DNA of 64,000 nt from Actinomycetes bacterium (GTDB lineage Bacteria > Actinomycetota > Acidimicrobiia > Acidimicrobiales > Ilumatobacteraceae), in contig JANYKS010000117.1 of NCBI GenBank assembly GCA_025358125.1, forward strand, positions 1 through 64,000. Direction: 5' to 3'. Position 1 is the stretch's first letter; each line of letters starts with the position of its first letter. Shown here one piece after another: positions 1 to 64,000 of this stretch. Under the pieces are notes generated by a model, which worked only from the letters and a program-made list of their open reading frames with translations, had not been told where the DNA came from and ran no database searches. The position numbers were made by a program, and so were the translations under genes.

Positions 1-660
1 CTGCTCGCGCTCCTCGGAGTTTCCGGGGCCATTGCCGTTGCGTCGCCGCTGCCGGCGATGCTGCCCGCTTCGATAGCAGGGGCGCGGCGCTACCTCAAGG
101 CCGGCAATCTGGACCGCCGAGTGGCCAAGCTTGCGATCCTCGGCGGCGTGCCCGGAACCATCATCGGGGCGCTCGCGTCTCGATTGGTGAGCGGGGACCG
201 GTTGATCGTGCTCTCCGGCGCGATGTTGCTGGTCGTCGGTGCCAGGGTTCTGATGCCTGACCCCGCTGGTCACGAGGATGTCTGCGCGGCCAGGTGCGCG
301 AACACGCTGCTCGTGACTTCGACATCTTTCGGGGTCGGCTTGCTGACCGGGCTACTGGCCAACGGCGGTGGTTTCCTGCTCGTTCCCCTCTTCGTCGTCG
401 TTCTCGGTCTCTCGACCGCGAAGGCGGCGGGCACGAGCATGGTTTCCGTCGGAGTGCTGACGATCCCCACGCTCGTCACCCACTGGGCGCTCGGGCACAT
501 CGACTGGTCCGTGGCGTTGGCCTTCGGCGCTGGGATGGTTCCGGCTTCACTGATCGGAGCCCGACTCGCACAACGCGTTCCCGCGGCCAGTGCCCGTCGT
601 TGGTTCGGCGTGCTGCTCGTCGGTTTCGCGATCTGGTTCCTGATCCATCAGGTGATCTGA
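1..660 (+). CDS. TSUP (TauE/SafE) family membrane permease, 5' end outside window
   Basis: The frame is open from base 1, so the start codon lies upstream of the window; 219 codons are visible. The product is almost entirely hydrophobic helices separated by short loops. A Gly-rich stretch (GLLTGLLANGGGFLLVPLFV) near the middle begins the second half of the usual inverted-repeat fold of sulfite exporter TauE/SafE permeases. The family moves sulfite, sulfonates or related anions across the cytoplasmic membrane; the substrate here cannot be read. A perfect hairpin follows the stop at once. Confidence 0.85.
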   Translation: MLALLGVSGAIAVASPLPAMLPASIAGARRYLKAGNLDRRVAKLAILGGVPGTIIGALASRLVSGDRLIVLSGAMLLVVGARVLMPDPAGHEDVCAARCANTLLVTSTSFGVGLLTGLLANGGGFLLVPLFVVVLGLSTAKAAGTSMVSVGVLTIPTLVTHWALGHIDWSVALAFGAGMVPASLIGARLAQRVPAASARRWFGVLLVGFAIWFLIHQVI

Positions 661-661
661 A

Positions 662-679
662 GCGACACTGCCGTGTCGC
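662..679 (+). terminator. Hairpin directly after the TSUP gene
   Basis: GCGACAC, loop TGCC, GTGTCGC: a perfect 7-bp stem starting one base after the TGA stop. No T-run follows, so it is a terminator candidate of the T-less type common in high-GC actinobacteria, or an mRNA 3' end stabiliser. Confidence 0.5.
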
Positions 680-718
680 GAGCCGGCTCCTGCCCGTGAG
701 ACCCCCTAACCTCTGGGA

Positions 719-1384
719 ATGGACGACCCCGCTGCGGAAATCCGCCGGGCCTGGAAGGCGCTGGCCGGTGCGGGTCACGACGCGGCAGTAGAGGACCTCC
801 TCGCCCGCCACGCCGAGCCGCACCGTCGCTATCACACTGCCGCCCATGTGATGTGGGTATTGCGCCACGTCGACGATCTGCTCGCTGCTGGCTATCACCC
901 CGACTCCGGTCAGCCGATCGATCGAGATGTCCTCATCGCCGCAGCGCTGTTCCATGACGCGATCTACGACCCCGCGTCGACGACGAACGAGGCGGACAGT
1001 GCCCGGCTGGCCGTGTCTCGATTGAGGTCGCTCGGCTGGAGCGACGGCCGGCTCGGCGAGGTTGGCGAACTGATCGAGGCGACGGCCGGGCACACCGCCT
1101 CGACCGCTGCCGCGTGCATACTGTTGGATGCCGATCTCGCCGTCCTCGGCGCGGACCCTGACGACTATCGCGACTACGTCGCCGGGGTGCGGTTCGAGTA
1201 CTCCCACGTTCCGGAGGAGCAATGGCGAGTCGGCCGGGCCGCGGTGGTGCGGGGCTTTTTCGAGCGACCGAACATCTTTGCGACACCATGGATGGCCGAG
1301 CGGCGCGAGCAACGGGCCCGGTCCAACCTGGCTGCCGAGATGCGCACGCTGGCCGGCGTTCGGCCACGATCACCGCTCGACTGA
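719..1384 (+). CDS. HD-domain metal-dependent hydrolase-like protein
   Basis: 221 residues. Shows RRYHTAAHV around residue 40 and the HD pair in LFHDAIYDP around residue 80, the pattern of small predicted HD phosphohydrolases. These are metal-dependent and probably act on nucleotides or phosphate esters; the substrate is unknown. A TAACCT -10-like hexamer lies six bases before the ATG, so the transcript may be leaderless. The next gene follows after about 90 bases. Confidence 0.75.
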   Translation: MDDPAAEIRRAWKALAGAGHDAAVEDLLARHAEPHRRYHTAAHVMWVLRHVDDLLAAGYHPDSGQPIDRDVLIAAALFHDAIYDPASTTNEADSARLAVSRLRSLGWSDGRLGEVGELIEATAGHTASTAAACILLDADLAVLGADPDDYRDYVAGVRFEYSHVPEEQWRVGRAAVVRGFFERPNIFATPWMAERREQRARSNLAAEMRTLAGVRPRSPLD

Positions 1385-1475
1385 CCGCGTTGGCGTGAGG
1401 CTTTCGATGCGATGATCGACTCGATTGCACTGATCGTGTCGATACGGTGATCGACGAGGACACGGAGGTCTCGCG

Positions 1476-1964
1476 ATGACGACGGAACTGATGCGGTGCG
1501 ACAACTGCGCCAAGATGAACCGGGTGCCCACGGCCGCGTCTGGCCTACCGCGATGCGGCAGCTGTCACGTTGCGCTGGCGTGGATCGCGGCGGCCAACGA
1601 CGATACCTACGACGACGTCGTGGCCACGTCAGCGATCCCGGTTCTCGTCGATCTGTGGGCGCCATGGTGCGGCCCGTGCCGGTCGGTCAGCCCGGTGCTC
1701 GAAAAACTCGCCCATCAATTCGCCGGGCGGGTGAAGCTCGTCAAGATCGATGTCGATCAATCGCCGGCAGCGTCCAGGCGGTTCGAGGTCCAGGGCATTC
1801 CGACGCTGCTCGTCCTCGAGCGCGGTGAGGTGCTCGCGCGTCAGGTCGGGGCAGCCGGCGAGCAGGCTCTGCGGGCGTGGCTCGAGCAAGCGCTGCCAAC
1901 CGCGGCTGCGAGCGACAGCTCAGAAAACCGCGAGGCCCCGTCCGACAATTTGCGCGAGCATTGA
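1476..1964 (+). CDS. trxC: Thioredoxin with N-terminal zinc ribbon (thioredoxin 2 type)
   Basis: 162 residues. An N-terminal zinc ribbon is formed by Cys8, Cys11, Cys27 and Cys30 (CDNC and CGSC). The thioredoxin fold follows with active site WCGPC at 64-68 and the cis-proline loop GIPTLLVL. It reduces protein disulfides in the cytoplasm, and the zinc ribbon is the mark of the Trx2 subfamily. GGAGG lies upstream of the ATG. The C-terminal tail after about residue 145 is polar and probably disordered. Confidence 0.9.
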   Translation: MTTELMRCDNCAKMNRVPTAASGLPRCGSCHVALAWIAAANDDTYDDVVATSAIPVLVDLWAPWCGPCRSVSPVLEKLAHQFAGRVKLVKIDVDQSPAASRRFEVQGIPTLLVLERGEVLARQVGAAGEQALRAWLEQALPTAAASDSSENREAPSDNLREH

Positions 1965-1971
1965 TGCGCCC

Positions 1972-2943
1972 ATGAAGAAATCGGTCAAGATCGATGCGAT
2001 CGACCTGGCATCCGTACCGATCTTCGTCGCGACGATGTTGGCTGAGGCAGCGGTGCTCCGGCGTACGGCGATGAAGCGAACGCTCGGCGATCTCGACGAT
2101 GCGAACGCCGAGGTGCTGGCCGGTGCCACGCTGCCGGCCGATCATCTCCTCCCACTCGGCTACGAACGCAAGGACACGACGGCGAGCCTGCTGATGCTGG
2201 TCGGTAACGTGGCGTTCGGGTTTGCCACGCTGAAGACGCTGCAACGGCTCGACAAGATGGTTTCCGGGCGGCGGATCAGCAACATCGGTGGCCGCAAGCG
2301 ATCGATCCTCGGGGCGATGGTGCTGTGGGACTTCCTGTACTACTGGGACCACCGGATCCAGCACGAGGTCCGGTTGTTCTGGGCCAATCACGTGAGCCAC
2401 CATTCGAGCCAGCGCTACAACCTCTCCACCGCGTTGCGCCAGCCGTGGTCCGGTTTCACCCTCGCGTGGGTGTTCCTTCCGATGCCGTTGCTCGGATTCC
2501 CCGCCGCAACGACGTTCCATGCCGGTCAGCTCAACCTGTTGTATCAGTACTGGATCCACACCGAGACGATCGATCGGCTGCCGGCGCCGCTCGAGGCCGT
2601 GCTCAACACACCGTCGCACCACCGCGTTCACCACGGCGTGAATCCGCAATACCTCGACAAGAACTACGGCGGCATCCTGATCGTCTGGGACAAGCTGTTC
2701 GGCACGTTCGAGCCGGAGCTACGTCGCATCAAGTACGGGCTGACGAAGAACATCTCGACCTACAACCCGATGCGGATCGCCTACCACGAGTATGCATCCA
2801 TCGGCCGCGACGTGATCGCGGCCAAGGGCATCAGGGACAAGCTTCGCCACGTCTTCGGTGCACCTGGATGGAAGCCCGGCGAAACCGATTCAGCGGGGCT
2901 TGGGCCGCCGCCACCGCGCGTCACCACTAGGATCAGGCCGTGA
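1972..2943 (+). CDS. Sterol desaturase / fatty acid hydroxylase family membrane protein
   Basis: 323 residues from ATG 1972, seven bases after the thioredoxin stop; an upstream extension would run back through trxC and is rejected. Histidine clusters of the di-iron hydroxylase superfamily are present: WDHRIQHE, NHVSHHSSQ and, towards the C-terminus, HHRVHH. Hydrophobic segments surround them. Members hydroxylate or desaturate lipids, sterols or carotenoids at the membrane; the substrate here is not known. Confidence 0.85.
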   Translation: MKKSVKIDAIDLASVPIFVATMLAEAAVLRRTAMKRTLGDLDDANAEVLAGATLPADHLLPLGYERKDTTASLLMLVGNVAFGFATLKTLQRLDKMVSGRRISNIGGRKRSILGAMVLWDFLYYWDHRIQHEVRLFWANHVSHHSSQRYNLSTALRQPWSGFTLAWVFLPMPLLGFPAATTFHAGQLNLLYQYWIHTETIDRLPAPLEAVLNTPSHHRVHHGVNPQYLDKNYGGILIVWDKLFGTFEPELRRIKYGLTKNISTYNPMRIAYHEYASIGRDVIAAKGIRDKLRHVFGAPGWKPGETDSAGLGPPPPRVTTRIRP

Positions 2944-2962
2944 GCCGGAGCCGAGTTGAAAG

Positions 2963-3967
2963 GTGGGTGCGGGTATCTACCCTCAGCCGCAACCGGATGG
3001 CGCAGCGGTGAGGTCGGGCGCTGCCACCGGCCACGACGGCTTCTATCACGAGGCCGCTTGCTACAGCTCCGACGACGACTTCCTCGCGATGGTTGTGCCG
3101 TTCCTCGATGGTGGTGTCGCCGCCGGTGAACCGACGATTATCGCCGTGGATGAGCGCAAAGCATCGCTCGTCCGATCGGCGGCTCGAGATCTCGCGGGGA
3201 TCACGTTCTTGTCAAACGCCGATCAGTACGTGCGCCCGGTGGCAACGATCAGGTCGTTTCGAACGGTGGTCGCCGATCATCTTGCGGCCGGGGTAAAGCA
3301 GATCCGCATCGTCGGTGAGGTTCCACCGCTCGGCCTCGGAATCGCCTGGGATGGCTGGGCTCGATACGAATCGGTGATCAACGTGGCCTACCACGACTTC
3401 CCGCTCTGGACGCTGTGCGTCTACGACAGGCGAAACGCACCCGAACACGTGCTTGCCGACGTGGCCCGGACCCACTCCCACGTCGCCACCGCCGACGGCG
3501 GTCACTCGGTGAACGCAGCATTTCAAGAGCCGGCCGCATTCCTCGTCGGTCGCCCCGCCCCTCCGGCGGATCCGCTCGAGGCCACATCGCCGGCGATCGA
3601 ACTCGTCGACCCGTTGCCGTCAAACGCCCGCCGGGCGGTCGCGGACCTCGGACGTCGATCGAACATCGGCGCCGACGCGCTTGGCGATCTCGCAACATCG
3701 GTGAGCGAGGTCGTCACCAACGGCCTCCTCCACGGTCGTCCTCCGGTTGTTCTGCGGGCGTGGGTTGTGCCGGAACGGTTGGTGGTCACGGTCACCGACG
3801 CGGGCAGTGGTCCCGTCGACCTGTTCGTCGGTATGGTTGCGAGTTCTGCGGGTTCACCGCACGGCGGTTTCGGGCTGTGGCTCGTCCACCAACTCTGTGA
3901 CCGGGTGTCGATGGACTCCGGCGACCACGGTTTCACGGTCCGCCTCGTCGCCGGACAAGACGGCTAA
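2963..3967 (+). CDS. MEDS-domain sensor with HATPase (anti-sigma/RsbW-like) domain
   Basis: 334 residues from GTG 2963 (a second GTG at 3008 is possible). The N-terminal half (GFYHEAACYSSDDDFLAM onward) matches the MEDS/DcmR sensory domain seen in actinobacterial signalling proteins. The C-terminal third is a GHKL ATPase: N-box SEVVTNGLLHG, DAGSG, and GGFGLWLVHQL. There is no phospho-acceptor His box, so it is more likely an anti-sigma-factor kinase/regulator of the RsbA/RsbW type than a classical histidine kinase. Its stop overlaps the stop of the convergent lipoprotein gene. Confidence 0.8.
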   Translation: MGAGIYPQPQPDGAAVRSGAATGHDGFYHEAACYSSDDDFLAMVVPFLDGGVAAGEPTIIAVDERKASLVRSAARDLAGITFLSNADQYVRPVATIRSFRTVVADHLAAGVKQIRIVGEVPPLGLGIAWDGWARYESVINVAYHDFPLWTLCVYDRRNAPEHVLADVARTHSHVATADGGHSVNAAFQEPAAFLVGRPAPPADPLEATSPAIELVDPLPSNARRAVADLGRRSNIGADALGDLATSVSEVVTNGLLHGRPPVVLRAWVVPERLVVTVTDAGSGPVDLFVGMVASSAGSPHGGFGLWLVHQLCDRVSMDSGDHGFTVRLVAGQDG

Positions 3968-4401
3968 CAGGTGTAGGACCCCGAGGCCGGCTTCTTGGTG
4001 AGATAGTCGGAGCCGCTGAACGTGCCACTCTTGAGATCGGCGGCGATGGTGATGGCCGCGTCCTCCGACAACGAAACGATCGACTTGCCATCGTGTTGGT
4101 AGTTGAGGGCGCCGACGTGGTTGCCCCCAGCAGAGGTGATGTTGGCCTCCAAGTCGGTCACGACGATAGCGAGGTAGGTGGCATCGTTGAAAGAATTCGG
4201 TGGATCGCGGAACAGGAACTGGTTCTCGTCGAGGACCGGGCTGCACCGCCCGTTCGTGAACGAGTAGGTCTGTCCGTCAAAAGTCAACGTTGCTCTGCCG
4301 GCCCCCACCGGCGCCGTACTGGCAGAGGTGTTCTCGACTGGCCCAGCGCATCCGAGCAGGAACGCGAATCCGGCGAGCAGGGGGATAGGTATCTTCGACA
4401 C
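3964..4401 (-). CDS. Small secreted lipoprotein, LpqH-like layout
   Basis: 145 residues from GTG 4401. I chose this start because it gives a normal lipoprotein signal, MSKIPIPLLAGFAFLLGC, with lipidated Cys18; a longer start would put about 23 residues in front. A Ser/Thr-rich linker and a compact beta-rich domain with two cysteines (one in GRCSP, one in the final YTC) follow. The size, the Cys pair and the ending Thr-Cys resemble mycobacterial 19-kDa antigen LpqH, but identity is too weak to be sure. No role can be assigned. Confidence 0.6.
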   Translation of the reverse strand: MSKIPIPLLAGFAFLLGCAGPVENTSASTAPVGAGRATLTFDGQTYSFTNGRCSPVLDENQFLFRDPPNSFNDATYLAIVVTDLEANITSAGGNHVGALNYQHDGKSIVSLSEDAAITIAADLKSGTFSGSDYLTKKPASGSYTC

Positions 4402-4491
4402 GACAAGACTGTACAAATTCGGGATCAGGAGAGCCCAAATTCGCCCGTCGGTTGGCCGCGCGTACCCCAAAGGCAGCCCGTCGTCGCTTGG

Positions 4492-6387
4492 CTAGGTTTC
4501 CTCGCATCTGATCACGTGGATGACGGCGTTGATGAGTGACAGGTGGGTGAACGCCTGCGGGAAGTTGCCGAGGTGACGGCCACTGGTCGGGTCGAGTTCC
4601 TCCGCGTACAACCCCAACGGGCTGGCGAGGGAGAGCAGCTTGTCGCACAACGCTCGAGCTCGCGAGAGTTCGCCGATCATGGTCAGGGCAGACACCAGCC
4701 AGAACGAGCAGATCGTGAAAGAGCCCTCAACGCCGGTCAGGCCGTCGTCGGTTTCCTTGACCCGGTAGCGCAGAACGAGGCCCTCTTCGGTGAGTTCGTC
4801 GGCGATCGCGTGCACGGTTGCCCGGATCCGGGCGTCGGTCGCCGGGAGGAATTTGAACACCACCATCAGCAGGACCGACGCGTCGAGGGCCTCGGTCCCG
4901 TAGTGCTGGGTGAACACTCCCCGCGCATCGACTGCGTTGGCGCAGATGTCTTCCTTGATCTCATCGGCAGCCTTCTGCCAACGTCGGGCTTCGGCGACCT
5001 CGTCACGCAGCCTTGCGAGCTGAGCGCCGCGATCGGCGGCCACCCAACACATCAACTTCGAGGACGTGAAGTGCTGCGGCTCGCCGCGGACCTCCCAGAC
5101 TCCCCGGTCGGGTTCACGCCAGTGGGTCAGGGCTGCCTCGACCTGTCGTTTCACGATCGGCCAGATGCGGTCGTCCAGGCCATCCCGATTGCGGGTGTGG
5201 ATGAAGATCGAGTCGACGACCACGCCCCAGACGTCGTGCTGATTCTGCTGGTAGGCCTCGTTGCCGACACGCACAGGCCGCGCCCCGCGGTAGCCGCTGA
5301 GATGATCGAGGGTGCGCTCGGTCAGCACGCGTTCGCCGTCGACGCCGTACATGACCTGCAACTCCGGGTCGCGTTCTGCGATGTCGGCGATGAACGAGAA
5401 GAAGTCGTTCGCCTCCCACGCGAAGCCGAGTGTGTACAGGCCCCACAGGGCGAACGTCGAGTCGCGAATCCAGGTGAAACGGTAGTCCCAATTGCGCTCG
5501 CCACCCAGTGTCTCGGGCAGCGACGTCGTGGCAGCGGCGACAAGTGCGCCCGTTGGCGCATATGTCAGGCCCTTCAGCGTGAGCGCGCTGCGTTCGAGGT
5601 AATGCCGCCAGCGGTGGTCCGGGAAGGTCCCTCTCGCCAGCCAGTGCTGCCAGTGGTGTGCCGTCCACACCAGCCGCTTGTACGCCTCGCCGAATGTCGA
5701 CGGTGGCTCGTGATCGCTCCAGGAAAGCGCGCAATAGCGCACGTCGCCCTCCTTGAGCAGCGTCCGGGCGATCGCCCGCCCACCTTCGAAGCCGAGCCGC
5801 AAATCTGTGGTGAGCGTGAGCCTGAGAGCGGTGCCCTTCGCGGTTGCGACGCCCTGGTGGTAACCGTGGGAGGTATAGGCCCAGTCGGCGGAGATCTGAC
5901 CGTATTCGAACCGTGGCGCGCAGTCGAGAACGATTTGGACTTCGCCGGTGACGCAGCGAACCGTGCGCAAGAGCACGTGGTCTGCGTCGTAGTCGGTCGG
6001 AGCACGGCGATGGGTCCGGGACAGTTCGACTCCTTCGTGGTGCCACGGTCCGATCAGTAAGACATCGCGCACGATGATCCAGCCGGAGGGAGTGCCCCAG
6101 CTCGTCTCCAGCACCATCGTTCCCGGGAGATAACGACGCGCCGACGGCACGAGATGGTCGGCCGGGCCGACCCGGAAGCTGCCGGCATCGCGGTCCAGGA
6201 TCGCGCCGAACACGCTCGGTCCGTCGACCCTCGGTAGACACAGCCACTCGACGGATCCGCTCGGAGCGACGAGGGCGGTCGTCTCACAATCGGACAAGAA
6301 GCCGTAGTCGTCGATCGGCGGGAACGCCGAATCCTTGTTCGAACGGCGCAGCTCGGGTGCGTCTTCAACCGCAGTCATGTCTGTCAT
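4492..6387 (-). CDS. Glycoside hydrolase family 15 protein (glucoamylase/trehalase-like)
   Basis: 631 residues, normal length for the bacterial intracellular GH15 group. It opens with IDDYGFLSDCETTALV and SVEWLCLPR, the usual N-terminal signature. GERNWDYRFTWIRDS carries substrate-binding residues, and the catalytic base region AEELDPTSGRHLGNFPQAF is intact near the C-terminus. No signal peptide, so cytoplasmic. It hydrolyses alpha-glucosidic bonds in glycogen-derived dextrins or trehalose. It lies downstream of glgA and glgC on the same strand, which suggests glycogen turnover. Confidence 0.9.
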   Translation of the reverse strand: MTDMTAVEDAPELRRSNKDSAFPPIDDYGFLSDCETTALVAPSGSVEWLCLPRVDGPSVFGAILDRDAGSFRVGPADHLVPSARRYLPGTMVLETSWGTPSGWIIVRDVLLIGPWHHEGVELSRTHRRAPTDYDADHVLLRTVRCVTGEVQIVLDCAPRFEYGQISADWAYTSHGYHQGVATAKGTALRLTLTTDLRLGFEGGRAIARTLLKEGDVRYCALSWSDHEPPSTFGEAYKRLVWTAHHWQHWLARGTFPDHRWRHYLERSALTLKGLTYAPTGALVAAATTSLPETLGGERNWDYRFTWIRDSTFALWGLYTLGFAWEANDFFSFIADIAERDPELQVMYGVDGERVLTERTLDHLSGYRGARPVRVGNEAYQQNQHDVWGVVVDSIFIHTRNRDGLDDRIWPIVKRQVEAALTHWREPDRGVWEVRGEPQHFTSSKLMCWVAADRGAQLARLRDEVAEARRWQKAADEIKEDICANAVDARGVFTQHYGTEALDASVLLMVVFKFLPATDARIRATVHAIADELTEEGLVLRYRVKETDDGLTGVEGSFTICSFWLVSALTMIGELSRARALCDKLLSLASPLGLYAEELDPTSGRHLGNFPQAFTHLSLINAVIHVIRCEET

Positions 6388-6438
6388 CCTGCATCACCGC
6401 TGGCGACTGGGCAACCCACCTGCTCGGCTCGCTGGTTT

Positions 6439-7671
6439 TCATTCGGGCTCCAGCACCCTGTCCTTGTCGACCACCACCACGCCGCGTTCGCTGACAGCGA
6501 ACTTCGCGGCGTCACCCTCGTGATCATGCCCGATCGTGTACCCGGCCGGGACCACCACGTTCTTGTCGATCACGCAGCGGTGCAGCTTCGCGCCGGGACC
6601 GACTCGCACGCCGGGGAACAGGATCGATTCGGTGACTTCCGCCGAGGCGTCGATGTAGGTCTGCGGCCCGAGGATCGAACGCTCGACGCGGCCACCGGAC
6701 ACGATCGAGCCGGCACACATCAAGCTGTTGGCGACAAGCGCCGGTTCGCCGCTTGAGCCGTATCCCAATTTCGCCGGGGGGAGGGGCAGCTGCAAGCTGT
6801 AGACGGGCCACTCGGAGTTGTACAGACTGAACGGCGGCACGGGTGCGAGCAAGTCCATGTTCGCCTCGTAATAAGCATCGAGGCTGCCGACATCTCGCCA
6901 GTATCCGCGCTCGTGCTCGGTCTGGCCGGGAATCACGTTGGTCGAGAAGTCGTACAAGTGGGCAACACCCTGGCGAGTGAGCATCGGGATGACGTCGCCA
7001 CCCATGTCGGTCGCGATGTCGTCGTCACCCGTCGGGCTGACGACATCGATCAGGACCTGGGCATCGAAGACGTAGTTACCCATCGACGCGAGGGCCCGGG
7101 TGGCGTCGCCGGGCATGGTCGGCGGGTCGGATGGCTTCTCGTGGAAACCGGCGATCCTGCCGGTGTCGGTGGCCTCGATGATGCCGAACTGTGATGCGTC
7201 GGCGACTGCCACCGGAATGGCTGCGACCGTGACTCCCGCGCCGACGGCGCGGTGGTGCTCGACCATTTGGCGGGTGTCCATGTGGTAGATGTGATCGGCG
7301 CCGAATACACACACGATGTCGGGTTTTTCGTCGCTGATCAGGTTGAGGTTCTGATAGATCGCATCGGCGGATCCGGTGAACCACTGCGGCCCGCGGCGCA
7401 TCTGCGCCGGAACCGGCGTGACGTAGTTGCCCAGCAACGTCGAGAATCGCCATGTCTGGCTGATGTGCCGGTCGAGGCTGTGGCTCTTGTACTGGGTGAG
7501 CACCACGATCTTGAGATACCGCGAGTTCGCGAAGTTGGAGAGCACGAAGTCGATGATCCGGTACGAACCGCCGAACGGGACGGCCGGCTTGGCGCGGTCG
7601 GCGGTGAGTGGCGCGAGTCGACGCCCTTCGCCTCCTGCGAGGATGATGACGAGGACCCGCGGTTCAGCCAT
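6439..7671 (-). CDS. glgC: Glucose-1-phosphate adenylyltransferase
   Basis: 410 residues, full length. The pyrophosphorylase signature AGGEGRRLAPLT...KPAVPFGG stands at the N-terminus, FGADHIYHMD carries the metal-binding Asp, and a left-handed beta-helix C-terminal domain follows. It makes ADP-glucose from glucose-1-phosphate and ATP, the committed step of bacterial glycogen synthesis. It starts 12 bases after the glgA stop, so the two are co-transcribed. Confidence 0.95.
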   Translation of the reverse strand: MAEPRVLVIILAGGEGRRLAPLTADRAKPAVPFGGSYRIIDFVLSNFANSRYLKIVVLTQYKSHSLDRHISQTWRFSTLLGNYVTPVPAQMRRGPQWFTGSADAIYQNLNLISDEKPDIVCVFGADHIYHMDTRQMVEHHRAVGAGVTVAAIPVAVADASQFGIIEATDTGRIAGFHEKPSDPPTMPGDATRALASMGNYVFDAQVLIDVVSPTGDDDIATDMGGDVIPMLTRQGVAHLYDFSTNVIPGQTEHERGYWRDVGSLDAYYEANMDLLAPVPPFSLYNSEWPVYSLQLPLPPAKLGYGSSGEPALVANSLMCAGSIVSGGRVERSILGPQTYIDASAEVTESILFPGVRVGPGAKLHRCVIDKNVVVPAGYTIGHDHEGDAAKFAVSERGVVVVDKDRVLEPE

Positions 7672-7683
7672 ACACCGCCAACA

Positions 7684-9069
7684 CTAGACGTGGTCGGCGA
7701 TCAACCGGCGGTACCACTCGAGGTGGGTCCGCACGGGTTGGCGCCACGACCAATCGACAGCCATCCCTCGGCGCTGCATCGCCAACCGCTGCCCCGGCTG
7801 CGCGAACACTCTCGCCATGCGATGGATCCCGTCCAACAGATCGACCGAGGTGGGACTCCTCACAACGATGCCGGTACCGAGCAGCAGCGAGGCGTCGACG
7901 TCGACGACGGTGTCGTGGAGCCCACCGACATCGGTGACCAGCGGCAGCGCGCCGTAACGCATTGCCTGCATCTGGGCCAAGCCGCACGGCTCGAACCGGC
8001 TCGGCATCACGAAGACGTCGGCCCCGGCGAACATCCGGTGGGCGAGGGCCTCGTCGTAGCCCTCCCTGAAGGCGACTTCTCGGGGATGCAGCGCTTGCGC
8101 GTCCTCCAGCGCCGCGACGAGATCGCGTTCGCCGCTGCCGAGTATCAACAGTCGTGCGTCGAAGTCTCGTAGCTGTGCCAGCAACGGCAACACGAGGTCG
8201 ACACCCTTTTGCCGGGCGAGGCGCGTGACCATCACCATCACCGGGCCGCTGCCGTGGTGCAAGCCGAATTCGTCGAGCAGGTCATCGCGTAGCGCGGGCT
8301 TCCGACTCAGATCGTCGGCGCTGTAGGACGCACCCAAGTGTGGATCGTTCGAGGGATCCCACTCCTGTGTGTCGATGCCGTTCAAGATCCCGACCAGTCG
8401 ATTACCCCTCTCACGCAGAATGGCGGCCACGCCGAAACCCGTCTCGTCGGTCGTGATCTCCGCGGCGTAGTTGGGGCTCACGGCAATGACGAGATCGGCG
8501 CAGCGGATCCCGCCCACGAGCGGGTTGCAGGCGCCATCGAACTCGAACTTCTCGCTGCGGTGCGTGAGTACCTTCAGCCAGCCGATGTCGGTCTGACCCT
8601 GATAGCCGAGGGTGTGGATGGTCAGCACGGTCGGCGGTGGGCTCGCGAGATGAGCGAGCGTTGTCGCCGTGTGCCAGTCGTTGAGGTGGAGGATGTCCGG
8701 TGCGGTCGCCTCGACCAGGCTTGCCGTTGCTGCCGAGAACGCCAAGAATCGGCGGTCGTTGTCCAACCAACCGCTACCGTCCGGCTGGAGGTACGGATGT
8801 GAGCGGCGAATACCGGGGGCGTCCACGAGGGTGATCTCGCCGACGCCCGCGAGGTGACCGCTTCGTGCCGTCGCAGGGCCCGCCCACGCCGGCACGGGCA
8901 GCGTCAATGTTGACTCATCGCGCAGCTCGGTGCCGCCGTAGTCGGGGAGCACGACCTGGACGTCCGCGCCCTGCCGGCGGAGCTCACCGACGAAACCTGC
9001 GGACGCAGCGGCCAGGCCGCCAACGCGGGCGAGCGGTGCGAACTCGGCGGTCGCGAACGTGACCCTCAC
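7684..9069 (-). CDS. glgA: Glycogen synthase (GT5), variant N-terminal loop
   Basis: 461 residues with the GT-B fold of ADP-glucose starch/glycogen synthases; the C-terminal motif SRFEPCGLAQMQAMRYGALP is typical. The N-terminal KxGG loop, whose Lys (Lys15 in E. coli GlgA) helps bind ADP-glucose, reads Arg15-Val-Gly-Gly. The following LADV-like helix is also altered (LAAA). It elongates alpha-1,4-glucan chains using ADP-glucose from the adjacent glgC. No branching enzyme is in the window. Confidence 0.9.
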   Translation of the reverse strand: MRVTFATAEFAPLARVGGLAAASAGFVGELRRQGADVQVVLPDYGGTELRDESTLTLPVPAWAGPATARSGHLAGVGEITLVDAPGIRRSHPYLQPDGSGWLDNDRRFLAFSAATASLVEATAPDILHLNDWHTATTLAHLASPPPTVLTIHTLGYQGQTDIGWLKVLTHRSEKFEFDGACNPLVGGIRCADLVIAVSPNYAAEITTDETGFGVAAILRERGNRLVGILNGIDTQEWDPSNDPHLGASYSADDLSRKPALRDDLLDEFGLHHGSGPVMVMVTRLARQKGVDLVLPLLAQLRDFDARLLILGSGERDLVAALEDAQALHPREVAFREGYDEALAHRMFAGADVFVMPSRFEPCGLAQMQAMRYGALPLVTDVGGLHDTVVDVDASLLLGTGIVVRSPTSVDLLDGIHRMARVFAQPGQRLAMQRRGMAVDWSWRQPVRTHLEWYRRLIADHV

Positions 9070-9094
9070 CCGCGACCACCGCGAGTCCGACGGA

Positions 9095-9703
9095 TCACGA
9101 CGACACGCCGAGCCGCGTCAGGGCCTCGGAAATGCGCGAGAACACGAGGTCCGGGTCGCCGCTTCCGTCGATTTCGAGGAGGAGGCCACGCCGCGCGTAG
9201 AAGGCGAGGAGAGGCGCCGTCTTCACCTCGTAGACGCGAAGCCGCTCGGCGATCGTGACCTCGTTGTCATCCGCGCGGCCGCTGGCGCGACCCCGCTCGA
9301 GGAGTCGTCTGATGAGCTCGGGGGTGGGCACTTCGAGGCTGACGACGGCGTGGAAGGTTCGGTCGCTGTCGACGGCCCATCGCATGGCTGCTTCCGCCTG
9401 GGCGACCGTACGCGGAAAACCGTCGAGTACGAAGCCGTCGAGCGGCGGTTCGCCGCCGATGCGATCGAGAACCAACGTCAACACGAGCGGGTCGGGCACC
9501 AGTTCGCCGGCGTCCATGTACGACTTGGCCTCGCGGCCGACTGGCGTCGCAGTGGCCACATGTTCACGGAGGAGATCTCCGGTCGCGATGTGGGTGACGC
9601 CGAAGAGTTCGGCCAATCGCCGACCCTGGGTGCCCTTCCCGGCGCCGGGTGGGGCAAGCAGCAACAGCCGCGGAAGAGCGCTCGTGCTCGCCATCTGCGT
9701 CAT
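9095..9703 (-). CDS. adk: Adenylate kinase, short-lid form
   Basis: 202 residues from ATG 9703, chosen because GGAG/GAGG stands just upstream; ATGs at 9715 and 9694 are alternatives. P-loop GAGKGTQ, the AMP-binding segment TGDLLR, DGFPRTVAQAE, and a short lid (RGRASGRADDNE) without zinc cysteines. It interconverts ATP+AMP and 2 ADP. It lies 25 bases upstream of glgA; glycogen synthesis consumes ATP and releases ADP, so the placement is metabolically sensible. Whether it is the only adk of the genome cannot be seen. Confidence 0.92.
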   Translation of the reverse strand: MTQMASTSALPRLLLLAPPGAGKGTQGRRLAELFGVTHIATGDLLREHVATATPVGREAKSYMDAGELVPDPLVLTLVLDRIGGEPPLDGFVLDGFPRTVAQAEAAMRWAVDSDRTFHAVVSLEVPTPELIRRLLERGRASGRADDNEVTIAERLRVYEVKTAPLLAFYARRGLLLEIDGSGDPDLVFSRISEALTRLGVSS

Positions 9704-9777
9704 GCCTCGCTCCATCCGCCGCACAATAACCCGCCAGTCGAGCACGAGAACGCCGAACCTGGCCTTGCAGACGACTG

Positions 9778-10263
9778 CTACGGAGCGGGCTCGGTGAGTC
9801 GGACGAGCGGGATCCGGCGCTCGGTGAGCGCCTGATAGTCGTTGTAGTAGGCCCGATCGGCGGTGAGACCGGCCCAGGTGCTGGCGTAGTCGTCGTCTTC
9901 GAGGATCTGTGCATTCGAGGAGTATTCGCCGTGCTGGACACGCACCTTGATGTTCGGATTTGCGGTCCGATCGGCGAGGTTGAGGTACCACGCCGGATGT
10001 TGCGGTGCCCCGGCGAACGACGCGACGACCACCCGGTCGCCGGTGGGGTCGAGCCAGAACGGGAGCGCGATCTTGTGCTCGCTGCCAGACTTGCGCCCGA
10101 CGGTGTACAGCACGATGTGGTGCATACCTGCGATCACCCACGCGGCGTCATCGTCGGTGGCTTCCATCGCGGCGACGTGATTGCGCGTGATCTGAATGAT
10201 CTCGTCGTGCGTCGGTGTGACGAACGCCTCGTTCTTCTGGCTGGCGGGTTGTTCGGTGCTCAC
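9778..10263 (-). CDS. DUF385 / Ddn-like nitroreductase family deazaflavin-dependent protein
   Basis: 161 residues from GTG 10263. The start codon overlaps the stop of a 19-codon upstream reading frame (CAGTGA), so translation is probably coupled. The core has LYTVGRKSG, LPFWLDPTGDRVVVASFAGAPQHPAWYLNL and PNIKVRVQ, the split-barrel signature of F420(H2)-dependent Ddn-like reductases. The physiological substrate is unknown. It precedes adk and the glycogen genes on the same strand. Confidence 0.85.
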   Translation of the reverse strand: MSTEQPASQKNEAFVTPTHDEIIQITRNHVAAMEATDDDAAWVIAGMHHIVLYTVGRKSGSEHKIALPFWLDPTGDRVVVASFAGAPQHPAWYLNLADRTANPNIKVRVQHGEYSSNAQILEDDDYASTWAGLTADRAYYNDYQALTERRIPLVRLTEPAP

Positions 10264-10319
10264 TGGGGGAACCGGAACTTGCCCTTCTTGTCCGTGTGGA
10301 ACTCGAACTTGCCAGCCAT
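10260..10319 (-). CDS. 19-residue leader peptide resembling the N-terminus of DUF1508/YegP
   Basis: ATG 10319 follows a strong ribosome site (AGAGGAG, six bases upstream). The peptide MAGKFEFHTDKKGKFRFPQ stops at 10260-10262, overlapping the GTG of the next gene. The first ~17 residues match the start of DUF1508 (YegP-like) proteins, a domain of about 50 residues; the rest of the domain is absent. It may be a decayed DUF1508 gene kept as a translated leader that feeds ribosomes into the DUF385 gene. That role is inference. Confidence 0.5.
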   Translation of the reverse strand: MAGKFEFHTDKKGKFRFPQ

Positions 10320-10441
10320 GGAATGCTCCTCTGCTCGTGTCTTTGCGCAGGATGTTAGCCAGTGCCGGAGTCGGCTTTGACCAGAACCGAGGGGGATGCG
10401 ACGACCGGCTAAGATCTTGACTTTCCACCACGGAGGGCCGG

Positions 10442-10903
10442 ATGAACAAGCACGCATCACTCTTTTTTTGTCTGACGACATCGGCCGTACTGGCGCTCAC
10501 GAACTGCAGCAGTAGTTCGAAAGGCGGCGCCGGCGGCGACTTCTGCACATTGGCCCGGTCATACGAGAAGACTCAGGCCGCAAACAGCGATGCGATCTTC
10601 GGCGGCCAGAGTAGCCCGGCGACTGCGAAGAAGGCTTTCGACCAGGTTGGCCAAGCGGTTGCAGCCATGGTTGGGGCGGCACCGGCGCAGATCAAGAAGG
10701 ACGCCCAAACGCTTCAGGGTGCACTCCGTTCGTTGAAAGCGATCATGGAAAAGAACAACTACGACTTCACGAAGATCGGAACGGACCCCACCGCGCAGGC
10801 AGCGTTCGGCGAGCTGAACACTGAGGAGGTTCAGCAGGCGAGCGCAAACATCGAGGAATACCTCAGCTCCACCTGCGGGATCACCACCACTACCACTGCC
10901 TGA
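10442..10903 (+). CDS. Small putative lipoprotein, Ala-rich helical
   Basis: 153 residues. The signal MNKHASLFFCLTTSAVLALTNC ends with lipobox LTNC (Cys22). A Ser/Gly linker and a helical domain rich in Ala and Lys follow, with one cysteine near the start (DFCTLA) and one near the end (SSTCGI), a likely disulfide. The tail is a run of Thr. GGAGGG precedes the ATG. I do not recognise the family; it resembles many small actinobacterial cell-surface lipoproteins. Confidence 0.6.
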   Translation: MNKHASLFFCLTTSAVLALTNCSSSSKGGAGGDFCTLARSYEKTQAANSDAIFGGQSSPATAKKAFDQVGQAVAAMVGAAPAQIKKDAQTLQGALRSLKAIMEKNNYDFTKIGTDPTAQAAFGELNTEEVQQASANIEEYLSSTCGITTTTTA

Positions 10904-10906
10904 GCG

Positions 10907-10922
10907 CCCGAACTCGTTCGGG
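10907..10922 (+). terminator. Hairpin after the lipoprotein gene
   Basis: CCCGAA, loop CTCG, TTCGGG: perfect 6-bp stem four bases past the stop codon and before mscL. There is no T-run. It probably ends or stabilises the lipoprotein transcript. Confidence 0.45.
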
Positions 10923-11004
10923 TAGCTGGGGTTTGGTTCTATCTAGGATTGGCTGCCGGCGCGCAGAGCGCGCACCGCACACCCCCAAACAGGAGAAGAC
11001 AGAC

Positions 11005-11400
11005 ATGTTGAAGGGCTTCAAGGCGTTCATCATGCGAGGCAACATCGTTGATCTCGCAATCGCAGTTGTCATCGGCGCCGCGTTCGGTGCCGTCGTCGCG
11101 GCGTTGGTCGCGGACTTCGTCACGCCACTGATCGCGGCCCTGTTCGGGAAGCCGGACTTTTCGGGACTGACCTTCACGATCAATCACAGCGTCTTCCGAT
11201 ACGGGCATTTCATCAACGTCATGATCTCGTTCCTCGCAGTCGCGGGAGCGATCTACTTCATCGTGGTCGTGCCGATGCAGAAGCTCGCCGACCGCAGGAA
11301 GACGGGCCAAGAGGTGCTGGAAGCTACGCCGGCGCCATCGGACGAGGCGGTGCTACTCAAGGAAATCCGCGACGTTCTCGTGCGCAACGCGAACGGCTGA
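11005..11400 (+). CDS. mscL: Large-conductance mechanosensitive channel
   Basis: 131 residues from ATG 11005, with AGGAGAAG seven bases upstream; a longer in-frame start is rejected. Typical MscL: MLKGFKAFIMRGNIVDLAIAVVIG as TM1, a periplasmic loop, TM2 (INVMISFLAVAGAIYFIVV), and a cytoplasmic helix that ends LLKEIRDVL. It opens under membrane tension to release solutes after hypo-osmotic shock. Its 3' end overlaps the tail of the convergent SnoaL-like pseudogene. Confidence 0.95.
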   Translation: MLKGFKAFIMRGNIVDLAIAVVIGAAFGAVVAALVADFVTPLIAALFGKPDFSGLTFTINHSVFRYGHFINVMISFLAVAGAIYFIVVVPMQKLADRRKTGQEVLEATPAPSDEAVLLKEIRDVLVRNANG

Positions 11401-11866
11401 ACGAATCGGTGCCGACGGTCCGAGCAGGTGATGGCTGACATCGCCCGGCAGGTGATCGAAGCCGCGGCGACGAGAAAATCGCCACTCGCCTTCGACGCGT
11501 CGAAAGTGGTCTTCGTAGCGGCTGGCCCAGACCGGTTGCAACGGGAACTCGTCGGTTCGCTGCATCACCGTGATGTAATAGCGGACCGATGCCGTTCCGG
11601 TGTCGTCGTCGATGTCGACGATCGGGTTGCTGATGCAGTGCCTCGTGTGCGGTGTGCGGTGTGCCGTCGTCGGGGTAGCGGCGCGTCCACCGCTCGAAGA
11701 AAGTTCGGATCGCGTCGGCTCCGGTGAGCTCCGCGCCGCCACCCATATCGATCACCGCGTCACCGAGTAATTCGCCGACACCCGCGAAGTCGCCGCTGTC
11801 GATGCGCTCCGGGTAGGCGTACACCAGATTCATGATCTCGATGTAGCTCTGCGAAATATCGGTCAT
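11353..11866 (-). pseudogene. SnoaL-like (NTF2 fold) gene broken by a 7-bp tandem duplication
   Basis: ATG 11866 shares its A with the TGA of the upstream pirin gene (TGATG). The first frame reads MTDISQSYIEIMNLVYAYPE to RRYPDDGTPHT, then loses the family. The correct continuation (RHCISNPIVDIDDD, ASRYEDHFRRVEGEWRF) lies in another frame and ends at 11353. At the junction the 7-base unit TGTGCGG (plus strand) is duplicated; removing one copy rejoins the frames as GTPHTRHCISN. SnoaL-like proteins are small cyclases, isomerases or dehydratases of a cone-shaped fold. This copy is probably inactive unless the duplication is an assembly error. Confidence 0.75.
11646..11665. repeat. Tandem heptamer TGTGCGG that causes the frameshift
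   Basis: Two full copies (11646-11652, 11653-11659) followed by TGTGCC. The extra copy adds 7 bases inside the SnoaL-like gene. It is a classic slipped-strand site and could revert by loss of one unit. Confidence 0.8.
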
Positions 11867-12825
11867 CAGCGGCGGTATGGCCGCAGGCCGTTGGCGGGGA
11901 TCTGGCCGAAGCGCCCGGCGTTGAAGTCTTCGAAGGCCTGCTGGATTTCGGCGCGGGTGTTCATGACGAACGGGCCGTACGCCGCCACCGGCTCGCCGAT
12001 CGGGCGGCCGCCGAGCAGCAGTACGTCGAGAGTCCGGGTCGGATGTGCTGTCAAGGTCATCGCGTCGCCGCGGCCGAACAGTACGAGCTGACCTCGCTCG
12101 ATCGGGCTGTGGTCGCGGCCGACGGTTCCGGCGCCATCGAGGACGAAGGCGAGGGCGTTGAAATCGGACCGCCACGGCAACGAGAGGCGAGCGCCCGCGG
12201 AGAGGGTCGCGTGGGCGATGGTGATCGGCGTAGAGGTCGCACCGGGGCCGGAGTGGCCGTCGAGTCCGCCCGCGATCAGGCGGACCAGCGCACCGCCATC
12301 GTCGGACGCGAGCAGGGTGACCTGATCGGCTTCGAGGTTCTGGTAGCGGGGGCTCGCCATCTTGTCCTTGGAGGGGAGATTGACCCAGAGTTGCACGCCG
12401 TGGAAGAGGCCTCCGCTGATCACGAGTTCCTCAGGAGGGGTCTCGATGTGCAAGATCCCGCTGCCGGCGGTCATCCACTGCGTCGCGCCATTCGCGATCA
12501 CGCCGCCGCCGCCGTGAGAGTCTTGATGCTGGAAGACGCCGTCGATGATGTAGGTGACCGTCTCGAACCCGCGGTGGGGGTGCCAATCCGTGCCCCTCGG
12601 TTCGCCCGGCGCGTAGTCGACCTCTCCCATCTGATCCATGTGGATGAAGGGGTCGAGGTCGGTGAGAGCGACGCCCGCGAATGCGCGCCGGACCGGAAAG
12701 CCTTCGCCCTCGAATCCGCTCGGAGCGGTCGTGACGGACCGGACCGGACGTTCGACGCTCGTCGCAGGGTCGGGCGTGGGAATTCGGGGGAGAACCAGGA
12801 CATTGTCGACGGTTACGGCAGGCAT
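11866..12825 (-). CDS. Pirin family cupin protein
   Basis: 319 residues. The first cupin carries the metal ligands His82 and His84 in DWHPHRGFETVTY, and SGILHIETP supplies a further His and Glu. The second cupin (SPIERGQLVLFGRGDAM) is partly degenerate, as in other pirins. Members act as iron-binding regulators or quercetinase-like dioxygenases. GGAG precedes the start, and the stop is coupled to the SnoaL-like pseudogene. Confidence 0.9.
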   Translation of the reverse strand: MPAVTVDNVLVLPRIPTPDPATSVERPVRSVTTAPSGFEGEGFPVRRAFAGVALTDLDPFIHMDQMGEVDYAPGEPRGTDWHPHRGFETVTYIIDGVFQHQDSHGGGGVIANGATQWMTAGSGILHIETPPEELVISGGLFHGVQLWVNLPSKDKMASPRYQNLEADQVTLLASDDGGALVRLIAGGLDGHSGPGATSTPITIAHATLSAGARLSLPWRSDFNALAFVLDGAGTVGRDHSPIERGQLVLFGRGDAMTLTAHPTRTLDVLLLGGRPIGEPVAAYGPFVMNTRAEIQQAFEDFNAGRFGQIPANGLRPYRR

Positions 12826-12873
12826 GACATGCTCCTTTCGAGCAGCAATTCAACGACGCTACCTTGAACAATG

Positions 12874-12885
12874 TTGCGCGCGCAA
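12874..12885. promoter_or_regulatory. 12-bp palindrome between pirin and the LLM gene
   Basis: TTGCGCGCGCAA is a perfect palindrome in the 159-base divergent spacer, set in an otherwise AT-richer stretch. It could be an operator for pirin, the LLM gene or both. For the LLM gene, a TACGCT -10-like hexamer stands seven bases before ATG 12985, which would make that transcript leaderless. Confidence 0.4.
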
Positions 12886-12984
12886 TTATTCCGACGTGGG
12901 GGACCAATCGATATCGCGTCCGTGGTCCGACGTCCACCCGCCCCACCAACCTGGCCGGACACCACTTCCGGTACGCTCCGCGCG

Positions 12985-13980
12985 ATGTCCGAGCAACCGA
13001 GCAGACACAACCAGAACGGTGATTCCGGCCAGTCGTCGCTGCCGGAGCTCTCGATTCAGCTTTCGAACTTTTCGGATGTCGATGCAGGTGGGTGGCAGCC
13101 GCTGTTCGATCTCGTTCGCGCTGCTGACCGCGCCGGTATCGACAGAGTGGTTGTCTCCGATCACATCGCGTTCGGGGAGCGGCTCGACGCCTACGGTGAT
13201 CCGGCGTCAGGTGGCACAGCCGGCGGTCGGCAGCCGACCGGGCCCGATGGGCATTGGTTGGAGCCGATGACCCTGCTGTCGGTGCTCGCCGGCATGACGA
13301 CGAATGTCCGCCTCGGTACGGCCATCCTGCTCGCCGCGCTCCGCCGGCCGGCCGTCCTTGCCAAGCAGGCCGCCACCCTCGATGTGTTGTCGGGCGGGCG
13401 ACTGGATCTCGGGGTGGGCATCGGCTGGCAGCGCGAAGAGTACGAGGTCGCTGGTCTCGACTTCGCGAGGCGAGGCGCGCTGCTCGACCATTGCCTGGCG
13501 GTGTGCCAGACACTGTGGACCAACCAGGTGGCCGCGTTCTCCGACGCAGAGTTGAGCTTCGACCGGATTCATGCGATGCCCAAACCGTTACAACGGGGTG
13601 GAGTGCCGATCTGGGTCAGCGGGCGGATCAATCCGAGAACGGTCGACCGCATGGTGCGGTTCGGTACGGGATGGATCCCGTGGGGTGAGCACGTTGGCGA
13701 CCCGCTACCGGGTATCGAGACAATCCGGTCCGCTTTCCGATTGGCCGGCCGCGATCCGGCAGGCCTACGGGTGCAGGGCACCCTCCCGGTCGTGCGAACA
13801 GACGGTGTGATCGATCTCGCCGCGACGATGGCGGCCGTGCCGAACCTGTTCGACGCGGGCATCACCGACTTCCGCTTCTACAACCGCTGGAGCGCCGACA
13901 CCGAATCGACTGCCGAGCTTCTCACGGCCGCCGTCGACGCGTTCCGCACAACGGTCGGCCGCCCGCGACATGCCACCTGA
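12985..13980 (+). CDS. LLM class F420-dependent oxidoreductase
   Basis: 331 residues from ATG 12985; an upstream in-frame start at 12871 would cross the divergent promoter region and is rejected. Luciferase-like TIM barrel: ELSIQLSNFSDVDAGGW, VVSDHIAFGERL, GTAILLAALRRPAVLAKQ, LDVLSGGRLDLGVGIGWQ. The last two are hallmarks of the TIGR03619-type F420-dependent subgroup. It transfers hydride from F420H2 to an unknown substrate. Confidence 0.85.
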   Translation: MSEQPSRHNQNGDSGQSSLPELSIQLSNFSDVDAGGWQPLFDLVRAADRAGIDRVVVSDHIAFGERLDAYGDPASGGTAGGRQPTGPDGHWLEPMTLLSVLAGMTTNVRLGTAILLAALRRPAVLAKQAATLDVLSGGRLDLGVGIGWQREEYEVAGLDFARRGALLDHCLAVCQTLWTNQVAAFSDAELSFDRIHAMPKPLQRGGVPIWVSGRINPRTVDRMVRFGTGWIPWGEHVGDPLPGIETIRSAFRLAGRDPAGLRVQGTLPVVRTDGVIDLAATMAAVPNLFDAGITDFRFYNRWSADTESTAELLTAAVDAFRTTVGRPRHAT

Positions 13981-14211
13981 GTGAGTTGGCGGGGCTGTCC
14001 GGGTCTGGAGCACTTCGGCGATCCACTCATCGAGCGCACCGAGCGCCTGGACGAAGCGTGTTAATCGACCTCGTATCGTTGCGCCGCCAGGCTCTGCCCT
14101 GTGCGCGATCCTGAACCGCTCGACTGGCTGTTGTCCGAGCGGTGGGCATAGGTTCCGGGTTCGTCCTGGGCGTCGTGCTCGGTTCTGGTGGTGGCCGGAG
14201 GTCCGTGAGAC

Positions 14212-15009
14212 ATGTCGAAGATGCGAACAGTTGTGGTGACCGGCTCGGCGTCGGGCATGGGGGCTGCCACCAAAGCACGGTTCGAGGCCGATGGTCAGCG
14301 CGTGATCGGGATCGACATCCGAGATGCCGACATCGTGGTCGACCTGGGCACGGCCGTTGGTCGCCAGGCCGCGATCGACGCAATCGAGGCGCAGTCGGAC
14401 GGGGCGATCGATGGTCTTGTCACGTGGGCCGGGCTGGCAGGTCTGACTCGCTCTGCAGGCAGTCGATTGGTGTCGGTCAACTACTTCGGCAGCGTCGCAC
14501 TGCACGAGGGGATGCGTCCGTTCCTGGCGAACGGCGACCGCCCAGCGGCCGTGGTCATCAGTTCGAACTCCACCACGTGCCAGCCCGGGGTTCCGATGGA
14601 CGTCGTTGAGCGCTGCCTGGCCGGTGACGAGGCCGGTGCCCGTGATGCCGCCGATGCCGCCGGTGCGGTGGCGACGTATCCGGCAACCAAGACTGCCCTC
14701 GCCTGGTGGGCTCGTCGCAATGCACCAACGGCCGACTGGGCTGGGGCCGGCATCATGCTGAACGTCGTGGCCCCAGGAGCCGTCGAGACGCCACTGCTGC
14801 AAGCCAGTCGGGAGGACCCGGTGATCGGACATCTCATCGACGCGTTCCCCGTGCCGGTAGGACGCAAGGCATCTGCCGACGAGCTTGCCGCATTCGTGCA
14901 GTTCCTGCTCGGCCCCGACGCACGCTTCTTCTGCGGGTCAGTCGTGTTCGTCGATGGCGGAACCGACGCGCAGCTGCGCGCCGACGACTTCCCCCAGCCG
15001 ATGGCGTAG
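14212..15009 (+). CDS. SDR family oxidoreductase (3-alpha-hydroxysteroid / coniferyl-alcohol dehydrogenase-like)
   Basis: 265 residues. NAD-binding loop TGSASGMG near residue 12, DIRDADIVVDLG as the usual second-strand motif of this subgroup, TWAG in place of NNAG, catalytic Tyr-Lys in YPATK, and an insertion between strand 5 and the active site (DVVERCLAGDEAGARDAADA) typical of the hydroxysteroid/coniferyl-alcohol group. GGAGG lies upstream. The 231 bases before it hold no convincing gene. Confidence 0.85.
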   Translation: MSKMRTVVVTGSASGMGAATKARFEADGQRVIGIDIRDADIVVDLGTAVGRQAAIDAIEAQSDGAIDGLVTWAGLAGLTRSAGSRLVSVNYFGSVALHEGMRPFLANGDRPAAVVISSNSTTCQPGVPMDVVERCLAGDEAGARDAADAAGAVATYPATKTALAWWARRNAPTADWAGAGIMLNVVAPGAVETPLLQASREDPVIGHLIDAFPVPVGRKASADELAAFVQFLLGPDARFFCGSVVFVDGGTDAQLRADDFPQPMA

Positions 15010-15155
15010 CCGCAGCCGGGCACCGTTCGTTGTCGGGCCTCGGCTCGACGCCTGGTGACGATCCAGCGACTGGCGCGTCATTGTGCTCGATCCGGTTTCA
15101 GGTCTACGCTCCGTGGTGAGGAATCGACGACCAGGCCGCCGTCGAGGGGGGTGCT

Positions 15156-15809
15156 GTGATGCGCTTTCGGAATCGGCGACACGCAGGACGGCTGCTCGCC
15201 GCTCGTCTCGGCGAGGACACGTTCAAGGATCCGGTTGTGCTGGCGTTGCCAAGGGGCGGCGTGCCCGTCGGCTACGAGGTGGCCGTTGCGATGAGCGCTC
15301 CGTTGGACGTGTTCGTGGCGCGCAAGGTGGGTGCGCCCGGTCATGAGGAGTTCGGGATCGGGGCCATCGCCGAGGGGGGCGAATCGGTGATGGATGACGT
15401 GGTGCTCCGGTTGGGGATCAGTGCCGCCGCCTTCGCCGTGCTCGCGAAGCGCGAGGAGACCGAACTGGACCGCCGGGTCGAGCGCTATCGCGGCGGTTCT
15501 TCGTTGCCGGACCTTGCCGGTCGTGACGTGATCCTGGTCGACGACGGGCTCGCGACGGGTGTGACAGCGGAGGCTGCGCTCAAAGCGATCCGACGACTGA
15601 ACCCCCCGCGCGTGGTACTGGCGGTGCCGGTATGCGCGCCCGACAGCCAGGTTCGCCTCGGAGCGATCGCGGACCGGGTCGTGTGCCTCGCCGCGCCCCA
15701 AGCTTTCCGCGCGGTGGGAGTGTGGTACGACGACTTCTCGCCGACGACCGATTCCGAGGTGCTGGAACTGCTCGCCCTGGCCCGATTGCGTGACCTATCC
15801 AATCAGTGA
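15156..15809 (+). CDS. Phosphoribosyltransferase family protein
   Basis: 217 residues from GTG 15156 (ATG 15159 also possible; GAGGGGG upstream). The PRPP-binding loop VILVDDGLATGVTA is complete and LALPRGGVPVGYEVA is the usual N-terminal strand-loop. Closest group is the uncharacterised type I phosphoribosyltransferases of actinobacteria, sometimes fused to other enzymes; the base acceptor is unknown. Confidence 0.85.
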   Translation: MMRFRNRRHAGRLLAARLGEDTFKDPVVLALPRGGVPVGYEVAVAMSAPLDVFVARKVGAPGHEEFGIGAIAEGGESVMDDVVLRLGISAAAFAVLAKREETELDRRVERYRGGSSLPDLAGRDVILVDDGLATGVTAEAALKAIRRLNPPRVVLAVPVCAPDSQVRLGAIADRVVCLAAPQAFRAVGVWYDDFSPTTDSEVLELLALARLRDLSNQ

Positions 15810-15931
15810 CCGGCTGGCTGTCACTGGCGCTGCGTTTCGACGCCGAGTCGTCGTTGATGTGAGCATGTAGGACGTAGCTGGGGTTCCACCCGGTCATCGC
15901 GTCCACCCAAGCGTTCGAAGGAGCCAATCAC

Positions 15932-16360
15932 ATGGGCCAGATCCTCGGCCAGTTCTGTATCAACGTCAGTGATCTCGAGCGATCGATCGGCTTCTGGGAA
16001 GGTGTGTGTGGTCTGCCGGTGCGAAGCCGAACCCAGATCCCCACTGCGCTCGAGGCCGTGTTGCAGGCTGACGAGGGCGGGTCACGGATCCAGCTCGCTC
16101 AACAGTTGGAGCAGACCGGACCGATCGAGATGGGGACCGCGATGTGGAAGCTCTATCTCAACACCGACGACTGCCACGCTCTGTATGACCGTTGCATCGC
16201 CGCCGGTTGCGAATCGGTGTCCGCGCCCGCCCGTCTTGATCGTTGGCCGGTGACGGTTGCGTTCATCAAAGACTTCGACGGATACCTCATCGAATTGATC
16301 GAGTACCACGATGGCACGCCGCCCGGGGTTGCGGACCCTGGCTCGACAAATCGTCGGTGA
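15932..16360 (+). CDS. VOC (glyoxalase/dioxygenase superfamily) protein
   Basis: 142 residues, one or two beta-alpha-beta-beta-beta modules. INVSDLERSIGFWEGVCGLP at the start and KDFDGYLIELIEYHDG at the end are the superfamily marks, the latter with the C-terminal Glu metal ligand. The function could be lyase, isomerase or resistance protein. It converges on the c-di-GMP gene with seven bases between the stops. Confidence 0.8.
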   Translation: MGQILGQFCINVSDLERSIGFWEGVCGLPVRSRTQIPTALEAVLQADEGGSRIQLAQQLEQTGPIEMGTAMWKLYLNTDDCHALYDRCIAAGCESVSAPARLDRWPVTVAFIKDFDGYLIELIEYHDGTPPGVADPGSTNRR

Positions 16361-16410
16361 GTTCAACCTATTTGCGGGCGGCGGCACGGTGCCGTTTCAC
16401 GGAAAACATC

Positions 16411-19119
16411 TCATCGTCGGCCCGGCTGAGGATGCTGCCCGCGTTGTCGCCGACGCGGCCTTTCACCATGCCACAGCTGGCTGTCACATCGGAAGAGCCG
16501 CCCTTCGAACGTGGTGCTGAACGTGGCAGCTCTGCGGAGCCGCGACATCCAATCCTGATCCGAGTCGCGAGCTTCGCCTTCGCGGTGGTGGCGCATGACG
16601 GCGAACTCATCGCCGCTGATCCGGGTGAGCAGATCACCGGGCTCGCAGCCGGCAGCAAGGCGTTGCCCGAAACGCGTGAGCACATGGTCGCCCGCCCGGT
16701 GTCCGTGATTGTCGTTGATGACCTTCAGCCGATCGAGATCGATGAACGCGAGGGTCACTCCCGTCGGGTCGTCGGATAGTGCGCGATCGAGGTGGGGAAG
16801 GAGCGCATGACGGTTTCCGAGACCCGTGAGTTGATCGTGCACCGCTTGGTGGCGGAGCAGGGATTCGGTCTCGCGCCGGCCGGTGATGTCTTGCATCGCG
16901 ACCATCGCGCCGATTGGGGTGCCTGCGGCATCTTTGAGCTGCTGCCCATTGCACCGGACCAGCCGCCTCGGTCGTCCGGGCGGAGCAATGACCATCTCGG
17001 CATCCACGACTCGCTCGCCGTGCCAAGCTCGCACCAGCGGGATCTGTTCGGTCTCGAGGGGCGTGGATCCGTCACTGGCGAATAGGTCGTAGGTAGCCGC
17101 CCACGCCGCTGTCGTCAGCGCCCGCCCGGGTCGATCGTGCAGGCGTCTGGCGGCAAGGTTGAACACGGTGAGGATGCCGTTCTCATCACACGCGACCACG
17201 GCGTCGGTCAGGTTGTCGAGCGTCGTGTCGATGAACTCGCGTTGGCGCATCAGCCGTTCGTTCGCCTGCTGCTTTTCGGACACGTCGCGAGCGTTGACGA
17301 CGATTGCGTCCAATCCCGGCACGCCGACGAGGGTGTTGGCAACGAGTTCTACGTGGCACCACGATCCGTCGGCTCTGGCAACGCGTAGAAGGTGCGGCAG
17401 GTCGGCGCCGCTGACGGCAGCCGCATCGACGAGAGCTCTGGATGCATCAGCAAGGTCGTCTGGGTGGATGAGATCCAGCCCACTTCTGCCTACCCATTCC
17501 GACGGCTCGAAACCGAGCATCGTTCGAGTCGCTGAGTTTGCGTAGAGAATTGTGGTGTCAGTGCCCAGCATCAGTACCAGATCGGAGGTCCACTCGACCA
17601 GCGCCGTGCCCAGTTGGACGTCGACGCCCTGATTCGATGGCTGCGGGCGGATGCGGATCAGGTCGTTGAGTTCTGCTGCGCGCCGGCGCAGATCGAGCAG
17701 CGCAGCGGCCTGGGCGGCAAGCATCTTCAACAGCCCGACCTGCTCGTCGGTGAAGGTGCGCCGTCCGGTGTCGAGCACACACAGGGTTCCCAACGGCAAC
17801 TCTTCACGGCTGAGGATGGGTATGCCAGCGTACGACCGGATGTTCGGAGCTCCCGTGACGAGAGGGTTGCTCGCGAATCGAACGTCGAGCGCGGTGTCGG
17901 GCACGATGAACGGCTGGTGCGGTTCGGCGATCGCATGTGCGCAGAAGGCGATGTTGCGTGGCGTCTCCGTAACGTCGATGCCGACGCGTGCCTTGAACCA
18001 CTGCCGGTCGGCATCGACAAGCGAGATCAACGCCATTGGTGTCGACAGCAATTGAGATGCGAGTTGCACGAGCGAATCGAATGCCTCGTCCGTGGAGGTG
18101 TCGAGGATCTTGCATGCTTCGAGCGCGGCGAGTCGCATCGCTTCGTTGGCAGCAGGCGGCGGCCCCGACGTTGCCGGCGCTGAAGTTGTCGCTGCTCCGC
18201 GCGGCTGGCCGTATGCAGCGATGAGCGCGTCGTACGGGAGCGCCCGGCTGAACAACCACCCCTGAGCGAGGCGGCAGTTGAGAGCGAGCAGCTGCGCTCG
18301 TTGCGACTCGGTTTCCACACCCTCTGCCACGACCTGCACGCCGAGTTCGCGACCCAGGTTGATCACCGTTCGCACGATCGCCGTGTCGTTCGCGTCGACA
18401 CCCAGGCCCCAGACGAAGCCGGTGTCGATCTTCAGCGCATCCACCGGTAGTCGCGTGAGGTACTGGAACGCTACGTAACCGGTGCCGAAGTCGTCGATGA
18501 CGAGATGCGCCCCGAGGTCGTGTAACTGGTGCAGGGGCAACAACGCTTGGTCGTCGATGAGCGCGCTCTCGGTGACCTCGATCCACAGACGGTCGGGAGC
18601 GAACCCGGACTGGCTCAGCACGCTCGCTACCCGTTGTGCGACCTCTGGGTCACGCAACTGCACGACGGAGAGGTTGACGCTGAGATCGACGTCGATCCCC
18701 TCGGCACGTAGTGACATCGCGTCGGTGCACGCTTTTTCGAGGATCCACTCACCGAGTTCGTCGATGATGCCCGACCGCTCGGCCAGCGGGATGAACTGGC
18801 CGGGGGAAACGGCGCCGCGTTGGGGATGGTCCCAACGCGCGAGCGCTTCGAGTTTGCGAAGCCGCCCCGAGCTGAGCTCGACAATCGGTTGGTACGCCAC
18901 GTGGATCGCTCCCGAGGCAAGCGCCTCGCGTACTTCCGCGACGAAGATCGCGTCATCGTGCCAGCCGCCAGATTCAGTGTCGGGCTCGTAGAAGCAGAGT
19001 CGCCGACCACCCTTGGCCTCGGCTTCGCGCAGCGCACGCTCAGCTTGTTCGAACAGTCGGTCGGCTCGGTGGGCATTCGAATTCCAGGCCGCGCCCAATC
19101 TGGCCGAGATCGACAGCAA
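16411..19119 (-). CDS. C-terminal part: EAL phosphodiesterase, GAF, PAS-PAS, GGDEF
   Basis: Largest piece of the composite gene (902 codons from a TTG, which is probably not a real start). The EAL domain keeps its catalytic motifs EALARW, NLSVVQL, EVTESAL, DDFGTGY, KIDTGFV and EGVETE, so it should hydrolyse c-di-GMP. A GAF domain (LASQLLSTPMALISLVD), two PAS domains and a second GGDEF (HDQLTGLGNR, AFIDLDRLKVIND, SGDEF) follow. After GRLFR this frame leaves the family; the last ~40 residues lie in a third frame ending at 16368. Confidence 0.7.
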   Translation of the reverse strand: MLSISARLGAAWNSNAHRADRLFEQAERALREAEAKGGRRLCFYEPDTESGGWHDDAIFVAEVREALASGAIHVAYQPIVELSSGRLRKLEALARWDHPQRGAVSPGQFIPLAERSGIIDELGEWILEKACTDAMSLRAEGIDVDLSVNLSVVQLRDPEVAQRVASVLSQSGFAPDRLWIEVTESALIDDQALLPLHQLHDLGAHLVIDDFGTGYVAFQYLTRLPVDALKIDTGFVWGLGVDANDTAIVRTVINLGRELGVQVVAEGVETESQRAQLLALNCRLAQGWLFSRALPYDALIAAYGQPRGAATTSAPATSGPPPAANEAMRLAALEACKILDTSTDEAFDSLVQLASQLLSTPMALISLVDADRQWFKARVGIDVTETPRNIAFCAHAIAEPHQPFIVPDTALDVRFASNPLVTGAPNIRSYAGIPILSREELPLGTLCVLDTGRRTFTDEQVGLLKMLAAQAAALLDLRRRAAELNDLIRIRPQPSNQGVDVQLGTALVEWTSDLVLMLGTDTTILYANSATRTMLGFEPSEWVGRSGLDLIHPDDLADASRALVDAAAVSGADLPHLLRVARADGSWCHVELVANTLVGVPGLDAIVVNARDVSEKQQANERLMRQREFIDTTLDNLTDAVVACDENGILTVFNLAARRLHDRPGRALTTAAWAATYDLFASDGSTPLETEQIPLVRAWHGERVVDAEMVIAPPGRPRRLVRCNGQQLKDAAGTPIGAMVAMQDITGRRETESLLRHQAVHDQLTGLGNRHALLPHLDRALSDDPTGVTLAFIDLDRLKVINDNHGHRAGDHVLTRFGQRLAAGCEPGDLLTRISGDEFAVMRHHREGEARDSDQDWMSRLRRAATFSTTFEGRLFRCDSQLWHGERPRRRQRGQHPQPGRR

Positions 19120-20584
19120 CGAGCCGTCCTACCTGGAGGGGTTCGGCGATCAGGCGCTCGAGCCGACCGGCCAGAGCGCGGGCCTCCTCGCTGCTCTCGA
19201 CCACCCCATACACGCCGAATCGATCCCCGCTGAGACGGACGACGAAATCGTCGGCTCGAACTGAAGCGGACGAACGTGCCGCAAATCCGATCAGGACTTC
19301 GTCGCCGGCAGCGGAACCGAGGCGGGCGTTGAGTTGGCTGAAATGATCGATGTCGACCAGGACCATGACCGATGATTCGTCGGCCCTCGCCGTTTCGAAC
19401 GCGGCGAGCAGGCTGGCGCGCCCGGCCAGACCGGTGAGTTCGTCGTAGGCGTCGGACTCGGCGAGCTTGAGAATCGGGCGGTTGACGGCCACCAGACCCG
19501 CCACCCCACCGTCATGGTCGCGCAGAATCGTCGTCAACGACTCCACCGTCAGAGTGTGGCCGTCTCGGTGCTTCTGGCGCACGGTGCCGCGCCAGACGTC
19601 GGAGCTGGACAGCTCGTCAATCGTCTCGCCGGGGGCCGTGCGCAGGTCGAGTGTGCCAAGCACATCATCGACGCGCCGACCGAGGACCTCGTGGACGGAC
19701 CACCCGTACATAGCACTCGCGGACGCATTCCAACTCGATATCCGAAAACTCTCGTCGGTGGAGATGACGGCTTCGCTGACGGCGTTCTCGAGCTGGACGC
19801 GCACGGCCTCGGAATGACGGCTCAGATGTTCCAAGCGCACGTCGTGCAAGACCGCCTGGACTGCGTTCTGCCCCGCCCACGACACCAACGCGAACGACGC
19901 GTCGACCGGCACCACATACCCCGTGAGCCGACGCAGCCTCATCGTGACGCTGTGCTCACTCAGCGGTTGTTCGCGAAGTTTGCGACGGACTGCTCTCAGG
20001 ACTGGCGCGTCCTCGGCGCTGATGAACGACGCGATCGGCACCCCGACGAGATCGACATGATTCTTGAGCCCAACCAACTGTGCCGCCGCTTCATTGACGA
20101 ACAGGATGCGAGTGCCGTCGTGGACCACCACCCCATCGGAGGCTCCACGAACGAGCGCGGCATAGCGATGTTCGGCTGCCGCGAGGTTGACGCCCTGATC
20201 GGCGCGCACGCCGACAGCCAGCAGCCGGACGAAGGCCAGGACCTGGCCGCCGGTCTCGACGTAGCGCACACTTCGCAGCTCGAACTCATTGATCGAGCCT
20301 TGGGCACGAGCGATGCGGACTCGCAGGTCGTCGAAGCGCCGATCCGCTGTCTGCGCCCCCGAGAACAGATGTCTCAATGGCGTACTCGACGAACTCTCCA
20401 ACACATCGAGGATCGACAGGCCCACGAGCTCGTGCGCTGCGAAACCGAGGTGCTCGACGGAGCTGGCACTGGCCCACATGATGCGTTGATCTTGAGTGCG
20501 CACCGGCAAACACGGTGCGGAGGCGAGCGGGAACACAAGCGACGTATCTCCCGGGCCTCCGTCGTCTCTTTGTGACCGCGTCAT
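19040..20584 (-). CDS. N-terminal part: PAS repeats and degenerate GGDEF
   Basis: ATG 20584 (MTRSQRDDGG) is preferred because longer starts would overlap the divergent lanthipeptide precursor. Two or three PAS-like domains (AALVRGASDGVVVHDG; VSEAVISTDESFRISSWN) lead into a GGDEF domain: YDELTGLAGRASLLAAFE, VDIDHFSQLN and SGDRF at the active site, where the acidic residue that follows Gly-Asp is replaced by Arg, so cyclase activity is unlikely. The true domain continues in the next frame after about 19128. Confidence 0.6.
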   Translation of the reverse strand: MTRSQRDDGGPGDTSLVFPLASAPCLPVRTQDQRIMWASASSVEHLGFAAHELVGLSILDVLESSSSTPLRHLFSGAQTADRRFDDLRVRIARAQGSINEFELRSVRYVETGGQVLAFVRLLAVGVRADQGVNLAAAEHRYAALVRGASDGVVVHDGTRILFVNEAAAQLVGLKNHVDLVGVPIASFISAEDAPVLRAVRRKLREQPLSEHSVTMRLRRLTGYVVPVDASFALVSWAGQNAVQAVLHDVRLEHLSRHSEAVRVQLENAVSEAVISTDESFRISSWNASASAMYGWSVHEVLGRRVDDVLGTLDLRTAPGETIDELSSSDVWRGTVRQKHRDGHTLTVESLTTILRDHDGGVAGLVAVNRPILKLAESDAYDELTGLAGRASLLAAFETARADESSVMVLVDIDHFSQLNARLGSAAGDEVLIGFAARSSASVRADDFVVRLSGDRFGVYGVVESSEEARALAGRLERLIAEPLQVGRLVAVDLGQIGRGLEFECPPSRPTVRTS

Positions 20585-20645
20585 CCGGCGGCAAGGCAGC
20601 ACAGCTGCCACCGATCCAACGAAACCAACAAGGAGAGTCACCGAA

Positions 20646-20849
20646 ATGATTGACACCATCAAAGTCTGGAAGGACACCAAGTACCGCAGCGGTCTCACAG
20701 CAGCACAACTCGCCGGCGTGCCGGCCAACCCTGCAGGTCGGATCGAGCTGACCGACACCGAACTCGACAGCGTCAACGGCGGACGGATGTCAGACATGAC
20801 ATCGCTGCTGCGGACGTGCACGTCCGGCCCGGACTCCTGCTGCTGCTGA
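20646..20849 (+). CDS. lanA: Class II lanthipeptide precursor (mersacidin/lichenicidin-type leader)
   Basis: 67 residues from ATG 20646, with AAGGAGAG upstream. The leader (KVWKDTKYRSGLTAAQLAG, VPANPAGRIEL, TELDSVNGG) is the mersacidin/lichenicidin-family type 2 leader and ends in Gly45-Gly46, the C39 peptidase cut site. The 21-residue core (47-67) has Ser49, Thr52, Ser53, Thr57, Thr59, Ser60 and Ser64 and four cysteines, Cys58 and the terminal Cys65-Cys66-Cys67. LanM and the exporter follow. The mature peptide could carry up to four thioether rings; ring pattern and activity are unknown. Confidence 0.9.
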   Translation: MIDTIKVWKDTKYRSGLTAAQLAGVPANPAGRIELTDTELDSVNGGRMSDMTSLLRTCTSGPDSCCC

Positions 20850-20900
20850 GAGGACGGGGGGTTCGAGGGACGCCGAATGCGACCTCGAACCCTCGTCTCC
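20850..20900 (+). terminator. Hairpin between precursor and LanM (probable attenuator)
   Basis: Starts just after the precursor stop. GGGTTCGAGG (20859-20868) pairs perfectly with CCTCGAACCC (20883-20892) across a 14-base loop, and the stem can be extended outward with a bulge to about 20850/20900. No T-run follows. Such a hairpin between a RiPP precursor and its synthetase usually lowers read-through so that precursor mRNA exceeds enzyme mRNA. Confidence 0.6.
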
Positions 20901-20932
20901 GCTCGACCCTCTTCCGGAAAGCCAAACACACC

Positions 20933-23818
20933 ATGCCCACTGCTCAGCGCTCGGATCAATCACAACTCACCGGATTCCTGACGCTCGTTTGCGGTCTCAT
21001 CGATTCTTCACGCGCCGAGCTGCGTGCCAACCTCGCCGGGCTGCTGACGGCCGCCGCTCCCTGCTGCTCGTTCGACCCTCAGCAGGTCGAAGCCGCGCTC
21101 TACGCACCGCTGCCAGATCGCCTGATCCGGATGCTGAGCCGCACCCTCGTGCTCGAAATGCAGGTCGCCGATCTTCGCGGGACGCTCATCGGCGAGACAC
21201 CCGAGGAGCGATTTGCCGACTTCATCGAACGGTTGGCGACTCCGCAGGTTGCCGCCGAGATCCTTCACGAATACTCCGTACTGTCGGATCTGCTCGTCAC
21301 GACTCTCGAACTATGGGTGACGGCATCGATATCGTTCGTTCGCGATTTCTGTTGCGACTATCTCGATCTCGAAGCCCAATTTGGTGGTGACGACGGGCTC
21401 GGCAACTTGATCGACGTGGTCGGCGGAGTGGGCGACCTGCACCGTGGTGGCCGGACGGTCGTTGTCGCCGAATTCGACAGCGGAATCCGTCTCGTCTACA
21501 AGCCTCGGTCGCTCACCGCAGACGCTCACGTGCAGCAGTTGCTCGCCTGGCTGAACGAGCACGGCAGCCACGCCCCGTTGCGGACGATCACCGTGCTCGA
21601 CAAGACCGACCACGGTTGGGTCGAATTCGTCGAGGCAGCACCGAGCAGCACCCTCGCCGAAGCGCATCTCTACTATCAACGCCTGGGCGGGCTGCTGGCA
21701 GTTGCCTATGTGATCAACGCCATCGACCTCCATTTCGAGAACCTCGTCGCCAGCGGTGCGTACCCCGTTCTGGTCGACCTCGAGACCTTGTTTCATCCGC
21801 GGCTCGTCCAACTCGACGAGACCAATGCGTGGGAACGGGCCCTCGGAATGCTCAGTCGATCGGTGATGGCATCGGGCCTGCTCCCGCAACGGCTCTACGG
21901 CGGGGCGACCGACACCGGGATGGACGTCAGCGGCATCGGTGTCACCGGAGTGCAGCACACGCCGTTCGTGGTGCCGCGCTGGACCAATCGAGGATCGACC
22001 GAAATGAGAATGACGCGCGTGCACGCCGAATTCACGGTCCAACACAATCGGACCGAGGTCGACGGTGTCCCGACCGACCCGCTCTGCTTCAGCGGCGATC
22101 TCGTGGCCGGCTTCGAGTCCATCTACCGACTGTTGTGGGCGCAACGCGATCAGCTACTGATGCCGGATGGCCCGATCTGGCAATTTGCCGAGGACGAAGT
22201 TCGGGTGCTGCTGCGTCCGACGCGCAGCTACTTCCGGCTCTTGGACGAGAGCTATCATCCCGATGTGTTGCGCGACGTCGCCGACCGCGATGCGCTGTTC
22301 GACACACTGAGCAACGCTGTCGAGGTCGCACCGGCGCTGGCCCGCACGATCGATGCGGAACGCCAAGAACTTTGGCGCGGGGACATCCCGCTGTTCACCA
22401 CCACGCCGTCAACGGTCGACTTGTTCAGCTCGACGGGTACACGGATCGCGGGGGTTCTCGACGAGCCCGGCCTTGCCTTCACCCGACGTCGCCTGCTCGG
22501 TCTCGGGGAAGCAGATCTCCAACAGCAGCGATGGCTGATCCAGGCATCGCTGTCGACGCTGGCTTCCCCCTATCGGCCGAGCGGCGCCGCCGATCGTTCC
22601 GGTCGCAATGCTGCGCCGGCGACACCGGAGAGGCTTGTCGCAGCCGCTTCGGCAATCGCCGATCGACTCATCGAAAGCAGGATCGACGGCGACAACGACG
22701 TCGCCTGGCTCGGTCTGAGCTCGCTCGGTGATGACGGCGCCCGCCTCGAACCGCTCGGCATCGACCTGTACGACGGCCTCCCCGGTGTTGCACTGTTTCT
22801 CGCTCATCTCGGGGCGATTACTGGTCGGGCGGACGCGACCCGACTTGCACGGAAAACCATCGCATCCGTGCTGCGCCGCGTCGCTGCTGGTGAGACGCTG
22901 CCATTTGTCGGCGCGTTCACCGGTGCCGGAGGGATCGTCTACACCTACGCCCATCTCGGACGACTGTGGCAGGACACACTGCTGATCGACGCAGCACACT
23001 CCATCGCAGCGGGCTTCGACGATCTGGTTGCTGACGATGTCGCCTTCGACGTCGTCGGCGGCGCCGCCGGAGGCATTCTCGGGTTGGCATCGCTGTGGCG
23101 GATTCGTCCTCACGAGACAACTCGGCGGGCGGCGATCAGCTGCGGTGATCGTCTTCTGGCTTCCTCGCAACAGCAGCGGCCGGGGTGGGCCTGGCCGTCG
23201 CCGATCCCCGGAGGCGAACCGCTGACGGGGCTGTCGCACGGGGCAGCCGGGATCGCCAGCGCCCTCATCGAGTTGACCGCCATGACCGGCGAGGACCGTT
23301 TTGCCGATGCCGCGGCGAAGGCGATCGAGTACGAGCGCTCGCTGTTCGTTCCGTCCATCGGCAACTGGGCGGATCTACGGTTCAACGCTGCGGAGCCGGC
23401 CATCTGCCAGACCTCGTGGTGCCACGGCGCTCCTGGCATCGGGCTCGCCCGCCTTCGTTCGCTGTCGAACGATCCGCCCGCCGAGATCCTTGTGGAGATC
23501 AATGCTGCGGTCGAGACCACCTTGCGGCGCGGGTTGGCGGAAAACCATTGCCTGTGCCACGGCAGCTTGGGCAACATCGAACTCCTGCTGCAAACAGGGT
23601 CGCCTGAGCTCGATCGGTGGAGCGCGGCCGTGCTCGATGATGTCGAACGAAACGGACCACGTTGTGCCACCAAGCTCGGTATCGAGACACCGGGTCTGAT
23701 GACGGGACTCGCCGGTATCGGGCTGCAGTTGCTGCGGCTGGCCTACCCAGGGCGCGTGCCGTCGGTGCTGGCTCTCGATCCGCCGTTGGCCGCCCGAAAC
23801 GGAGGGGTGCGTCCGTGA
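20933..23818 (+). CDS. lanM: Class II lanthipeptide synthetase LanM
   Basis: 961 residues from ATG 20933; an earlier in-frame start inside the hairpin region is rejected. The N-terminal two-thirds is the DUF4135 dehydratase (VYKPRSLTADAHVQ; DLHFENLVASGAYPVLVDLE), which phosphorylates and eliminates Ser/Thr. The C-terminal LanC-like cyclase has SHGAAGIAS and zinc ligands Cys830 (WCHGAPG), Cys875 and His876 (LCHGSLGN). It should convert the adjacent precursor into a lanthionine peptide. The stop overlaps the start of the next small gene. Confidence 0.95.
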   Translation: MPTAQRSDQSQLTGFLTLVCGLIDSSRAELRANLAGLLTAAAPCCSFDPQQVEAALYAPLPDRLIRMLSRTLVLEMQVADLRGTLIGETPEERFADFIERLATPQVAAEILHEYSVLSDLLVTTLELWVTASISFVRDFCCDYLDLEAQFGGDDGLGNLIDVVGGVGDLHRGGRTVVVAEFDSGIRLVYKPRSLTADAHVQQLLAWLNEHGSHAPLRTITVLDKTDHGWVEFVEAAPSSTLAEAHLYYQRLGGLLAVAYVINAIDLHFENLVASGAYPVLVDLETLFHPRLVQLDETNAWERALGMLSRSVMASGLLPQRLYGGATDTGMDVSGIGVTGVQHTPFVVPRWTNRGSTEMRMTRVHAEFTVQHNRTEVDGVPTDPLCFSGDLVAGFESIYRLLWAQRDQLLMPDGPIWQFAEDEVRVLLRPTRSYFRLLDESYHPDVLRDVADRDALFDTLSNAVEVAPALARTIDAERQELWRGDIPLFTTTPSTVDLFSSTGTRIAGVLDEPGLAFTRRRLLGLGEADLQQQRWLIQASLSTLASPYRPSGAADRSGRNAAPATPERLVAAASAIADRLIESRIDGDNDVAWLGLSSLGDDGARLEPLGIDLYDGLPGVALFLAHLGAITGRADATRLARKTIASVLRRVAAGETLPFVGAFTGAGGIVYTYAHLGRLWQDTLLIDAAHSIAAGFDDLVADDVAFDVVGGAAGGILGLASLWRIRPHETTRRAAISCGDRLLASSQQQRPGWAWPSPIPGGEPLTGLSHGAAGIASALIELTAMTGEDRFADAAAKAIEYERSLFVPSIGNWADLRFNAAEPAICQTSWCHGAPGIGLARLRSLSNDPPAEILVEINAAVETTLRRGLAENHCLCHGSLGNIELLLQTGSPELDRWSAAVLDDVERNGPRCATKLGIETPGLMTGLAGIGLQLLRLAYPGRVPSVLALDPPLAARNGGVRP

Positions 23819-23988
23819 ACGATTTAATCGAGCCACGGCACGCCATCTTTCGCGAGGACGCCCTGAGTCGTCACATGATTCGAGTTGTCGAGCCGACGGT
23901 CGAAGACCTTGATCCACCCCGCTGGCTTCCGCTTCTCTGGCTCCTCGCCATCGCCCTCGGGGGTCTCGCCGCCGCAATCCTGCGCTGA
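23815..23988 (+). CDS. 57-residue single-helix membrane protein, HlyD N-terminus-like stub
   Basis: GTG 23815 overlaps the lanM stop (GTGA). The peptide has a polar N-terminus (PRHAIFREDALSRHMIRVVE) and one membrane helix (WLPLLWLLAIALGGLAAAIL), then ends; the exporter ATG follows one base later. Phe-Arg-x-x-Ala-Leu followed by a Pro-Arg-Trp and a helix resembles the first ~55 residues of HlyD-type adaptors found in peptide export clusters, but the periplasmic part is missing. It may be a reduced adaptor or an immunity peptide. Confidence 0.65.
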   Translation: MNDLIEPRHAIFREDALSRHMIRVVEPTVEDLDPPRWLPLLWLLAIALGGLAAAILR

Positions 23989-23989
23989 C

Positions 23990-26131
23990 ATGCGCACCCC
24001 GGTACGACTCCAGGTGTCGTTGACCGACTGCGGCGCGGCGTGTCTGGCGATGGTGCTGTCGGCGCACGGACGCGAGACGCGGACCGACGAATGTGCTTCG
24101 CTCGTCGGCAGCGGGCGCGACGGTTCTAGCGCCCGCGTGCTCGTCGAGACCGCTTGCGGCTTGGGGATGTCCGCTTCCGGCCGACGAATCGACGACACGG
24201 AACAGATACGCAACATTGCATTGCCGGCTATCGCTCATTGGGGCTTCGATCACTTCATCGTCGTCGACCACGTCGGGTCACGCAGCGTCGACATCATCGA
24301 CCCGAATTACGGCCGCCGGCGGCTGAGCCGGGCAGCGTTCGACGAGGGATTCACCGGCGTGCTGCTGACCTTCACACCAGGTCCGAGTTTCGAGACCGGA
24401 CGGATCGGCGGCCGATCCTCATCGCGGCGCTATCTGCGCGCCTACGCCATGGGACAACCACGGCTGCTCGGTCAGGTGTTGTTGGCATCACTGCTCATTC
24501 AAGCCGCAGCGCTCATCGTCCCCCTCTTTTCCAAGATCATCATCGACGGGCTGACCGGCCCGGATGCCTCGTCCCGGTTGCGCTCGCTCGGGCTCGCGAT
24601 GTTGGTTCTGCTCGTCGCCACCGTCGCCCTCAATGCAGTGCGCTCGGTCTGCCTGCTGTATTTGCAGGCCCGCGCCGACACGACCCTGACGGTCGGCTTC
24701 CTCGACCATCTGCTGTCGTTGCCCTACCAGTTCTTCGAGCAGCGTGGGACGGGTGATCTGACGACTCGACTGGCGAGCAACGCCGTGATCCGCGAGACGG
24801 TGACACGCCAGACAATGACGACGATACTCGACGGTTCAACCGCAATCGGCCTGCTGACGATCGTGACGATCGAGGACCGCATGCTCGGCGTCGTGGTGCT
24901 GTGTGTCACCGCTGCGCACGTCGCGATCAGCTTGGCGCTCGGTCGCCACATACGCGAGTTGACCGTCGCCGAGGTTGCTGCCGAAGCCCGGGCGCAGAGT
25001 TATCTGCTCGAGGCGCTCTCGGGCGTGCAATCCCTGAAGGCAGCGAGCGCCGAATCGCGAGCCGTCGACCATTGGCGGTCGTTGTTCGAGCATCGCCAAC
25101 AGGCCGGGCTGCGCCGCGGGCGAGCCAATGGAGCGATCGATGTCGCGACGGCAGGGGTGCAGGCGATTGGCCCAATCGTACTGCTGTGGATCGGAGGCCA
25201 GCGGGTGCTTGCCGGCACGATGACGCCGGGAACGATGGTCGCGCTGAACGCCTTGGCACTGGCAGCGATGACGCCGTTGATCTCGGTTGTGTCGAGCGTG
25301 CAGCGCATGCAGTTCGTCGCTTCGCTGATCGAACGACTCGCTGACGTGCTCGACGCCGAACCCGAACGCACCGACGGGCGCGTGCTGTCGTGCTTCACCG
25401 GGGCGATCGAACTCGATGACGTCAGCTTCCGGTATTCGCCGCAGGGACCGTGGGCGATCGAGCATTGCTCACTCTCGATCGAGGCCGGGCACACGGTCGC
25501 CATCGTTGGACGAAGTGGTTCGGGGAAATCCACCCTGGCCAACCTGCTGCTCGTCCTGCATCAACCAACCGAGGGCACGATTCGTTATGACGGTCTGCCG
25601 GAGCGGTCATTGGATTTGAAGTCCCTTCGGCACCGTTTCGGCGTCGTCCTGCAGGAGTCGGCGTTATTCAGCGGATCGATCCGCGACAACATTGCGCTCT
25701 GCGATCCGACGATGGCGCTCGACCGAGTCGTCGCCGCTGCACAACGTGCGGCCATCCATGACGACATCGTCATGCTGCCAATGGGGTACGAAACGAACTT
25801 GGCGGATCGGGGGGCTGGGCTGTCCGGTGGTCAACGACAACGGATAGCGCTCGCCAGGGCGCTCGCCGTTCGGCCGGCCGTTCTCGTGCTCGATGAGGCG
25901 ACGAGCCATCTGGACGCGATCACCGAAGCAGCCGTCGATCGGGCGCTGCGTGCCGTCGGTTGTACACGGATTCTCATCGCCCATCGCCTCAGCACCGTTC
26001 GCCACGCTGACGAGATCATCGTGTTGGATCACGGACGAATCGTCGAACGAGGCACCCACGACTCGCTGCTGATGTCAGGTGGCCACTACGCCTCACTGAT
26101 CGCCGAACAATTCACCGACGCAGTGCGGTGA
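23990..26131 (+). CDS. lanT: Peptidase C39-containing ABC exporter (LanT type)
   Basis: 713 residues from ATG 23990. The C39 protease domain has catalytic Cys14 (LTDCGAACLAMVL), His88 (FDHFIVV) and Asp104 (IIDPNYG), and should cut the precursor after Gly-Gly. A six-helix exporter domain follows (about residues 155-440), then the ATPase: Walker A GRSGSGKST near residue 507, signature LSGGQRQR near 610, Walker B VLVLDEAT near 630. It cleaves and exports the lanthipeptide. It is the last gene of the cluster. Confidence 0.93.
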   Translation: MRTPVRLQVSLTDCGAACLAMVLSAHGRETRTDECASLVGSGRDGSSARVLVETACGLGMSASGRRIDDTEQIRNIALPAIAHWGFDHFIVVDHVGSRSVDIIDPNYGRRRLSRAAFDEGFTGVLLTFTPGPSFETGRIGGRSSSRRYLRAYAMGQPRLLGQVLLASLLIQAAALIVPLFSKIIIDGLTGPDASSRLRSLGLAMLVLLVATVALNAVRSVCLLYLQARADTTLTVGFLDHLLSLPYQFFEQRGTGDLTTRLASNAVIRETVTRQTMTTILDGSTAIGLLTIVTIEDRMLGVVVLCVTAAHVAISLALGRHIRELTVAEVAAEARAQSYLLEALSGVQSLKAASAESRAVDHWRSLFEHRQQAGLRRGRANGAIDVATAGVQAIGPIVLLWIGGQRVLAGTMTPGTMVALNALALAAMTPLISVVSSVQRMQFVASLIERLADVLDAEPERTDGRVLSCFTGAIELDDVSFRYSPQGPWAIEHCSLSIEAGHTVAIVGRSGSGKSTLANLLLVLHQPTEGTIRYDGLPERSLDLKSLRHRFGVVLQESALFSGSIRDNIALCDPTMALDRVVAAAQRAAIHDDIVMLPMGYETNLADRGAGLSGGQRQRIALARALAVRPAVLVLDEATSHLDAITEAAVDRALRAVGCTRILIAHRLSTVRHADEIIVLDHGRIVERGTHDSLLMSGGHYASLIAEQFTDAVR

Positions 26132-26304
26132 GCCCCTACGGCGCGTCGCCGCCTCAGTGCATCGCCGTCTCAGCGCAGCGCCAACGCGCCCCGCGTCGTC
26201 ACCGGAAGTTCCGTCATCGGGCATACCACGACGATTCCAACCCTCAAGGTTTCGGCAAATCGGTCGACAACAGTTCAGGTAGGTCGAGGAACAGGTGACA
26301 CGAC

Positions 26305-26880
26305 GTGGCAGCGCACGAGTTCAGACGGACGGCGAACAGTGGAGGACAGCGTCGGCTCATGCGTGTCCTGTGCGTGCTGTGCCTCGGCGCGGTGCTGGCA
26401 GCCTGTCGACTCATCGGCGCCGAGGCGATCGGTCACCCCTCATCGGACGAGCAGGACGTGGTGGCTGCAGCCGGCTGGACCCGCATTGCGACGACGGAGA
26501 AGTACCTCGTGGTCGCGAACGTGCTGCCCGGTGAGCAGATGTTCACCGCGCCAGAGGCCCAAGCCGAGCATCCGACGCAGGGCGAGCTCATCATCGAGGG
26601 CACCGGCCAGGCCCTCGGCGCGAACGTTCGACACGTCGAGGCCCACATCTACGACCGAAGGACCGGAATGCCGCTGACGAACGTCACGCCCACTATCGTC
26701 GTCCTCAACCGAACGACCGGTGAGCGGACCGAGGTCGCGTCCACACTGATGCAGGACGTGAACATCGGTGCGCTCGACCTCCACTACGGCAACAACGTCG
26801 CGGTCCCGGGCAGCAGCGACCTCAGCCTGACGATCACGATCGGCGACCAGGAGGTGACCCTCGATGGCCATCTCGACTGA
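26305..26880 (+). CDS. Lipoprotein, possible Tp34-like metal-binding family
   Basis: 191 residues from GTG 26305; ATG 26359 gives a neater signal (MRVLCVLCLGAVLAAC) with GGAGG 13 bases upstream and may be the true start. The lipobox is VLAAC. The mature part is beta-rich: VRHVEAHIYDRRTG and LDLHYGNNVAV recall the HLEADI and HYGxNV segments of Tp34-type periplasmic iron-binding proteins, but the match is weak. Its end overlaps the diguanylate cyclase start by 17 bases, so the two are co-translated. Confidence 0.6.
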   Translation: MAAHEFRRTANSGGQRRLMRVLCVLCLGAVLAACRLIGAEAIGHPSSDEQDVVAAAGWTRIATTEKYLVVANVLPGEQMFTAPEAQAEHPTQGELIIEGTGQALGANVRHVEAHIYDRRTGMPLTNVTPTIVVLNRTTGERTEVASTLMQDVNIGALDLHYGNNVAVPGSSDLSLTITIGDQEVTLDGHLD

Positions 26881-28774
26881 ATCCCGCACGTTCAGGCAGC
26901 GCATCATCGATCTGCCGGTCGGCCGCAAGTTGTTCGTCGGCTTCGCGGCACTGACCTGCGTGCTCGCGCTCGTGATCGGCTGCCTCTTGCTCACCGTCTC
27001 GCGCCTCGGCGCCGCCAACGATCACATCGTCGGCGTGGCTGCGGACCGATCCCAATCGGCCGACCACCTTCGGTTCGCCGCGGCCGAACTCCGCGCCGCG
27101 CAGCAGGCGTACGTGCTCGCCGGGCCGGCGACGCGGACGCAGTTCGATCGGGCTGCCGGCCAGTTCGAGACGGCGCTTCAGGATCTACGCCAGAGCGGTG
27201 GCGATCCGGTCGCGCGGGCGCTGATCCAGAAGATCGCGACGGGGTACCAGACCTTTCTCGGCACGGATCAACTGATCTGGGAAGCTCTGCAATCCGGGAA
27301 TCAGGTGCTGGCGCGCAACCTTACTCTCGGTGCCGAGAGCCTCGCGTTCGGGTTCATGGCCGACGACGCATCGAAGTTCGCCGAGTCCGCAGAAGCCGGT
27401 CGTCTCGATGCCGTCGCCCGCTTCCGCGACACGTCGTCGGATGCGCGCGCCCTCGGGGTCGTGCTCAGTATCGTCGCTCTCGTCGTGATGACGCTCGCGA
27501 GTTGGGCGATCACCAAGCTGATCCGTGATCCTCTCCATCGCGTGCAACAGGCTGCCGAGCGGGCGGCCGAAGGCGATCTCGAAGCCGAAGCGGACGTGAA
27601 CGGCGACGACGAGACCGGGCGGCTGGCACGAGCGTTCAACAGCATGCTCAGCAAACTGCGGCTCCGGGAGGAGACGTTGCTCGCCGATCATCGCCGGCAG
27701 GAGACGTCGAGCAAGGTCCACCGCGCATTGGAGATGTCCGACGACGAGTCGACGGCACTCGAGGTCGTCGGACTCACCATTGCCGAAGTGCTCCCGGGAC
27801 GCTCAGCCGAACTGCTGCTCGCCGACAACAGCAAGTCGAATCTCGAGCAGGCCGTTGTGGCCGGCGACAACCCTGATGGTCCCGGCTGTCCGGTCGCCTC
27901 GCCCTTCTCATGCGTTGCGGTGCGCAGTGGCTCTGCCGTCACGTTCGCATCCAGCACCGCGCTCGACGCCTGCCCGCATCTGCGCAACCGTGGCGTCGCC
28001 CCGTGTTCGGCCGTCTGCGTGCCGGTCACGTTCATGGGTCGAGCGATAGGTGTGATCCATGCGGTCGGCGTCGAGGACCAGGTGCCGCACGTGAACGAGA
28101 TCGAGGCGTTGTCGATGCTGTCCACCCAGGCCGGCGCCCGGATCGGCATGTTGCGCACCATGGTTCGCACCCAGGAACAGGCTTCCACCGATTCGCTCAC
28201 CGGTCTGATCAACCGGCGTACGTTCCAGACGCGCATTCGGGCACTGCGCCGCAACAACACCCGGTTCGTGCTGGTGATGGCCGACATCGACCACTTCAAA
28301 AAGGTCAATGACACGTATGGCCACGAGACCGGCGACCGCGCCCTCAAGACGTTTTGCGAGGTGGCGAAGAGTTCCCTCCGCGAGACCGATCTGATGGCCA
28401 GGTGGGGCGGCGAGGAGTTCGCATTCGCGTTCCGCGATTTGGACGCGACCCAGGCGCGCGACGTCATCGATCGGATCCGGCTCGAGCTGTCCGCTCGGCT
28501 GTCGACCAGTGATCTGCCCGGCTTCACCGCCAGCTTCGGCATCGTCGCCGCCGACTGTTGCGCGAGCCTCGAGGACGCGGTGCGGCTGGCCGACGACTCG
28601 CTGTACCAGGCAAAGGCGCAGGGCCGCAATTGCTCCGTCATCGCGTCCACCGAAACCACCATCCCTGGGACGGCCACCGCGCAGCCGATGGTCCGCGTGA
28701 CCGAGAAGCTGCGTTCGAACGTCGTGGGTGTGCTCGCAAGCCTCGCTCGCGACGACGACCCGTTGGACCGTTGA
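26864..28774 (+). CDS. Membrane diguanylate cyclase (HAMP-GAF-GGDEF)
   Basis: 636 residues. TM1 at about 23-46 and TM2 at about 193-215 flank an extracytoplasmic helical sensor. HAMP (KLIRDPLHRVQQAAERAAEGD), a cysteine-containing GAF-like domain (about 290-440), then GGDEF: STDSLTGLINRRTF, ADIDHFKKVNDTYGH, and intact GGEEF around residue 515. RETD five residues before GGEEF is the inhibitory I-site, so product feedback is expected. It makes c-di-GMP from two GTP. It lies 0.7 kb downstream of the lanthipeptide exporter, with the lipoprotein as likely partner. Confidence 0.92.
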   Translation: MAISTESRTFRQRIIDLPVGRKLFVGFAALTCVLALVIGCLLLTVSRLGAANDHIVGVAADRSQSADHLRFAAAELRAAQQAYVLAGPATRTQFDRAAGQFETALQDLRQSGGDPVARALIQKIATGYQTFLGTDQLIWEALQSGNQVLARNLTLGAESLAFGFMADDASKFAESAEAGRLDAVARFRDTSSDARALGVVLSIVALVVMTLASWAITKLIRDPLHRVQQAAERAAEGDLEAEADVNGDDETGRLARAFNSMLSKLRLREETLLADHRRQETSSKVHRALEMSDDESTALEVVGLTIAEVLPGRSAELLLADNSKSNLEQAVVAGDNPDGPGCPVASPFSCVAVRSGSAVTFASSTALDACPHLRNRGVAPCSAVCVPVTFMGRAIGVIHAVGVEDQVPHVNEIEALSMLSTQAGARIGMLRTMVRTQEQASTDSLTGLINRRTFQTRIRALRRNNTRFVLVMADIDHFKKVNDTYGHETGDRALKTFCEVAKSSLRETDLMARWGGEEFAFAFRDLDATQARDVIDRIRLELSARLSTSDLPGFTASFGIVAADCCASLEDAVRLADDSLYQAKAQGRNCSVIASTETTIPGTATAQPMVRVTEKLRSNVVGVLASLARDDDPLDR

Positions 28775-28861
28775 TCCGCGATGCTCTTGGTCGTCAGTCA
28801 TCTCTGACGACTGTGGGCGAGTTCCCGCGACCACACCCGTGGTCCCCGGTCGGCTCCGATC

Positions 28862-29641
28862 TCAGGCTCGCAGAGCGAGGTATTCGTCGCACATCTCGAT
28901 CAGGCGCTCACGCCCGAAGCTGAGTTCGTGGCCGCCGTGGACGACCGTCACCGGTAGCTTGCGAAGTCGCCGCATCGTCGACACGTATGCATCGACGTCT
29001 GATCCGCCCAGCTCGTCGAGCAACGGACCGTCGTAGGCCGCGTCCCCGGAGAACAGAATCCCCGTCGACTCTTCCCACAGCCCGATGCTGCCTGGCGAGT
29101 GCCCCGGCAGGTGCAGGACCTCCAAGCTCCGGTTGCCGAGGTCGATGATGTCGCCGTCGTCGAGCAAACGCGTCGCCGGGACGGGGGCGCCTTCGGAGAT
29201 CGTCGCCTCCAGTCCTCCTGGTGGAACGGCGTCGACGAACAGCTCGGGGATCTGATATCCGGCTCGCCGGTAGGGGCCGAGCACTGTCTCGTCGTAGACG
29301 GACGATTCGAGAAACGTTGTCACCGGTTCGGACAACTCGCCGGCCTCCACCCGGTGCACCGCCCTGTCGGCGAACTCGTGGAGTCCGCCGATGTGGTCGC
29401 TATGGGTATGCGTTGCCACCGCGAGCAACCCGTTGGCCAGCTCGCGCTCGACGAGATGGCGCAGCGGGGCGAGGCCGAGCGAGGTGTCGATCACGAGGTC
29501 GATGTCGCGACCCTCGATGTGCCACACATTGCAGCGCAGGAGCGGATGGACGTGAGGCTCGGTCACGAGCGTGATCCCATCGCCGGCCCGCTCACAAACG
29601 AACCACGGATCGGCGACAGGCAAGTGGATCACCGTGTGCAC
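28862..29641 (-). CDS. MBL-fold metallo-hydrolase
   Basis: 259 residues. The metal motif THSDHIGG stands near residue 78, further ligands are in LHLPGHSPGSIG and LFSGDAAYDG, and VVHGGHE supplies the last His. No signal peptide is seen. The glyoxalase II-like superfamily hydrolyses thioesters, lactones or related bonds; the substrate cannot be read. The 3' end faces the diguanylate cyclase. Confidence 0.85.
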   Translation of the reverse strand: MHTVIHLPVADPWFVCERAGDGITLVTEPHVHPLLRCNVWHIEGRDIDLVIDTSLGLAPLRHLVERELANGLLAVATHTHSDHIGGLHEFADRAVHRVEAGELSEPVTTFLESSVYDETVLGPYRRAGYQIPELFVDAVPPGGLEATISEGAPVPATRLLDDGDIIDLGNRSLEVLHLPGHSPGSIGLWEESTGILFSGDAAYDGPLLDELGGSDVDAYVSTMRRLRKLPVTVVHGGHELSFGRERLIEMCDEYLALRA

Positions 29642-29708
29642 GCTAACAACCCAAGTCCGTGCCCAAACAGGCGCGCAACGCGGGAGGCAGGCAGGTCTGT
29701 TCCCGACC

Positions 29709-30542
29709 TCAGCGGGCCAGGAAGGCGAGCAGGGCCTGGTTGAACTCCTCGGCGTGGGAGGCGTTGATTCCGTGCGGGCCGCCCTCGATCACCACGAGAT
29801 CGCTGTCGGTGATGCTTTCGGCCGAGCGCTTGCCGCTGACCTCGAACGGGACGATGGCATCCGAGTCTCCGTGAATGATCAACGTCGGTACCGTCACCTG
29901 CTCGAGATCGCCGCGGAAGTCGGTGCGGGCGAACGCCGTGATGCAGTCCAGCGTTCCCTTCGGGCTGGCGAACGCGGCGATGTCCCGTGCGTACTCGCGC
30001 TGGGCCTCGCTGACCTTCAGCTGCCCGCTTGCACTGAAGAAGCCGGTCGTGAACTGGTCGAGGAAGGCCAACCGGTCGCTCTTCACCCCAGCCTGGAAGC
30101 CGGCGATCGCGTCATCGTCCAGTCCGCCGTCGGGGTTGTCGTCGGACTTGTACAGGTATGGCGGGACGGCCGCGGCGAGCACCGCCTGAGCCACCCGGTC
30201 GCTGCCGTAGGTGCCGAGATACCGCACGACCTCACCGCCACCCATCGAGAACCCGACAAGGGTCGCCTCGCGCACGTCGAGGTGCTCCAGCAGGGCATTG
30301 AGGTCTGCGGCGAACGTGTCGTAGTCATAGCCGCCCCAAGGCTGCGAGGAGTTTCCGAAGCCGCGTCGGTCGTACGCGATGACGCGATACCCGGCCGCTA
30401 CCAACGCAGGCACCTGGTTCTCCCACGAACGCCCACTCAACGGCCATCCGTGAATCAGCACGACCGGCCTGCCCGCTCCGTGATCCTCGTAGTGCAGTTC
30501 GATTGGGGTGTCGTTCTCGGTGCCTACCGTGAGCTTGGACAT
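29709..30542 (-). CDS. Alpha/beta hydrolase, non-haem haloperoxidase (chloroperoxidase)-like
   Basis: 277 residues. Oxyanion HGWPLSG, nucleophile elbow GFSMGG (Ser about 98), acid Asp in IHGDSDAIVPF and His in GGPHGI complete the triad. YDRRGFGNSSQPWGGYDYDTFAADL is the hallmark of the cofactor-free haloperoxidase/perhydrolase esterase group. It hydrolyses esters and may form peracids. It lies downstream of the iron-permease-like gene on the same strand. Confidence 0.9.
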   Translation of the reverse strand: MSKLTVGTENDTPIELHYEDHGAGRPVVLIHGWPLSGRSWENQVPALVAAGYRVIAYDRRGFGNSSQPWGGYDYDTFAADLNALLEHLDVREATLVGFSMGGGEVVRYLGTYGSDRVAQAVLAAAVPPYLYKSDDNPDGGLDDDAIAGFQAGVKSDRLAFLDQFTTGFFSASGQLKVSEAQREYARDIAAFASPKGTLDCITAFARTDFRGDLEQVTVPTLIIHGDSDAIVPFEVSGKRSAESITDSDLVVIEGGPHGINASHAEEFNQALLAFLAR

Positions 30543-30644
30543 GGGGAGCCTCCGTCTTTGTCGGGTGAAGAATTAATGGTCGAACGAACCGCGACGGAGC
30601 CCTGGCTATTCCCGAAGCCCGGGGGATGCGACCATCGCCCACAT

Positions 30645-31199
30645 TCAGCGATCCGCATCGCTCCTCGTGAGGCGGGAGGCCCGTTCGCGGTCGGCGAGGT
30701 TGAGGTCGGCCAGTGCGTGGAGATCCACGTCGCCGGCCTCTTCCACCGCGATGAGGGTGTCATCGGCATGAGCCGAAGAGCGGATCAATTCGTCGAGCTT
30801 GCGTTGCGTTGCGGACGTCTGTCGGTCCTGGGTGTGCTGGATGACGAACACCATGACGAACGTGACGGACCCGGTCACGCTGTAGAGGGTTATCTGCCAC
30901 CATGCCGGGAAACCAGACACGAATCCGACCAGGGCCCACACCACAACGAACAATGCGGCAACGATTCCAGCGCCGGAGAGGGCGACAACGCCGCCGACGC
31001 GGTGGAGCACGCGACTCGTCCAATGCCGCTGCTCCCAGCCGGCCGCATGAGCGGATGCAACTGATGTGCCTCGAAACATTCCACGGTGCCAACGGTCGTC
31101 CGGGCGTTGTTGCGCCACCCGTCGACGCTGCTGATCGAGCCAGCGTTGCCGATCGCTCGTCCCACCGCCTGACGGCGGATGTTCGCTGTTCGTCACCAA
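30645..31199 (-). CDS. Low-affinity iron permease family membrane protein
   Basis: 184 residues. A long polar, Arg/Gln-rich N-terminus (about 75 residues) is followed by two membrane helices (VVALSGAGIVAALFVVVWALVG; WWQITLYSVTGSVTFVMVFV) and the family signature QHTQDRQTSATQRKLDELIR. Transport has been shown only for distant fungal members (Fet4); bacterial roles are unproven. It begins 66 bases downstream of the lpd stop. Confidence 0.75.
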   Translation of the reverse strand: MVTNSEHPPSGGGTSDRQRWLDQQRRRVAQQRPDDRWHRGMFRGTSVASAHAAGWEQRHWTSRVLHRVGGVVALSGAGIVAALFVVVWALVGFVSGFPAWWQITLYSVTGSVTFVMVFVIQHTQDRQTSATQRKLDELIRSSAHADDTLIAVEEAGDVDLHALADLNLADRERASRLTRSDADR

Positions 31200-31265
31200 C
31201 GACCGGTACCCGTCGTTGATCTCATCAAAACACCTTCGTGCGTGGATGGCGCGCGGACGGCAGGC

Positions 31266-32693
31266 TCAGCGGTGCCGGCCCGGAACGTGAACAGGTCTGC
31301 CGAGGGCCAGCCGGGCCGCTTCACCGAGTTGTTCGCTCAGCGTCGGGTGGGCGTAGATGCTGCCGGCTATGTCTTCCAACGTTGCGGCCATCTCGATCGC
31401 GAGAACGCCCTGGCCGATCAGCTCCGAGGCGTGCGGGCCGACGATATGGACGCCGACGACGGTCGTCGTGTTTCGCTCCCAGACGAGCTGCAGGAATCCG
31501 TCCCGGGCAGCCATCGTGGCGGCGCGCCCTGACGCTACGAGTGCAAGAGTGACGGCATCAACATCGATACCGGCCGCGCCAGCGTCGTCGGCGGTATATC
31601 CAGCGGTCGCCACCTCCGGGTCGCAGAAGACCACGGCCGGGATAGTTGCCGGGTTGAACTCGGCGCGCTGTCCACACAACGCCTCAACCGCTACTTCGGC
31701 CTCGGCCGTCGCCTTGTGGGCGAGCGCTGGACCGGTGACGATGTCGCCGATCGCGGCGATGTGCGGTGTTGCCCGGCGGTCGCCGGCCACGTTCACGAGC
31801 CCGCGCTCGTCGATGACAGCACCGGCCGTATCGAGGCCGAGATGCTCGGTGTTCGGACTTCGGCCGACAGCGACTATCACCTTGTCGACCTCGATTGCGA
31901 CCATGGAGCCCGACTGTGCGACGTGGAGGTTCATCCCGTCGAAATGTTGTGCCGTTGCGTTGACGACCAGATTGATACCGAGCTGGCGGAGACGACGCGT
32001 CACAGGCCGCGCGAAGGCCTTGTCCATTGCGGGGAGGACTCGGTCGCAGAACTCGACGATGGTCACCTTCGCGCCGAGTTTGGCCAGCGCCGTGCCGATC
32101 TCGAGACCGATGTATCCGCCACCGACAACAGCCACAGCACGCGGGATCTCCTGCAGTGCGAGAGCATCGGTTGAATCCAGGATCAGTACGCCGTCGCGCG
32201 GCAGCGCTGCCAACGCGGCCGGCCTCGACCCTGTCGCCAGCACGAGGTCGGTGAACTGGAAGTACTGCGCTGGAGCCAGCGGGTTGGTGGGGTCGTTCAC
32301 GACGAGCTGATCGGGACGGCTCAACTGTGCCTGCCCGGCGATGACGCTGACACCCGCGGCGCGCAGCAGTTGGCTGACGCCTGCCGTGAGGCCGTCGACC
32401 AACCGTGTCTTCCACTGCTGCCAGGCACCCAACTCCAGCGTGATGTCACCCGTGCGGATGCCGGCGTGCCCGAGCGAGCGCGTCCTGTGGATGTGGTCGG
32501 CGACCTCGATCAGGGCCTTGCTCGGGATGCAGCCGACGCGCAGGCACACTCCTCCAACGCCGTCCTCGCCGTCGCGGTCGACCAGGATCACGTTGCGGCC
32601 GAGCTGGGCACCGCGCAGTGCGGCCGCGTAGCCACCGGGTCCGCCGCCGACGATCATGAGGTCGGCGGAAACCGCTATCTCGCCTACGACCAT
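31266..32693 (-). CDS. lpdA: Dihydrolipoyl dehydrogenase (E3)
   Basis: 475 residues from ATG 32693; an ATG at 32729 and a TTG at 32744 are in frame but give an odd hydrophobic extension. FAD loop MIVGGGPGGYAAA, redox disulfide in GVCLRVGCIPSK, NAD loop VVGGGYIGLEIG, and the C-terminal His-Glu pair in HPTLSE. It reoxidises the lipoyl arms of the E2 encoded directly upstream. It is the last gene of the E1-alpha/E1-beta/E2/E3 operon. Confidence 0.93.
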   Translation of the reverse strand: MVVGEIAVSADLMIVGGGPGGYAAALRGAQLGRNVILVDRDGEDGVGGVCLRVGCIPSKALIEVADHIHRTRSLGHAGIRTGDITLELGAWQQWKTRLVDGLTAGVSQLLRAAGVSVIAGQAQLSRPDQLVVNDPTNPLAPAQYFQFTDLVLATGSRPAALAALPRDGVLILDSTDALALQEIPRAVAVVGGGYIGLEIGTALAKLGAKVTIVEFCDRVLPAMDKAFARPVTRRLRQLGINLVVNATAQHFDGMNLHVAQSGSMVAIEVDKVIVAVGRSPNTEHLGLDTAGAVIDERGLVNVAGDRRATPHIAAIGDIVTGPALAHKATAEAEVAVEALCGQRAEFNPATIPAVVFCDPEVATAGYTADDAGAAGIDVDAVTLALVASGRAATMAARDGFLQLVWERNTTTVVGVHIVGPHASELIGQGVLAIEMAATLEDIAGSIYAHPTLSEQLGEAARLALGRPVHVPGRHR

Positions 32694-32748
32694 GGAGATA
32701 CCGGCGACCCTGAAGATTTTGGCGACCATGAAAATTTTGGGCAATCGG

Positions 32749-33996
32749 TCACGAGTTCGACCCGCTGATGAGCAGTACGGGGTCGGACAGAAAGTGAGCG
32801 AGCGCCGACACGAACGCGCCGAGGTGATGGCCGTCGTTCAACCGGTGATCGGCCGACACGGCGAGCGGCAGCACGGTACGCACCACGGCCCGGCCGTCGA
32901 TGGCCACAACGGCGTCACGAACCCGACCGAAGCCGGCGATCGCGGCCTCCGGCGGGCGGATGATCGGCGTGCCCATCCACGTTCCGTAGCTGCCGTAGTT
33001 GGAGATCGTGAACGTTCCGCCCGACATCTGATCCAGCGTCAGCGAGCGGTTGCGCGCAGCTACGGTCAGCGCGTCGAGTTCGCGCGCGAGATCGACGAGC
33101 GACTTCAGGTCGGCATCGTGGATGACCGGCACGACGAGGCCTTCGTCGGACGACATTGCGATCCCGATGTTGTACCGCGACCGATATGTGATCAGCTCGT
33201 TGTCGAAATCGAGGCTTGCGTTGAAGCTTGGATGCGCCTTCAGCGCGGCAACGGTCGCCTTGATGAACAACGGCAGGAATGTCAACCTGACCCCGTCCGG
33301 TTCGAGGTGGGCGCGCAACGAGCGTTGGGCACGAACGAGTTCTACCGCATCGATCTCGCGCAACTCGGTGACGTGCGGGACCGTGCGCCACGACTCGGTC
33401 ATCGCGCGCGCGATCTGGCGGCGGGTGCCGCGCAGCGGTTCGACCCGGTCGTGCCCGCTCGGCACGGTGACCTTTGCACCAACGGGCGCAGTCGGACCAT
33501 TCGCCGGAGCGATCATCGCCGCCGATGCCGATGCCGATGCCGATGCCGATGCCTCGATATCGGCGGTCATGATCCGCCCACCCGGCCCGCTGCCGGTGAC
33601 TCCGGCCAACAGCACACCGAGTTCGAGTGCGCGCTTGCGGGTCGCCGGCGACGCCTTTGGCCGGGCGGGCGCAAGCTGCTGCGGCACAACGGCAGCGCCC
33701 GCCGGTGTGTCGGCAGGCGTCGACCTCGCGTGGTCGCTGGGATCGGGCGCCGTGCCGACAACCTCGAGCCGGAACAGTGTGGCGCCGATGAGCACGATGT
33801 CGCCCACTGGCGCACCGTGCCCGACGACCACTCCGTCGGCCGGTGACGGAATGTCGACGACGGCTTTGTCGGTCTGCACCACGACCACGGCTTGATCCTC
33901 GGTCACGGAATCGCCGACCTCGACCAGCCACTCGACGATCTCGGCTTCGTTGAGGCCTTCGCCGACGTCGGGCATCTTGAAGTCCAGTTCGCTCAT
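32749..33996 (-). CDS. 2-oxo acid dehydrogenase E2 (dihydrolipoamide acyltransferase)
   Basis: 415 residues from ATG 33996, which shares its A with the E1-beta TGA. One lipoyl domain with the modified Lys in QTDKAVVDIPS (about residue 43), a subunit-binding domain (SPATRKRALELGVLL...GSGPGGRI), and a catalytic domain with active-site motif SADHRLNDGHH. The linker between the last two is Ala-Ser repeats coded by five GCCGAT units (plus strand). With leucine dehydrogenase nearby, branched-chain 2-oxo acids are the likely substrates. Confidence 0.92.
   Translation of the reverse strand: MSELDFKMPDVGEGLNEAEIVEWLVEVGDSVTEDQAVVVVQTDKAVVDIPSPADGVVVGHGAPVGDIVLIGATLFRLEVVGTAPDPSDHARSTPADTPAGAAVVPQQLAPARPKASPATRKRALELGVLLAGVTGSGPGGRIMTADIEASASASASASAAMIAPANGPTAPVGAKVTVPSGHDRVEPLRGTRRQIARAMTESWRTVPHVTELREIDAVELVRAQRSLRAHLEPDGVRLTFLPLFIKATVAALKAHPSFNASLDFDNELITYRSRYNIGIAMSSDEGLVVPVIHDADLKSLVDLARELDALTVAARNRSLTLDQMSGGTFTISNYGSYGTWMGTPIIRPPEAAIAGFGRVRDAVVAIDGRAVVRTVLPLAVSADHRLNDGHHLGAFVSALAHFLSDPVLLISGSNS
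33521..33553. repeat. Hexanucleotide repeat GCCGAT x5 in the E2 linker
   Basis: Five in-frame copies plus GCC. On the coding strand they give alternating Ala-Ser in the flexible linker. Unit number could vary without breaking the frame. Confidence 0.85.
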
Positions 33997-35030
33997 CAGC
34001 GCTCCAACGTGGCGAGAACGCCACGCACGACATCGTCCACCTGTGGCACGTACAAGTCCTCGATCCCGCCGAGCGGATACGGGGTGTCGGGTGCTGTGAC
34101 CCGCTCCACCGGTGCCTGTAGCGAGTAGAACGCCTCGCGCTGGATCGTGGCCACCAACTCCGCACCGAACCCGGCCGTACGAGGCGCCTCGTGGACGACG
34201 ACCGCCCGCCCGGTGCGCTCGACGGCCGCCACGAGTCCGTCGACATCGAGAGGTACGATGCTGCGCAGGTCGAGAACGTGGGCGCTGACACCGTGGTGCT
34301 CGGCCAGCACATCGGCGGCCTTGATGCACAACTGCACCGCCGCGCTGTAGGCGATCAGCGTGACGTCGTCGCCCACGCGAACCACGTTCGACAATCCGAG
34401 CGCCACGGTGTAGTCGTCGGTGGGCACCTCGCCGCTGATCAATCGGTAGCCGCGCAAGGGTTCCAGGAACAGCACCGGATCGGGATCTCGGATCGCAGCG
34501 AGGAGCAGGCCTTTTGCGTCGTACGCGTTTGCCGGCATCACGACCTTCAATCCCGGACAATGGGCGTACAACGCCTCGAACGCATCCGAGTGGAGCTCTG
34601 GTGTCCGCACCCCGCCACCGAATGGCGAACGGATCGTGATCGGCATGCCGTGGCGTCCCTGCGAACGGAAGCGGAAGCGGGCGACTTGCTGACCGATCTG
34701 GTGGAACGCCTGATGACCGAACCCGAGGAACTGCAACTCGGGCACAGGTATCAAACCCGAAACGGCCAGGCCGATGGCGGCGCCGATGATCGCACCTTCC
34801 GCGAGCGGGGTGTCGACGACCCGCTTGTCACCGAACCGTTGCTGCAAACCGTCGGTCGCACGGAAGACGCCGCCGAGCACGCCAACGTCTTCGCCGAGAA
34901 CGATGACCCGTTCATCCCGCTCCATCGCCAACGTCAACGCATCGCGGATCGCCTCGATCATCGTCATCGTCATCGTCATCGTCGTCGCCGCCGCGCTCGA
35001 TGTCGCGACCGTTTCAGCTGCCCCGCTCAT
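33996..35030 (-). CDS. 2-oxo acid dehydrogenase E1 subunit beta
   Basis: 344 residues from ATG 35030, which overlaps the E1-alpha stop (ATGA). The N-terminus holds Thr-Met repeats from four CATCGT units at 34959-34982, so a start at one of those Met codons (just before IEAIRDALTLAMERDERV) is also possible. The transketolase-like pyrimidine domain (LGEDVG, TPLAEGAIIGAAIGLA, RSPFGGGVRTPELHSD) and the C-terminal domain are complete. It pairs with E1-alpha for thiamine-dependent oxidative decarboxylation. Confidence 0.93.
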   Translation of the reverse strand: MSGAAETVATSSAAATTMTMTMTMIEAIRDALTLAMERDERVIVLGEDVGVLGGVFRATDGLQQRFGDKRVVDTPLAEGAIIGAAIGLAVSGLIPVPELQFLGFGHQAFHQIGQQVARFRFRSQGRHGMPITIRSPFGGGVRTPELHSDAFEALYAHCPGLKVVMPANAYDAKGLLLAAIRDPDPVLFLEPLRGYRLISGEVPTDDYTVALGLSNVVRVGDDVTLIAYSAAVQLCIKAADVLAEHHGVSAHVLDLRSIVPLDVDGLVAAVERTGRAVVVHEAPRTAGFGAELVATIQREAFYSLQAPVERVTAPDTPYPLGGIEDLYVPQVDDVVRGVLATLER

Positions 35031-36103
35031 GCCAGTGACTCCAACCGGGCGCCACGCTGGCGGCACAGCGTGGCGGGGGGGTCGACGTACACATGCTCGA
35101 AGATCTGAGCTGCGTTCGGGGCCGGAGCAGCTCGGGCGACAGCCAGGGCACGGTCGACCTCACGCGCGAGTTCGCCCTCGATCCGGGCGCGGATGGTGTC
35201 GTCCCACCGACCACGAGCGGCGAGGTAGCGCTGCACTCGCTCGATCGGGTCGAGGGGTCGCCACGCCGCGAGATCTCCCTCGCTGACATAGCGGGTGGGG
35301 TCGTCGGCGGTGTTGTGCGGACCCATTCGGTATGTGATCGCTTCGATCAGGGTCGGGCCGTCGCCGGCGCGGGCCCGTGCCACCGCCGCACTGGTGACCG
35401 AGTGCACGCCAAGCACGTCGTTGCCATCGACGACGACGCCGGGGAAGCCATAACCGGGCGCCCTCGCCGCAAGGTTCTTCGCGCGAGATTGCTTGTGGCG
35501 AGGCGTCGAAATGGCCCAGCCGTTGTTGGACAGCATGAACACCACGGGCGCCTTCAGCACTCCGGCGAGGTTGCAGGCCTCGTGGAAATCGCCCTCCGAC
35601 GATGCGCCGTCGCCGAAGTAGACCACGACGACACCGCCGGTCTGTTGCAGTTGCAGGCCCCACGCGAGGCCGACGGCCTGCGGGATCTGCGCCGCGAGCG
35701 AGATCTGGATCGGCAACACGTTGACGCCCTCGGGGATCTGGCCGCCGGCCGGGTTACCCATGAAATAGAGCATGAACTGTTCCAGGGGTAGACCCTGGCG
35801 CAACAGTGCAGGCAACTCTCGGTACTGCGGAACCACCCAATCGATCGCCGGGTCCAAGGCCGATGCGCTGCCGACGATGGTCGCCTCCTGCCCGGTCACC
35901 TGCGAGAACGTCCCGAACCGGCCCTGGCGCTGAAGGCTCATCGCCTTCGTGTCGAAGATGCGCGTCAGCATCATCCAGCGCAGTGCGTCGAGCGCCTCCT
36001 CATCGCTCATCGAGGCAACGACGCCGTCGGTCAGCGTGCCATCGGGGGCAAGGTGTTGCACCGGCGTCACGGGATCCCGATCGGGCATGAACTGAGCGAA
36101 CAT
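35027..36103 (-). CDS. 2-oxo acid dehydrogenase E1 subunit alpha (branched-chain type)
   Basis: 358 residues. Thiamine diphosphate motif YFGDGASSEGDFHEA...SNNGWAIS, and YRMGPHNTADDPTRY, the phosphorylation-loop region typical of branched-chain rather than pyruvate E1-alpha. It decarboxylates 2-oxo acids and reductively acylates E2. First gene of the operon: a TAAGGT -10-like hexamer stands six bases before the ATG (leaderless), and an operator-like TTGTATGCAA lies where the -35 would be. Confidence 0.92.
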   Translation of the reverse strand: MFAQFMPDRDPVTPVQHLAPDGTLTDGVVASMSDEEALDALRWMMLTRIFDTKAMSLQRQGRFGTFSQVTGQEATIVGSASALDPAIDWVVPQYRELPALLRQGLPLEQFMLYFMGNPAGGQIPEGVNVLPIQISLAAQIPQAVGLAWGLQLQQTGGVVVVYFGDGASSEGDFHEACNLAGVLKAPVVFMLSNNGWAISTPRHKQSRAKNLAARAPGYGFPGVVVDGNDVLGVHSVTSAAVARARAGDGPTLIEAITYRMGPHNTADDPTRYVSEGDLAAWRPLDPIERVQRYLAARGRWDDTIRARIEGELAREVDRALAVARAAPAPNAAQIFEHVYVDPPATLCRQRGARLESLA

Positions 36104-36109
36104 TCGACA

Positions 36110-36165
36110 ACCTTACATCACCGTTGACATCTTGCATACAAACTGGCATGGTAGGTTACATGCAA
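36110..36165. promoter_or_regulatory. Divergent promoter region with two GntR-type operators
   Basis: Minus strand: -10 TAAGGT at 36115-36110, six bases from the E1-alpha ATG. Plus strand: perfect -35 TTGACA at 36124-36129, 17-base spacer, weak -10 CATGGT at 36147-36152. Two near-palindromes, TTGCATACAA (36132-36141) and TTACATGCAA (36156-36165), sit over the spacer and the start point. The same word, TTGCATGCAA, covers the start of the GntR gene at 38834-38843. Predicted common repressor sites for both operons. Confidence 0.65.
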
Positions 36166-36249
36166 TCTTTCGCCGACGAGTTCACCGCCGACGAGTTCAC
36201 CGCCGATGCATTCACTGCCGATGCATTCAATGAAGGGGCACAATCATGA
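36160..36249 (+). CDS. 29-residue repetitive leader peptide upstream of the SDR
   Basis: ATG 36160 lies inside operator 2, seven bases after the -10, so the mRNA may begin at this codon. After MQSF come four pentapeptide repeats ADEFT, ADEFT, ADAFT and ADAFN, from four 15-bp DNA repeats, then EGAQS. Its TGA overlaps the ATG of the SDR (ATGA), and GAAGGGG inside its end serves the SDR. Probably translated and coupled to the SDR. I do not recognise the peptide. Confidence 0.5.
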   Translation: MQSFADEFTADEFTADAFTADAFNEGAQS

Positions 36250-37016
36250 ACAACCTGTTCGATTTGACGGGCAAGGTCGTTGTCGTCACCGGTTCCGGTC
36301 GCGGGCTCGGCCAGGCCATCGCCGTCGGCCTCGGTCACGCCGGTGCTTCCGTGGTCGTGTGTTCGCGCACGATCGCCGAAGCGGAGGCAACCGCCGCCGA
36401 GATCGCCGCCGGCGGCAGTCCGAGCCTCGCGGTCCAGGTCGACACCGGCGACAGGGCCAGCTGCGAACGGCTCATCGCAATCACGGTGGATCGCTTCGGC
36501 AAACTTGATGTGATGGTCAACAACGCGGGCATCGACATCATCGAGCCAGCCGAAGACGTGTCGCCAGACTCGTGGGACCAGGTTCTCAACGTCAACCTCA
36601 CCGGCTACTTCAACTGCTCGCAGCTCGCCGCCCGCCAGATGATCGCCCAGGGCAGCGGTGGCTCGATCATCAACAACTCCTCCATTGCAGGTCGTGTCGG
36701 TATCGCCGGACTCAGCGCCTACGCCGCGGCCAAGGGCGGCGTCGACCAACTCACCAAGGTGCAAGCTGTCGAGTGGGCGCCGAGGGGGATCCGGGTCAAC
36801 GCGTTCGCCCCTGGCTACTTCGAGAACGTGATGAGCGGCGCGACCGAAGAACACCGCCGTCCGGACAAGCGCTCCCAGGTCCTCGCGTTCACACCGATGG
36901 GCCGTCGAGGTTTGCCGGAAGAACTCGTCGGTCCCGTCGTGTTCCTGGCTTCCGACGCCTCCAGTTACGTCACCGGCGTCGTGCTGTACGTCGACGGCGG
37001 CTACACCGCCCAATAA
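36246..37016 (+). CDS. SDR family oxidoreductase
   Basis: 256 residues, classical SDR: TGSGRGLGQAIA, NNAGIDI, catalytic Ser in NNSSIAG, and Tyr-x-x-x-Lys in YAAAKGG. The C-terminal FLASDASSYVTGVVLYVDGG is the usual ending. The cofactor is NAD(P). Substrate unknown; next to leucine dehydrogenase and the keto acid dehydrogenase, a role on a branched-chain intermediate is plausible. Translation is coupled to the 29-residue leader peptide. Confidence 0.88.
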   Translation: MNNLFDLTGKVVVVTGSGRGLGQAIAVGLGHAGASVVVCSRTIAEAEATAAEIAAGGSPSLAVQVDTGDRASCERLIAITVDRFGKLDVMVNNAGIDIIEPAEDVSPDSWDQVLNVNLTGYFNCSQLAARQMIAQGSGGSIINNSSIAGRVGIAGLSAYAAAKGGVDQLTKVQAVEWAPRGIRVNAFAPGYFENVMSGATEEHRRPDKRSQVLAFTPMGRRGLPEELVGPVVFLASDASSYVTGVVLYVDGGYTAQ

Positions 37017-37053
37017 TCGATCCCGCCCACCTCTTCGACACGCAAGGACCACC

Positions 37054-38139
37054 ATGGATGCCCGAATCCTCGATTACATGCAGAGGTACAAGTTCAAGAA
37101 GCTCGTCATCTGCAACGACACCGACTCCGGCCTGCGGGCCGTGATCGCGATCCACTCCACCCGCCTCGGTCCTGCCACCGGCGGCCTGCGGATGTGGACC
37201 TACGCCAGCGAAGAGGACGCCATTTTCGACGCGCTCCGCCTCGCCCGAGGAATGACGTACAAGTACGCCGCAGCCGGCGTGAACCTCGGCGGCGGAAAGG
37301 CCGTCATCATCGGTGACCCGAAAAAGGACAAGACCGAAGCGCTGATGCGGGCAATGGGACGTTTCATCGACCAGCAGGGCGGCGAGTACATTACGGGCGA
37401 AGACGTCGGCACGACGCTCGACGATATGGAAACCCTCTACTCCGAGACGGATCACGTCGTCACCCTGCCGGTGCACGCCGGAGGCGCAGGCGACATATCA
37501 CCTGCGACTGCGCTCAGCTCGGTGCTCGCCACCAAGGCGTGCGCGCTGCGGGTGTGGGGCACGGCCGATCTCGCCGGGCGGACGGTGGCGCTGCAGGGCC
37601 TCGGTGTGTGCGGCTTCAAGGCGCTCAAGCTCATCGTCGACGAGGGCGCCACCGTCATCGTCAGCGATGTCGACGCCGACAAGGTCAAAGCAGCGATCGC
37701 CGAGTTCGGGGTCACGGCGGTCGCCCCGGATCAGATCTACGACCAGAACGTCGACATCTTCGCCCCGTACGCACTCGGTGCCGTCATCAACGACGACACC
37801 ATCAACCGACTGAGGTGCAAGGTCGTCGCAGGCTCGGCGAACAACATCCTCGCCGAGGAGCGTCACGGCGACGAGCTGCAGGCCCGCGGGATCGTCTACG
37901 CCGTCGACTACATCGCCAACTCCGGCGGGACGATCTTCGACACCGACCGCTTCCGTAAGGGTGGCTTCCAGGCCGAACGCGCCTGGGCAAACGTGCGTCG
38001 CGTCTACGACCGCACGCTCGAGGTGTTCGCTATCGCCGACGCCGAAGGCATCCCGTACTACAAAGCCGCCGACCAGCTCGCCGAACGACGCATCGCGGCG
38101 CTGGACGGCGTGCGGTTGCTCGAAACCAAGAAGCGTTGA
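37054..38139 (+). CDS. Leucine/valine dehydrogenase (Glu/Leu/Phe/Val dehydrogenase family)
   Basis: 361 residues. Substrate-binding GPATGGLRMW, catalytic Lys in GGGKAVI (about residue 90), GEDVGTT, and the NAD-binding fold LQGLGVCGFKALKL. Length and motifs fit the hexa/octameric Leu/Val dehydrogenases rather than glutamate dehydrogenase. It deaminates branched-chain amino acids to the 2-oxo acids used by the divergent E1/E2/E3 operon. AAGGA precedes the ATG, 37 bases after the SDR. Confidence 0.9.
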   Translation: MDARILDYMQRYKFKKLVICNDTDSGLRAVIAIHSTRLGPATGGLRMWTYASEEDAIFDALRLARGMTYKYAAAGVNLGGGKAVIIGDPKKDKTEALMRAMGRFIDQQGGEYITGEDVGTTLDDMETLYSETDHVVTLPVHAGGAGDISPATALSSVLATKACALRVWGTADLAGRTVALQGLGVCGFKALKLIVDEGATVIVSDVDADKVKAAIAEFGVTAVAPDQIYDQNVDIFAPYALGAVINDDTINRLRCKVVAGSANNILAEERHGDELQARGIVYAVDYIANSGGTIFDTDRFRKGGFQAERAWANVRRVYDRTLEVFAIADAEGIPYYKAADQLAERRIAALDGVRLLETKKR

Positions 38140-38152
38140 GCGGACCAGCGCC

Positions 38153-38839
38153 TCAGCGCACCTTGGCGAGGATGACGGTCAACGCTTCGCCGACATGTTC
38201 GCGTGCGGCCTGCTCGGCTGCGTTGCCATCGCGGGCCAACAGCGTCCGGACGAGTTCGTCATGACCGGCGATCGACAGCGACGCCTCTTCGTCGGAGTAC
38301 AGCGCGGCGATGCGGTAGTTGAAGTAGTACTCCCTGTTCTGGCGGATCAGGTCGGCGAGCCGGCGGTTGCCGGCGGCCTCGACGATGGCGTCGTGAAAGA
38401 GATCGTTGTAGTCGACCAAGCGCTCCCTCGCGTCGCGGCTTACGTCGTCGCTGCCGCGGTGGTGCACGCTCGCGATGTGCGCCAACGCTTCGTCGTCACC
38501 GACTTTCGCGGCAAGGCGGGCTGCGTAACCCTCCAGTGCGAGGCGGACGCCGTAGATCTCGCTGATCTCTTCCGGGGTGTGCTCGCGCACGACCCATCCC
38601 CGCCGCCGGCTGAGGACCAGACCGTCGCTCGCCAACCGCAGCAGCCCGTCGCGAATCGGGGTACGCGAAACCTGAAGCCGCTCGGCCAGCTCGGCCTCGA
38701 TCAGGCGCGCGTTCGGGCGGTGCTCGCCCTTCACGATCGATGAGCGCAAGCTGCGGTACACCTCGTCGGACAACGTCGCCGGATCTTGAGCAACAGTTGA
38801 TGTGTTGATCGCTCGGTCCTCTCGTACACCAGGTTGCAT
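38153..38839 (-). CDS. GntR family regulator (FCD domain)
   Basis: 228 residues. Winged helix LSDEVYRSLRSSIVKGE...AELAERLQVSRTPIRDGLLRLASDGLV, then an all-helical FCD ligand domain with metal-binding His/Asp (DLFHDAI, AGHDELV, REHVGEAL). ATG 38839 lies inside the palindrome TTGCATGCAA, and a TAATCT hexamer ends three bases upstream, so the real start may be slightly downstream. It probably represses itself and the two divergent operons at 36.1 kb. Its 3' end meets the dehydrogenase gene. Confidence 0.88.
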   Translation of the reverse strand: MQPGVREDRAINTSTVAQDPATLSDEVYRSLRSSIVKGEHRPNARLIEAELAERLQVSRTPIRDGLLRLASDGLVLSRRRGWVVREHTPEEISEIYGVRLALEGYAARLAAKVGDDEALAHIASVHHRGSDDVSRDARERLVDYNDLFHDAIVEAAGNRRLADLIRQNREYYFNYRIAALYSDEEASLSIAGHDELVRTLLARDGNAAEQAAREHVGEALTVILAKVR

Positions 38840-38843
38840 GCAA
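38834..38843. promoter_or_regulatory. Perfect 10-bp operator TTGCATGCAA over the GntR gene start
   Basis: A perfect palindrome at the annotated start of the GntR gene, matched 9/10 or 8/10 by two sites in the 36.1-kb divergent promoter. On the coding strand a -35-like GTGACG, 18 bases and TAATCT precede it. Autoregulation is expected. Confidence 0.6.
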
Positions 38844-38925
38844 GATTAGCGCAGACGATGTCTCATCGTCACCATCCGACGTCGAGTCGTGGGTAGGCTC
38901 CCAGGCCGGCAACGCAAAGGGATCT

Positions 38926-39903
38926 ATGGACGACGCGCACACCCGGGTCTATCGAAATGGCGTGCTCGAGGCCGAGGGGTTTCCCGTTGCAGACGTATCG
39001 GAGTTTCTCGCTGAGGCGGACACGATGGTGTGGATCGACTTCTGCGCCCCATCCAAGGCGCAGCTGCACGAACTTGCCGACGAACTGGGTCTTCACGAAC
39101 TTGCGGTCGAAGACGCGCTGAGCCCGCACCAGCGACCCAAGCTCGATCACTACGAGTCACATCTCTTCCTCTCCGCCCATGCTGTTCGAGTCGACGGCGA
39201 AAGTGGGCGGCTCGACGAGACCGAGATCGACACGTTCATCGGCAGCCGGTGGATCGTCACCGTCCGCAAGAACGAGGGCTTCACGATGGCCCCGGTCCTT
39301 CATCGCTGGGATCGCTCGCCCGATTTGGCCAAGAGCGGTGTCAGCTTCTTGCTGTACGGCCTGCTCGACGTGATCGTCGACTCGTACTTCGAGACCATCC
39401 AAGCGTTCGACGACTACTACGACGAGGTGAGCGAAGGAATCTTCTCGGAACGGCCACTCGATCCCGCCCAGCAACGCCGCTGGTTCGTGATGCGCCAAGC
39501 ACTCGTTCGCTTCCACCGCCTCGTCATACCGATGCGAGAAGCGATCAGCGGGCTGATGCGACGCGAGCACTCGGCCGTGACCGAGACCCTCTACCCGTAC
39601 TTCCAAGACGTTTACGACCACGTTCTGCGGGTCAGCGAATCGACCGACGCGCTGCGCGATCTGGTCAGCACCATCGTGGAAACCAACCTGAGCCTGCGCG
39701 ACTACCGGCAGAACCAAGTCATGAAGAAGGTCACGAGTTGGGCCGCGATCATCGCCGTACCCACCCTCATCACCGGCTATTACGGGATGAACGTGCCCTA
39801 CCCCGGCAACGGCGAACAATGGGGTGTCATCGTCTCAGGCCTGCTCATCGCGGTTCTGTCCAGTGGTCTCTATGTGCTGTTCCGTAAACGCGACTGGCTC
39901 TGA
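38926..39903 (+). CDS. corA: CorA family magnesium/cobalt transporter
   Basis: 325 residues. The large cytoplasmic N-terminal domain is followed by two C-terminal helices and the pore signature YGMN at about residues 286-289 (TGYYGMNVPYPG). Pentameric channel for Mg2+ (and Co2+/Ni2+). AAAGGG precedes the ATG. Confidence 0.93.
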   Translation: MDDAHTRVYRNGVLEAEGFPVADVSEFLAEADTMVWIDFCAPSKAQLHELADELGLHELAVEDALSPHQRPKLDHYESHLFLSAHAVRVDGESGRLDETEIDTFIGSRWIVTVRKNEGFTMAPVLHRWDRSPDLAKSGVSFLLYGLLDVIVDSYFETIQAFDDYYDEVSEGIFSERPLDPAQQRRWFVMRQALVRFHRLVIPMREAISGLMRREHSAVTETLYPYFQDVYDHVLRVSESTDALRDLVSTIVETNLSLRDYRQNQVMKKVTSWAAIIAVPTLITGYYGMNVPYPGNGEQWGVIVSGLLIAVLSSGLYVLFRKRDWL

Positions 39904-39952
39904 CTGATCAAAGTTGGGGCCAGGGGTGGTGTCGAGCTCGATCAACGAGTAC

Positions 39953-41524
39953 TCACTTCATGTCGGCGAGGATCTCTGCCGCGGCCCGGTAGCCGGTTTC
40001 CACGGCGCCGTTGAGGTAGCCCTGGAAATCGACCGAGGTGTGCTCGCCGGCGAAGTGGCAGTTGCCGCTGCGCTCGCGCTCGGCGCCCGCGAACGCCGTG
40101 TACTGACCGACCTTCCAGAAGGAATACGAGCCGCGGGTATACGGGCTGGCCGGCCAGAAGTCGATCGTCGCCCGACCGTTCAGACGGCCCGAGATGCCCG
40201 GCAGAAGCGGTTCGATCTGCGCTGCGAATCGCTGTGCCCGTGACGTCGGCGTGCCGGCGCCGAAGCTCGCTCCCACGTCGCCACCGGTGTAGTCGACCAG
40301 GATCCCGGCGGTGCCGGGCTGGGCGCGGGTCACCTCCCACGTGGCCTGGTAACCGGTGTCGGCGTAGGTGTCACCGTTCACGCCGAGGGTGCGCCACAGC
40401 CGGTCGGTGAACTGCACGTTGAGCTTGGAGTTCGTCCCCATGCCCTGCTCGCGGATCGCACGCAGCTTGAGCTGTGAGAATCCGGCATTGTCGATGTCGA
40501 GGGTGCGCAGGACCGCGAACGGCAGGGCGAGCACCACCCGGTCGGCCGTCGTCGTGACGTTCTTGCCGTTGCGCCCGAACGTGAGGTCGTAGGCGCCGTC
40601 GGTGCGCTGGCGGATCGCCGTCAATGAGGACCCGAACGTGATCTGTCCGGCGAGCAACGACTGGAGCCCGGTCACGATCTGGTCGTTGCCGCCGCGCACG
40701 TGGTACTTCTCGTTCGACGGCCCGAAGATCCGCAGCTGCCCCTGGCCGGAGAAGCCGAGGAGGTAGAGCAGGTTCAGCGAACTCTGCTCGGAGCACTCGC
40801 CGCCGTACTCGATGTTGTAGGCGACGTCGAGGAGTCGACCGAGCCGTGATGTGATGCCGCCGGGGACGCTCTCCTCGATCCAGGCGATGATCGACATCTG
40901 GTCGAGCTGACGGCCGCGCTCGGTCGACAGGTTATAGAGCGTTGGGTAACTCGCCGCCTGGAGGTCGCTCTTGATCTTCTGCCAGATCCCCTTCAGGTCT
41001 GCGGTCGCCTGCCCGTACGTGTACGGCCCACCGTCGAACCAGAACAGCGGTTCGGTGCCGTTCTGCTCGGCGGCCAGCAGGTTGTCGAGCCGGAAGCCGA
41101 GCGATTGGGTGAGCTGGCGGATCGCGGTGTGCCCCTGGTCGATCAGCTCGCCGCCGTGCTCGGCGATCTGGCCCTCAGCGAAGTAGCCACGAATCGACCA
41201 GCACCGGCCGCCGAGGCGATCGGGGGACGCCTCCTGCACCTCGGCGAGATAGCCGGCCTTGCGCAGCTCGTAGGCGCACGTCAGCCCGGCGAGCCCGCCA
41301 CCGACCACGACGATGCGCGGCCCGTTCACCGCCGCCACCGGCGCCGCCTCGCCGATCCGCCAGGCCGCCGCAGCAGCGGCCGTCGTCACCGCGCCCGCGA
41401 GGAACTGCCGTCGCGATGGGCGGTGCATCTGGACTGCCGTTGCGTGAGCCTCTGCGGTCTCGTCCCCGTGCCCGATGTCGGCTGCTGCACGCTGCAGCAC
41501 CGTCAGCAATGGTGTGTGCGCCAT
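39953..41524 (-). CDS. Tat-exported flavin monoamine oxidase family protein
   Basis: 523 residues from ATG 41524, chosen for the strong site GGGAGG before it. A twin-arginine signal (PSRRQFLAGAVTTAAAA) near residue 40 is followed by the FAD loop VVVGGGLAGLTCAYEL and GGRCWS. C-terminal FAGEHTSVDFQGYLNGAVETG is the FAD-closing motif of the amine oxidase family. It oxidises amines or L-amino acids outside the cytoplasm and would release ammonia and peroxide. Substrate unknown. Confidence 0.88.
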   Translation of the reverse strand: MAHTPLLTVLQRAAADIGHGDETAEAHATAVQMHRPSRRQFLAGAVTTAAAAAAWRIGEAAPVAAVNGPRIVVVGGGLAGLTCAYELRKAGYLAEVQEASPDRLGGRCWSIRGYFAEGQIAEHGGELIDQGHTAIRQLTQSLGFRLDNLLAAEQNGTEPLFWFDGGPYTYGQATADLKGIWQKIKSDLQAASYPTLYNLSTERGRQLDQMSIIAWIEESVPGGITSRLGRLLDVAYNIEYGGECSEQSSLNLLYLLGFSGQGQLRIFGPSNEKYHVRGGNDQIVTGLQSLLAGQITFGSSLTAIRQRTDGAYDLTFGRNGKNVTTTADRVVLALPFAVLRTLDIDNAGFSQLKLRAIREQGMGTNSKLNVQFTDRLWRTLGVNGDTYADTGYQATWEVTRAQPGTAGILVDYTGGDVGASFGAGTPTSRAQRFAAQIEPLLPGISGRLNGRATIDFWPASPYTRGSYSFWKVGQYTAFAGAERERSGNCHFAGEHTSVDFQGYLNGAVETGYRAAAEILADMK

Positions 41525-41697
41525 CGTTTCGCCTCCCGTTTCCACCGACCCCCAATACCGGCGCTGCCGTCAGGTTACACGCGCAGGACGCGGGCCCGAT
41601 CGAGCTCGCATCCGTTCCGGGCCACGCAACGCTGTGGTAGGGACGAGCGGATCGGCTGGAGGCGAGGTTGGCGCTCAAGGAGAAATGAATGTTCAAC

Positions 41698-41736
41698 TTG
41701 ACAGCGCTTATAAACCATGTTTTACTTATCATATGT
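41698..41736 (+). promoter_or_regulatory. Promoter of the 89-residue gene and isocitrate dehydrogenase
   Basis: -35 TTGACA (41698-41703), 17-base spacer, -10 TTTACT (41721-41726), then a GGAGGG ribosome site before ATG 41756. The -10 sits inside an AT-rich word, 41716-41736, that is 16/21 identical to one at 47372-47392 in front of the P-type ATPase. Confidence 0.6.
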
Positions 41737-41755
41737 CGATCCACGGAGGGTTTCC

Positions 41756-42025
41756 ATGGCGCTGAACGGCGCGCACGTTGCGATCGAGACACCGTTGCCC
41801 GTAGCTGATCTCGAACAGGCGCTGAGCGCGCTGTCGCTCGGCACGCCTTTCAGGCTCGAGTCGATCGAGCGGATCGGCCCTGACGTTCACCGGTGCGAGT
41901 TTGGTCTCAGCCGTCCCGGCATCGTGGTCGGCTTCGGCAATCTCATCGATCTGCAGTTTCGGATCGCCCGCGAGTTCGACATCGTCAGCGTCGAGCGCCG
42001 TCCCGCCCTGAGCACCCCCGTCTGA
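41756..42025 (+). CDS. Uncharacterised 89-residue protein upstream of isocitrate dehydrogenase
   Basis: ATG 41756 with GGAGGG six bases upstream. 89 residues, no signal peptide, membrane helix or cysteine pair; Ile/Leu/Arg-rich with mixed alpha/beta character (IETPLPVADLEQALSAL; VGFGNLIDLQFRIAREFDIV). I do not recognise it. It ends 15 bases before the isocitrate dehydrogenase ATG and shares its promoter, so it may be a small partner or regulator of that enzyme; this is inference from position only. Confidence 0.6.
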   Translation: MALNGAHVAIETPLPVADLEQALSALSLGTPFRLESIERIGPDVHRCEFGLSRPGIVVGFGNLIDLQFRIAREFDIVSVERRPALSTPV

Positions 42026-42040
42026 ACCAGGAGCCCCTCC

Positions 42041-43486
42041 ATGTCCACTCACCGTACTGTCACCGTGATCCCTGGCGATGGCATTGGCCCCGAGTGTGTG
42101 CAGGCCGCCATCGAGATCGTCGATGCCACCGGCGTCGGCATCCATTGGGAGGAGCGACATGCGGGCGAGCGTGTCTTTCGGCAGGGCATCGCATCGGGCG
42201 TCCCGAAGGACACGATCGAGTCGATCAACCGCACGCGTGTCGTGCTGAAGGGTCCGCTCGGCACGCCTGTCGGTTATGGCGAGAAGTCCGCGAACGTCAC
42301 GCTGCGCAAGCTGTTCGAGACCTACGCCAATATCCGTCCCGTTCGCGAGCTCCCTGGGGTGACCACTCGGTACTCCGGGTTGGGGATCGACCTTGTCGTT
42401 GTTCGCGAGAACGTGGAAGACCTGTACGCCGGGATCGAGCACATGCAGACGCCGGGGGTGGCGCAGTGCCTCAAGCTGATCTCGCGCAAGGGGTGCGAGA
42501 AGATCGTCCGTCTCGCGTTCGAGTACGCCCGCAGTGAGGGTCGGCGCTCGATTGCCTGCGCCACCAAGTCGAACATCATGAAATTCACGGAAGGCGAGTT
42601 GAAGCGCACCTTCGAGCGCATTGCACCCGAGTACCCCGATATCGAGTCGTGGCACGTGATCATCGACAACTGCGCGCATCAGCTCGTCAAGAAGCCGGAG
42701 CAGTTCGACGTGATCGTGACCACGAACATGAACGGCGACATCATCAGCGACCTCACCTCCGCACTGGTCGGCGGACTAGGATTCGCACCATCGGCCAACC
42801 TCGGCTCGGACGTCGCGATCTTCGAAGCGGTCCACGGTTCGGCACCCAAGTACGCCGGCCGGAACGTGATCAATCCGACGGCCCTCGTCTTGTCATCGGT
42901 GATGATGCTGAAGCACCTTGGCGAATACGACGCGGCAGAGACCGTCGAGCACGCCGTGCTGGCCACGCTGCAGCAGGGCTACCTGACCGGCGACGTTCTC
43001 GGCTACGACGTCGGCATGCCCACCAGCGAATACACCAAGGCGATCATCGCCAACCTCGGCGAGCGCGTCGGCGGATACAAGGTTCGCCGCGGCAAGCCCA
43101 TCGCCATTCCGCAACCCGACCGCAACCCGGTCACCGTGGTGCCCGGCACTCGTCGCCTCATCGGCACTGATGTCTTCCTGGAGTCCGGCCAGCACCCGTC
43201 GACACTGGGACCGATACTCGAGCAGCTCGTCGAGGGCACGCCGTTGCGGCTGAAGATGATCTCCAACCGGGGCACGAAGGTCTACCCGGACGGCAACTCG
43301 AACATCGATATCGTCGATCAACACCGATGCCGGTTCGTGCATCGTGACGACCAAGCGGCGATCGATCACGCGGCGATCCGCCACCTCCTCGCCGCACTCG
43401 AGACCGACCACCGGTGGGTGCATGTGGAGTTGCTCCAAGAGTTCGACGGTGAGCCCGGCTACACGAAGGCCCAGGGCGAGGACTGA
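42041..43486 (+). CDS. icd: Isocitrate dehydrogenase, long Thermus-type form
   Basis: 481 residues. IPGDGIGPE at the start, substrate loop (SANVTLRKLFETYANIRPVR), catalytic Tyr in ENVEDLYAGIEH, metal-binding NMNGDIISDLTSALVGGLG, and cofactor loop FEAVHGSAPKYAGRNVINPTA. A ~140-residue C-terminal extension is typical of the Thermus/alphaproteobacterial long form. It oxidises isocitrate to 2-oxoglutarate in the TCA cycle; NAD versus NADP cannot be settled by eye. AGGAG precedes the ATG. Confidence 0.9.
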   Translation: MSTHRTVTVIPGDGIGPECVQAAIEIVDATGVGIHWEERHAGERVFRQGIASGVPKDTIESINRTRVVLKGPLGTPVGYGEKSANVTLRKLFETYANIRPVRELPGVTTRYSGLGIDLVVVRENVEDLYAGIEHMQTPGVAQCLKLISRKGCEKIVRLAFEYARSEGRRSIACATKSNIMKFTEGELKRTFERIAPEYPDIESWHVIIDNCAHQLVKKPEQFDVIVTTNMNGDIISDLTSALVGGLGFAPSANLGSDVAIFEAVHGSAPKYAGRNVINPTALVLSSVMMLKHLGEYDAAETVEHAVLATLQQGYLTGDVLGYDVGMPTSEYTKAIIANLGERVGGYKVRRGKPIAIPQPDRNPVTVVPGTRRLIGTDVFLESGQHPSTLGPILEQLVEGTPLRLKMISNRGTKVYPDGNSNIDIVDQHRCRFVHRDDQAAIDHAAIRHLLAALETDHRWVHVELLQEFDGEPGYTKAQGED

Positions 43487-43679
43487 ACGGTGCCGTCGTC
43501 GACAGCATCGAGGCCAGGATTAGTCCTGCGTCGCTCGACAAGAGCGCTTTGACCCCGACCGAGATGGTCTGCCAGGAAGTCGACGGCTGCGCTTGCTGTT
43601 CGCATCGCGAGGACCTGTGCTCACGGTTGCCGGGGCCCAAGCCGCGTTCGGTCGGACGTCGGCGGGTACGATCTGCGCT

Positions 43680-43985
43680 GTGACGAAGTACGTGGCGGCC
43701 GAACCGACGCAGTTGCCGTCGTGGACGTTTCTCACCAATCACGCCCATGTACTGGTCTGCATTGCCCAGAATCGAGAGGTGCGCTTGGCAGAAATGGCAC
43801 GGCTAGTAGGTATCGGTGAGCGGGCAGTGCATCGGATCGTGCGCGATCTCGTCGACGCCGGGTACGTGTCGAGTACCAAGGTTGGTCGTCGCAACGAATA
43901 CGAGTTGAGTCTCGACCGACCGCTTCGCCATCCGCTCGAAGCACATCACCGTTTGTCCGAGATCTTCGGGCCGCTCAGCCGTTGA
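43680..43985 (+). CDS. Small winged-helix (MarR-like) transcriptional regulator
   Basis: 101 residues from GTG 43680, chosen because TACGAT stands seven bases upstream (leaderless promoter); a longer in-frame start would run through it. WTFLTNHAHVLVCIAQNREVRLAEMARLVGIGERAVHRIVRDL is a clear winged helix-turn-helix, followed by the wing and a short C-terminal helix. The target is unknown. Its end overlaps the end of the convergent UPF0114 gene by 11 bases. Confidence 0.75.
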   Translation: MTKYVAAEPTQLPSWTFLTNHAHVLVCIAQNREVRLAEMARLVGIGERAVHRIVRDLVDAGYVSSTKVGRRNEYELSLDRPLRHPLEAHHRLSEIFGPLSR

Positions 43986-44502
43986 TCTCGCCCGCCGTGT
44001 CGTGAACGGATTCAGGCTTGCCGGGCCGTTGTGCTGCTTCCGGGTCGAGCTTGGGTGCGGGTGACCGGAATCGGAACACACTGAGCGCGACGATCAATAG
44101 AGCAGCCGCGGCAGTGAAAGTCAGCGCGTCCATCGGCTTGGCCGCCTTGAGAAGGCCCTCGACGCCTTTGACCCCGACGAACAAGATGAGTACGTCGACG
44201 ATCGATTTCTTGAGGTCGTCGAGGGATCTGACTTTCAGCCAGGCTGGCACGTCGAGGTCACCGATGAACAATTCGTACAGACCGATCACCACGATCAGCA
44301 GCACGACAGCGAGCAGGTAGCTGTCGGTCACCTCGAGTATCTCGATCACTTTCACGTCGTCGCGCCAGCCTCCGGTGATGAGATCGACGATCAGGCGAAC
44401 TGATTTGGCCACCGACCATGCGAAGGCGGCGATCATCGTTGCCGACAGTCCGAAGACTGCGATCAGAACGAGATGGCGGGCTTGGTTGAGGAGCCGTCGC
44501 AC
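43975..44502 (-). CDS. YqhA / UPF0114 family membrane protein
   Basis: 175 residues from GTG 44502, preferred because AAAGGA lies six bases upstream; GTG 44529 is the alternative. Three to four membrane helices, with the family core YLLAVVLLIVVIGLYELFIG and VRSLDDLKKSIVDVLILFVG. The family function is unknown. It lies downstream of the P-type ATPase on the same strand, 79 bases away. Confidence 0.8.
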   Translation of the reverse strand: MRRLLNQARHLVLIAVFGLSATMIAAFAWSVAKSVRLIVDLITGGWRDDVKVIEILEVTDSYLLAVVLLIVVIGLYELFIGDLDVPAWLKVRSLDDLKKSIVDVLILFVGVKGVEGLLKAAKPMDALTFTAAAALLIVALSVFRFRSPAPKLDPEAAQRPGKPESVHDTAGEING

Positions 44503-44581
44503 GCGCGTCCTTTCGTGGGGTGCAAGCACGTCGGGTCAGTAGTCGAAGCGGTCGGTCCGACGGCGGAGATGGCTGGGCGCT

Positions 44582-47335
44582 TCATCGCTGGTTTTCCCGG
44601 GTGCGGATGATGAGCTTGCGGAGTTCGTCGACCCACAGCACGGTCGACGCGACAACGAAGCACGTCGCCCAGTTCGCGAGTGTGATCGAGGTGGTGTCGA
44701 AGAGCCCTTGGAGGACGCCGAGGTGTGTGACGGCGACTTGGAGAAGCACGACAGCGGCGAGCGAGAGCCACAGCCAGCGGTTGCGCAGGGTGTGGCGGCT
44801 GAACACGGTCAGTGTCTCGCTGCGGACATTGAGCAGGTTGAAGAACTGGAACAGCACAAATGTGTTGAACGCCATCGTCCCGGCGACCGTTGCCGTGCCG
44901 GCCGACGGAGCAGCGCCGGGTGTCCAAGCGAGCACGGCAAGCGTTCCAGCTGCGAGCACTGTTGCTGAGATGCCAACGGCGACCCATCGGGAGCGGGTGA
45001 GAATTCGTTCGGTGCTGGGACGAGGCGTCCTGCGCATCACGTTGGCCCCGGCCGGGTCGAGACCGAGCGCCATCGCCGGTGGGCCGTCCATGATGATGTT
45101 GACCCACAGGATCGCGATCGCGGTGAAGGGTCTGCCGTCAGCGATGTCGAAGATCCCCGCCAGGAGAAACAGGATCGCGAATCCAAGCGTGGTCGACAGT
45201 TGGAAACGGACGAATTTGACGATGTTGTCGTAGATGGCGCGACCGCGCCGCACCGCATACACGATCGTTGCGAAGTTGTCGTCGGTCAGCACCATCGTGG
45301 CCGCCTGTTTGGTGACGTCGCTGCCTGCGATACCCATCGCGATGCCGATGTCGGCTCTCTTCAATGCTGGGGCATCGTTGACACCGTCGCCGGTCATCGC
45401 GACGACGTTGCCCTGCCGTTGCAGCGCTGTGACGAGGCGCAGCTTGTGTTCCGGAGCGACCCGGGCGAACACGCTGACCCCGGCGAGTCGGCGGTCGAGC
45501 TCTTCGTCGTCGATCTGGTCGAGGATCGCGCCGGTCATCGACTCCCCGGTGAGGCCGAGTTGGCGCCCGATCGAGGTTGCAGTCGCAGGGTGGTCGCCGG
45601 TGATCATCTTGACGTCGAGCCCGGCAGCCTGAGCTTCGGCGATCGCTTGACGGGCTTCGGGCCGTGGTGGATCGACGATCCCGACGTGCGCGGTCAGCGT
45701 CAGGTCGTTGGCCAACCCGATCAGGTCTGTGCCTGACGACGCGAACTCGGCCCAGTCCTCCACGGCCAACTCGCGTTGACCAACCGCAAGCACTCGAAGA
45801 CCTTGCGATGCCATCCGTTCGTTGTGCGCGCGAAGCTGCATCAGATGGCGTTCAATGGGCGCAACGGCGCCGCTCTCATCGATCAACGTCGCCGCCCGCC
45901 CGACGAGCACATCTGGCGCGCCCTTGACGTACAACCGGACAACGCGTCGACCGGAATCGGACACCATCTCGTGAACCGTGATCATGAACTTGTTCGCCGA
46001 ATCGAACGGCAGCTCCGCGACACGTGGGTGACGCATCCGCAGCCCGGCGATGTCGATCCCTCCCTTTGCAGCGAGCGCCACGAACGCGCCCTCGGTGGGG
46101 TCGCCGACGAGCTGCCAGGTGTCGCCTTCCGGGCGGATGGTGGCGTCGTTGCACAGCGCCATCGCCATCAGAGCAGCATCGATCGCAACCGGCTCGTCGC
46201 CTTCGAGATGTTCGATGCCACCGTCGGGGGCGTAGCCCGTGCCCGACACCACATGCGGGCGCATCTGCGTCAGCAGCTCGATGGCGGTCATCTCGTTGAG
46301 GGTCAAGGTCCCGGTCTTGTCGGAACAGATCACGCTCGTGCAACCGAGCGTTTCGACCGATGCCAGCCGTTTGACGATCGCATTTCGTTTCGCCATCTTC
46401 GACACTCCGAGCGCCAGCGTCACCACGGTGACCGCCGGAAGCCCTTCCGGAATTGCTGCGACCGCAAGCGCCACTGCGGTCACCATGACGTCGGCCAAGG
46501 AGTGCCCTCGGGCGACGCCGATCACGAAGACGGCGGTCACGATCAGCCCAGCGAGCTTTGCCAGGCTATGCGCGAGACCATCGAGCTGTTTCTGCAGCGG
46601 GGTTCGTTCACTCTCGATGCTGAGGAGTAGTCCCGCCAGCCGCCCTATCTCGGTGCCCATCCCGGTGGCGGTGATGACCATTTCTGCCCGGCCCCGGGTG
46701 ACCGTGGTGTTCATGAACGCCAGACACAGACGGTCACCGAGGGCCACGCCGTCGAGATCGATCGGGCCCGTTTGTTTGGTGGCGGGAAGACTCTCGCCGG
46801 TCAGCGCTGCCTCCTCGATCTCGAGGCTGTTCGCGAACAACAACCGTCCGTCGGCTGGTACGCGGTCGCCCGCCTCGAAGACCACGATGTCGCCGGGCAC
46901 CAAATCGGCGGCAGCCACGGTGAGCACTTCGCCGTTGCGTCTGACCCGTGCCCGGATCACGAGCATCTTCGTCAACGCCTCGAGGGCACGTTCGGCGCGG
47001 TTCTCCTGGACAAAGCCGATCACGGCGTTGAGCACCACGACTGTCAACACCACCAGCGGCGTCTTCAACTCACCCGATACTGCGAATGCAATCAACGCGG
47101 CGCCGATCAGGATCAGAATCAACAAATTGCCGAACTGGGCCGCGAACCGTCTCCACGGCGCCGTTCGCGGCGCCTCAGCCAACTCGTTCGGTCCGACGTT
47201 ACGCAGTCGATCTTCAACCTCAGCGGTCGTCAGGCCCTTCTCGGCGTCGGAGTCGAGCGCATCGACGACGTCGGTCGCCGCCATCCGATGCGGCTCGCAA
47301 ACGGCTTCGATGGCGGAACGTGAAAGCGGAAGCAT
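44582..47335 (-). CDS. Calcium-type (P2A) cation-transporting P-type ATPase
   Basis: 917 residues, complete. N-terminal cation-ATPase domain (GLTTAEVEDRLRNVGPNEL), actuator TGES, transmembrane PEGLP motif (AIPEGLPAVTVV), phosphorylation site DKTGTLT, hinge GDGVNDAPALK, and a C-terminal six-helix block. The PEGLP and C-terminal motifs place it with SERCA/PMR1-like pumps that export Ca2+ or Mn2+. The start has GAAGGA upstream. A -35/-10 pair TTGACG, 17 bases, TACTCC lies about 80-100 bases upstream. Confidence 0.93.
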   Translation of the reverse strand: MLPLSRSAIEAVCEPHRMAATDVVDALDSDAEKGLTTAEVEDRLRNVGPNELAEAPRTAPWRRFAAQFGNLLILILIGAALIAFAVSGELKTPLVVLTVVVLNAVIGFVQENRAERALEALTKMLVIRARVRRNGEVLTVAAADLVPGDIVVFEAGDRVPADGRLLFANSLEIEEAALTGESLPATKQTGPIDLDGVALGDRLCLAFMNTTVTRGRAEMVITATGMGTEIGRLAGLLLSIESERTPLQKQLDGLAHSLAKLAGLIVTAVFVIGVARGHSLADVMVTAVALAVAAIPEGLPAVTVVTLALGVSKMAKRNAIVKRLASVETLGCTSVICSDKTGTLTLNEMTAIELLTQMRPHVVSGTGYAPDGGIEHLEGDEPVAIDAALMAMALCNDATIRPEGDTWQLVGDPTEGAFVALAAKGGIDIAGLRMRHPRVAELPFDSANKFMITVHEMVSDSGRRVVRLYVKGAPDVLVGRAATLIDESGAVAPIERHLMQLRAHNERMASQGLRVLAVGQRELAVEDWAEFASSGTDLIGLANDLTLTAHVGIVDPPRPEARQAIAEAQAAGLDVKMITGDHPATATSIGRQLGLTGESMTGAILDQIDDEELDRRLAGVSVFARVAPEHKLRLVTALQRQGNVVAMTGDGVNDAPALKRADIGIAMGIAGSDVTKQAATMVLTDDNFATIVYAVRRGRAIYDNIVKFVRFQLSTTLGFAILFLLAGIFDIADGRPFTAIAILWVNIIMDGPPAMALGLDPAGANVMRRTPRPSTERILTRSRWVAVGISATVLAAGTLAVLAWTPGAAPSAGTATVAGTMAFNTFVLFQFFNLLNVRSETLTVFSRHTLRNRWLWLSLAAVVLLQVAVTHLGVLQGLFDTTSITLANWATCFVVASTVLWVDELRKLIIRTRENQR

Positions 47336-47371
47336 GTGAGATTCCTTCGAATAATCTTCCGATAACTATGG

Positions 47372-47460
47372 CATGTCTTGTGTATCACATGTTAGAGTAA
47401 TCGGCGAAGGGGAGTATCCCAACACGACGTTGCCGTCAACACAGACCACATTACGTGGTC
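47372..47460. promoter_or_regulatory. Divergent region before P-ATPase and PGPGW genes: two dyads
   Basis: 47372-47392 carries CATGT and ACATG arms separated by 11 bases and matches the icd promoter word at 41716. 47444-47460 is a perfect inverted repeat GACCAC, ATTAC, GTGGTC. The P-ATPase promoter TTGACG/TACTCC lies between them on the minus strand. Both are operator candidates for the 191-base divergent spacer; the regulator is not known. Confidence 0.4.
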
Positions 47461-47526
47461 TCGGCAGCCCGGCTCCACAGAGTGGGAGAGACCTTCGATA
47501 GGCATCAGTCCATCGAAAGGTTCCTT

Positions 47527-47991
47527 ATGACACGCGGCTTGCGATCCCCCAGAGAATGGTTGCGCTGGATCGCTTCGAACACCAAACGCCTCGCGATCTT
47601 GATCATCGGCGCCGCGCTGATCGCAGCCGGCGGCGCGATGCTCATCCTTCCCGGTCCCGGCCTCGTCGTTGCCTTCGCCGGGCTCGCCGTCCTTGCGACC
47701 GAGTTCGCGTGGGCCGAACGAACCCTCGACCGGACCAAGGCCAAGGCCAAGGATGCAACCAACAGGGTCGCTGCCAGCGCCATCGGCCGAATCGGCCTTG
47801 CCGCCTCTGGCACGGGGATGCTCGTCGGCGGGGCCATCACCGCTGCCATCTCGAATACGTATCGAGCCATCGGCATCGGCATTTTCGTCGCCGGTGGCTG
47901 TGCCCTCGGAATACTCCTCCCAGCCACTCAACGATGGCTCAACCACACAGCCCAATCGACCTCACAGTCCTCTGAAAGGAATCCATCATGA
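47527..47991 (+). CDS. PGPGW family actinobacterial membrane protein
   Basis: 154 residues from ATG 47527 (GAAAGG upstream). The first two helices carry LILPGPGLVVAFAGLAVLATEF and WAERTLDRTKAKAKD, the PGPGW-family signature; a second helical pair (GTGMLVGGAITAAISNT; AIGIGIFVAGGCALGILL) follows. Function unknown. Its stop overlaps the start of the BaeRF gene (ATGA). Confidence 0.8.
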   Translation: MTRGLRSPREWLRWIASNTKRLAILIIGAALIAAGGAMLILPGPGLVVAFAGLAVLATEFAWAERTLDRTKAKAKDATNRVAASAIGRIGLAASGTGMLVGGAITAAISNTYRAIGIGIFVAGGCALGILLPATQRWLNHTAQSTSQSSERNPS

Positions 47992-49004
47992 ACCGAGCAC
48001 TCCTCGCCGAACTTCAAAGCCAACGCGCCTACCCGAGCATCACCCTGCTCTTCAACACCACAAGCGGGGCGCCATTCAGCCCTGCGCAAGTCGCCAACGC
48101 GGCCCACCTGGCTGACCAGGCCGATCGTCGACTCGGCGGTGAGATCGACGACGACCTGCGCAAGTCCCTCGTCGAAACGATCGTCGAACTGCTCCACGAC
48201 AGCGCAACCGACAACGCCGGCCACGCGCTGGCCGTATGCGTCTCACCGCAATACAGCGCAGCGATCCGCCTCGGCCGCCGCGTCAACGAGCGCGTGATCA
48301 TCGACGAAACCTTCGCGACACGCGACGTCGTCGCCGACCTGAACCGCACGGCCCTCTACCGACTCATCACGGTCAGCGGCCACACAACCCGGCTCCTCAT
48401 CGGCGACCGGCAGCGCCTCGTCGAGGAACAATCCGAGCACTGGCCCCTCACGCGGGAGCCGGAGCAAAACCTCGCCTCGTGGACCCGGGCCGTGATGCAT
48501 GCCCTACGACGAGAGCACGCTCAATTGCCCCTCCCTACCGTTGTGGCGGGGGTGGAACGATCCGTGCGACAAGTACTCAGCATCGCCGAGTTCGGGACCA
48601 TCGGCGCAATACCCGGCAACCACGATCGCGTCAGCGAGGTCGATCTTCACCACAAAGCGTGGCCATTGGTCACTGACTGGCTCTGCGCCGATCGAAACCG
48701 CGCGATGGAACAACTCGACAATGCGCGCTCACAGCGGCGCTACGCCGGCGGCATCCACGAAATTTGGCCGCTCGCCAACGAAGCACGCATCGAGCTGCTC
48801 GTTGTCGAGGACGGCTATGCCCTCCCGGTGCGCGTTGACGGCGACCACCTCCAGCCGGTCACCGACGCCGAAGCCCCGGGCGTCGTCGATGACATCATTG
48901 ACGAAGTGATCGAAATCGTGATCCGCAACGGCGGCAACGCGGTCATCGTCGCAGATGGCGATCTCATCGAACGCGGCCATATTGCAGCCATCCTCCGATA
49001 CTGA
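47988..49004 (+). CDS. BaeRF family 3-like (archaeo-eukaryotic release-factor-like) protein
   Basis: 338 residues. It starts YPSITLLFNTT, has FATRDVVADLNRTALYRLITVSGHTTRLLIGD and ends GGNAVIVADGDLIERGHIAAILRY, the layout of bacterial eRF1-like (BaeRF) proteins, which are proposed to act on stalled ribosomes. That role is unproven in bacteria. It is coupled to the PGPGW gene and divergent from the calcium-type ATPase, which may mean a shared stress response. Confidence 0.75.
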   Translation: MNRALLAELQSQRAYPSITLLFNTTSGAPFSPAQVANAAHLADQADRRLGGEIDDDLRKSLVETIVELLHDSATDNAGHALAVCVSPQYSAAIRLGRRVNERVIIDETFATRDVVADLNRTALYRLITVSGHTTRLLIGDRQRLVEEQSEHWPLTREPEQNLASWTRAVMHALRREHAQLPLPTVVAGVERSVRQVLSIAEFGTIGAIPGNHDRVSEVDLHHKAWPLVTDWLCADRNRAMEQLDNARSQRRYAGGIHEIWPLANEARIELLVVEDGYALPVRVDGDHLQPVTDAEAPGVVDDIIDEVIEIVIRNGGNAVIVADGDLIERGHIAAILRY

Positions 49005-49163
49005 CACCGGCGGGAGGATGAGCGGCTGGTCCCGTGGGCGCAGCAGTTTCAGCCGTGCCGGTCGGAGACCGCTGAGGCAACGTATTACAGTCAGCGACGC
49101 GTCCGGCATGTCGCCCGACGATTCACGATCTGACACAACACAATCTGATACGAGGAGCGCGCC

Positions 49164-50210
49164 GTGGTGCCCCACGCTAGTGACCAACACCTCAGGCGAC
49201 TTCCGAAGGTAGAACTCCACTGCCACGTGGAAGGCGCCAGTAGAGCGACCACGATCAAGGCGCTCGCCGACCGTCACGGCGTGGCGTTGCCGGTCAGCGA
49301 TCCGGCGGATCTCTATGACTTCAGCAGCCTCAACCAGTTCCTCGGCATCTATGACATAATCTGCGCCTGCCTGCGCACGGCCGACGACTTCCGGAGGATC
49401 ACGTACGAAGCGCTCGAGGACGGCGCCAACGCAGGAGTCCGGTACCGGGAGATGTTCTTCTCGCCGGGGTTCGTCATCCGCCTCGGCGTTCCGGTCGCGA
49501 CCGTGTGGGAGGGCGTGCGGGCGGGGTTGCTGGAGGCGCGCCACGACCTCGACATCCACGCTCGGATGATCCTCGACTTCGACAAACCCACCGGACCAGC
49601 GCACGCGATGGAGATGGCTGCGTTCGCCGGCGCTCAGGATCGTGATCTACTCGTCGGCATCGGCGCCGACTCCGTCGAGCGTGACATCGATCACCGCTCG
49701 TTCGCTGCGGCGTTCGCGGAAGCCGGCCGGCTGGGGCTGCGCCGCACGATCCACGCCGGCGAGGACGGCCCTGCGGACAACATCGCCGTGGCGGTCCACG
49801 AGCTCGGCTGCGAACGCATCGACCACGGGTTCCGGCTGCTCGACGACCCGGATCTCACGGCCGAGGTGATCGACCGGCAGATCCCGCTCACGGTTTGCCC
49901 GACTTCGAACGTCGTCATCGGCAACGTGGTGGCGGACGTGGCGTCGCATCCGCTCGCCCGCCAACGCGAGCTCGGAGTGCTGGCCACGGTCAACTCCGAC
50001 GACCCGGGCATGATGCGCTTCGACATCGCCGACGAGTACGTTGCCGTCGCCCAGGCGTTCGACTACTCGTTGGATGACATGGAGACGATCAGCCTCGCTG
50101 GGATCGAAGCGTCGTGGGCGCCCGACGACGAGAAGTCGGCGCTGCGGCACCGGTTCGTCGCCGAGTTCGACGCGCTGCGCCAGGAGTACGGGCTCCCGAC
50201 GCGCGGGTAG
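49164..50210 (+). CDS. Adenosine deaminase family protein
   Basis: 348 residues from GTG 49164 with GAGGAG upstream. Zinc ligands His19 and His21 (ELHCHVEG), catalytic HAGED, IDHG, and NSDDPGMM with the metal-binding Asp. It deaminates the 6-amino group of adenosine or a related purine; the family also contains adenine and N6-methyl-AMP deaminases, so the exact substrate is open. It converges on the Ndm-like operon and may act on the same purine pool. Confidence 0.88.
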   Translation: MVPHASDQHLRRLPKVELHCHVEGASRATTIKALADRHGVALPVSDPADLYDFSSLNQFLGIYDIICACLRTADDFRRITYEALEDGANAGVRYREMFFSPGFVIRLGVPVATVWEGVRAGLLEARHDLDIHARMILDFDKPTGPAHAMEMAAFAGAQDRDLLVGIGADSVERDIDHRSFAAAFAEAGRLGLRRTIHAGEDGPADNIAVAVHELGCERIDHGFRLLDDPDLTAEVIDRQIPLTVCPTSNVVIGNVVADVASHPLARQRELGVLATVNSDDPGMMRFDIADEYVAVAQAFDYSLDDMETISLAGIEASWAPDDEKSALRHRFVAEFDALRQEYGLPTRG

Positions 50211-50283
50211 TCGACGACCAGGCCTTCTTCCACCCGAGCACCCTGCCGTTTCGCCGGCGCCGCTGGCAACGCATCCCACACGG

Positions 50284-50925
50284 TCAACGACCGGGTGACG
50301 CCGGGAAGATGCCGCCCATGACGACGAACCGGGGGAGCCGCTTGATCCGGTCGCACCAGCGGCGCAGCGCCGGATAGTCGAGCAGGTCGATCCCGCCCTC
50401 TGGGGCCAGCGCAACATCGGGGAACAACGCGATATCGGCAATCGTCGGGTGGTCGCCGGGGCAGACCCAGCAACGCCCCTCGCGCTCGGTGAACCACAGA
50501 TGCTCGTCGAGGTAGCGGAACAGCCGGTGGGCACCGGCGCGGACCGACTCGATTTCGAAGTCGTAGCCGAGATTCACGTGCAGCCGCGCTGCTGAAGCGG
50601 TGTTGGTGGTGCCTTCGGCGAACAGCATCCAGCTCGCGGTTCGCCCGAGCAGCTGCGGGTCGTCGACGGGGTACCACTGGCGCGAGGTGTCGTACCTGGT
50701 CGCCAGGTACACCAGGATCGCGTGCGCGTCCCACAACACGAAGCCGTCATCGTCGAGCACCGGGATGTGGCCGAGCGGGTTGATCCGCTTGAACTCCTCC
50801 GTCTTGTGCTCCCAGCCAGGATAGAAGTCCACTGGCACTAACTCGAACGCGACGTCGAGCAAGCTCATCAACAGGCGCGCCTTGTAGCAGTTGACCGAGA
50901 GCTCGAAGTCGTACAATTTGATCAT
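50284..50925 (-). CDS. Glutathione S-transferase family protein (NdmE-like position)
   Basis: 213 residues. Thioredoxin-like N-terminal domain (MIKLYDFELSVNCYKARLLM; NPLGHIPVLDDDG; the ESxxI helix is replaced by DAHAILVYLA) and an all-helical C-terminal domain. It starts nine bases after the stop of the Rieske-reductase gene. In the Pseudomonas putida CBB5 N7-demethylase, NdmE is a GST-like protein that holds NdmC and NdmD together; the same gene trio here suggests a structural, not glutathione-dependent, role. That is inference. Confidence 0.85.
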   Translation of the reverse strand: MIKLYDFELSVNCYKARLLMSLLDVAFELVPVDFYPGWEHKTEEFKRINPLGHIPVLDDDGFVLWDAHAILVYLATRYDTSRQWYPVDDPQLLGRTASWMLFAEGTTNTASAARLHVNLGYDFEIESVRAGAHRLFRYLDEHLWFTEREGRCWVCPGDHPTIADIALFPDVALAPEGGIDLLDYPALRRWCDRIKRLPRFVVMGGIFPASPGR

Positions 50926-50934
50926 CGACCGACC

Positions 50935-52722
50935 TCACACATCGAGTACCAGCCGGGGCGACTTCGCCCTCGACACGCACACGAGCATCCGGTCGTTGCG
51001 CTGCTTCTCGGCGTCGTTGAGGTACACGTCCTGGTGGTCCGGCACGCCGTCGAGCACCGAGACGAGGCAGGTGCCGCACGCACCCTGTTGGCACGAGGAC
51101 GCCACGATCACCCCGTGTTCGGCGAGGACTTCGAGGATGGTCGTGCCCGCCGGTACGCGCAGGTGGAGGGCTGAGCGCGCGAGTTCGACGTCGAACGCCG
51201 ACGAGTCGTCGACGACGGTCGTGTTCTTGAAGTACTCGAAGTGGACCGCGTCGTCGGGCCAACCGAGTTCGGCCGCCATCTGTCTCGTCGCGCCGAGCAT
51301 CGAGCCCGGGCCGCACACGTAGACCTGACTCGAGGGACGCCGCTCGGCCAGGATCTCCTGCAGCCGCTGACCCGTTTCTGTCGGGCCGAGCCCAAGGTGG
51401 CGCACGACCCGCTCGCCGAGCAGGTCGAGCACCTCCGGGAATGCGAGATGAGCCGGGCTCTGGGCGAAGTAGTGCAGCCTGAAGTCCAACTGCGCGTGCC
51501 CGAGCGCCTGGGCCATCGCGATCAGCGGCGTGACGCCGATGCCGCCTGCGATCAGAATGGTCGTCGCGCGGTCGCGGCGTAGCGGGAAGTTGTTGCGCGG
51601 CTCGGAGATCGCCAACACGTCGCCTTCGCGGATGCTCTCGTGGAGCGCCTTTGAACCGCCGCGCGAATCTGGCTCCAACTTGACACCGATGCGGTACCGG
51701 ACGACGTCACCCGGACCGTTGGTCAGAGAGTATTGGCGGACCAGGCCATTGGGCAGGTGCACGTCGATGTGCGCGCCCGGCTGAAACGCTGGCAGGCGCT
51801 CACCGATCGACTCCAACTCGAACCCGGCGATTCCGTCGGCAGTCGCCCACTTGCGAGCGACGACAACACGAAGTGGCGCGGTACGGGTATCAGCGGGGGT
51901 GTGCGTCGGCTCTGCTACAGGTGCCGGCGCACGCACCCGCGGCTGCATCGGCGGTGGCGGAGGCATGACCGCCGCAGCCTCCTCGACCTCATCACGCAGC
52001 GTCGACATACGCTCGTTGTGGTGACGCAGCACACCGACGACGGCATCGTCGACCGGACGCGGCACGAGTAGCCCGCGCACGACGCACGTCCGGGCGTCGA
52101 CCGGCTGGACGAAGAACACGACATTCATTTCCGCCGTACCGTCACGCGCCGTCACGACGACCGCCCGCTCGTCGCCGGACTCGACCGTGCATTCACCAGA
52201 ACTGCCCGTCGCAGTGGGGTTCGGTCGGAACCTGTAGCTGCGCAGACGCTCGGCCACCAATGCCGCAGGCGCGTGGATCGGCACCGGGCGCAGCGTCAAT
52301 CCTTCGTCGCCGAACAGCGCGACCTGCGCCACGTCGCCGAGCGGCTCCTCGCCCGACCAGACCAGGCCGTAGCGCTCCACGACTGGAAACGTCGTACAGC
52401 AAATCGTTCGCGCCGGGGCGTCGGCAGGATGGGCGGGGATGTATGTGCATCCGGCCGACCTGCTGGCATAGCGCCACCCGTGGTACTGGCATTTCAGCTC
52501 GGCCCCGTCGTTGAGGCCGATTGACAACCGCACGCCTCGGTGGAGGCAGCGGTCTTCCCACACGTTGACGTACCCGTCGTCGGCACGCCACACGGCAAGC
52601 TCTCTGCCGAGCAGCTTGGTGTGGTATGTGTGGCGAAACGGCAGGTCTTCGCTCGAGGCGATCGGAAACCAGGAGAAGGCTGCGTCCAGCATCGGCGCCG
52701 CGGCAATGCCTTCGTCGTTCAT
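50935..52722 (-). CDS. Rieske domain fused to phthalate-dioxygenase-type reductase (NdmD-like)
   Basis: 595 residues from ATG 52722, which shares its A with the TGA of the upstream oxygenase gene. An N-terminal Rieske domain has Cys59-x-His61 and Cys78-x2-His81. A spacer follows, then a reductase: flavin motif RQYSLTNGP, NADH motif GGIGVTPLIAMA, and a plant-type [2Fe-2S] domain with Cys544, Cys549, Cys552 and Cys582. Ordinary reductases lack the Rieske part. NdmD of P. putida CBB5 has this order and about this length. It should pass electrons from NADH to the Rieske-less oxygenase beside it. Confidence 0.88.
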   Translation of the reverse strand: MNDEGIAAAPMLDAAFSWFPIASSEDLPFRHTYHTKLLGRELAVWRADDGYVNVWEDRCLHRGVRLSIGLNDGAELKCQYHGWRYASRSAGCTYIPAHPADAPARTICCTTFPVVERYGLVWSGEEPLGDVAQVALFGDEGLTLRPVPIHAPAALVAERLRSYRFRPNPTATGSSGECTVESGDERAVVVTARDGTAEMNVVFFVQPVDARTCVVRGLLVPRPVDDAVVGVLRHHNERMSTLRDEVEEAAAVMPPPPPMQPRVRAPAPVAEPTHTPADTRTAPLRVVVARKWATADGIAGFELESIGERLPAFQPGAHIDVHLPNGLVRQYSLTNGPGDVVRYRIGVKLEPDSRGGSKALHESIREGDVLAISEPRNNFPLRRDRATTILIAGGIGVTPLIAMAQALGHAQLDFRLHYFAQSPAHLAFPEVLDLLGERVVRHLGLGPTETGQRLQEILAERRPSSQVYVCGPGSMLGATRQMAAELGWPDDAVHFEYFKNTTVVDDSSAFDVELARSALHLRVPAGTTILEVLAEHGVIVASSCQQGACGTCLVSVLDGVPDHQDVYLNDAEKQRNDRMLVCVSRAKSPRLVLDV

Positions 52723-53660
52723 CACGCGGCCCCGTCGGCGGCGGGGATCACCCCGTACGTGAGTCCCATCTCGCTCAACCAGCGACGGTAGGCGATGGCG
52801 CTCTTGTCGGCGCGGATCGGGGTCTCGGCGATGGGTGACAGCGGCAGTCGCCTGGGTACCTGGTTCTCCAGGATCGGCTTGTCCTGGGAGAAGATCCCGA
52901 GCTGAAAACGACGGATCTCGGTGTCGGTGCTGATCGGGTCGACGACGCACAACAACATGTTGGCCCGCACGGCCTCCTCGCCCATCGGCTGGAGGAAGAG
53001 TCCGATCACGTCCCGTCGCGACTCGTCGAACGGGCACGACTTGTAGAGGATCGTGCAGTAGGGATGTGGCACCCGGTAGGTGTAGTCGGTCATCGCACTT
53101 GCCGAGGAACCCGGTGCGGCCTTCGGTTGGGGAAACCGACACCCCGTCGCCCACACCTCCCCGTCGACGACGTCGACGCGGTAGTCGACCACCTCGGTGT
53201 GCGGTTCGGCACCGAGCACGCCGGCGTGCACGAACGGAAAATGGCCCATGTCGAGAAAGTTCTCGACCGCCCGAGGGGCTGACGTCGCGATCCCGATGGT
53301 TGCCGCGTTGAGGACCCGTCGATCGGGTTCATCGGCCTCGGGGATCGCGAACAGTGGCTGTGGATCACCGAGGGTGGTCCACAGGTATCCGTAGCTGACC
53401 TGTGTGGGCAGGCCAGCAGGTGGTGTGGCCGGCAGCGGCGAGCCTGCCGGCAAGTGCAACGCTTTCGCCGGCCACACCACCGGCTCTCCCGCATCGTCAA
53501 TTCCATAACCCAATGGCTCGCCGAGCAGCAACGTCTGGTAGGTCACGCCACGTCGAAGTTCCGCTACAGCGCTCAGTGGATGCCACTGATTCAGCGCGAC
53601 GGGGTCGGTGCAACGCTCGAACGAATCGACGATCGGGCGGGTCGACGAATTGGACCACAT
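52722..53660 (-). CDS. Rieske-type oxygenase catalytic subunit lacking the Rieske cluster (NdmC-like)
   Basis: 312 residues from ATG 53660, five bases after the permease stop. The catalytic domain keeps the mononuclear iron site Asp137-x2-His140-x4-His145 (ENFLDMGHFPFVH). The N-terminal Rieske region is shortened: HPLSAVAEL, then PAKALHLPAGSPLP and SYGYLWTTLGDP, with no Cys-x-His or Cys-x2-His. It therefore needs an outside Rieske centre, found in the next gene. NdmC, the N7-demethylase of caffeine catabolism, has the same loss. Likely an N- or O-demethylase; substrate inferred, not shown. Confidence 0.85.
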   Translation of the reverse strand: MWSNSSTRPIVDSFERCTDPVALNQWHPLSAVAELRRGVTYQTLLLGEPLGYGIDDAGEPVVWPAKALHLPAGSPLPATPPAGLPTQVSYGYLWTTLGDPQPLFAIPEADEPDRRVLNAATIGIATSAPRAVENFLDMGHFPFVHAGVLGAEPHTEVVDYRVDVVDGEVWATGCRFPQPKAAPGSSASAMTDYTYRVPHPYCTILYKSCPFDESRRDVIGLFLQPMGEEAVRANMLLCVVDPISTDTEIRRFQLGIFSQDKPILENQVPRRLPLSPIAETPIRADKSAIAYRRWLSEMGLTYGVIPAADGAA

Positions 53661-53665
53661 GGCCG

Positions 53666-54598
53666 TCAGCGCTGCTCTCTGAAGTACGGCGTGGCAAGCG
53701 CCGCCGGCGGTGTCGTCGCTCGACGAAACCGCTTGAACACCGCAGGCGCGGCGATTAATAGCAGCGTGACAACGTACGGGAGGAAGTTGAGCACCGGTGC
53801 CGGCAGGCTCCATCCCTGTTCCTGGCCGATGAAAGACAGGGCCCGCATCAGCCCGAACAACAACGCCCCGAGAACCAACCAGCCAGGGCGCCACGCGGCG
53901 AAGATCACCACGGCGAGCGCGATCCAGCCGCTGCCGGCAACAAGACCTGGCGCCCATCCGGGAGTGAACGACATCGACAGCGCTGCGCCGCCGGCGCCGG
54001 CGATCGCGCCACCGATGAGAGCGTAGAGAAAGCGCATCCCCATGACATTGACGCCCATTGCGTCGGCCGCGGCCGGGTTCTCACCGACGGCGCGCAGGTT
54101 CAATCCATGACGCGTGCGATAGAGCAGGAAGCTCACCAGCAGAGGAATGACCGTGTAGGCCGCGAACACGAGCGGATCGTGGACGAACAACGCCTTGCCG
54201 AAGCCGCCGAGCTTGGACAGGCCGGGCACCTCCCAGGCCACGAACCGGGCCGACATCGGCTTACCGGAGAACCCGGCGCCGAGGTGGTTGGCCATGCCGG
54301 TTCCGAACAGCACCAGTGCCAACCCGCAGAGCACCTGGTTGGCCCGGCAGACAACGGTGGCCATTGCATAGATCGACCCCATGAGTGCGCCGCCGGCCAT
54401 TGCCGCGAGCAAGCACAGCCAGACGCTCGAGGTTGACGAGGCGGCGATCACCGCGGAGACTGCGCCGATGGCCACAAAGCCTTCCAGCCCGAGGTTGAGC
54501 ATTCCGGTGCGTTCCATCAGCAACTCGGCGCTGCCGGCGAGGACGATCACCGCGCCGGAGTCGATCGCGGTACGCGTCGCCGAGAAGACGATGTTCAT
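53666..54598 (-). CDS. ABC transporter permease (NupQ/YufQ-like)
   Basis: 310 residues from ATG 54598, overlapping the previous permease stop (ATGA). Eight or more membrane helices; ERTGMLNLGLEGFVAIGA and NLRAVGENPAAADAMGVNV are signatures of the second permease of BMP-type nucleoside importers. It forms a heterodimeric channel with the upstream permease. Confidence 0.92.
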   Translation of the reverse strand: MNIVFSATRTAIDSGAVIVLAGSAELLMERTGMLNLGLEGFVAIGAVSAVIAASSTSSVWLCLLAAMAGGALMGSIYAMATVVCRANQVLCGLALVLFGTGMANHLGAGFSGKPMSARFVAWEVPGLSKLGGFGKALFVHDPLVFAAYTVIPLLVSFLLYRTRHGLNLRAVGENPAAADAMGVNVMGMRFLYALIGGAIAGAGGAALSMSFTPGWAPGLVAGSGWIALAVVIFAAWRPGWLVLGALLFGLMRALSFIGQEQGWSLPAPVLNFLPYVVTLLLIAAPAVFKRFRRATTPPAALATPYFREQR

Positions 54599-55731
54599 GC
54601 CGGTTCCTGCGCTGAGGCGAAATGGGTGTTCGACATCTTCGCTTCTTGCGGAACCGGTGCCATCGGCTCGGGTGCCGCCCGGCTCAGCCGATACCGGGTG
54701 GCGATCTCGGCGACACCGACGATGAGCAGGATCATTCCGCACACAGCGAACATCAGGGCCACCGACAAACCGCGGGTCTGCGCCGCGATCCCGCTCCGCA
54801 ACAGGAATGCGATGAACAGTCCGACGAGCAAGAGCGCCAGTGCGCTCGCCCCGGCGAGAGCCGCCACGATGAAGCCGAAGAAGCCGTACTGGTTGGAGAA
54901 CGAGACCGACAGGCGGTGAACGGCGCCAGTGAGTTGGATCATTCCGCCGAGACCCGCTACTGCCCCGGAGAGCATCATCACCCCGACGATCCGTCGCTTC
55001 ACCGGGATTCCCGCGAACTCGGCGGCACGCGGGTTGCCGCCGGTCATCTCCACCTCGTAGCCCCACCGGCTGGAGCGGAAGACGACGAACATGACGATCA
55101 CCAGCACCACAGGAACCAAGAAGCCCCAGTTCAATGTCGTCGAACCGAAGAAACCGGGCAGCTTGGCATTCACCCGTTCGGACGCGTTCGTGACGGCTGC
55201 GACGCGATCTTTCCAGATATCGGTTGAGAACCACACCAACATCTGCTGAGCGACGAACGTGAGCAGCAGGGTGGTGATCACCTCATTGACATCGAAATAC
55301 GCCTTGAGCAGCGCTGGGACCAGCACCCACAGCGCACCGGCAGCCATCCCGGCGAGTGCCATCAACAGCAGCTGCAGCCACTGCGGTCCGCCTACCTTCA
55401 AACCGACACCCGTTGCCGCCCAGCCGCCCATCAGGAACTGGCCTTCGACACCGATGTTCCACACACGGATGCGGAACCCCAGCGCGACCGCTACTGCACA
55501 GATCAGGATCGGAGTGAGGATGATCAGCGTCTCTTGAAAGTTGCTCCAATTCCCAAACGTGCCCTTGATCGATTCGCCGGCGATGTCAGGGGCGGATCGT
55601 CCGGTGAGCTGGAACACAGCGAGTGCCCCGAGGACGGCAACGACGACTCCTGCGGTGCGTGTACCGACCGACCGTGCGGCGGACACGTCGAGTCGCCGCT
55701 CGAGTCGCCACCCTGCCGACGAGGTACTCAC
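54595..55731 (-). CDS. ABC transporter permease (NupP/YufP-like)
   Basis: 378 residues from GTG 55731, overlapping the ATPase stop. RVWNIGVEGQFLMGGW and MTGGNPRAAEFAGIPVKR are the signatures of the first permease of BMP-type importers. A short hydrophilic tail (APEPMAPVPQEAK) reaches into the next gene start. Confidence 0.92.
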   Translation of the reverse strand: MSTSSAGWRLERRLDVSAARSVGTRTAGVVVAVLGALAVFQLTGRSAPDIAGESIKGTFGNWSNFQETLIILTPILICAVAVALGFRIRVWNIGVEGQFLMGGWAATGVGLKVGGPQWLQLLLMALAGMAAGALWVLVPALLKAYFDVNEVITTLLLTFVAQQMLVWFSTDIWKDRVAAVTNASERVNAKLPGFFGSTTLNWGFLVPVVLVIVMFVVFRSSRWGYEVEMTGGNPRAAEFAGIPVKRRIVGVMMLSGAVAGLGGMIQLTGAVHRLSVSFSNQYGFFGFIVAALAGASALALLLVGLFIAFLLRSGIAAQTRGLSVALMFAVCGMILLIVGVAEIATRYRLSRAAPEPMAPVPQEAKMSNTHFASAQEPA

Positions 55732-57260
55732 GCTGACTCCTCGTCCTGGCCGCCCATCAACATCCCGATCCGCTGCCGGTCCGCTGCATCGGCCGCGAAC
55801 TCACCGCGGATCTGCCCGTCGTACATCACCACCACGCGATCGGCGAGACGGAGGATCTCTTCGAGGTCGTCGGAGATCAACAGCACCCCGCAACCGGCGT
55901 TTCGACGGTCCAGCAAAGCCTGATCGACCTCTGCGGCAGCGTGAACGTCGAGTCCACGCGTCGGGTGCACGGCAACGAGCAGCTTCTCGGCGACCAATGC
56001 CTCTCTGTGGGCGACAAGTCGCTGCTGATTCCCGCCGGAGAGCTGGGCGATTGGCGCCGCCGCGTTGCGCACCTGCACCCGCGCCTGTCGCACGAGGTCG
56101 TCGGCGAACCCGCGGACCGCACCACGTCGAAGTGAGAGCCGGCTGCTCAGCGCGTTGCCCCGGTAATGACGCAGCACAGCGTTGCGACGCACGGAAGCCG
56201 ACGCAACGAGGGCCATCCCGATCCGGTCCTCTGGCATGTGTCCGACGCCGGCTCCACTGAACTGAGCAGGTGGCCGCCCGGTGACGTCCTTCCCGGCGAT
56301 CAGCACCTTGCCGGCTTCGACTCGTCGAAGCCCCGTGATCACCTCGGCCAGCTCGCTCTGGCCGTTGCCGGACACGCCGGCAACACCCACGATCTCCCCG
56401 CCCCTCACGCTCACATCGATCGCTCGAAGCGCCGGCAGACCACGGTTGCTGGTGGCGCTGACACCGACGAGCTCGGCCACCACCTCGCCGCACGCCGAAG
56501 AAGCGCTCCGCGCAACGACCACCGACTCGGCGCCGGTCATCATCGTTCCGAGCTCGCGCACCGACACGTCGGCAGTGTCGCACGAGCCAACGACTCTTCC
56601 GCCGCGCAGCACTGTGACGCGATCCGACACCGCCTTGACCTCACGCAGCTTGTGGCTGATGAACACGACGGTGCGGCCCTCACTGACAAGGTTGCGCAGG
56701 ATGGCGAACAGCTCGTCGGCCTCAGCATCGGTCAGCACGGCAGTTGGTTCGTCGAGGATGAGGACCTGCGCGCCCCTCGCGAGCGTACGCAGAATCTCGA
56801 CGCGCTGTTGCTCGCCGACCGACAGCTGCCAGATCCGCGCACGGGGGTCGACCGTGATACCGAACTGTCGGCTCAGTTCGTCAGCGCGGTCGGCGAGCTG
56901 GCGGCGCGACGTCAGTACCGGTGTGTCGTCCCAACCGAAATGCAAATTCTCGGCGACCGTCATCGTCTCGACCAGCTTGAAGTGCTGGTGGACCATGCCC
57001 ACACCGTGGGCGATGGCTTCACCCGGGCCGCGTAGGGAAACCTGCTCACCGCCGAGCTCGATGCTCCCGCTATCGGCACGGTACAGGCCGGCGAGGATGT
57101 TCATCAGCGTTGTCTTGCCGGCTCCGTTCTCACCGAGCAGCGCATGTACCTCGCCCCGACGCAGGTCGAGATCGACCGCGTCGAGCGCGAGGAGACGATC
57201 GAACCGCTTGGTGATGCCGCGCAGGCGAACCGCGCAAGCAGTGCCAGTCACGCCGCTCAC
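55728..57260 (-). CDS. ABC transporter ATPase with two NBDs (NupO/YufO-like)
   Basis: 510 residues from GTG 57260, whose GTGA overlaps the binding-protein stop. First NBD complete: GENGAGKTT, LSVGEQQRVEILR, LILDEPTAVL. The second NBD is degenerate, as in this family: Walker A reads GVSGNGQSE and the signature LSGGNQQR is present, but Walker B is VAVHPTRG. It drives purine nucleoside or sugar-type importers of the BMP group. Confidence 0.92.
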   Translation of the reverse strand: MSGVTGTACAVRLRGITKRFDRLLALDAVDLDLRRGEVHALLGENGAGKTTLMNILAGLYRADSGSIELGGEQVSLRGPGEAIAHGVGMVHQHFKLVETMTVAENLHFGWDDTPVLTSRRQLADRADELSRQFGITVDPRARIWQLSVGEQQRVEILRTLARGAQVLILDEPTAVLTDAEADELFAILRNLVSEGRTVVFISHKLREVKAVSDRVTVLRGGRVVGSCDTADVSVRELGTMMTGAESVVVARSASSACGEVVAELVGVSATSNRGLPALRAIDVSVRGGEIVGVAGVSGNGQSELAEVITGLRRVEAGKVLIAGKDVTGRPPAQFSGAGVGHMPEDRIGMALVASASVRRNAVLRHYRGNALSSRLSLRRGAVRGFADDLVRQARVQVRNAAAPIAQLSGGNQQRLVAHREALVAEKLLVAVHPTRGLDVHAAAEVDQALLDRRNAGCGVLLISDDLEEILRLADRVVVMYDGQIRGEFAADAADRQRIGMLMGGQDEESA

Positions 57261-58456
57261 TTGACGCCGGTGACTCCCTCGATCGAGAAGTCGACCCTGA
57301 ACACCTCGGAGGCGTTGAGCGACTTGCCGGCAGGCACGCGCTCGGTACCACCCGCGTCCTTGATCGGCCCGGTGTACGGTTCGAACCCACCCTGGACCTT
57401 TACCTTCGCGGCGTCGCCCGCCTTTTGTGCTTCCGGCGTCACCTTGTCGCCCCACTTCGCGACATCGACACCGTTGCCCAGGTCGAGGATGGTGATGTCA
57501 TCGAGACCCTTGATCGTGCCGTCCATCGCAGCCTTGACCTGGTCGATGTAGTACTGCTTCCAGTTGAGGTCGATCGCACTGATGAACGCGTTCGGGCCGA
57601 AGCTGCGGTTGTCCCGGTTCCAGATCGCGGAATGAATGTTGCGCTTCTCAGCCACCTGCAGCACAGACGTGTCATCCATCACGTCGAACAACACGTCCGC
57701 TCCGCCATCGACGAGGGCGCTCGCTGCCTGGGTTGCCTTCGGAGGATCGAAAAACGAGTTGATCATCACCACGTTCATCGTGCAGTCGGGGCGAACGGTG
57801 CGCGCGCCCATCAGGAAGCAGTTGGTGTCGTTGAACACCGTGGACGTGGGGAACGCTCCCACGTAACCAAGCTTGCCGGTCTTCGTCGTCAGCCCCGCGG
57901 CGACGCCCATGATGTACGCGACCTTGTGGTGGGCAACGTAATACGAGTTCAGGTTCTTGTACTTGCCGATGGTGTGACCGTCGGCCTCGAGGAAGAACTT
58001 CTTCGGGAACTTCTCAACGGTCGGCGTCAGAAGGTCTGCGTACTCCGAGCAAACGATGACGAAGTCGTTCTCCTCAGCCAGCTTGTTGAACGTCTGCGTG
58101 GCCTCGGGCCCGAATGGCACCGATTCGATGTACACGGTCTTGACGTTCGGGTACGCAGCTTCGACTGCCTTGCGACCTTCGTCATGTGTGAATGTCCAGC
58201 CGTTGTCCGAGATCGGGCCGACATAGGCGAAGCCCACCTTGAAGGGCTTGTCGCTGCCGCCTCCGCTGCTCGCAGTTGCCGTGCCGGGTCCGCCTGCCGT
58301 CCCGCCCGACGTGATGCCGCTCGTCTTGGCGTCGCTGCCGCAGGCGCTGAGCACACCTGCGCCGCCGAGGAGGCTGGCGACACCTGCGGCACCGAGTTGC
58401 AGCACGCGGCGACGGCCAAGGTCGCCGGGCATCGAGGGTCGGTCGTTGATAGTCAT
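57257..58456 (-). CDS. BMP family substrate-binding lipoprotein
   Basis: 399 residues from ATG 58456 (GGGGAG upstream). A signal with three arginines (GRRRVLQLGAAGVASLLGG) and lipobox LSAC suggests Tat-exported lipoprotein. The mature domain (KVGFAYVGPISDNGWTFTHDEG) is the BMP/PnrA/Med type. Characterised BMP proteins (Treponema PnrA, Bacillus NupN, streptococcal RnsB) bind purine nucleosides. First gene of a seven-gene operon. It captures the substrate that the NdmCDE-like enzymes downstream may demethylate. Confidence 0.92.
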   Translation of the reverse strand: MTINDRPSMPGDLGRRRVLQLGAAGVASLLGGAGVLSACGSDAKTSGITSGGTAGGPGTATASSGGGSDKPFKVGFAYVGPISDNGWTFTHDEGRKAVEAAYPNVKTVYIESVPFGPEATQTFNKLAEENDFVIVCSEYADLLTPTVEKFPKKFFLEADGHTIGKYKNLNSYYVAHHKVAYIMGVAAGLTTKTGKLGYVGAFPTSTVFNDTNCFLMGARTVRPDCTMNVVMINSFFDPPKATQAASALVDGGADVLFDVMDDTSVLQVAEKRNIHSAIWNRDNRSFGPNAFISAIDLNWKQYYIDQVKAAMDGTIKGLDDITILDLGNGVDVAKWGDKVTPEAQKAGDAAKVKVQGGFEPYTGPIKDAGGTERVPAGKSLNASEVFRVDFSIEGVTGVK

Positions 58457-58509
58457 TGGATGCTCCCCGTTCTCGGCAGCGCCCCCCTGGCAACCGCTTC
58501 GTGACGGAC

Positions 58510-58542
58510 AACTTAACAAAACGTAAAACGTCTGTCCAGACG
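58510..58542 (-). promoter_or_regulatory. Promoter and palindromic operator of the importer/Ndm-like operon
   Basis: Minus strand: -35 TGGACA (58538-58533), 17-base spacer, -10 TAAGTT (58515-58510), 47-base leader to the ATG. CGTCTGTCCAGACG (58529-58542) is a perfect palindrome covering the -35, as expected for a repressor site. A direct repeat AAAACGT/AAAACGT fills the spacer. No regulator gene lies next to it. Confidence 0.65.
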
Positions 58543-58764
58543 CGTCAGCCGCGGCCCGAGTCGCCGGAGGCCCGCGAGCCGACGAACTCGTTTCGAACGG
58601 CTACGGCATGGTGTGCAGGAGTCGCCACGTGATCCCGTTTGACGACAAGAAAACGGCCGGCATCGAGGACCGCGGGGTGGGATCCGTCTTGCGTCGATTG
58701 ACGAAGTAGCCAACGATGGGAGCATGAAGACGAGAGCGCTCACATTCGGGTCGCAGCAGCGTTT
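58543..58764. other. Intergenic stretch between the importer operon and the GH13 gene
   Basis: With the promoter it makes up a 308-base gap. A 33-codon frame (58608-58709, plus strand) has no ribosome site and no recognisable product. I see no RNA gene. It presumably holds the GH13 promoter, but I cannot point to clear -35/-10 boxes. Confidence 0.4.
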
Positions 58765-60408
58765 ATGAATCACTCTCATCCGGCGGCCGATGTGAGCTGG
58801 TGGCGTACTGCTGTGGTGTATCAGGTTTATCCGCGCAGCTTCTCCGACTCGAATGCAGACGGAATTGGCGACATCGAGGGACTCCGTAGCCGGCTCCCCT
58901 ATCTCGCCGACCTCGGCATCGATGCCATCTGGCTGAGCCCGTTTTATCCCTCCCCACTCGCCGACGGCGGTTACGACATCGCCGACTACCGCGACGTCGA
59001 CTCGCGGCTGGGATGTCTGGCCGACTTCGACGCCCTGACCCACGACGCCCACGGTCTGGCCATCAAGATCATCGTTGATATCGTCCCGAACCACACCTCC
59101 GAGCGTCACCCGTGGTTCGAGCAAGCTCTCCGAGCGGCGCCGGGTTCGGCTGCCAGAGACCGGTACATCTTCCGAGACGGGACCGGCCCGGATGGGAAGG
59201 ACCCGCCGTCGGACTGGCGATCCCATTTCGGGGGTAGCGCCTGGGACCAGATCCCCGACGGCCAGTGGTATTGCCATTTGTTCACTCGCGAACAACCCGA
59301 CCTGAACTGGGGCAACGAGGAGGTGCGGCAGTACTTCGTGAATACTCTCCGGTTCTGGGCGAATCGGGGAGTGGACGGTTTCCGAATCGACGTTGCTCAT
59401 TCGTTGGCGAAAGATCTCTCCGAACCATTGCGTAGTCAGCCTCACCTGGACTCGCAACTGCCCTTGGACGGTACCGACCCTTTGTACGACCGCGAAGAAG
59501 TCCACACCATCTACGAGGAATGGCGCAAAGTTTTCGATGAATACGATCCGCCGCGCATGGCCGTGGCCGAAACATGGCACCCTACGAGCAGTCGCACCTA
59601 CCGGTACGCGCGACCGACGGAGCTCGGTCAGGTGTTCGACTTCTCCCTCCTGAAATGCTCCTGGGACCGGGACCAGTTGATCGGCGTCATTCGGCGTTCC
59701 ATCGAGGACCACCGAGACGCTGGGGGTGGACTCACCTGGGTTCTGTCCAGCCACGACGAGCCCCGCCATCCATCACGGTTCGCGCTGCCAGCCGACGTAC
59801 GCCCCGAGGCATGGCTGGCCGGCAACGGAGCGAGCCCGACCATCGATCCGAAAATGGCCAAGCGACGCGGCCGGGCGGCAACCTTGATGATGCTGGCGCT
59901 GCCTGGATCGGCATACCTGTACCAGGGCGAGGAACTCGGACTGCTCGAGGTAGCGGACCTTCCCGTCGAGTCCCTCCAAGACCCGACCTGGGAGCGAAGC
60001 GGAGGAGTTCTCAAAGGGCGCGACGGGTGCCGGGTTCCGCTGCCATGGACCCGTGCGGGCTCCTCGTTCGGCTTCGGCGGGAACGGATCGTGGCTGCCGC
60101 AACCCGACGGGTTCGGCGACGATTCCGTAGAAGCGCAGGACGGGATAGGCGGCTCGTGTCTGGAGATGTACAAAGAAGCGCTCCGCCTCCGCAAGAAGCT
60201 TCAGACGCGAGACGACACCCTCGATTGGTTGAACACCGAAGACGGCGACGTCCTTCATTTTCGCCGCTCCAACGGCTGGGAATGCGTCGTCAACTTCTCA
60301 GGCACGCTCAAGCCACTGCCTCACGGCACCGTGTTGATCAGCAGCCAACCACTACATCCTCTCGGAATACCTGGCGACAGCACGCTCTGGACCAGACGCG
60401 ATCCGTAA
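58765..60408 (+). CDS. GH13 alpha-glucosidase (oligo-1,6-glucosidase/sucrose-type)
   Basis: 547 residues. VVYQVYPRSFSDSNADGIGDIEGL is the standard N-terminus; catalytic nucleophile Asp in GFRIDVAHSL, acid Glu in AVAETW, and the transition-state Asp in SSHDEPRHPSR, where the usual Asn-His-Asp reads Ser-His-Asp. No signal peptide, so cytoplasmic. It cleaves alpha-glucosides such as maltose, isomaltose or sucrose. A GT4 gene follows after 16 bases. Confidence 0.9.
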   Translation: MNHSHPAADVSWWRTAVVYQVYPRSFSDSNADGIGDIEGLRSRLPYLADLGIDAIWLSPFYPSPLADGGYDIADYRDVDSRLGCLADFDALTHDAHGLAIKIIVDIVPNHTSERHPWFEQALRAAPGSAARDRYIFRDGTGPDGKDPPSDWRSHFGGSAWDQIPDGQWYCHLFTREQPDLNWGNEEVRQYFVNTLRFWANRGVDGFRIDVAHSLAKDLSEPLRSQPHLDSQLPLDGTDPLYDREEVHTIYEEWRKVFDEYDPPRMAVAETWHPTSSRTYRYARPTELGQVFDFSLLKCSWDRDQLIGVIRRSIEDHRDAGGGLTWVLSSHDEPRHPSRFALPADVRPEAWLAGNGASPTIDPKMAKRRGRAATLMMLALPGSAYLYQGEELGLLEVADLPVESLQDPTWERSGGVLKGRDGCRVPLPWTRAGSSFGFGGNGSWLPQPDGFGDDSVEAQDGIGGSCLEMYKEALRLRKKLQTRDDTLDWLNTEDGDVLHFRRSNGWECVVNFSGTLKPLPHGTVLISSQPLHPLGIPGDSTLWTRRDP

Positions 60409-60424
60409 ACCGGTATTCTCGTGC

Positions 60425-61480
60425 GTGCCTCATTCTCCACCGCGCGACATCGCCCGTCCGCTCCGCGTTGGGGTATTGGCGCCCATCGCGTGGCGGACAC
60501 CACCGCGCCACTACGGCCCTTGGGAGCTCTTTGCCTCATTGCTTGCTGACGGTCTCGTGGCGCTGGGTCATGACGTGACCCTCTTCGCGACCGCGGACTC
60601 CGTGACGACCGCTCAGCTTCACGGAACCGTTGCGTGTGGGTGGTCTGAGAGCGATGAGATCGATCCGAAGGTGGCGGAGTGCACCCACATCGCCGAGGTC
60701 TTCGAGCGCGCCGCCGACTTCGACATCATCCACAACGGCTTCGACTTCCTTCCGCTCACCTACAGCAGGCTCGTCGGCACACCAATGGTGACCACGATCC
60801 ACGGGTTCTCCTCACCGCGGATCGTTCCGGTGTACGAACGCTACGACTCGACGACCACCTACGTTGCCATCAGCGACGCCAACCGGCACCCACGGTTGCA
60901 CTACGCCGCGACGATTCACCACGGCATCGACGTCGACGCATTAGCAGTGCACCCGAACCCTGCCGATCACCTGCTCTTCTTCGGTCGCATCCACCCTGAC
61001 AAGGGGACTGCCCATGCAATCGAGGTCGCACGTCGGACGGGCCGGCGTCTCGTGATCGCAGGAATCATTCAAGACGAGCGTTACTTCCGCGACGAGATCG
61101 CGCCGCACATCGACGATGACCGCGTCCGCTACGTCGGACCGGTCGACGCAGCCAATCGAGCCACCGTCCTCGGTGGAGCGCACGCCCTCATGCACCTCAT
61201 CGACTTCGATGAGCCCTTCGGCTACAGCGTGGTCGAAGCGATGGCGTGCGGCACGCCCGTCATCGCATACGACCGAGGATCCATGGCGGAGCTCGTCGAC
61301 CATGGCACAAGCGGCTACCTCGTCAGCAACCTCGACGACGCCAGTCGCGCCGTCGCCGCAGCCGGCAACCTAGACCGAAACGCGATCCGAGCCTCAACCA
61401 TCAAACGGTTCAACCGAGCGACGATGGTCGAGCAATACGCCAACCTGTACTATGCCATCCTCGCCCGGCATCCGCAGTAG
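60425..61480 (+). CDS. Glycosyltransferase family 4 protein
   Basis: 351 residues from GTG 60425. TATTCT lies five bases before the start, so it may have its own leaderless promoter as well as read-through from the GH13 gene. GT-B fold: an N-terminal GPWELFASLLADGLVALGHDVTLFA, linker FFGRIHPDKGTAHAIE, and the E-x7-E donor motif in EPFGYSVVEAMACGTPVIAYD. Acceptor and sugar unknown. Confidence 0.88.
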   Translation: MPHSPPRDIARPLRVGVLAPIAWRTPPRHYGPWELFASLLADGLVALGHDVTLFATADSVTTAQLHGTVACGWSESDEIDPKVAECTHIAEVFERAADFDIIHNGFDFLPLTYSRLVGTPMVTTIHGFSSPRIVPVYERYDSTTTYVAISDANRHPRLHYAATIHHGIDVDALAVHPNPADHLLFFGRIHPDKGTAHAIEVARRTGRRLVIAGIIQDERYFRDEIAPHIDDDRVRYVGPVDAANRATVLGGAHALMHLIDFDEPFGYSVVEAMACGTPVIAYDRGSMAELVDHGTSGYLVSNLDDASRAVAAAGNLDRNAIRASTIKRFNRATMVEQYANLYYAILARHPQ

Positions 61481-61503
61481 GTGAGCAAAACCGCTATCCC
61501 GAA

Positions 61504-61744
61504 TCATCGATCTGGGTGACACTCGACCGACCCGATCATGGCCTCGACCGGAGCTGGGCCGTCGATTGGCGACCACGATCCGCTTGGGACGTCGCGGGCT
61601 GCCTCCCATGCCGACCTCCGCGCCGAACACGATGAAACCGTCGCTACCGACCCGAGCAACGGTGTCGCCATTGCGGACGGTTGCCTCGATGTGGCCAGCC
61701 GAAACGCGGCGCTGCAGGACAGAATGGGTGAGTCGTGTATCTTC
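61504..61744 (-). pseudogene. Remnant of a GGDEF domain
   Basis: Minus strand reads LQRRVSAGHIEATVRNGDTVARVGSDGFIVFGAEVGMG, the middle of a GGDEF domain with the active site decayed to Gly-Ser-Asp-Gly-Phe. A frameshift leads to PIDGPAPVEAMIGSVECHPD in another frame, which looks like the domain end (V-x-A-S-I-G), stopping at 61504. There is no start or N-terminal half. It fills most of the 293-base gap after the GT4 gene. Confidence 0.5.
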
Positions 61745-61773
61745 CGGTAACCCGACAACAAAGGATCAGTTCT

Positions 61774-62091
61774 ATGGCAACCCCCGCCAAGCTCACGCCG
61801 CTCCAGGAAAATGAAGCTCGTCGCACTGCAACGGCGGCTGACAAGCCCAAGCGTGTGATCTCCGAAGAGGAGAAGGCAACTCGCCGCGAGCGCGTCGCCA
61901 AAGCCAAGGACGCGCTGGCGCGGTCGGTTGGCGCCAAGGGCGATCACGTAGCCCCGGCACGCGCTGCGCTCAAGACGTACCTCCAGCGTCTGAACGAGCC
62001 CAAGCAGCCGGACGACGCCCAGTTCGAGGCGCTGCTCGAGGCGCCGTTCAAGGCGCCGCCCAAGAAGAAGGCCAACGAACGTCGCTTCTGA
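61774..62091 (+). CDS. Highly charged 105-residue protein of unknown function
   Basis: ATG 61774 with AAAGGATC upstream; an earlier in-frame start lacks a ribosome site. Rich in Ala, Lys, Arg and Glu (EEEKATRRERVAKAKDALA), predicted mostly helical, and ending in a basic tail (PPKKKANERRF). It could be a nucleoid- or ribosome-associated protein, but no domain is recognised. Nearby sequence is remnants, so it may be a strain-specific gene. Confidence 0.55.
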   Translation: MATPAKLTPLQENEARRTATAADKPKRVISEEEKATRRERVAKAKDALARSVGAKGDHVAPARAALKTYLQRLNEPKQPDDAQFEALLEAPFKAPPKKKANERRF

Positions 62092-62118
62092 GGTCGGCGC
62101 TGCGTCGCGTCCGGTCGA

Positions 62119-62397
62119 GTGGGCTCTGGCGCGCCGAGCTTCGGGGACTTCGGCGAGCTGGATGCCCTGGCTGCCGAGGAACGGGCGCGCGAATTGATCG
62201 CGCGCTCGCGTTGCGGCGAGGCCAATGTTGTTCTCGAAGCGCACATCCGCGCCCATCCGCTGCGTGACCGCCCACGAGGACTGCTCATGCAGGCGCCGGC
62301 TGGCCAGGGCCGACACGCCGAGGCACTTCGCGTGTACCAGGAGTACCGAACCTACCTCGCGGAGCAGGTCGGGATCGGGCTCCCGCTTGACATGTAA
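62119..62397 (+). pseudogene. Fragment of a bacterial transcriptional activator (BTAD) domain
   Basis: AEERARELIARSRCGEANVVLEAHIRAHPLRDRPRGLLMQAPAGQGRHAEALRVYQEYRTYLAEQVGIGLP carries the tetratricopeptide helices of the BTAD domain found in AfsR/SARP regulators: short pieces such as AHPLRDRPRGLLMQA and GRHAEALRVYQEYRTYLAEQ are diagnostic. There is no DNA-binding domain before it and nothing after it, so it is a remnant. Its end overlaps the promoter of the next gene. Confidence 0.55.
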
Positions 62398-62416
62398 CCA
62401 GTGGGTTACCTATAGT
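62387..62416 (+). promoter_or_regulatory. Leaderless promoter with ArsR-type operator
   Basis: -35 TTGACA (62387-62392), 18-base spacer, -10 TATAGT (62411-62416), six bases, then GTG 62423. The spacer contains the perfect inverted repeat GTAACC, AGTG, GGTTAC (62394-62409), well placed for repression by the ArsR-type product. Confidence 0.75.
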
Positions 62417-62422
62417 GAGAGT

Positions 62423-63175
62423 GTGGACGCAGTGTTTAGAGCCCTCGCCGATCCGACCCGGCGGAGTCTGCTCGACCAACTCTTCCGTGAAGACGGGCAG
62501 ACGTTGAGCGCGCTCGAGGGGCGCTTCTCGATGACCCGCATCGGCGTGATGAAGCACCTCAAACGGCTTGAGGAGGCGGGCCTGGTGGTCGCCAAACGCC
62601 GAGGCCGCGAGACGCTTCACTTCCTGAACCCGGTTCCGATCCGCCTTGTCCACGACAGGTGGGTGAGCAAATATACCGAGCCCTGGGCCGCTGCGCTCAT
62701 CGGTCTCAAGAACAGATTGGAGAGTCCGATGGAGAAGGTCTACGAGATCTACATCCGCACCACCCCCGAGCGCCTCTGGGAAGCGATTACCGATAGTGCG
62801 ATCAGAGCGAAGTTCCAATTCGGCAACCGGATCAGCTCCGATTGGATGCCCGGCTCGCGCTGGGAAATGAGCCACCCCGGCGCCCCCGGGCTGTTGGGGG
62901 AAGGCGAGAACCTCGAGGTCGACCCGCCGCGCCGGCTTGTGCAGAGCATGGTTGCACTCTGGGGTGACGACGTGAAGAGCGAGGGAATCACTCGAGTCAC
63001 CTGGGAGATCGAACCCATCGGCGACTCCTGCCGTCTCACCGTCACCCACGACCAACTCCGCGAGGGCGCGAACGGCCAGCTCTACGGCGGCTGGCCGATG
63101 ATCCTGTCCGGCCTGAAGACGTGGCTCGAGACGGGCGAGATGCTGACGACGCCGGGATCGCTGATGTATGGCTGA
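62423..63175 (+). CDS. ArsR-type winged helix fused to SRPBCC (AHSA1-like) domain
   Basis: 250 residues from GTG 62423, set by the leaderless promoter. Residues 1-95 are an ArsR winged helix (VFRALADPTRRSLLDQLF; FSMTRIGVMKHLKRLEEAGLV). Residues ~100-250 are an SRPBCC/AHSA1 domain (KVYEIYIRTTPERLWEAITD; GWPMILSGLKTWLETGE). These are more often two adjacent genes. The SRPBCC pocket probably binds a hydrophobic ligand that controls DNA binding; it likely represses itself. Confidence 0.85.
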   Translation: MDAVFRALADPTRRSLLDQLFREDGQTLSALEGRFSMTRIGVMKHLKRLEEAGLVVAKRRGRETLHFLNPVPIRLVHDRWVSKYTEPWAAALIGLKNRLESPMEKVYEIYIRTTPERLWEAITDSAIRAKFQFGNRISSDWMPGSRWEMSHPGAPGLLGEGENLEVDPPRRLVQSMVALWGDDVKSEGITRVTWEIEPIGDSCRLTVTHDQLREGANGQLYGGWPMILSGLKTWLETGEMLTTPGSLMYG

Positions 63176-63203
63176 GCAAGCGCTCTTGTTTGCCTCGAAT
63201 CGC

Positions 63204-63974
63204 TCAGAGCGCATTCACCGCCACAGCGATCGCGCTCGCGAATCGGAACGCTCCCGATGAATAGACAGGGCACGGGCCGGGTGTTGGTGGGCCCGGGCAG
63301 AAGTGCAGGCCGTCGTCATTGCGCATGTCGTTGCTGCCCGACGCGGCGCATTCTGCCTCACCCGGTAGGCACGCGAGACGTTCGGCGTAACTGCCGTCGG
63401 CAGTCTCGACTGCCGCGCCGGCGTCGACGAACGAGATGCCGCTCGCGTCGGCCAGGTCGGTGTAGACATGATTGATCCCTTGGACCTCGTCGTTGCCCGC
63501 TACGACGCTGGCGCGCGTGGGCTGGCCGACAAGCAACGCGTGAGCTCCGGCTGAGCGCGCCTCGGCGATCAGTGCGCCGATATCGGCGCGGTACTTGTCG
63601 ACCAATGCTTGACCGTGCAAGTAGCCACCGGCGCCGTCGGACATGCACGGTGTCCTCGAGTTCCCGGTGAAGGAGATCACCACGATACTCGTCTCGGTCG
63701 CCTGTAAGTCCTTGCCCAGCCAGTCGCACGGCGCGGTGCCGGCAAAGAACTGTGGCACGAAGGCCTTTCCGCCGAGGAGCCGCTGCAGGTACGGAGCGGC
63801 CTCCTCCGCCAATGAGTCGCCGACCAAGACGACGCTCCGGGGAGAGGCGGTCGGGGAGTTGTGAGAGATCGGCACCGACGATGAACACCCAGATGCCGTC
63901 GCCACCAGGACGCAGGCGGCGGACAGAACGAGTGGCCGCCCCGACCGCCGTGTGAACCTGCCGACGTGCGTCAT
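63204..63974 (-). CDS. SGNH-hydrolase-like lipoprotein
   Basis: 256 residues. The basic signal MTHVGRFTRRSGRPLVLSAA ends in lipobox ASGC (Cys30). GDS block VVLVGDSLAEE near residue 50, a TGNSR block, and Asp-x-x-His in NDDGLHFCPG give the catalytic Ser and Asp/His of the SGNH fold. Several cysteines suggest disulfides outside the membrane. It may be a surface esterase or O-acetyl-processing enzyme. It converges on the ArsR-SRPBCC gene. Confidence 0.8.
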   Translation of the reverse strand: MTHVGRFTRRSGRPLVLSAACVLVATASGCSSSVPISHNSPTASPRSVVLVGDSLAEEAAPYLQRLLGGKAFVPQFFAGTAPCDWLGKDLQATETSIVVISFTGNSRTPCMSDGAGGYLHGQALVDKYRADIGALIAEARSAGAHALLVGQPTRASVVAGNDEVQGINHVYTDLADASGISFVDAGAAVETADGSYAERLACLPGEAECAASGSNDMRNDDGLHFCPGPPTPGPCPVYSSGAFRFASAIAVAVNAL

Positions 63975-64000
63975 GCCCTGTCCGGTACCCGTTCACGAGT

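Follow-up and report, generated by a model that had tools for sequence, protein, structure and literature searches.

We describe a seven-gene operon in which a complete BMP-type ABC importer is encoded together with a three-component oxygenase system resembling NdmC, NdmD and NdmE, and which, judged from sequence relationships, probably serves to take up a methylated purine base and to remove its N-methyl group oxidatively. The operon lies in the window, the 64,000-nucleotide stretch of DNA from an actinobacterium of the Ilumatobacteraceae that was analysed. A methylated purine had been put forward as the likely substrate class in the sequence-only reading of this DNA, and is now supported by the free-base BMP subfamily to which the binding protein is assigned and by purine deaminase and frmA/frmB genes as neighbours.

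Operon architecture

The seven genes (Table 1) are present as first noted, all of them intact, and follow one another on the minus strand with gaps of at most nine bases and several overlaps; along the operon the first three junctions overlap by 4 bases each, the fourth leaves 5 bases between genes, the fifth overlaps by 1 base (TGATG) and the last leaves 9. This spacing bears out the placement of importer and enzymes in the same transcription unit, and the recognition of the three enzymes as NdmC-NdmD-NdmE, in order and domain content, is upheld by Pfam and by identities of 42.5, 35.7 and 56.6%, respectively (the reference set is encoded on pTmex-577K, a plasmid of Pseudomonas putida MT178; the NdmB encoded there shares 92% identity with that of P. 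putida CBB5). The sequence-only reading was thus right about the seven genes and missed the associated deaminase gene just outside its coordinates, 74 bases downstream of the operon end. A dyad upstream of the BMP gene occurs as one copy only in the window; none was found in the relatives tested, and a conserved-operator reading was dropped.

Table 1 Features of the operon and its immediate surroundings in the window
Feature	Position	Strand	Basis
BMP-family substrate-binding lipoprotein, AtzT/3s99 free-base subfamily	57257..58456	-	Pfam Bmp, structure neighbours, predicted fold
Importer double ATPase	55728..57260	-	GTG start; 4-base overlap with BMP gene; two ABC_tran
Importer permease 1	54595..55731	-	Pfam BPD_transp_2
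Importer permease 2	53666..54598	-	Pfam BPD_transp_2
NdmC-like mononuclear iron oxygenase, N-terminal vestigial cluster-less Rieske fold	52722..53660	-	VanA_C, no Rieske
NdmD-like fusion: Rieske domain, FMN/NAD reductase, plant-type 2Fe-2S ferredoxin	50935..52722	-	Pfam Rieske, NAD_binding_1, Fer2
NdmE-like glutathione S-transferase-fold protein	50284..50925	-	GST_N/GST_C
Adenosine/adenine-deaminase-family gene, convergent	49164..50210	+	A_deaminase
Dyad CGTCTG-GA-CAGACG, possible operator (weak)	58528..58543	.	Terminator-like scan match

A binding protein of the free-base type

The BMP lipoprotein (Pfam Bmp, 117 bits against a cut-off of 24.1) carries a twin-arginine-like RR motif and a SAC lipobox near Cys39. 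Its nearest solved structures are AtzT, a guanine-bound BMP protein (PMC6834077), and 3s99, in which adenine is modelled; both stand well ahead of TmpC, PnrA and BmpD in sequence and fold alike (profile E-values of 6.5e-123 for AtzT and 2.6e-119 for 3s99 versus 8e-19 for the nucleoside binder TmpC; predicted-fold Z-scores of 44.5 and 43.1, and 32–34 for nucleoside binders). On these grounds the protein belongs to the free-base type and not to the nucleoside type. The premise of the earlier reading, that the BMP importers characterised to date are carriers of purine nucleosides, does not hold, as AtzT and 3s99 bind free bases and the riboflavin-binding RfuA falls within the same fold family.

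Likeness to AtzT and 3s99 extends to the aromatic base sandwich and Ser97, both kept in the window protein, while by alignment AtzT Glu165, Asn169, Asn218 and Asn220 are replaced by Thr, Asp, Val and Asp, a pattern common to BMP proteins of the sister clade. Because Glu165, Asn218 and Asn220 are guanine contacts in AtzT, the ligand is presumably not simply guanine; their loss argues against a guanine ligand, not against the AtzT/3s99 subfamily. For the importer ATPase, the best NCBIfam neighbour was NF047930, matched under its cut-off.

The oxygenase falls in a branch apart from caffeine-type NdmC

The oxygenase matches VanA_C without a Rieske domain, and profile comparison revealed at its N-terminus a vestigial Rieske fold lacking the cluster loop (97% probability). 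The motif D137-x2-H140-x4-H145 (53226..53252, minus strand) and D260 (52881-52883), as the third ligand, would provide the 2-His-1-Asp iron site by analogy with Rieske oxygenases; D137, H145 and D260 are invariant in alignments of 12 and 21 rows, and H140 is invariant in the former and conserved in at least 90% of the latter. The nearest solved oxygenase structures are those of SxtT and SxtDIOX (GxtA) (for the predicted structure of the window protein, Z 29.8 to SxtT, with rmsd 2.5 over 284 residues, versus Z 24.0 to NdmA), Rieske oxygenases that differ in having their own Rieske cluster and in hydroxylating saxitoxin-type substrates. NdmC-type proteins as a group are nearer in sequence to these hydroxylases than to the demethylases NdmA and NdmB.

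Phylogenetic analysis placed the window oxygenase in a separate Acidimicrobiia branch, apart from caffeine NdmC (SH-aLRT supports of 88 and 90, moderate), and we hold with moderate confidence that the two are not orthologous. Members of this branch have the same importer and mostly also an adenosine/adenine-deaminase-family gene. Neither ndmA nor ndmB is present in the operon, and the genome (93% complete) contains one other, distant oxygenase match (contig C37, 29% identity). On tree position and missing ndmA/ndmB we rejected a direct assignment to caffeine breakdown, and the equivalence to the caffeine N7-demethylase that had been implied is not supported.

In the NdmD-like protein, 35.7% identical to NdmD over its full length, Pfam Rieske covers residues 17-100 and Fer2 residues 516-587; the Rieske C-x-H/C-x2-H residues and the ferredoxin cysteines are kept in 73 of 73 aligned proteins. 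The CBB5 C, D and E proteins are reported to form a complex in which E is needed for solubility and activity (PMC4408171).

Purine deaminase and formaldehyde genes as neighbours

The convergent gene beside the operon encodes a deaminase-family protein (A_deaminase, 245 bits against 27; TIGR01430 over its cut-off) and is a probable pathway partner of the operon. Its closest relative (support 99) is an ADA protein at locus L101, itself encoded beside an importer and an NdmC-like gene. The solved ADA-family structures nearest to it include 3rys and 3ou8, which we take to be free-adenine deaminases, and an ADA gene of the 3ou8/3rys branch lies inside the operon at two sister loci (L082, L096).

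Across 80 related loci, fetched through the oxygenase alone and in many cases on truncated contigs, purine deaminases (guanine, TIGR02967; adenine, TIGR01178; ADA family) occur in 20, against about 2 expected if a 4.5 Mb genome holds 6 such genes. FrmA and/or FrmB (above curated cut-offs in the examples tested) are encoded in 13 of the 80, usually directly after the GST gene. The window has no frmA or frmB beside the operon, and the genome has no guanine deaminase over cut-off. Taken together, guanine-, adenine- and adenosine-type deaminases and the formaldehyde-detoxifying frmA/frmB as neighbours suggest that a methylated purine base undergoes N-demethylation.

Proposed pathway and alternative readings

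In the pathway we propose, the AtzT-type lipoprotein would bind the base extracellularly for import by the ATPase/permease pair, as subfamily and fold suggest. Domain architecture is consistent with electrons passing from NADH through FMN, the ferredoxin cluster and the Rieske cluster of the NdmD-like protein itself to the NdmC-like iron site, in a complex that the GST-like NdmE homologue may hold together, as postulated for NdmCDE and in line with the complex known in P. putida CBB5. The N-methyl group would be hydroxylated and released as formaldehyde, a step suggested by frmA/frmB neighbours in relatives; the freed base would be deaminated, here probably by the adjacent ADA-family enzyme, and a hypoxanthine/xanthine-type product would enter purine breakdown. 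Since adenine-deaminase-type genes lie inside sister operons, methylated adenine is our first guess at the substrate in the window clade, followed by methylguanine or methylxanthine.

Three other readings were weighed. That the genes are true NdmCDE, importing and demethylating methylxanthines in plant alkaloid breakdown, would accord with the identical three-component architecture, the 42/36/57% identities and the NCS2 or BMP importers adjoining ndm genes in caffeine-type plasmids; we nevertheless judge it unlikely, given the grouping of the oxygenase with other Acidimicrobiia, the lack of ndmA/ndmB and a linked ADA-type deaminase that would be superfluous for xanthines. A second possibility, that the imported compound is a methylated nucleoside of a purine, such as one derived from tRNA or mRNA, which loses its methyl group while still a nucleoside and is deaminated by the ADA-family enzyme, seems to us similarly improbable: the BMP family does include nucleoside binders, and the linked gene exceeds the TIGR01430 cut-off of the adenosine deaminase family, but subfamily and fold of the binding protein, the proximity of the deaminase to 3rys and 3ou8, and a separate nucleoside-type BMP paralogue elsewhere in the genome (C82) all tell against it. 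We ranked this reading down and retained it as a rival given a nucleoside hydrolase in the cluster of one Acidimicrobiia sub-branch (L104/L107/L156), where a nucleoside substrate is thus possible; the hydrolase is absent from the window and from most relatives.

Slightly less probable still is that the oxygenase hydroxylates a purine ring (HpxD-type) or a non-purine instead of demethylating. SxtT and SxtDIOX being hydroxylases favours this, and ring hydroxylation would be equally compatible with the nearby purine genes; yet frmA/frmB beside the enzymes, in 13 of 80 relatives and in caffeine-type plasmids, fit a demethylase, and caffeine-type NdmC itself also matches SxtT first.

Distribution and relation to known ndmCDE loci

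Importer and enzymes are repeatedly kept together. Among the oxygenase-fetched loci, which are not phylogenetically independent, the same reductase occurs in 70 of 80, the GST in 68 of 80, and in 44 of 80 a BMP-type importer lies no more than 10 kb away, in several arrangements, indicating an association beyond chance; one neighbour cluster proved to be the antisense of ndmC and was discarded. The linkage is widespread (rhizobia, Granulosicoccaceae, Acidimicrobiia), BMP importer genes flank the ndm cluster on the caffeine plasmid of Paraburkholderia caffeinilytica, and Rhizobium pRL10 carries importer and enzymes in one co-directional run. The supposed rarity of this linkage is not supported by these cases, and the novelty of a shared transcript was rejected on them. 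ABC transporters near scattered ndm homologues are mentioned in general terms (PMC8055839); the literature searched yielded no report of an importer linked to ndmCDE, nor of a methylguanine demethylase.

NdmCDE of P. putida CBB5 and relatives, the 7-methylxanthine N7-demethylase, has the same three components in the same order. The window operon differs in its separate oxygenase branch, the absence of ndmA/ndmB, a BMP-ABC importer where theirs is an NCS2 symporter nearby, and the ADA-family deaminase alongside. Homologues of ndmCDE in Sinorhizobium and Mesorhizobium have already been reported, with function unknown (PMC4408171), so the window operon is a variant and not a first case. These rhizobial loci have the same enzymes (C 57-61% identity) and the same kind of importer adjoining; the importer usually diverges from the enzymes, behind a GntR regulator, and there are often two NdmC paralogues and frmA/frmB, with guanine deaminase in some. 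Sinorhizobium meliloti 1021 has its copy of the rhizobial system on pSymA. Repeated linkage with a base-type importer, purine deaminases and formaldehyde detoxification suggests a concrete assignment for such homologues of unknown function, namely that they take up and demethylate methylated purine bases. If this is right, bacteria would possess a dedicated pathway for methylated nucleobases that nucleic acids release, compounds about whose breakdown little is known, and an origin of caffeine N7-demethylation would be suggested. More tentatively, and with rather less confidence than we place in the operon's own role, the importer, NdmCDE-like and deaminase cassette could be a general salvage system, across Actinomycetota and Pseudomonadota, for methyladenines, methylguanines and other such methylated bases that come from RNA and DNA, and the caffeine N7-demethylase could have been recruited from it.

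Within the class Acidimicrobiia, a separate survey (2 of its 10 contigs shared with the first set) found the importer linked in 8 of 10 loci, and another member of the class (L060) has the same gene order from ATPase to GST.

Operon architecture and relation to NdmCDE

The sequence-only reading had described seven minus-strand genes, and rereading that strand found each of them intact and in place, with every domain confirmed by Pfam; the convergent adenosine-deaminase (ADA)-family gene was absent from that reading. From the BMP gene onwards, the first three junctions are 4-base overlaps, followed by a gap of 5 bases, a single-base overlap and a gap of 9 bases. The dyad in front of the operon is possibly an operator, and showed no conservation in the relatives tested.

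Features of the importer–oxygenase operon and its flanks
Feature	Position	Strand or orientation	Observation
BMP lipoprotein	57257-58456	-	intact; Pfam-confirmed domain
ATPase	55728-57260	-	intact; Pfam-confirmed domain
Permease	54595-55731	-	intact; Pfam-confirmed domain
Permease	53666-54598	-	intact; Pfam-confirmed domain
Oxygenase (NdmC-like)	52722-53660	-	intact; Pfam VanA_C catalytic domain only
Rieske-reductase (NdmD-like)	50935-52722	-	intact; Pfam Rieske and Fer2 domains, reductase motifs
GST-like (NdmE-like)	50284-50925	-	intact; Pfam-confirmed domain
ADA-family gene	49164-50210	convergent to operon	74 bases from operon end
6-base dyad CGTCTG-GA-CAGACG	58528-58543		in front of operon

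Identities were calculated against the ndm cluster on a P. putida MT178 plasmid, whose NdmB shares 92% identity with the CBB5 NdmB sequence of the PDB; to its NdmC, NdmD and NdmE the window proteins are 42.5%, 35.7% (over the full length) and 56.6% identical, respectively. Alignments showed the oxygenase iron-site residues D137, H145 and D260 to be invariant and H140 to be almost invariant; all 73 aligned NdmD-like proteins keep the Rieske and ferredoxin ligands. In a 112-row tree (SH-aLRT supports), the window oxygenase clusters with those of five Acidimicrobiia loci (L078, L079, L082, L096 and L087; support 97), all with a BMP importer and four with an ADA-family gene. Caffeine NdmCs fall in another part of the tree with the Pseudomonas p420352/Klebsiella plasmid type, also joining the first of the two tandem NdmC paralogues of many alphaproteobacterial loci (moderate support, 88). 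The proposed likeness to NdmCDE thus stands for domain architecture, but the tree does not bear out orthology with the caffeine enzyme. The predicted oxygenase structure (pLDDT 84) aligned best with SxtT (Z 29.8, 284 residues) and next with NdmA (Z 24.0), which does not argue against NdmC-type membership because caffeine-type NdmC likewise matches SxtT first by sequence.

By profile comparison, NdmC-like proteins retain a partial Rieske fold without the cluster loop (97% probability), and residues 130-275 of the window NdmD-like protein bear a weak likeness to the catalytic domain (40%, E 3e-4). The cluster-less fold of the oxygenase and the faint remnant in the fusion look as if a complete Rieske oxygenase had been duplicated and the two copies had then decayed in complementary ways, each losing a different half.

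Two tandem NdmC-like paralogues (at about 9.1 and 10.0 kb) accompany a single NdmD-like and NdmE-like gene in L049, L051, L054, L056, L058, L061, L065 and other alphaproteobacterial loci, and three copies occur in L067, L071, L081 and L085, which suggests that each complex handles more than one methyl position or substrate.

Importer ligand and proposed pathway

Profile searches matched the window BMP protein to AtzT (E 6.5e-123) and 3s99 (2.6e-119), with TmpC far behind (8e-19), and its model (pLDDT 83; residues 1-67 unreliable) gave Z-scores of 44.5 and 43.1 to AtzT and 3s99 versus 32-34 for nucleoside binders. A different BMP protein encoded by this genome (contig C82) served as internal control and was closest to TmpC. 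Purified AtzT carried guanine; it binds this base at 110 nM and adenine at 2.5 uM (PMC6834077). The window protein retains the AtzT base sandwich (Trp and Phe) and Ser97, whereas Glu165, Asn218 and Asn220 are replaced by Thr, Val and Asp, a pattern common to L047, L078, L079, L082 and L096; this combination argues that the ligand is likely a planar base, but not plain guanine.

From the observed genes, domains, motifs, linkage and relatedness, we infer a substrate class, reaction and order of steps in which a methylated purine base would be imported; electrons would pass from NADH through FMN, a ferredoxin cluster and a Rieske cluster, all on D, to the iron site on C; the N-methyl group would be hydroxylated and lost as formaldehyde; and the freed base would be deaminated before entering purine breakdown. 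For the window clade we favour methyladenine, followed by methylguanine or methylxanthine. Hydrolases reported in 2026 within the AtzB family for another methylated base, N2,N2-dimethylguanine (PMC13054789), make dedicated breakdown of methylated bases plausible.

Distribution and neighbours of the cassette

Scanning 84,980 species genomes returned at least 492 oxygenase relatives, and the 80 best were examined together with their flanking sequence. Among these 80 loci, a BMP-type ATPase and permease lie within 10 kb in 44, and the reductase (70) and GST gene (68) are frequent despite many incomplete contigs. Importer and enzymes are co-directional in the window, L060, Granulosicoccaceae and L122, divergent behind a GntR gene in most rhizobia, and convergent in L074, L094 and L046; annotated plasmids (Sinorhizobium pSymA, Mesorhizobium AR02, Rhizobium johnstonii pRL10, Qingshengfaniella) agree with the linkage. 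A close oxygenase was found in 8 of 395 genomes of the window's class, the actinobacterial Acidimicrobiia, and in none of the eight other same-genus genomes examined; such patchy occurrence of the cassette is what would be expected of a trait that moves between genomes or is frequently lost.

Of the 80 loci, 20 hold a purine-deaminase gene, be it for guanine deaminase (TIGR02967 above its cut-off), adenine deaminase (in L058 TIGR01178 exceeds its cut-off) or the ADA family, against an expectation of about 2 that assumes six such genes per 4.5 Mb and, the loci being related, carries no formal probability. The closest relative of the window ADA-family protein (support 99) is that of L101, whose gene adjoins an importer and NdmC-like gene. 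A second ADA lineage clusters with PDB 3ou8 and 3rys, which we take to be free-adenine deaminases; its genes lie within the L082 and L096 operons and, in L078, beside the NdmC-like gene. FrmA or FrmB, which serve formaldehyde removal, are encoded in 13 of the 80 loci, usually directly after the GST gene, and also on caffeine-type plasmids.

Homologues of ndmCDE of unknown function were already recorded in Sinorhizobium and Mesorhizobium in a 2015 review (PMC4408171), and ABC transporters near scattered ndm homologues in 2021 (PMC8055839). No description of a base-type importer linked with deaminase and formaldehyde genes was found in the literature searched.

Elsewhere in the window's own genome, contigs C37 (9780-10529, 10865-11971, 19110-20207), C47 and C85 hold a second Rieske oxygenase, only distantly related, with guanine-deaminase-like amidohydrolases on either side, and two further BMP importers that adjoin such amidohydrolases. 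In L104, L107 and L156 a nucleoside hydrolase clusters with the importer and NdmC-like gene, NdmD and NdmE were not seen nearby, and the arrangement hints at a nucleoside-fed variant. Another variant, with no reductase gene seen near it, forms one co-directional run on pRL10 (L040, 9336-17521) and in L045 (8336-16517): upstream acylphosphatase, a separate small Rieske protein replacing the reductase fusion, GST, amidohydrolase and BMP importer. On Paraburkholderia caffeinilytica plasmid p1 (L130), BMP-type importer genes are split (1-3297 and 22939-24036), several kilobases either side of a caffeine ndm cluster in which an NCS2 symporter is present as well, and this importer is a candidate for caffeine uptake.
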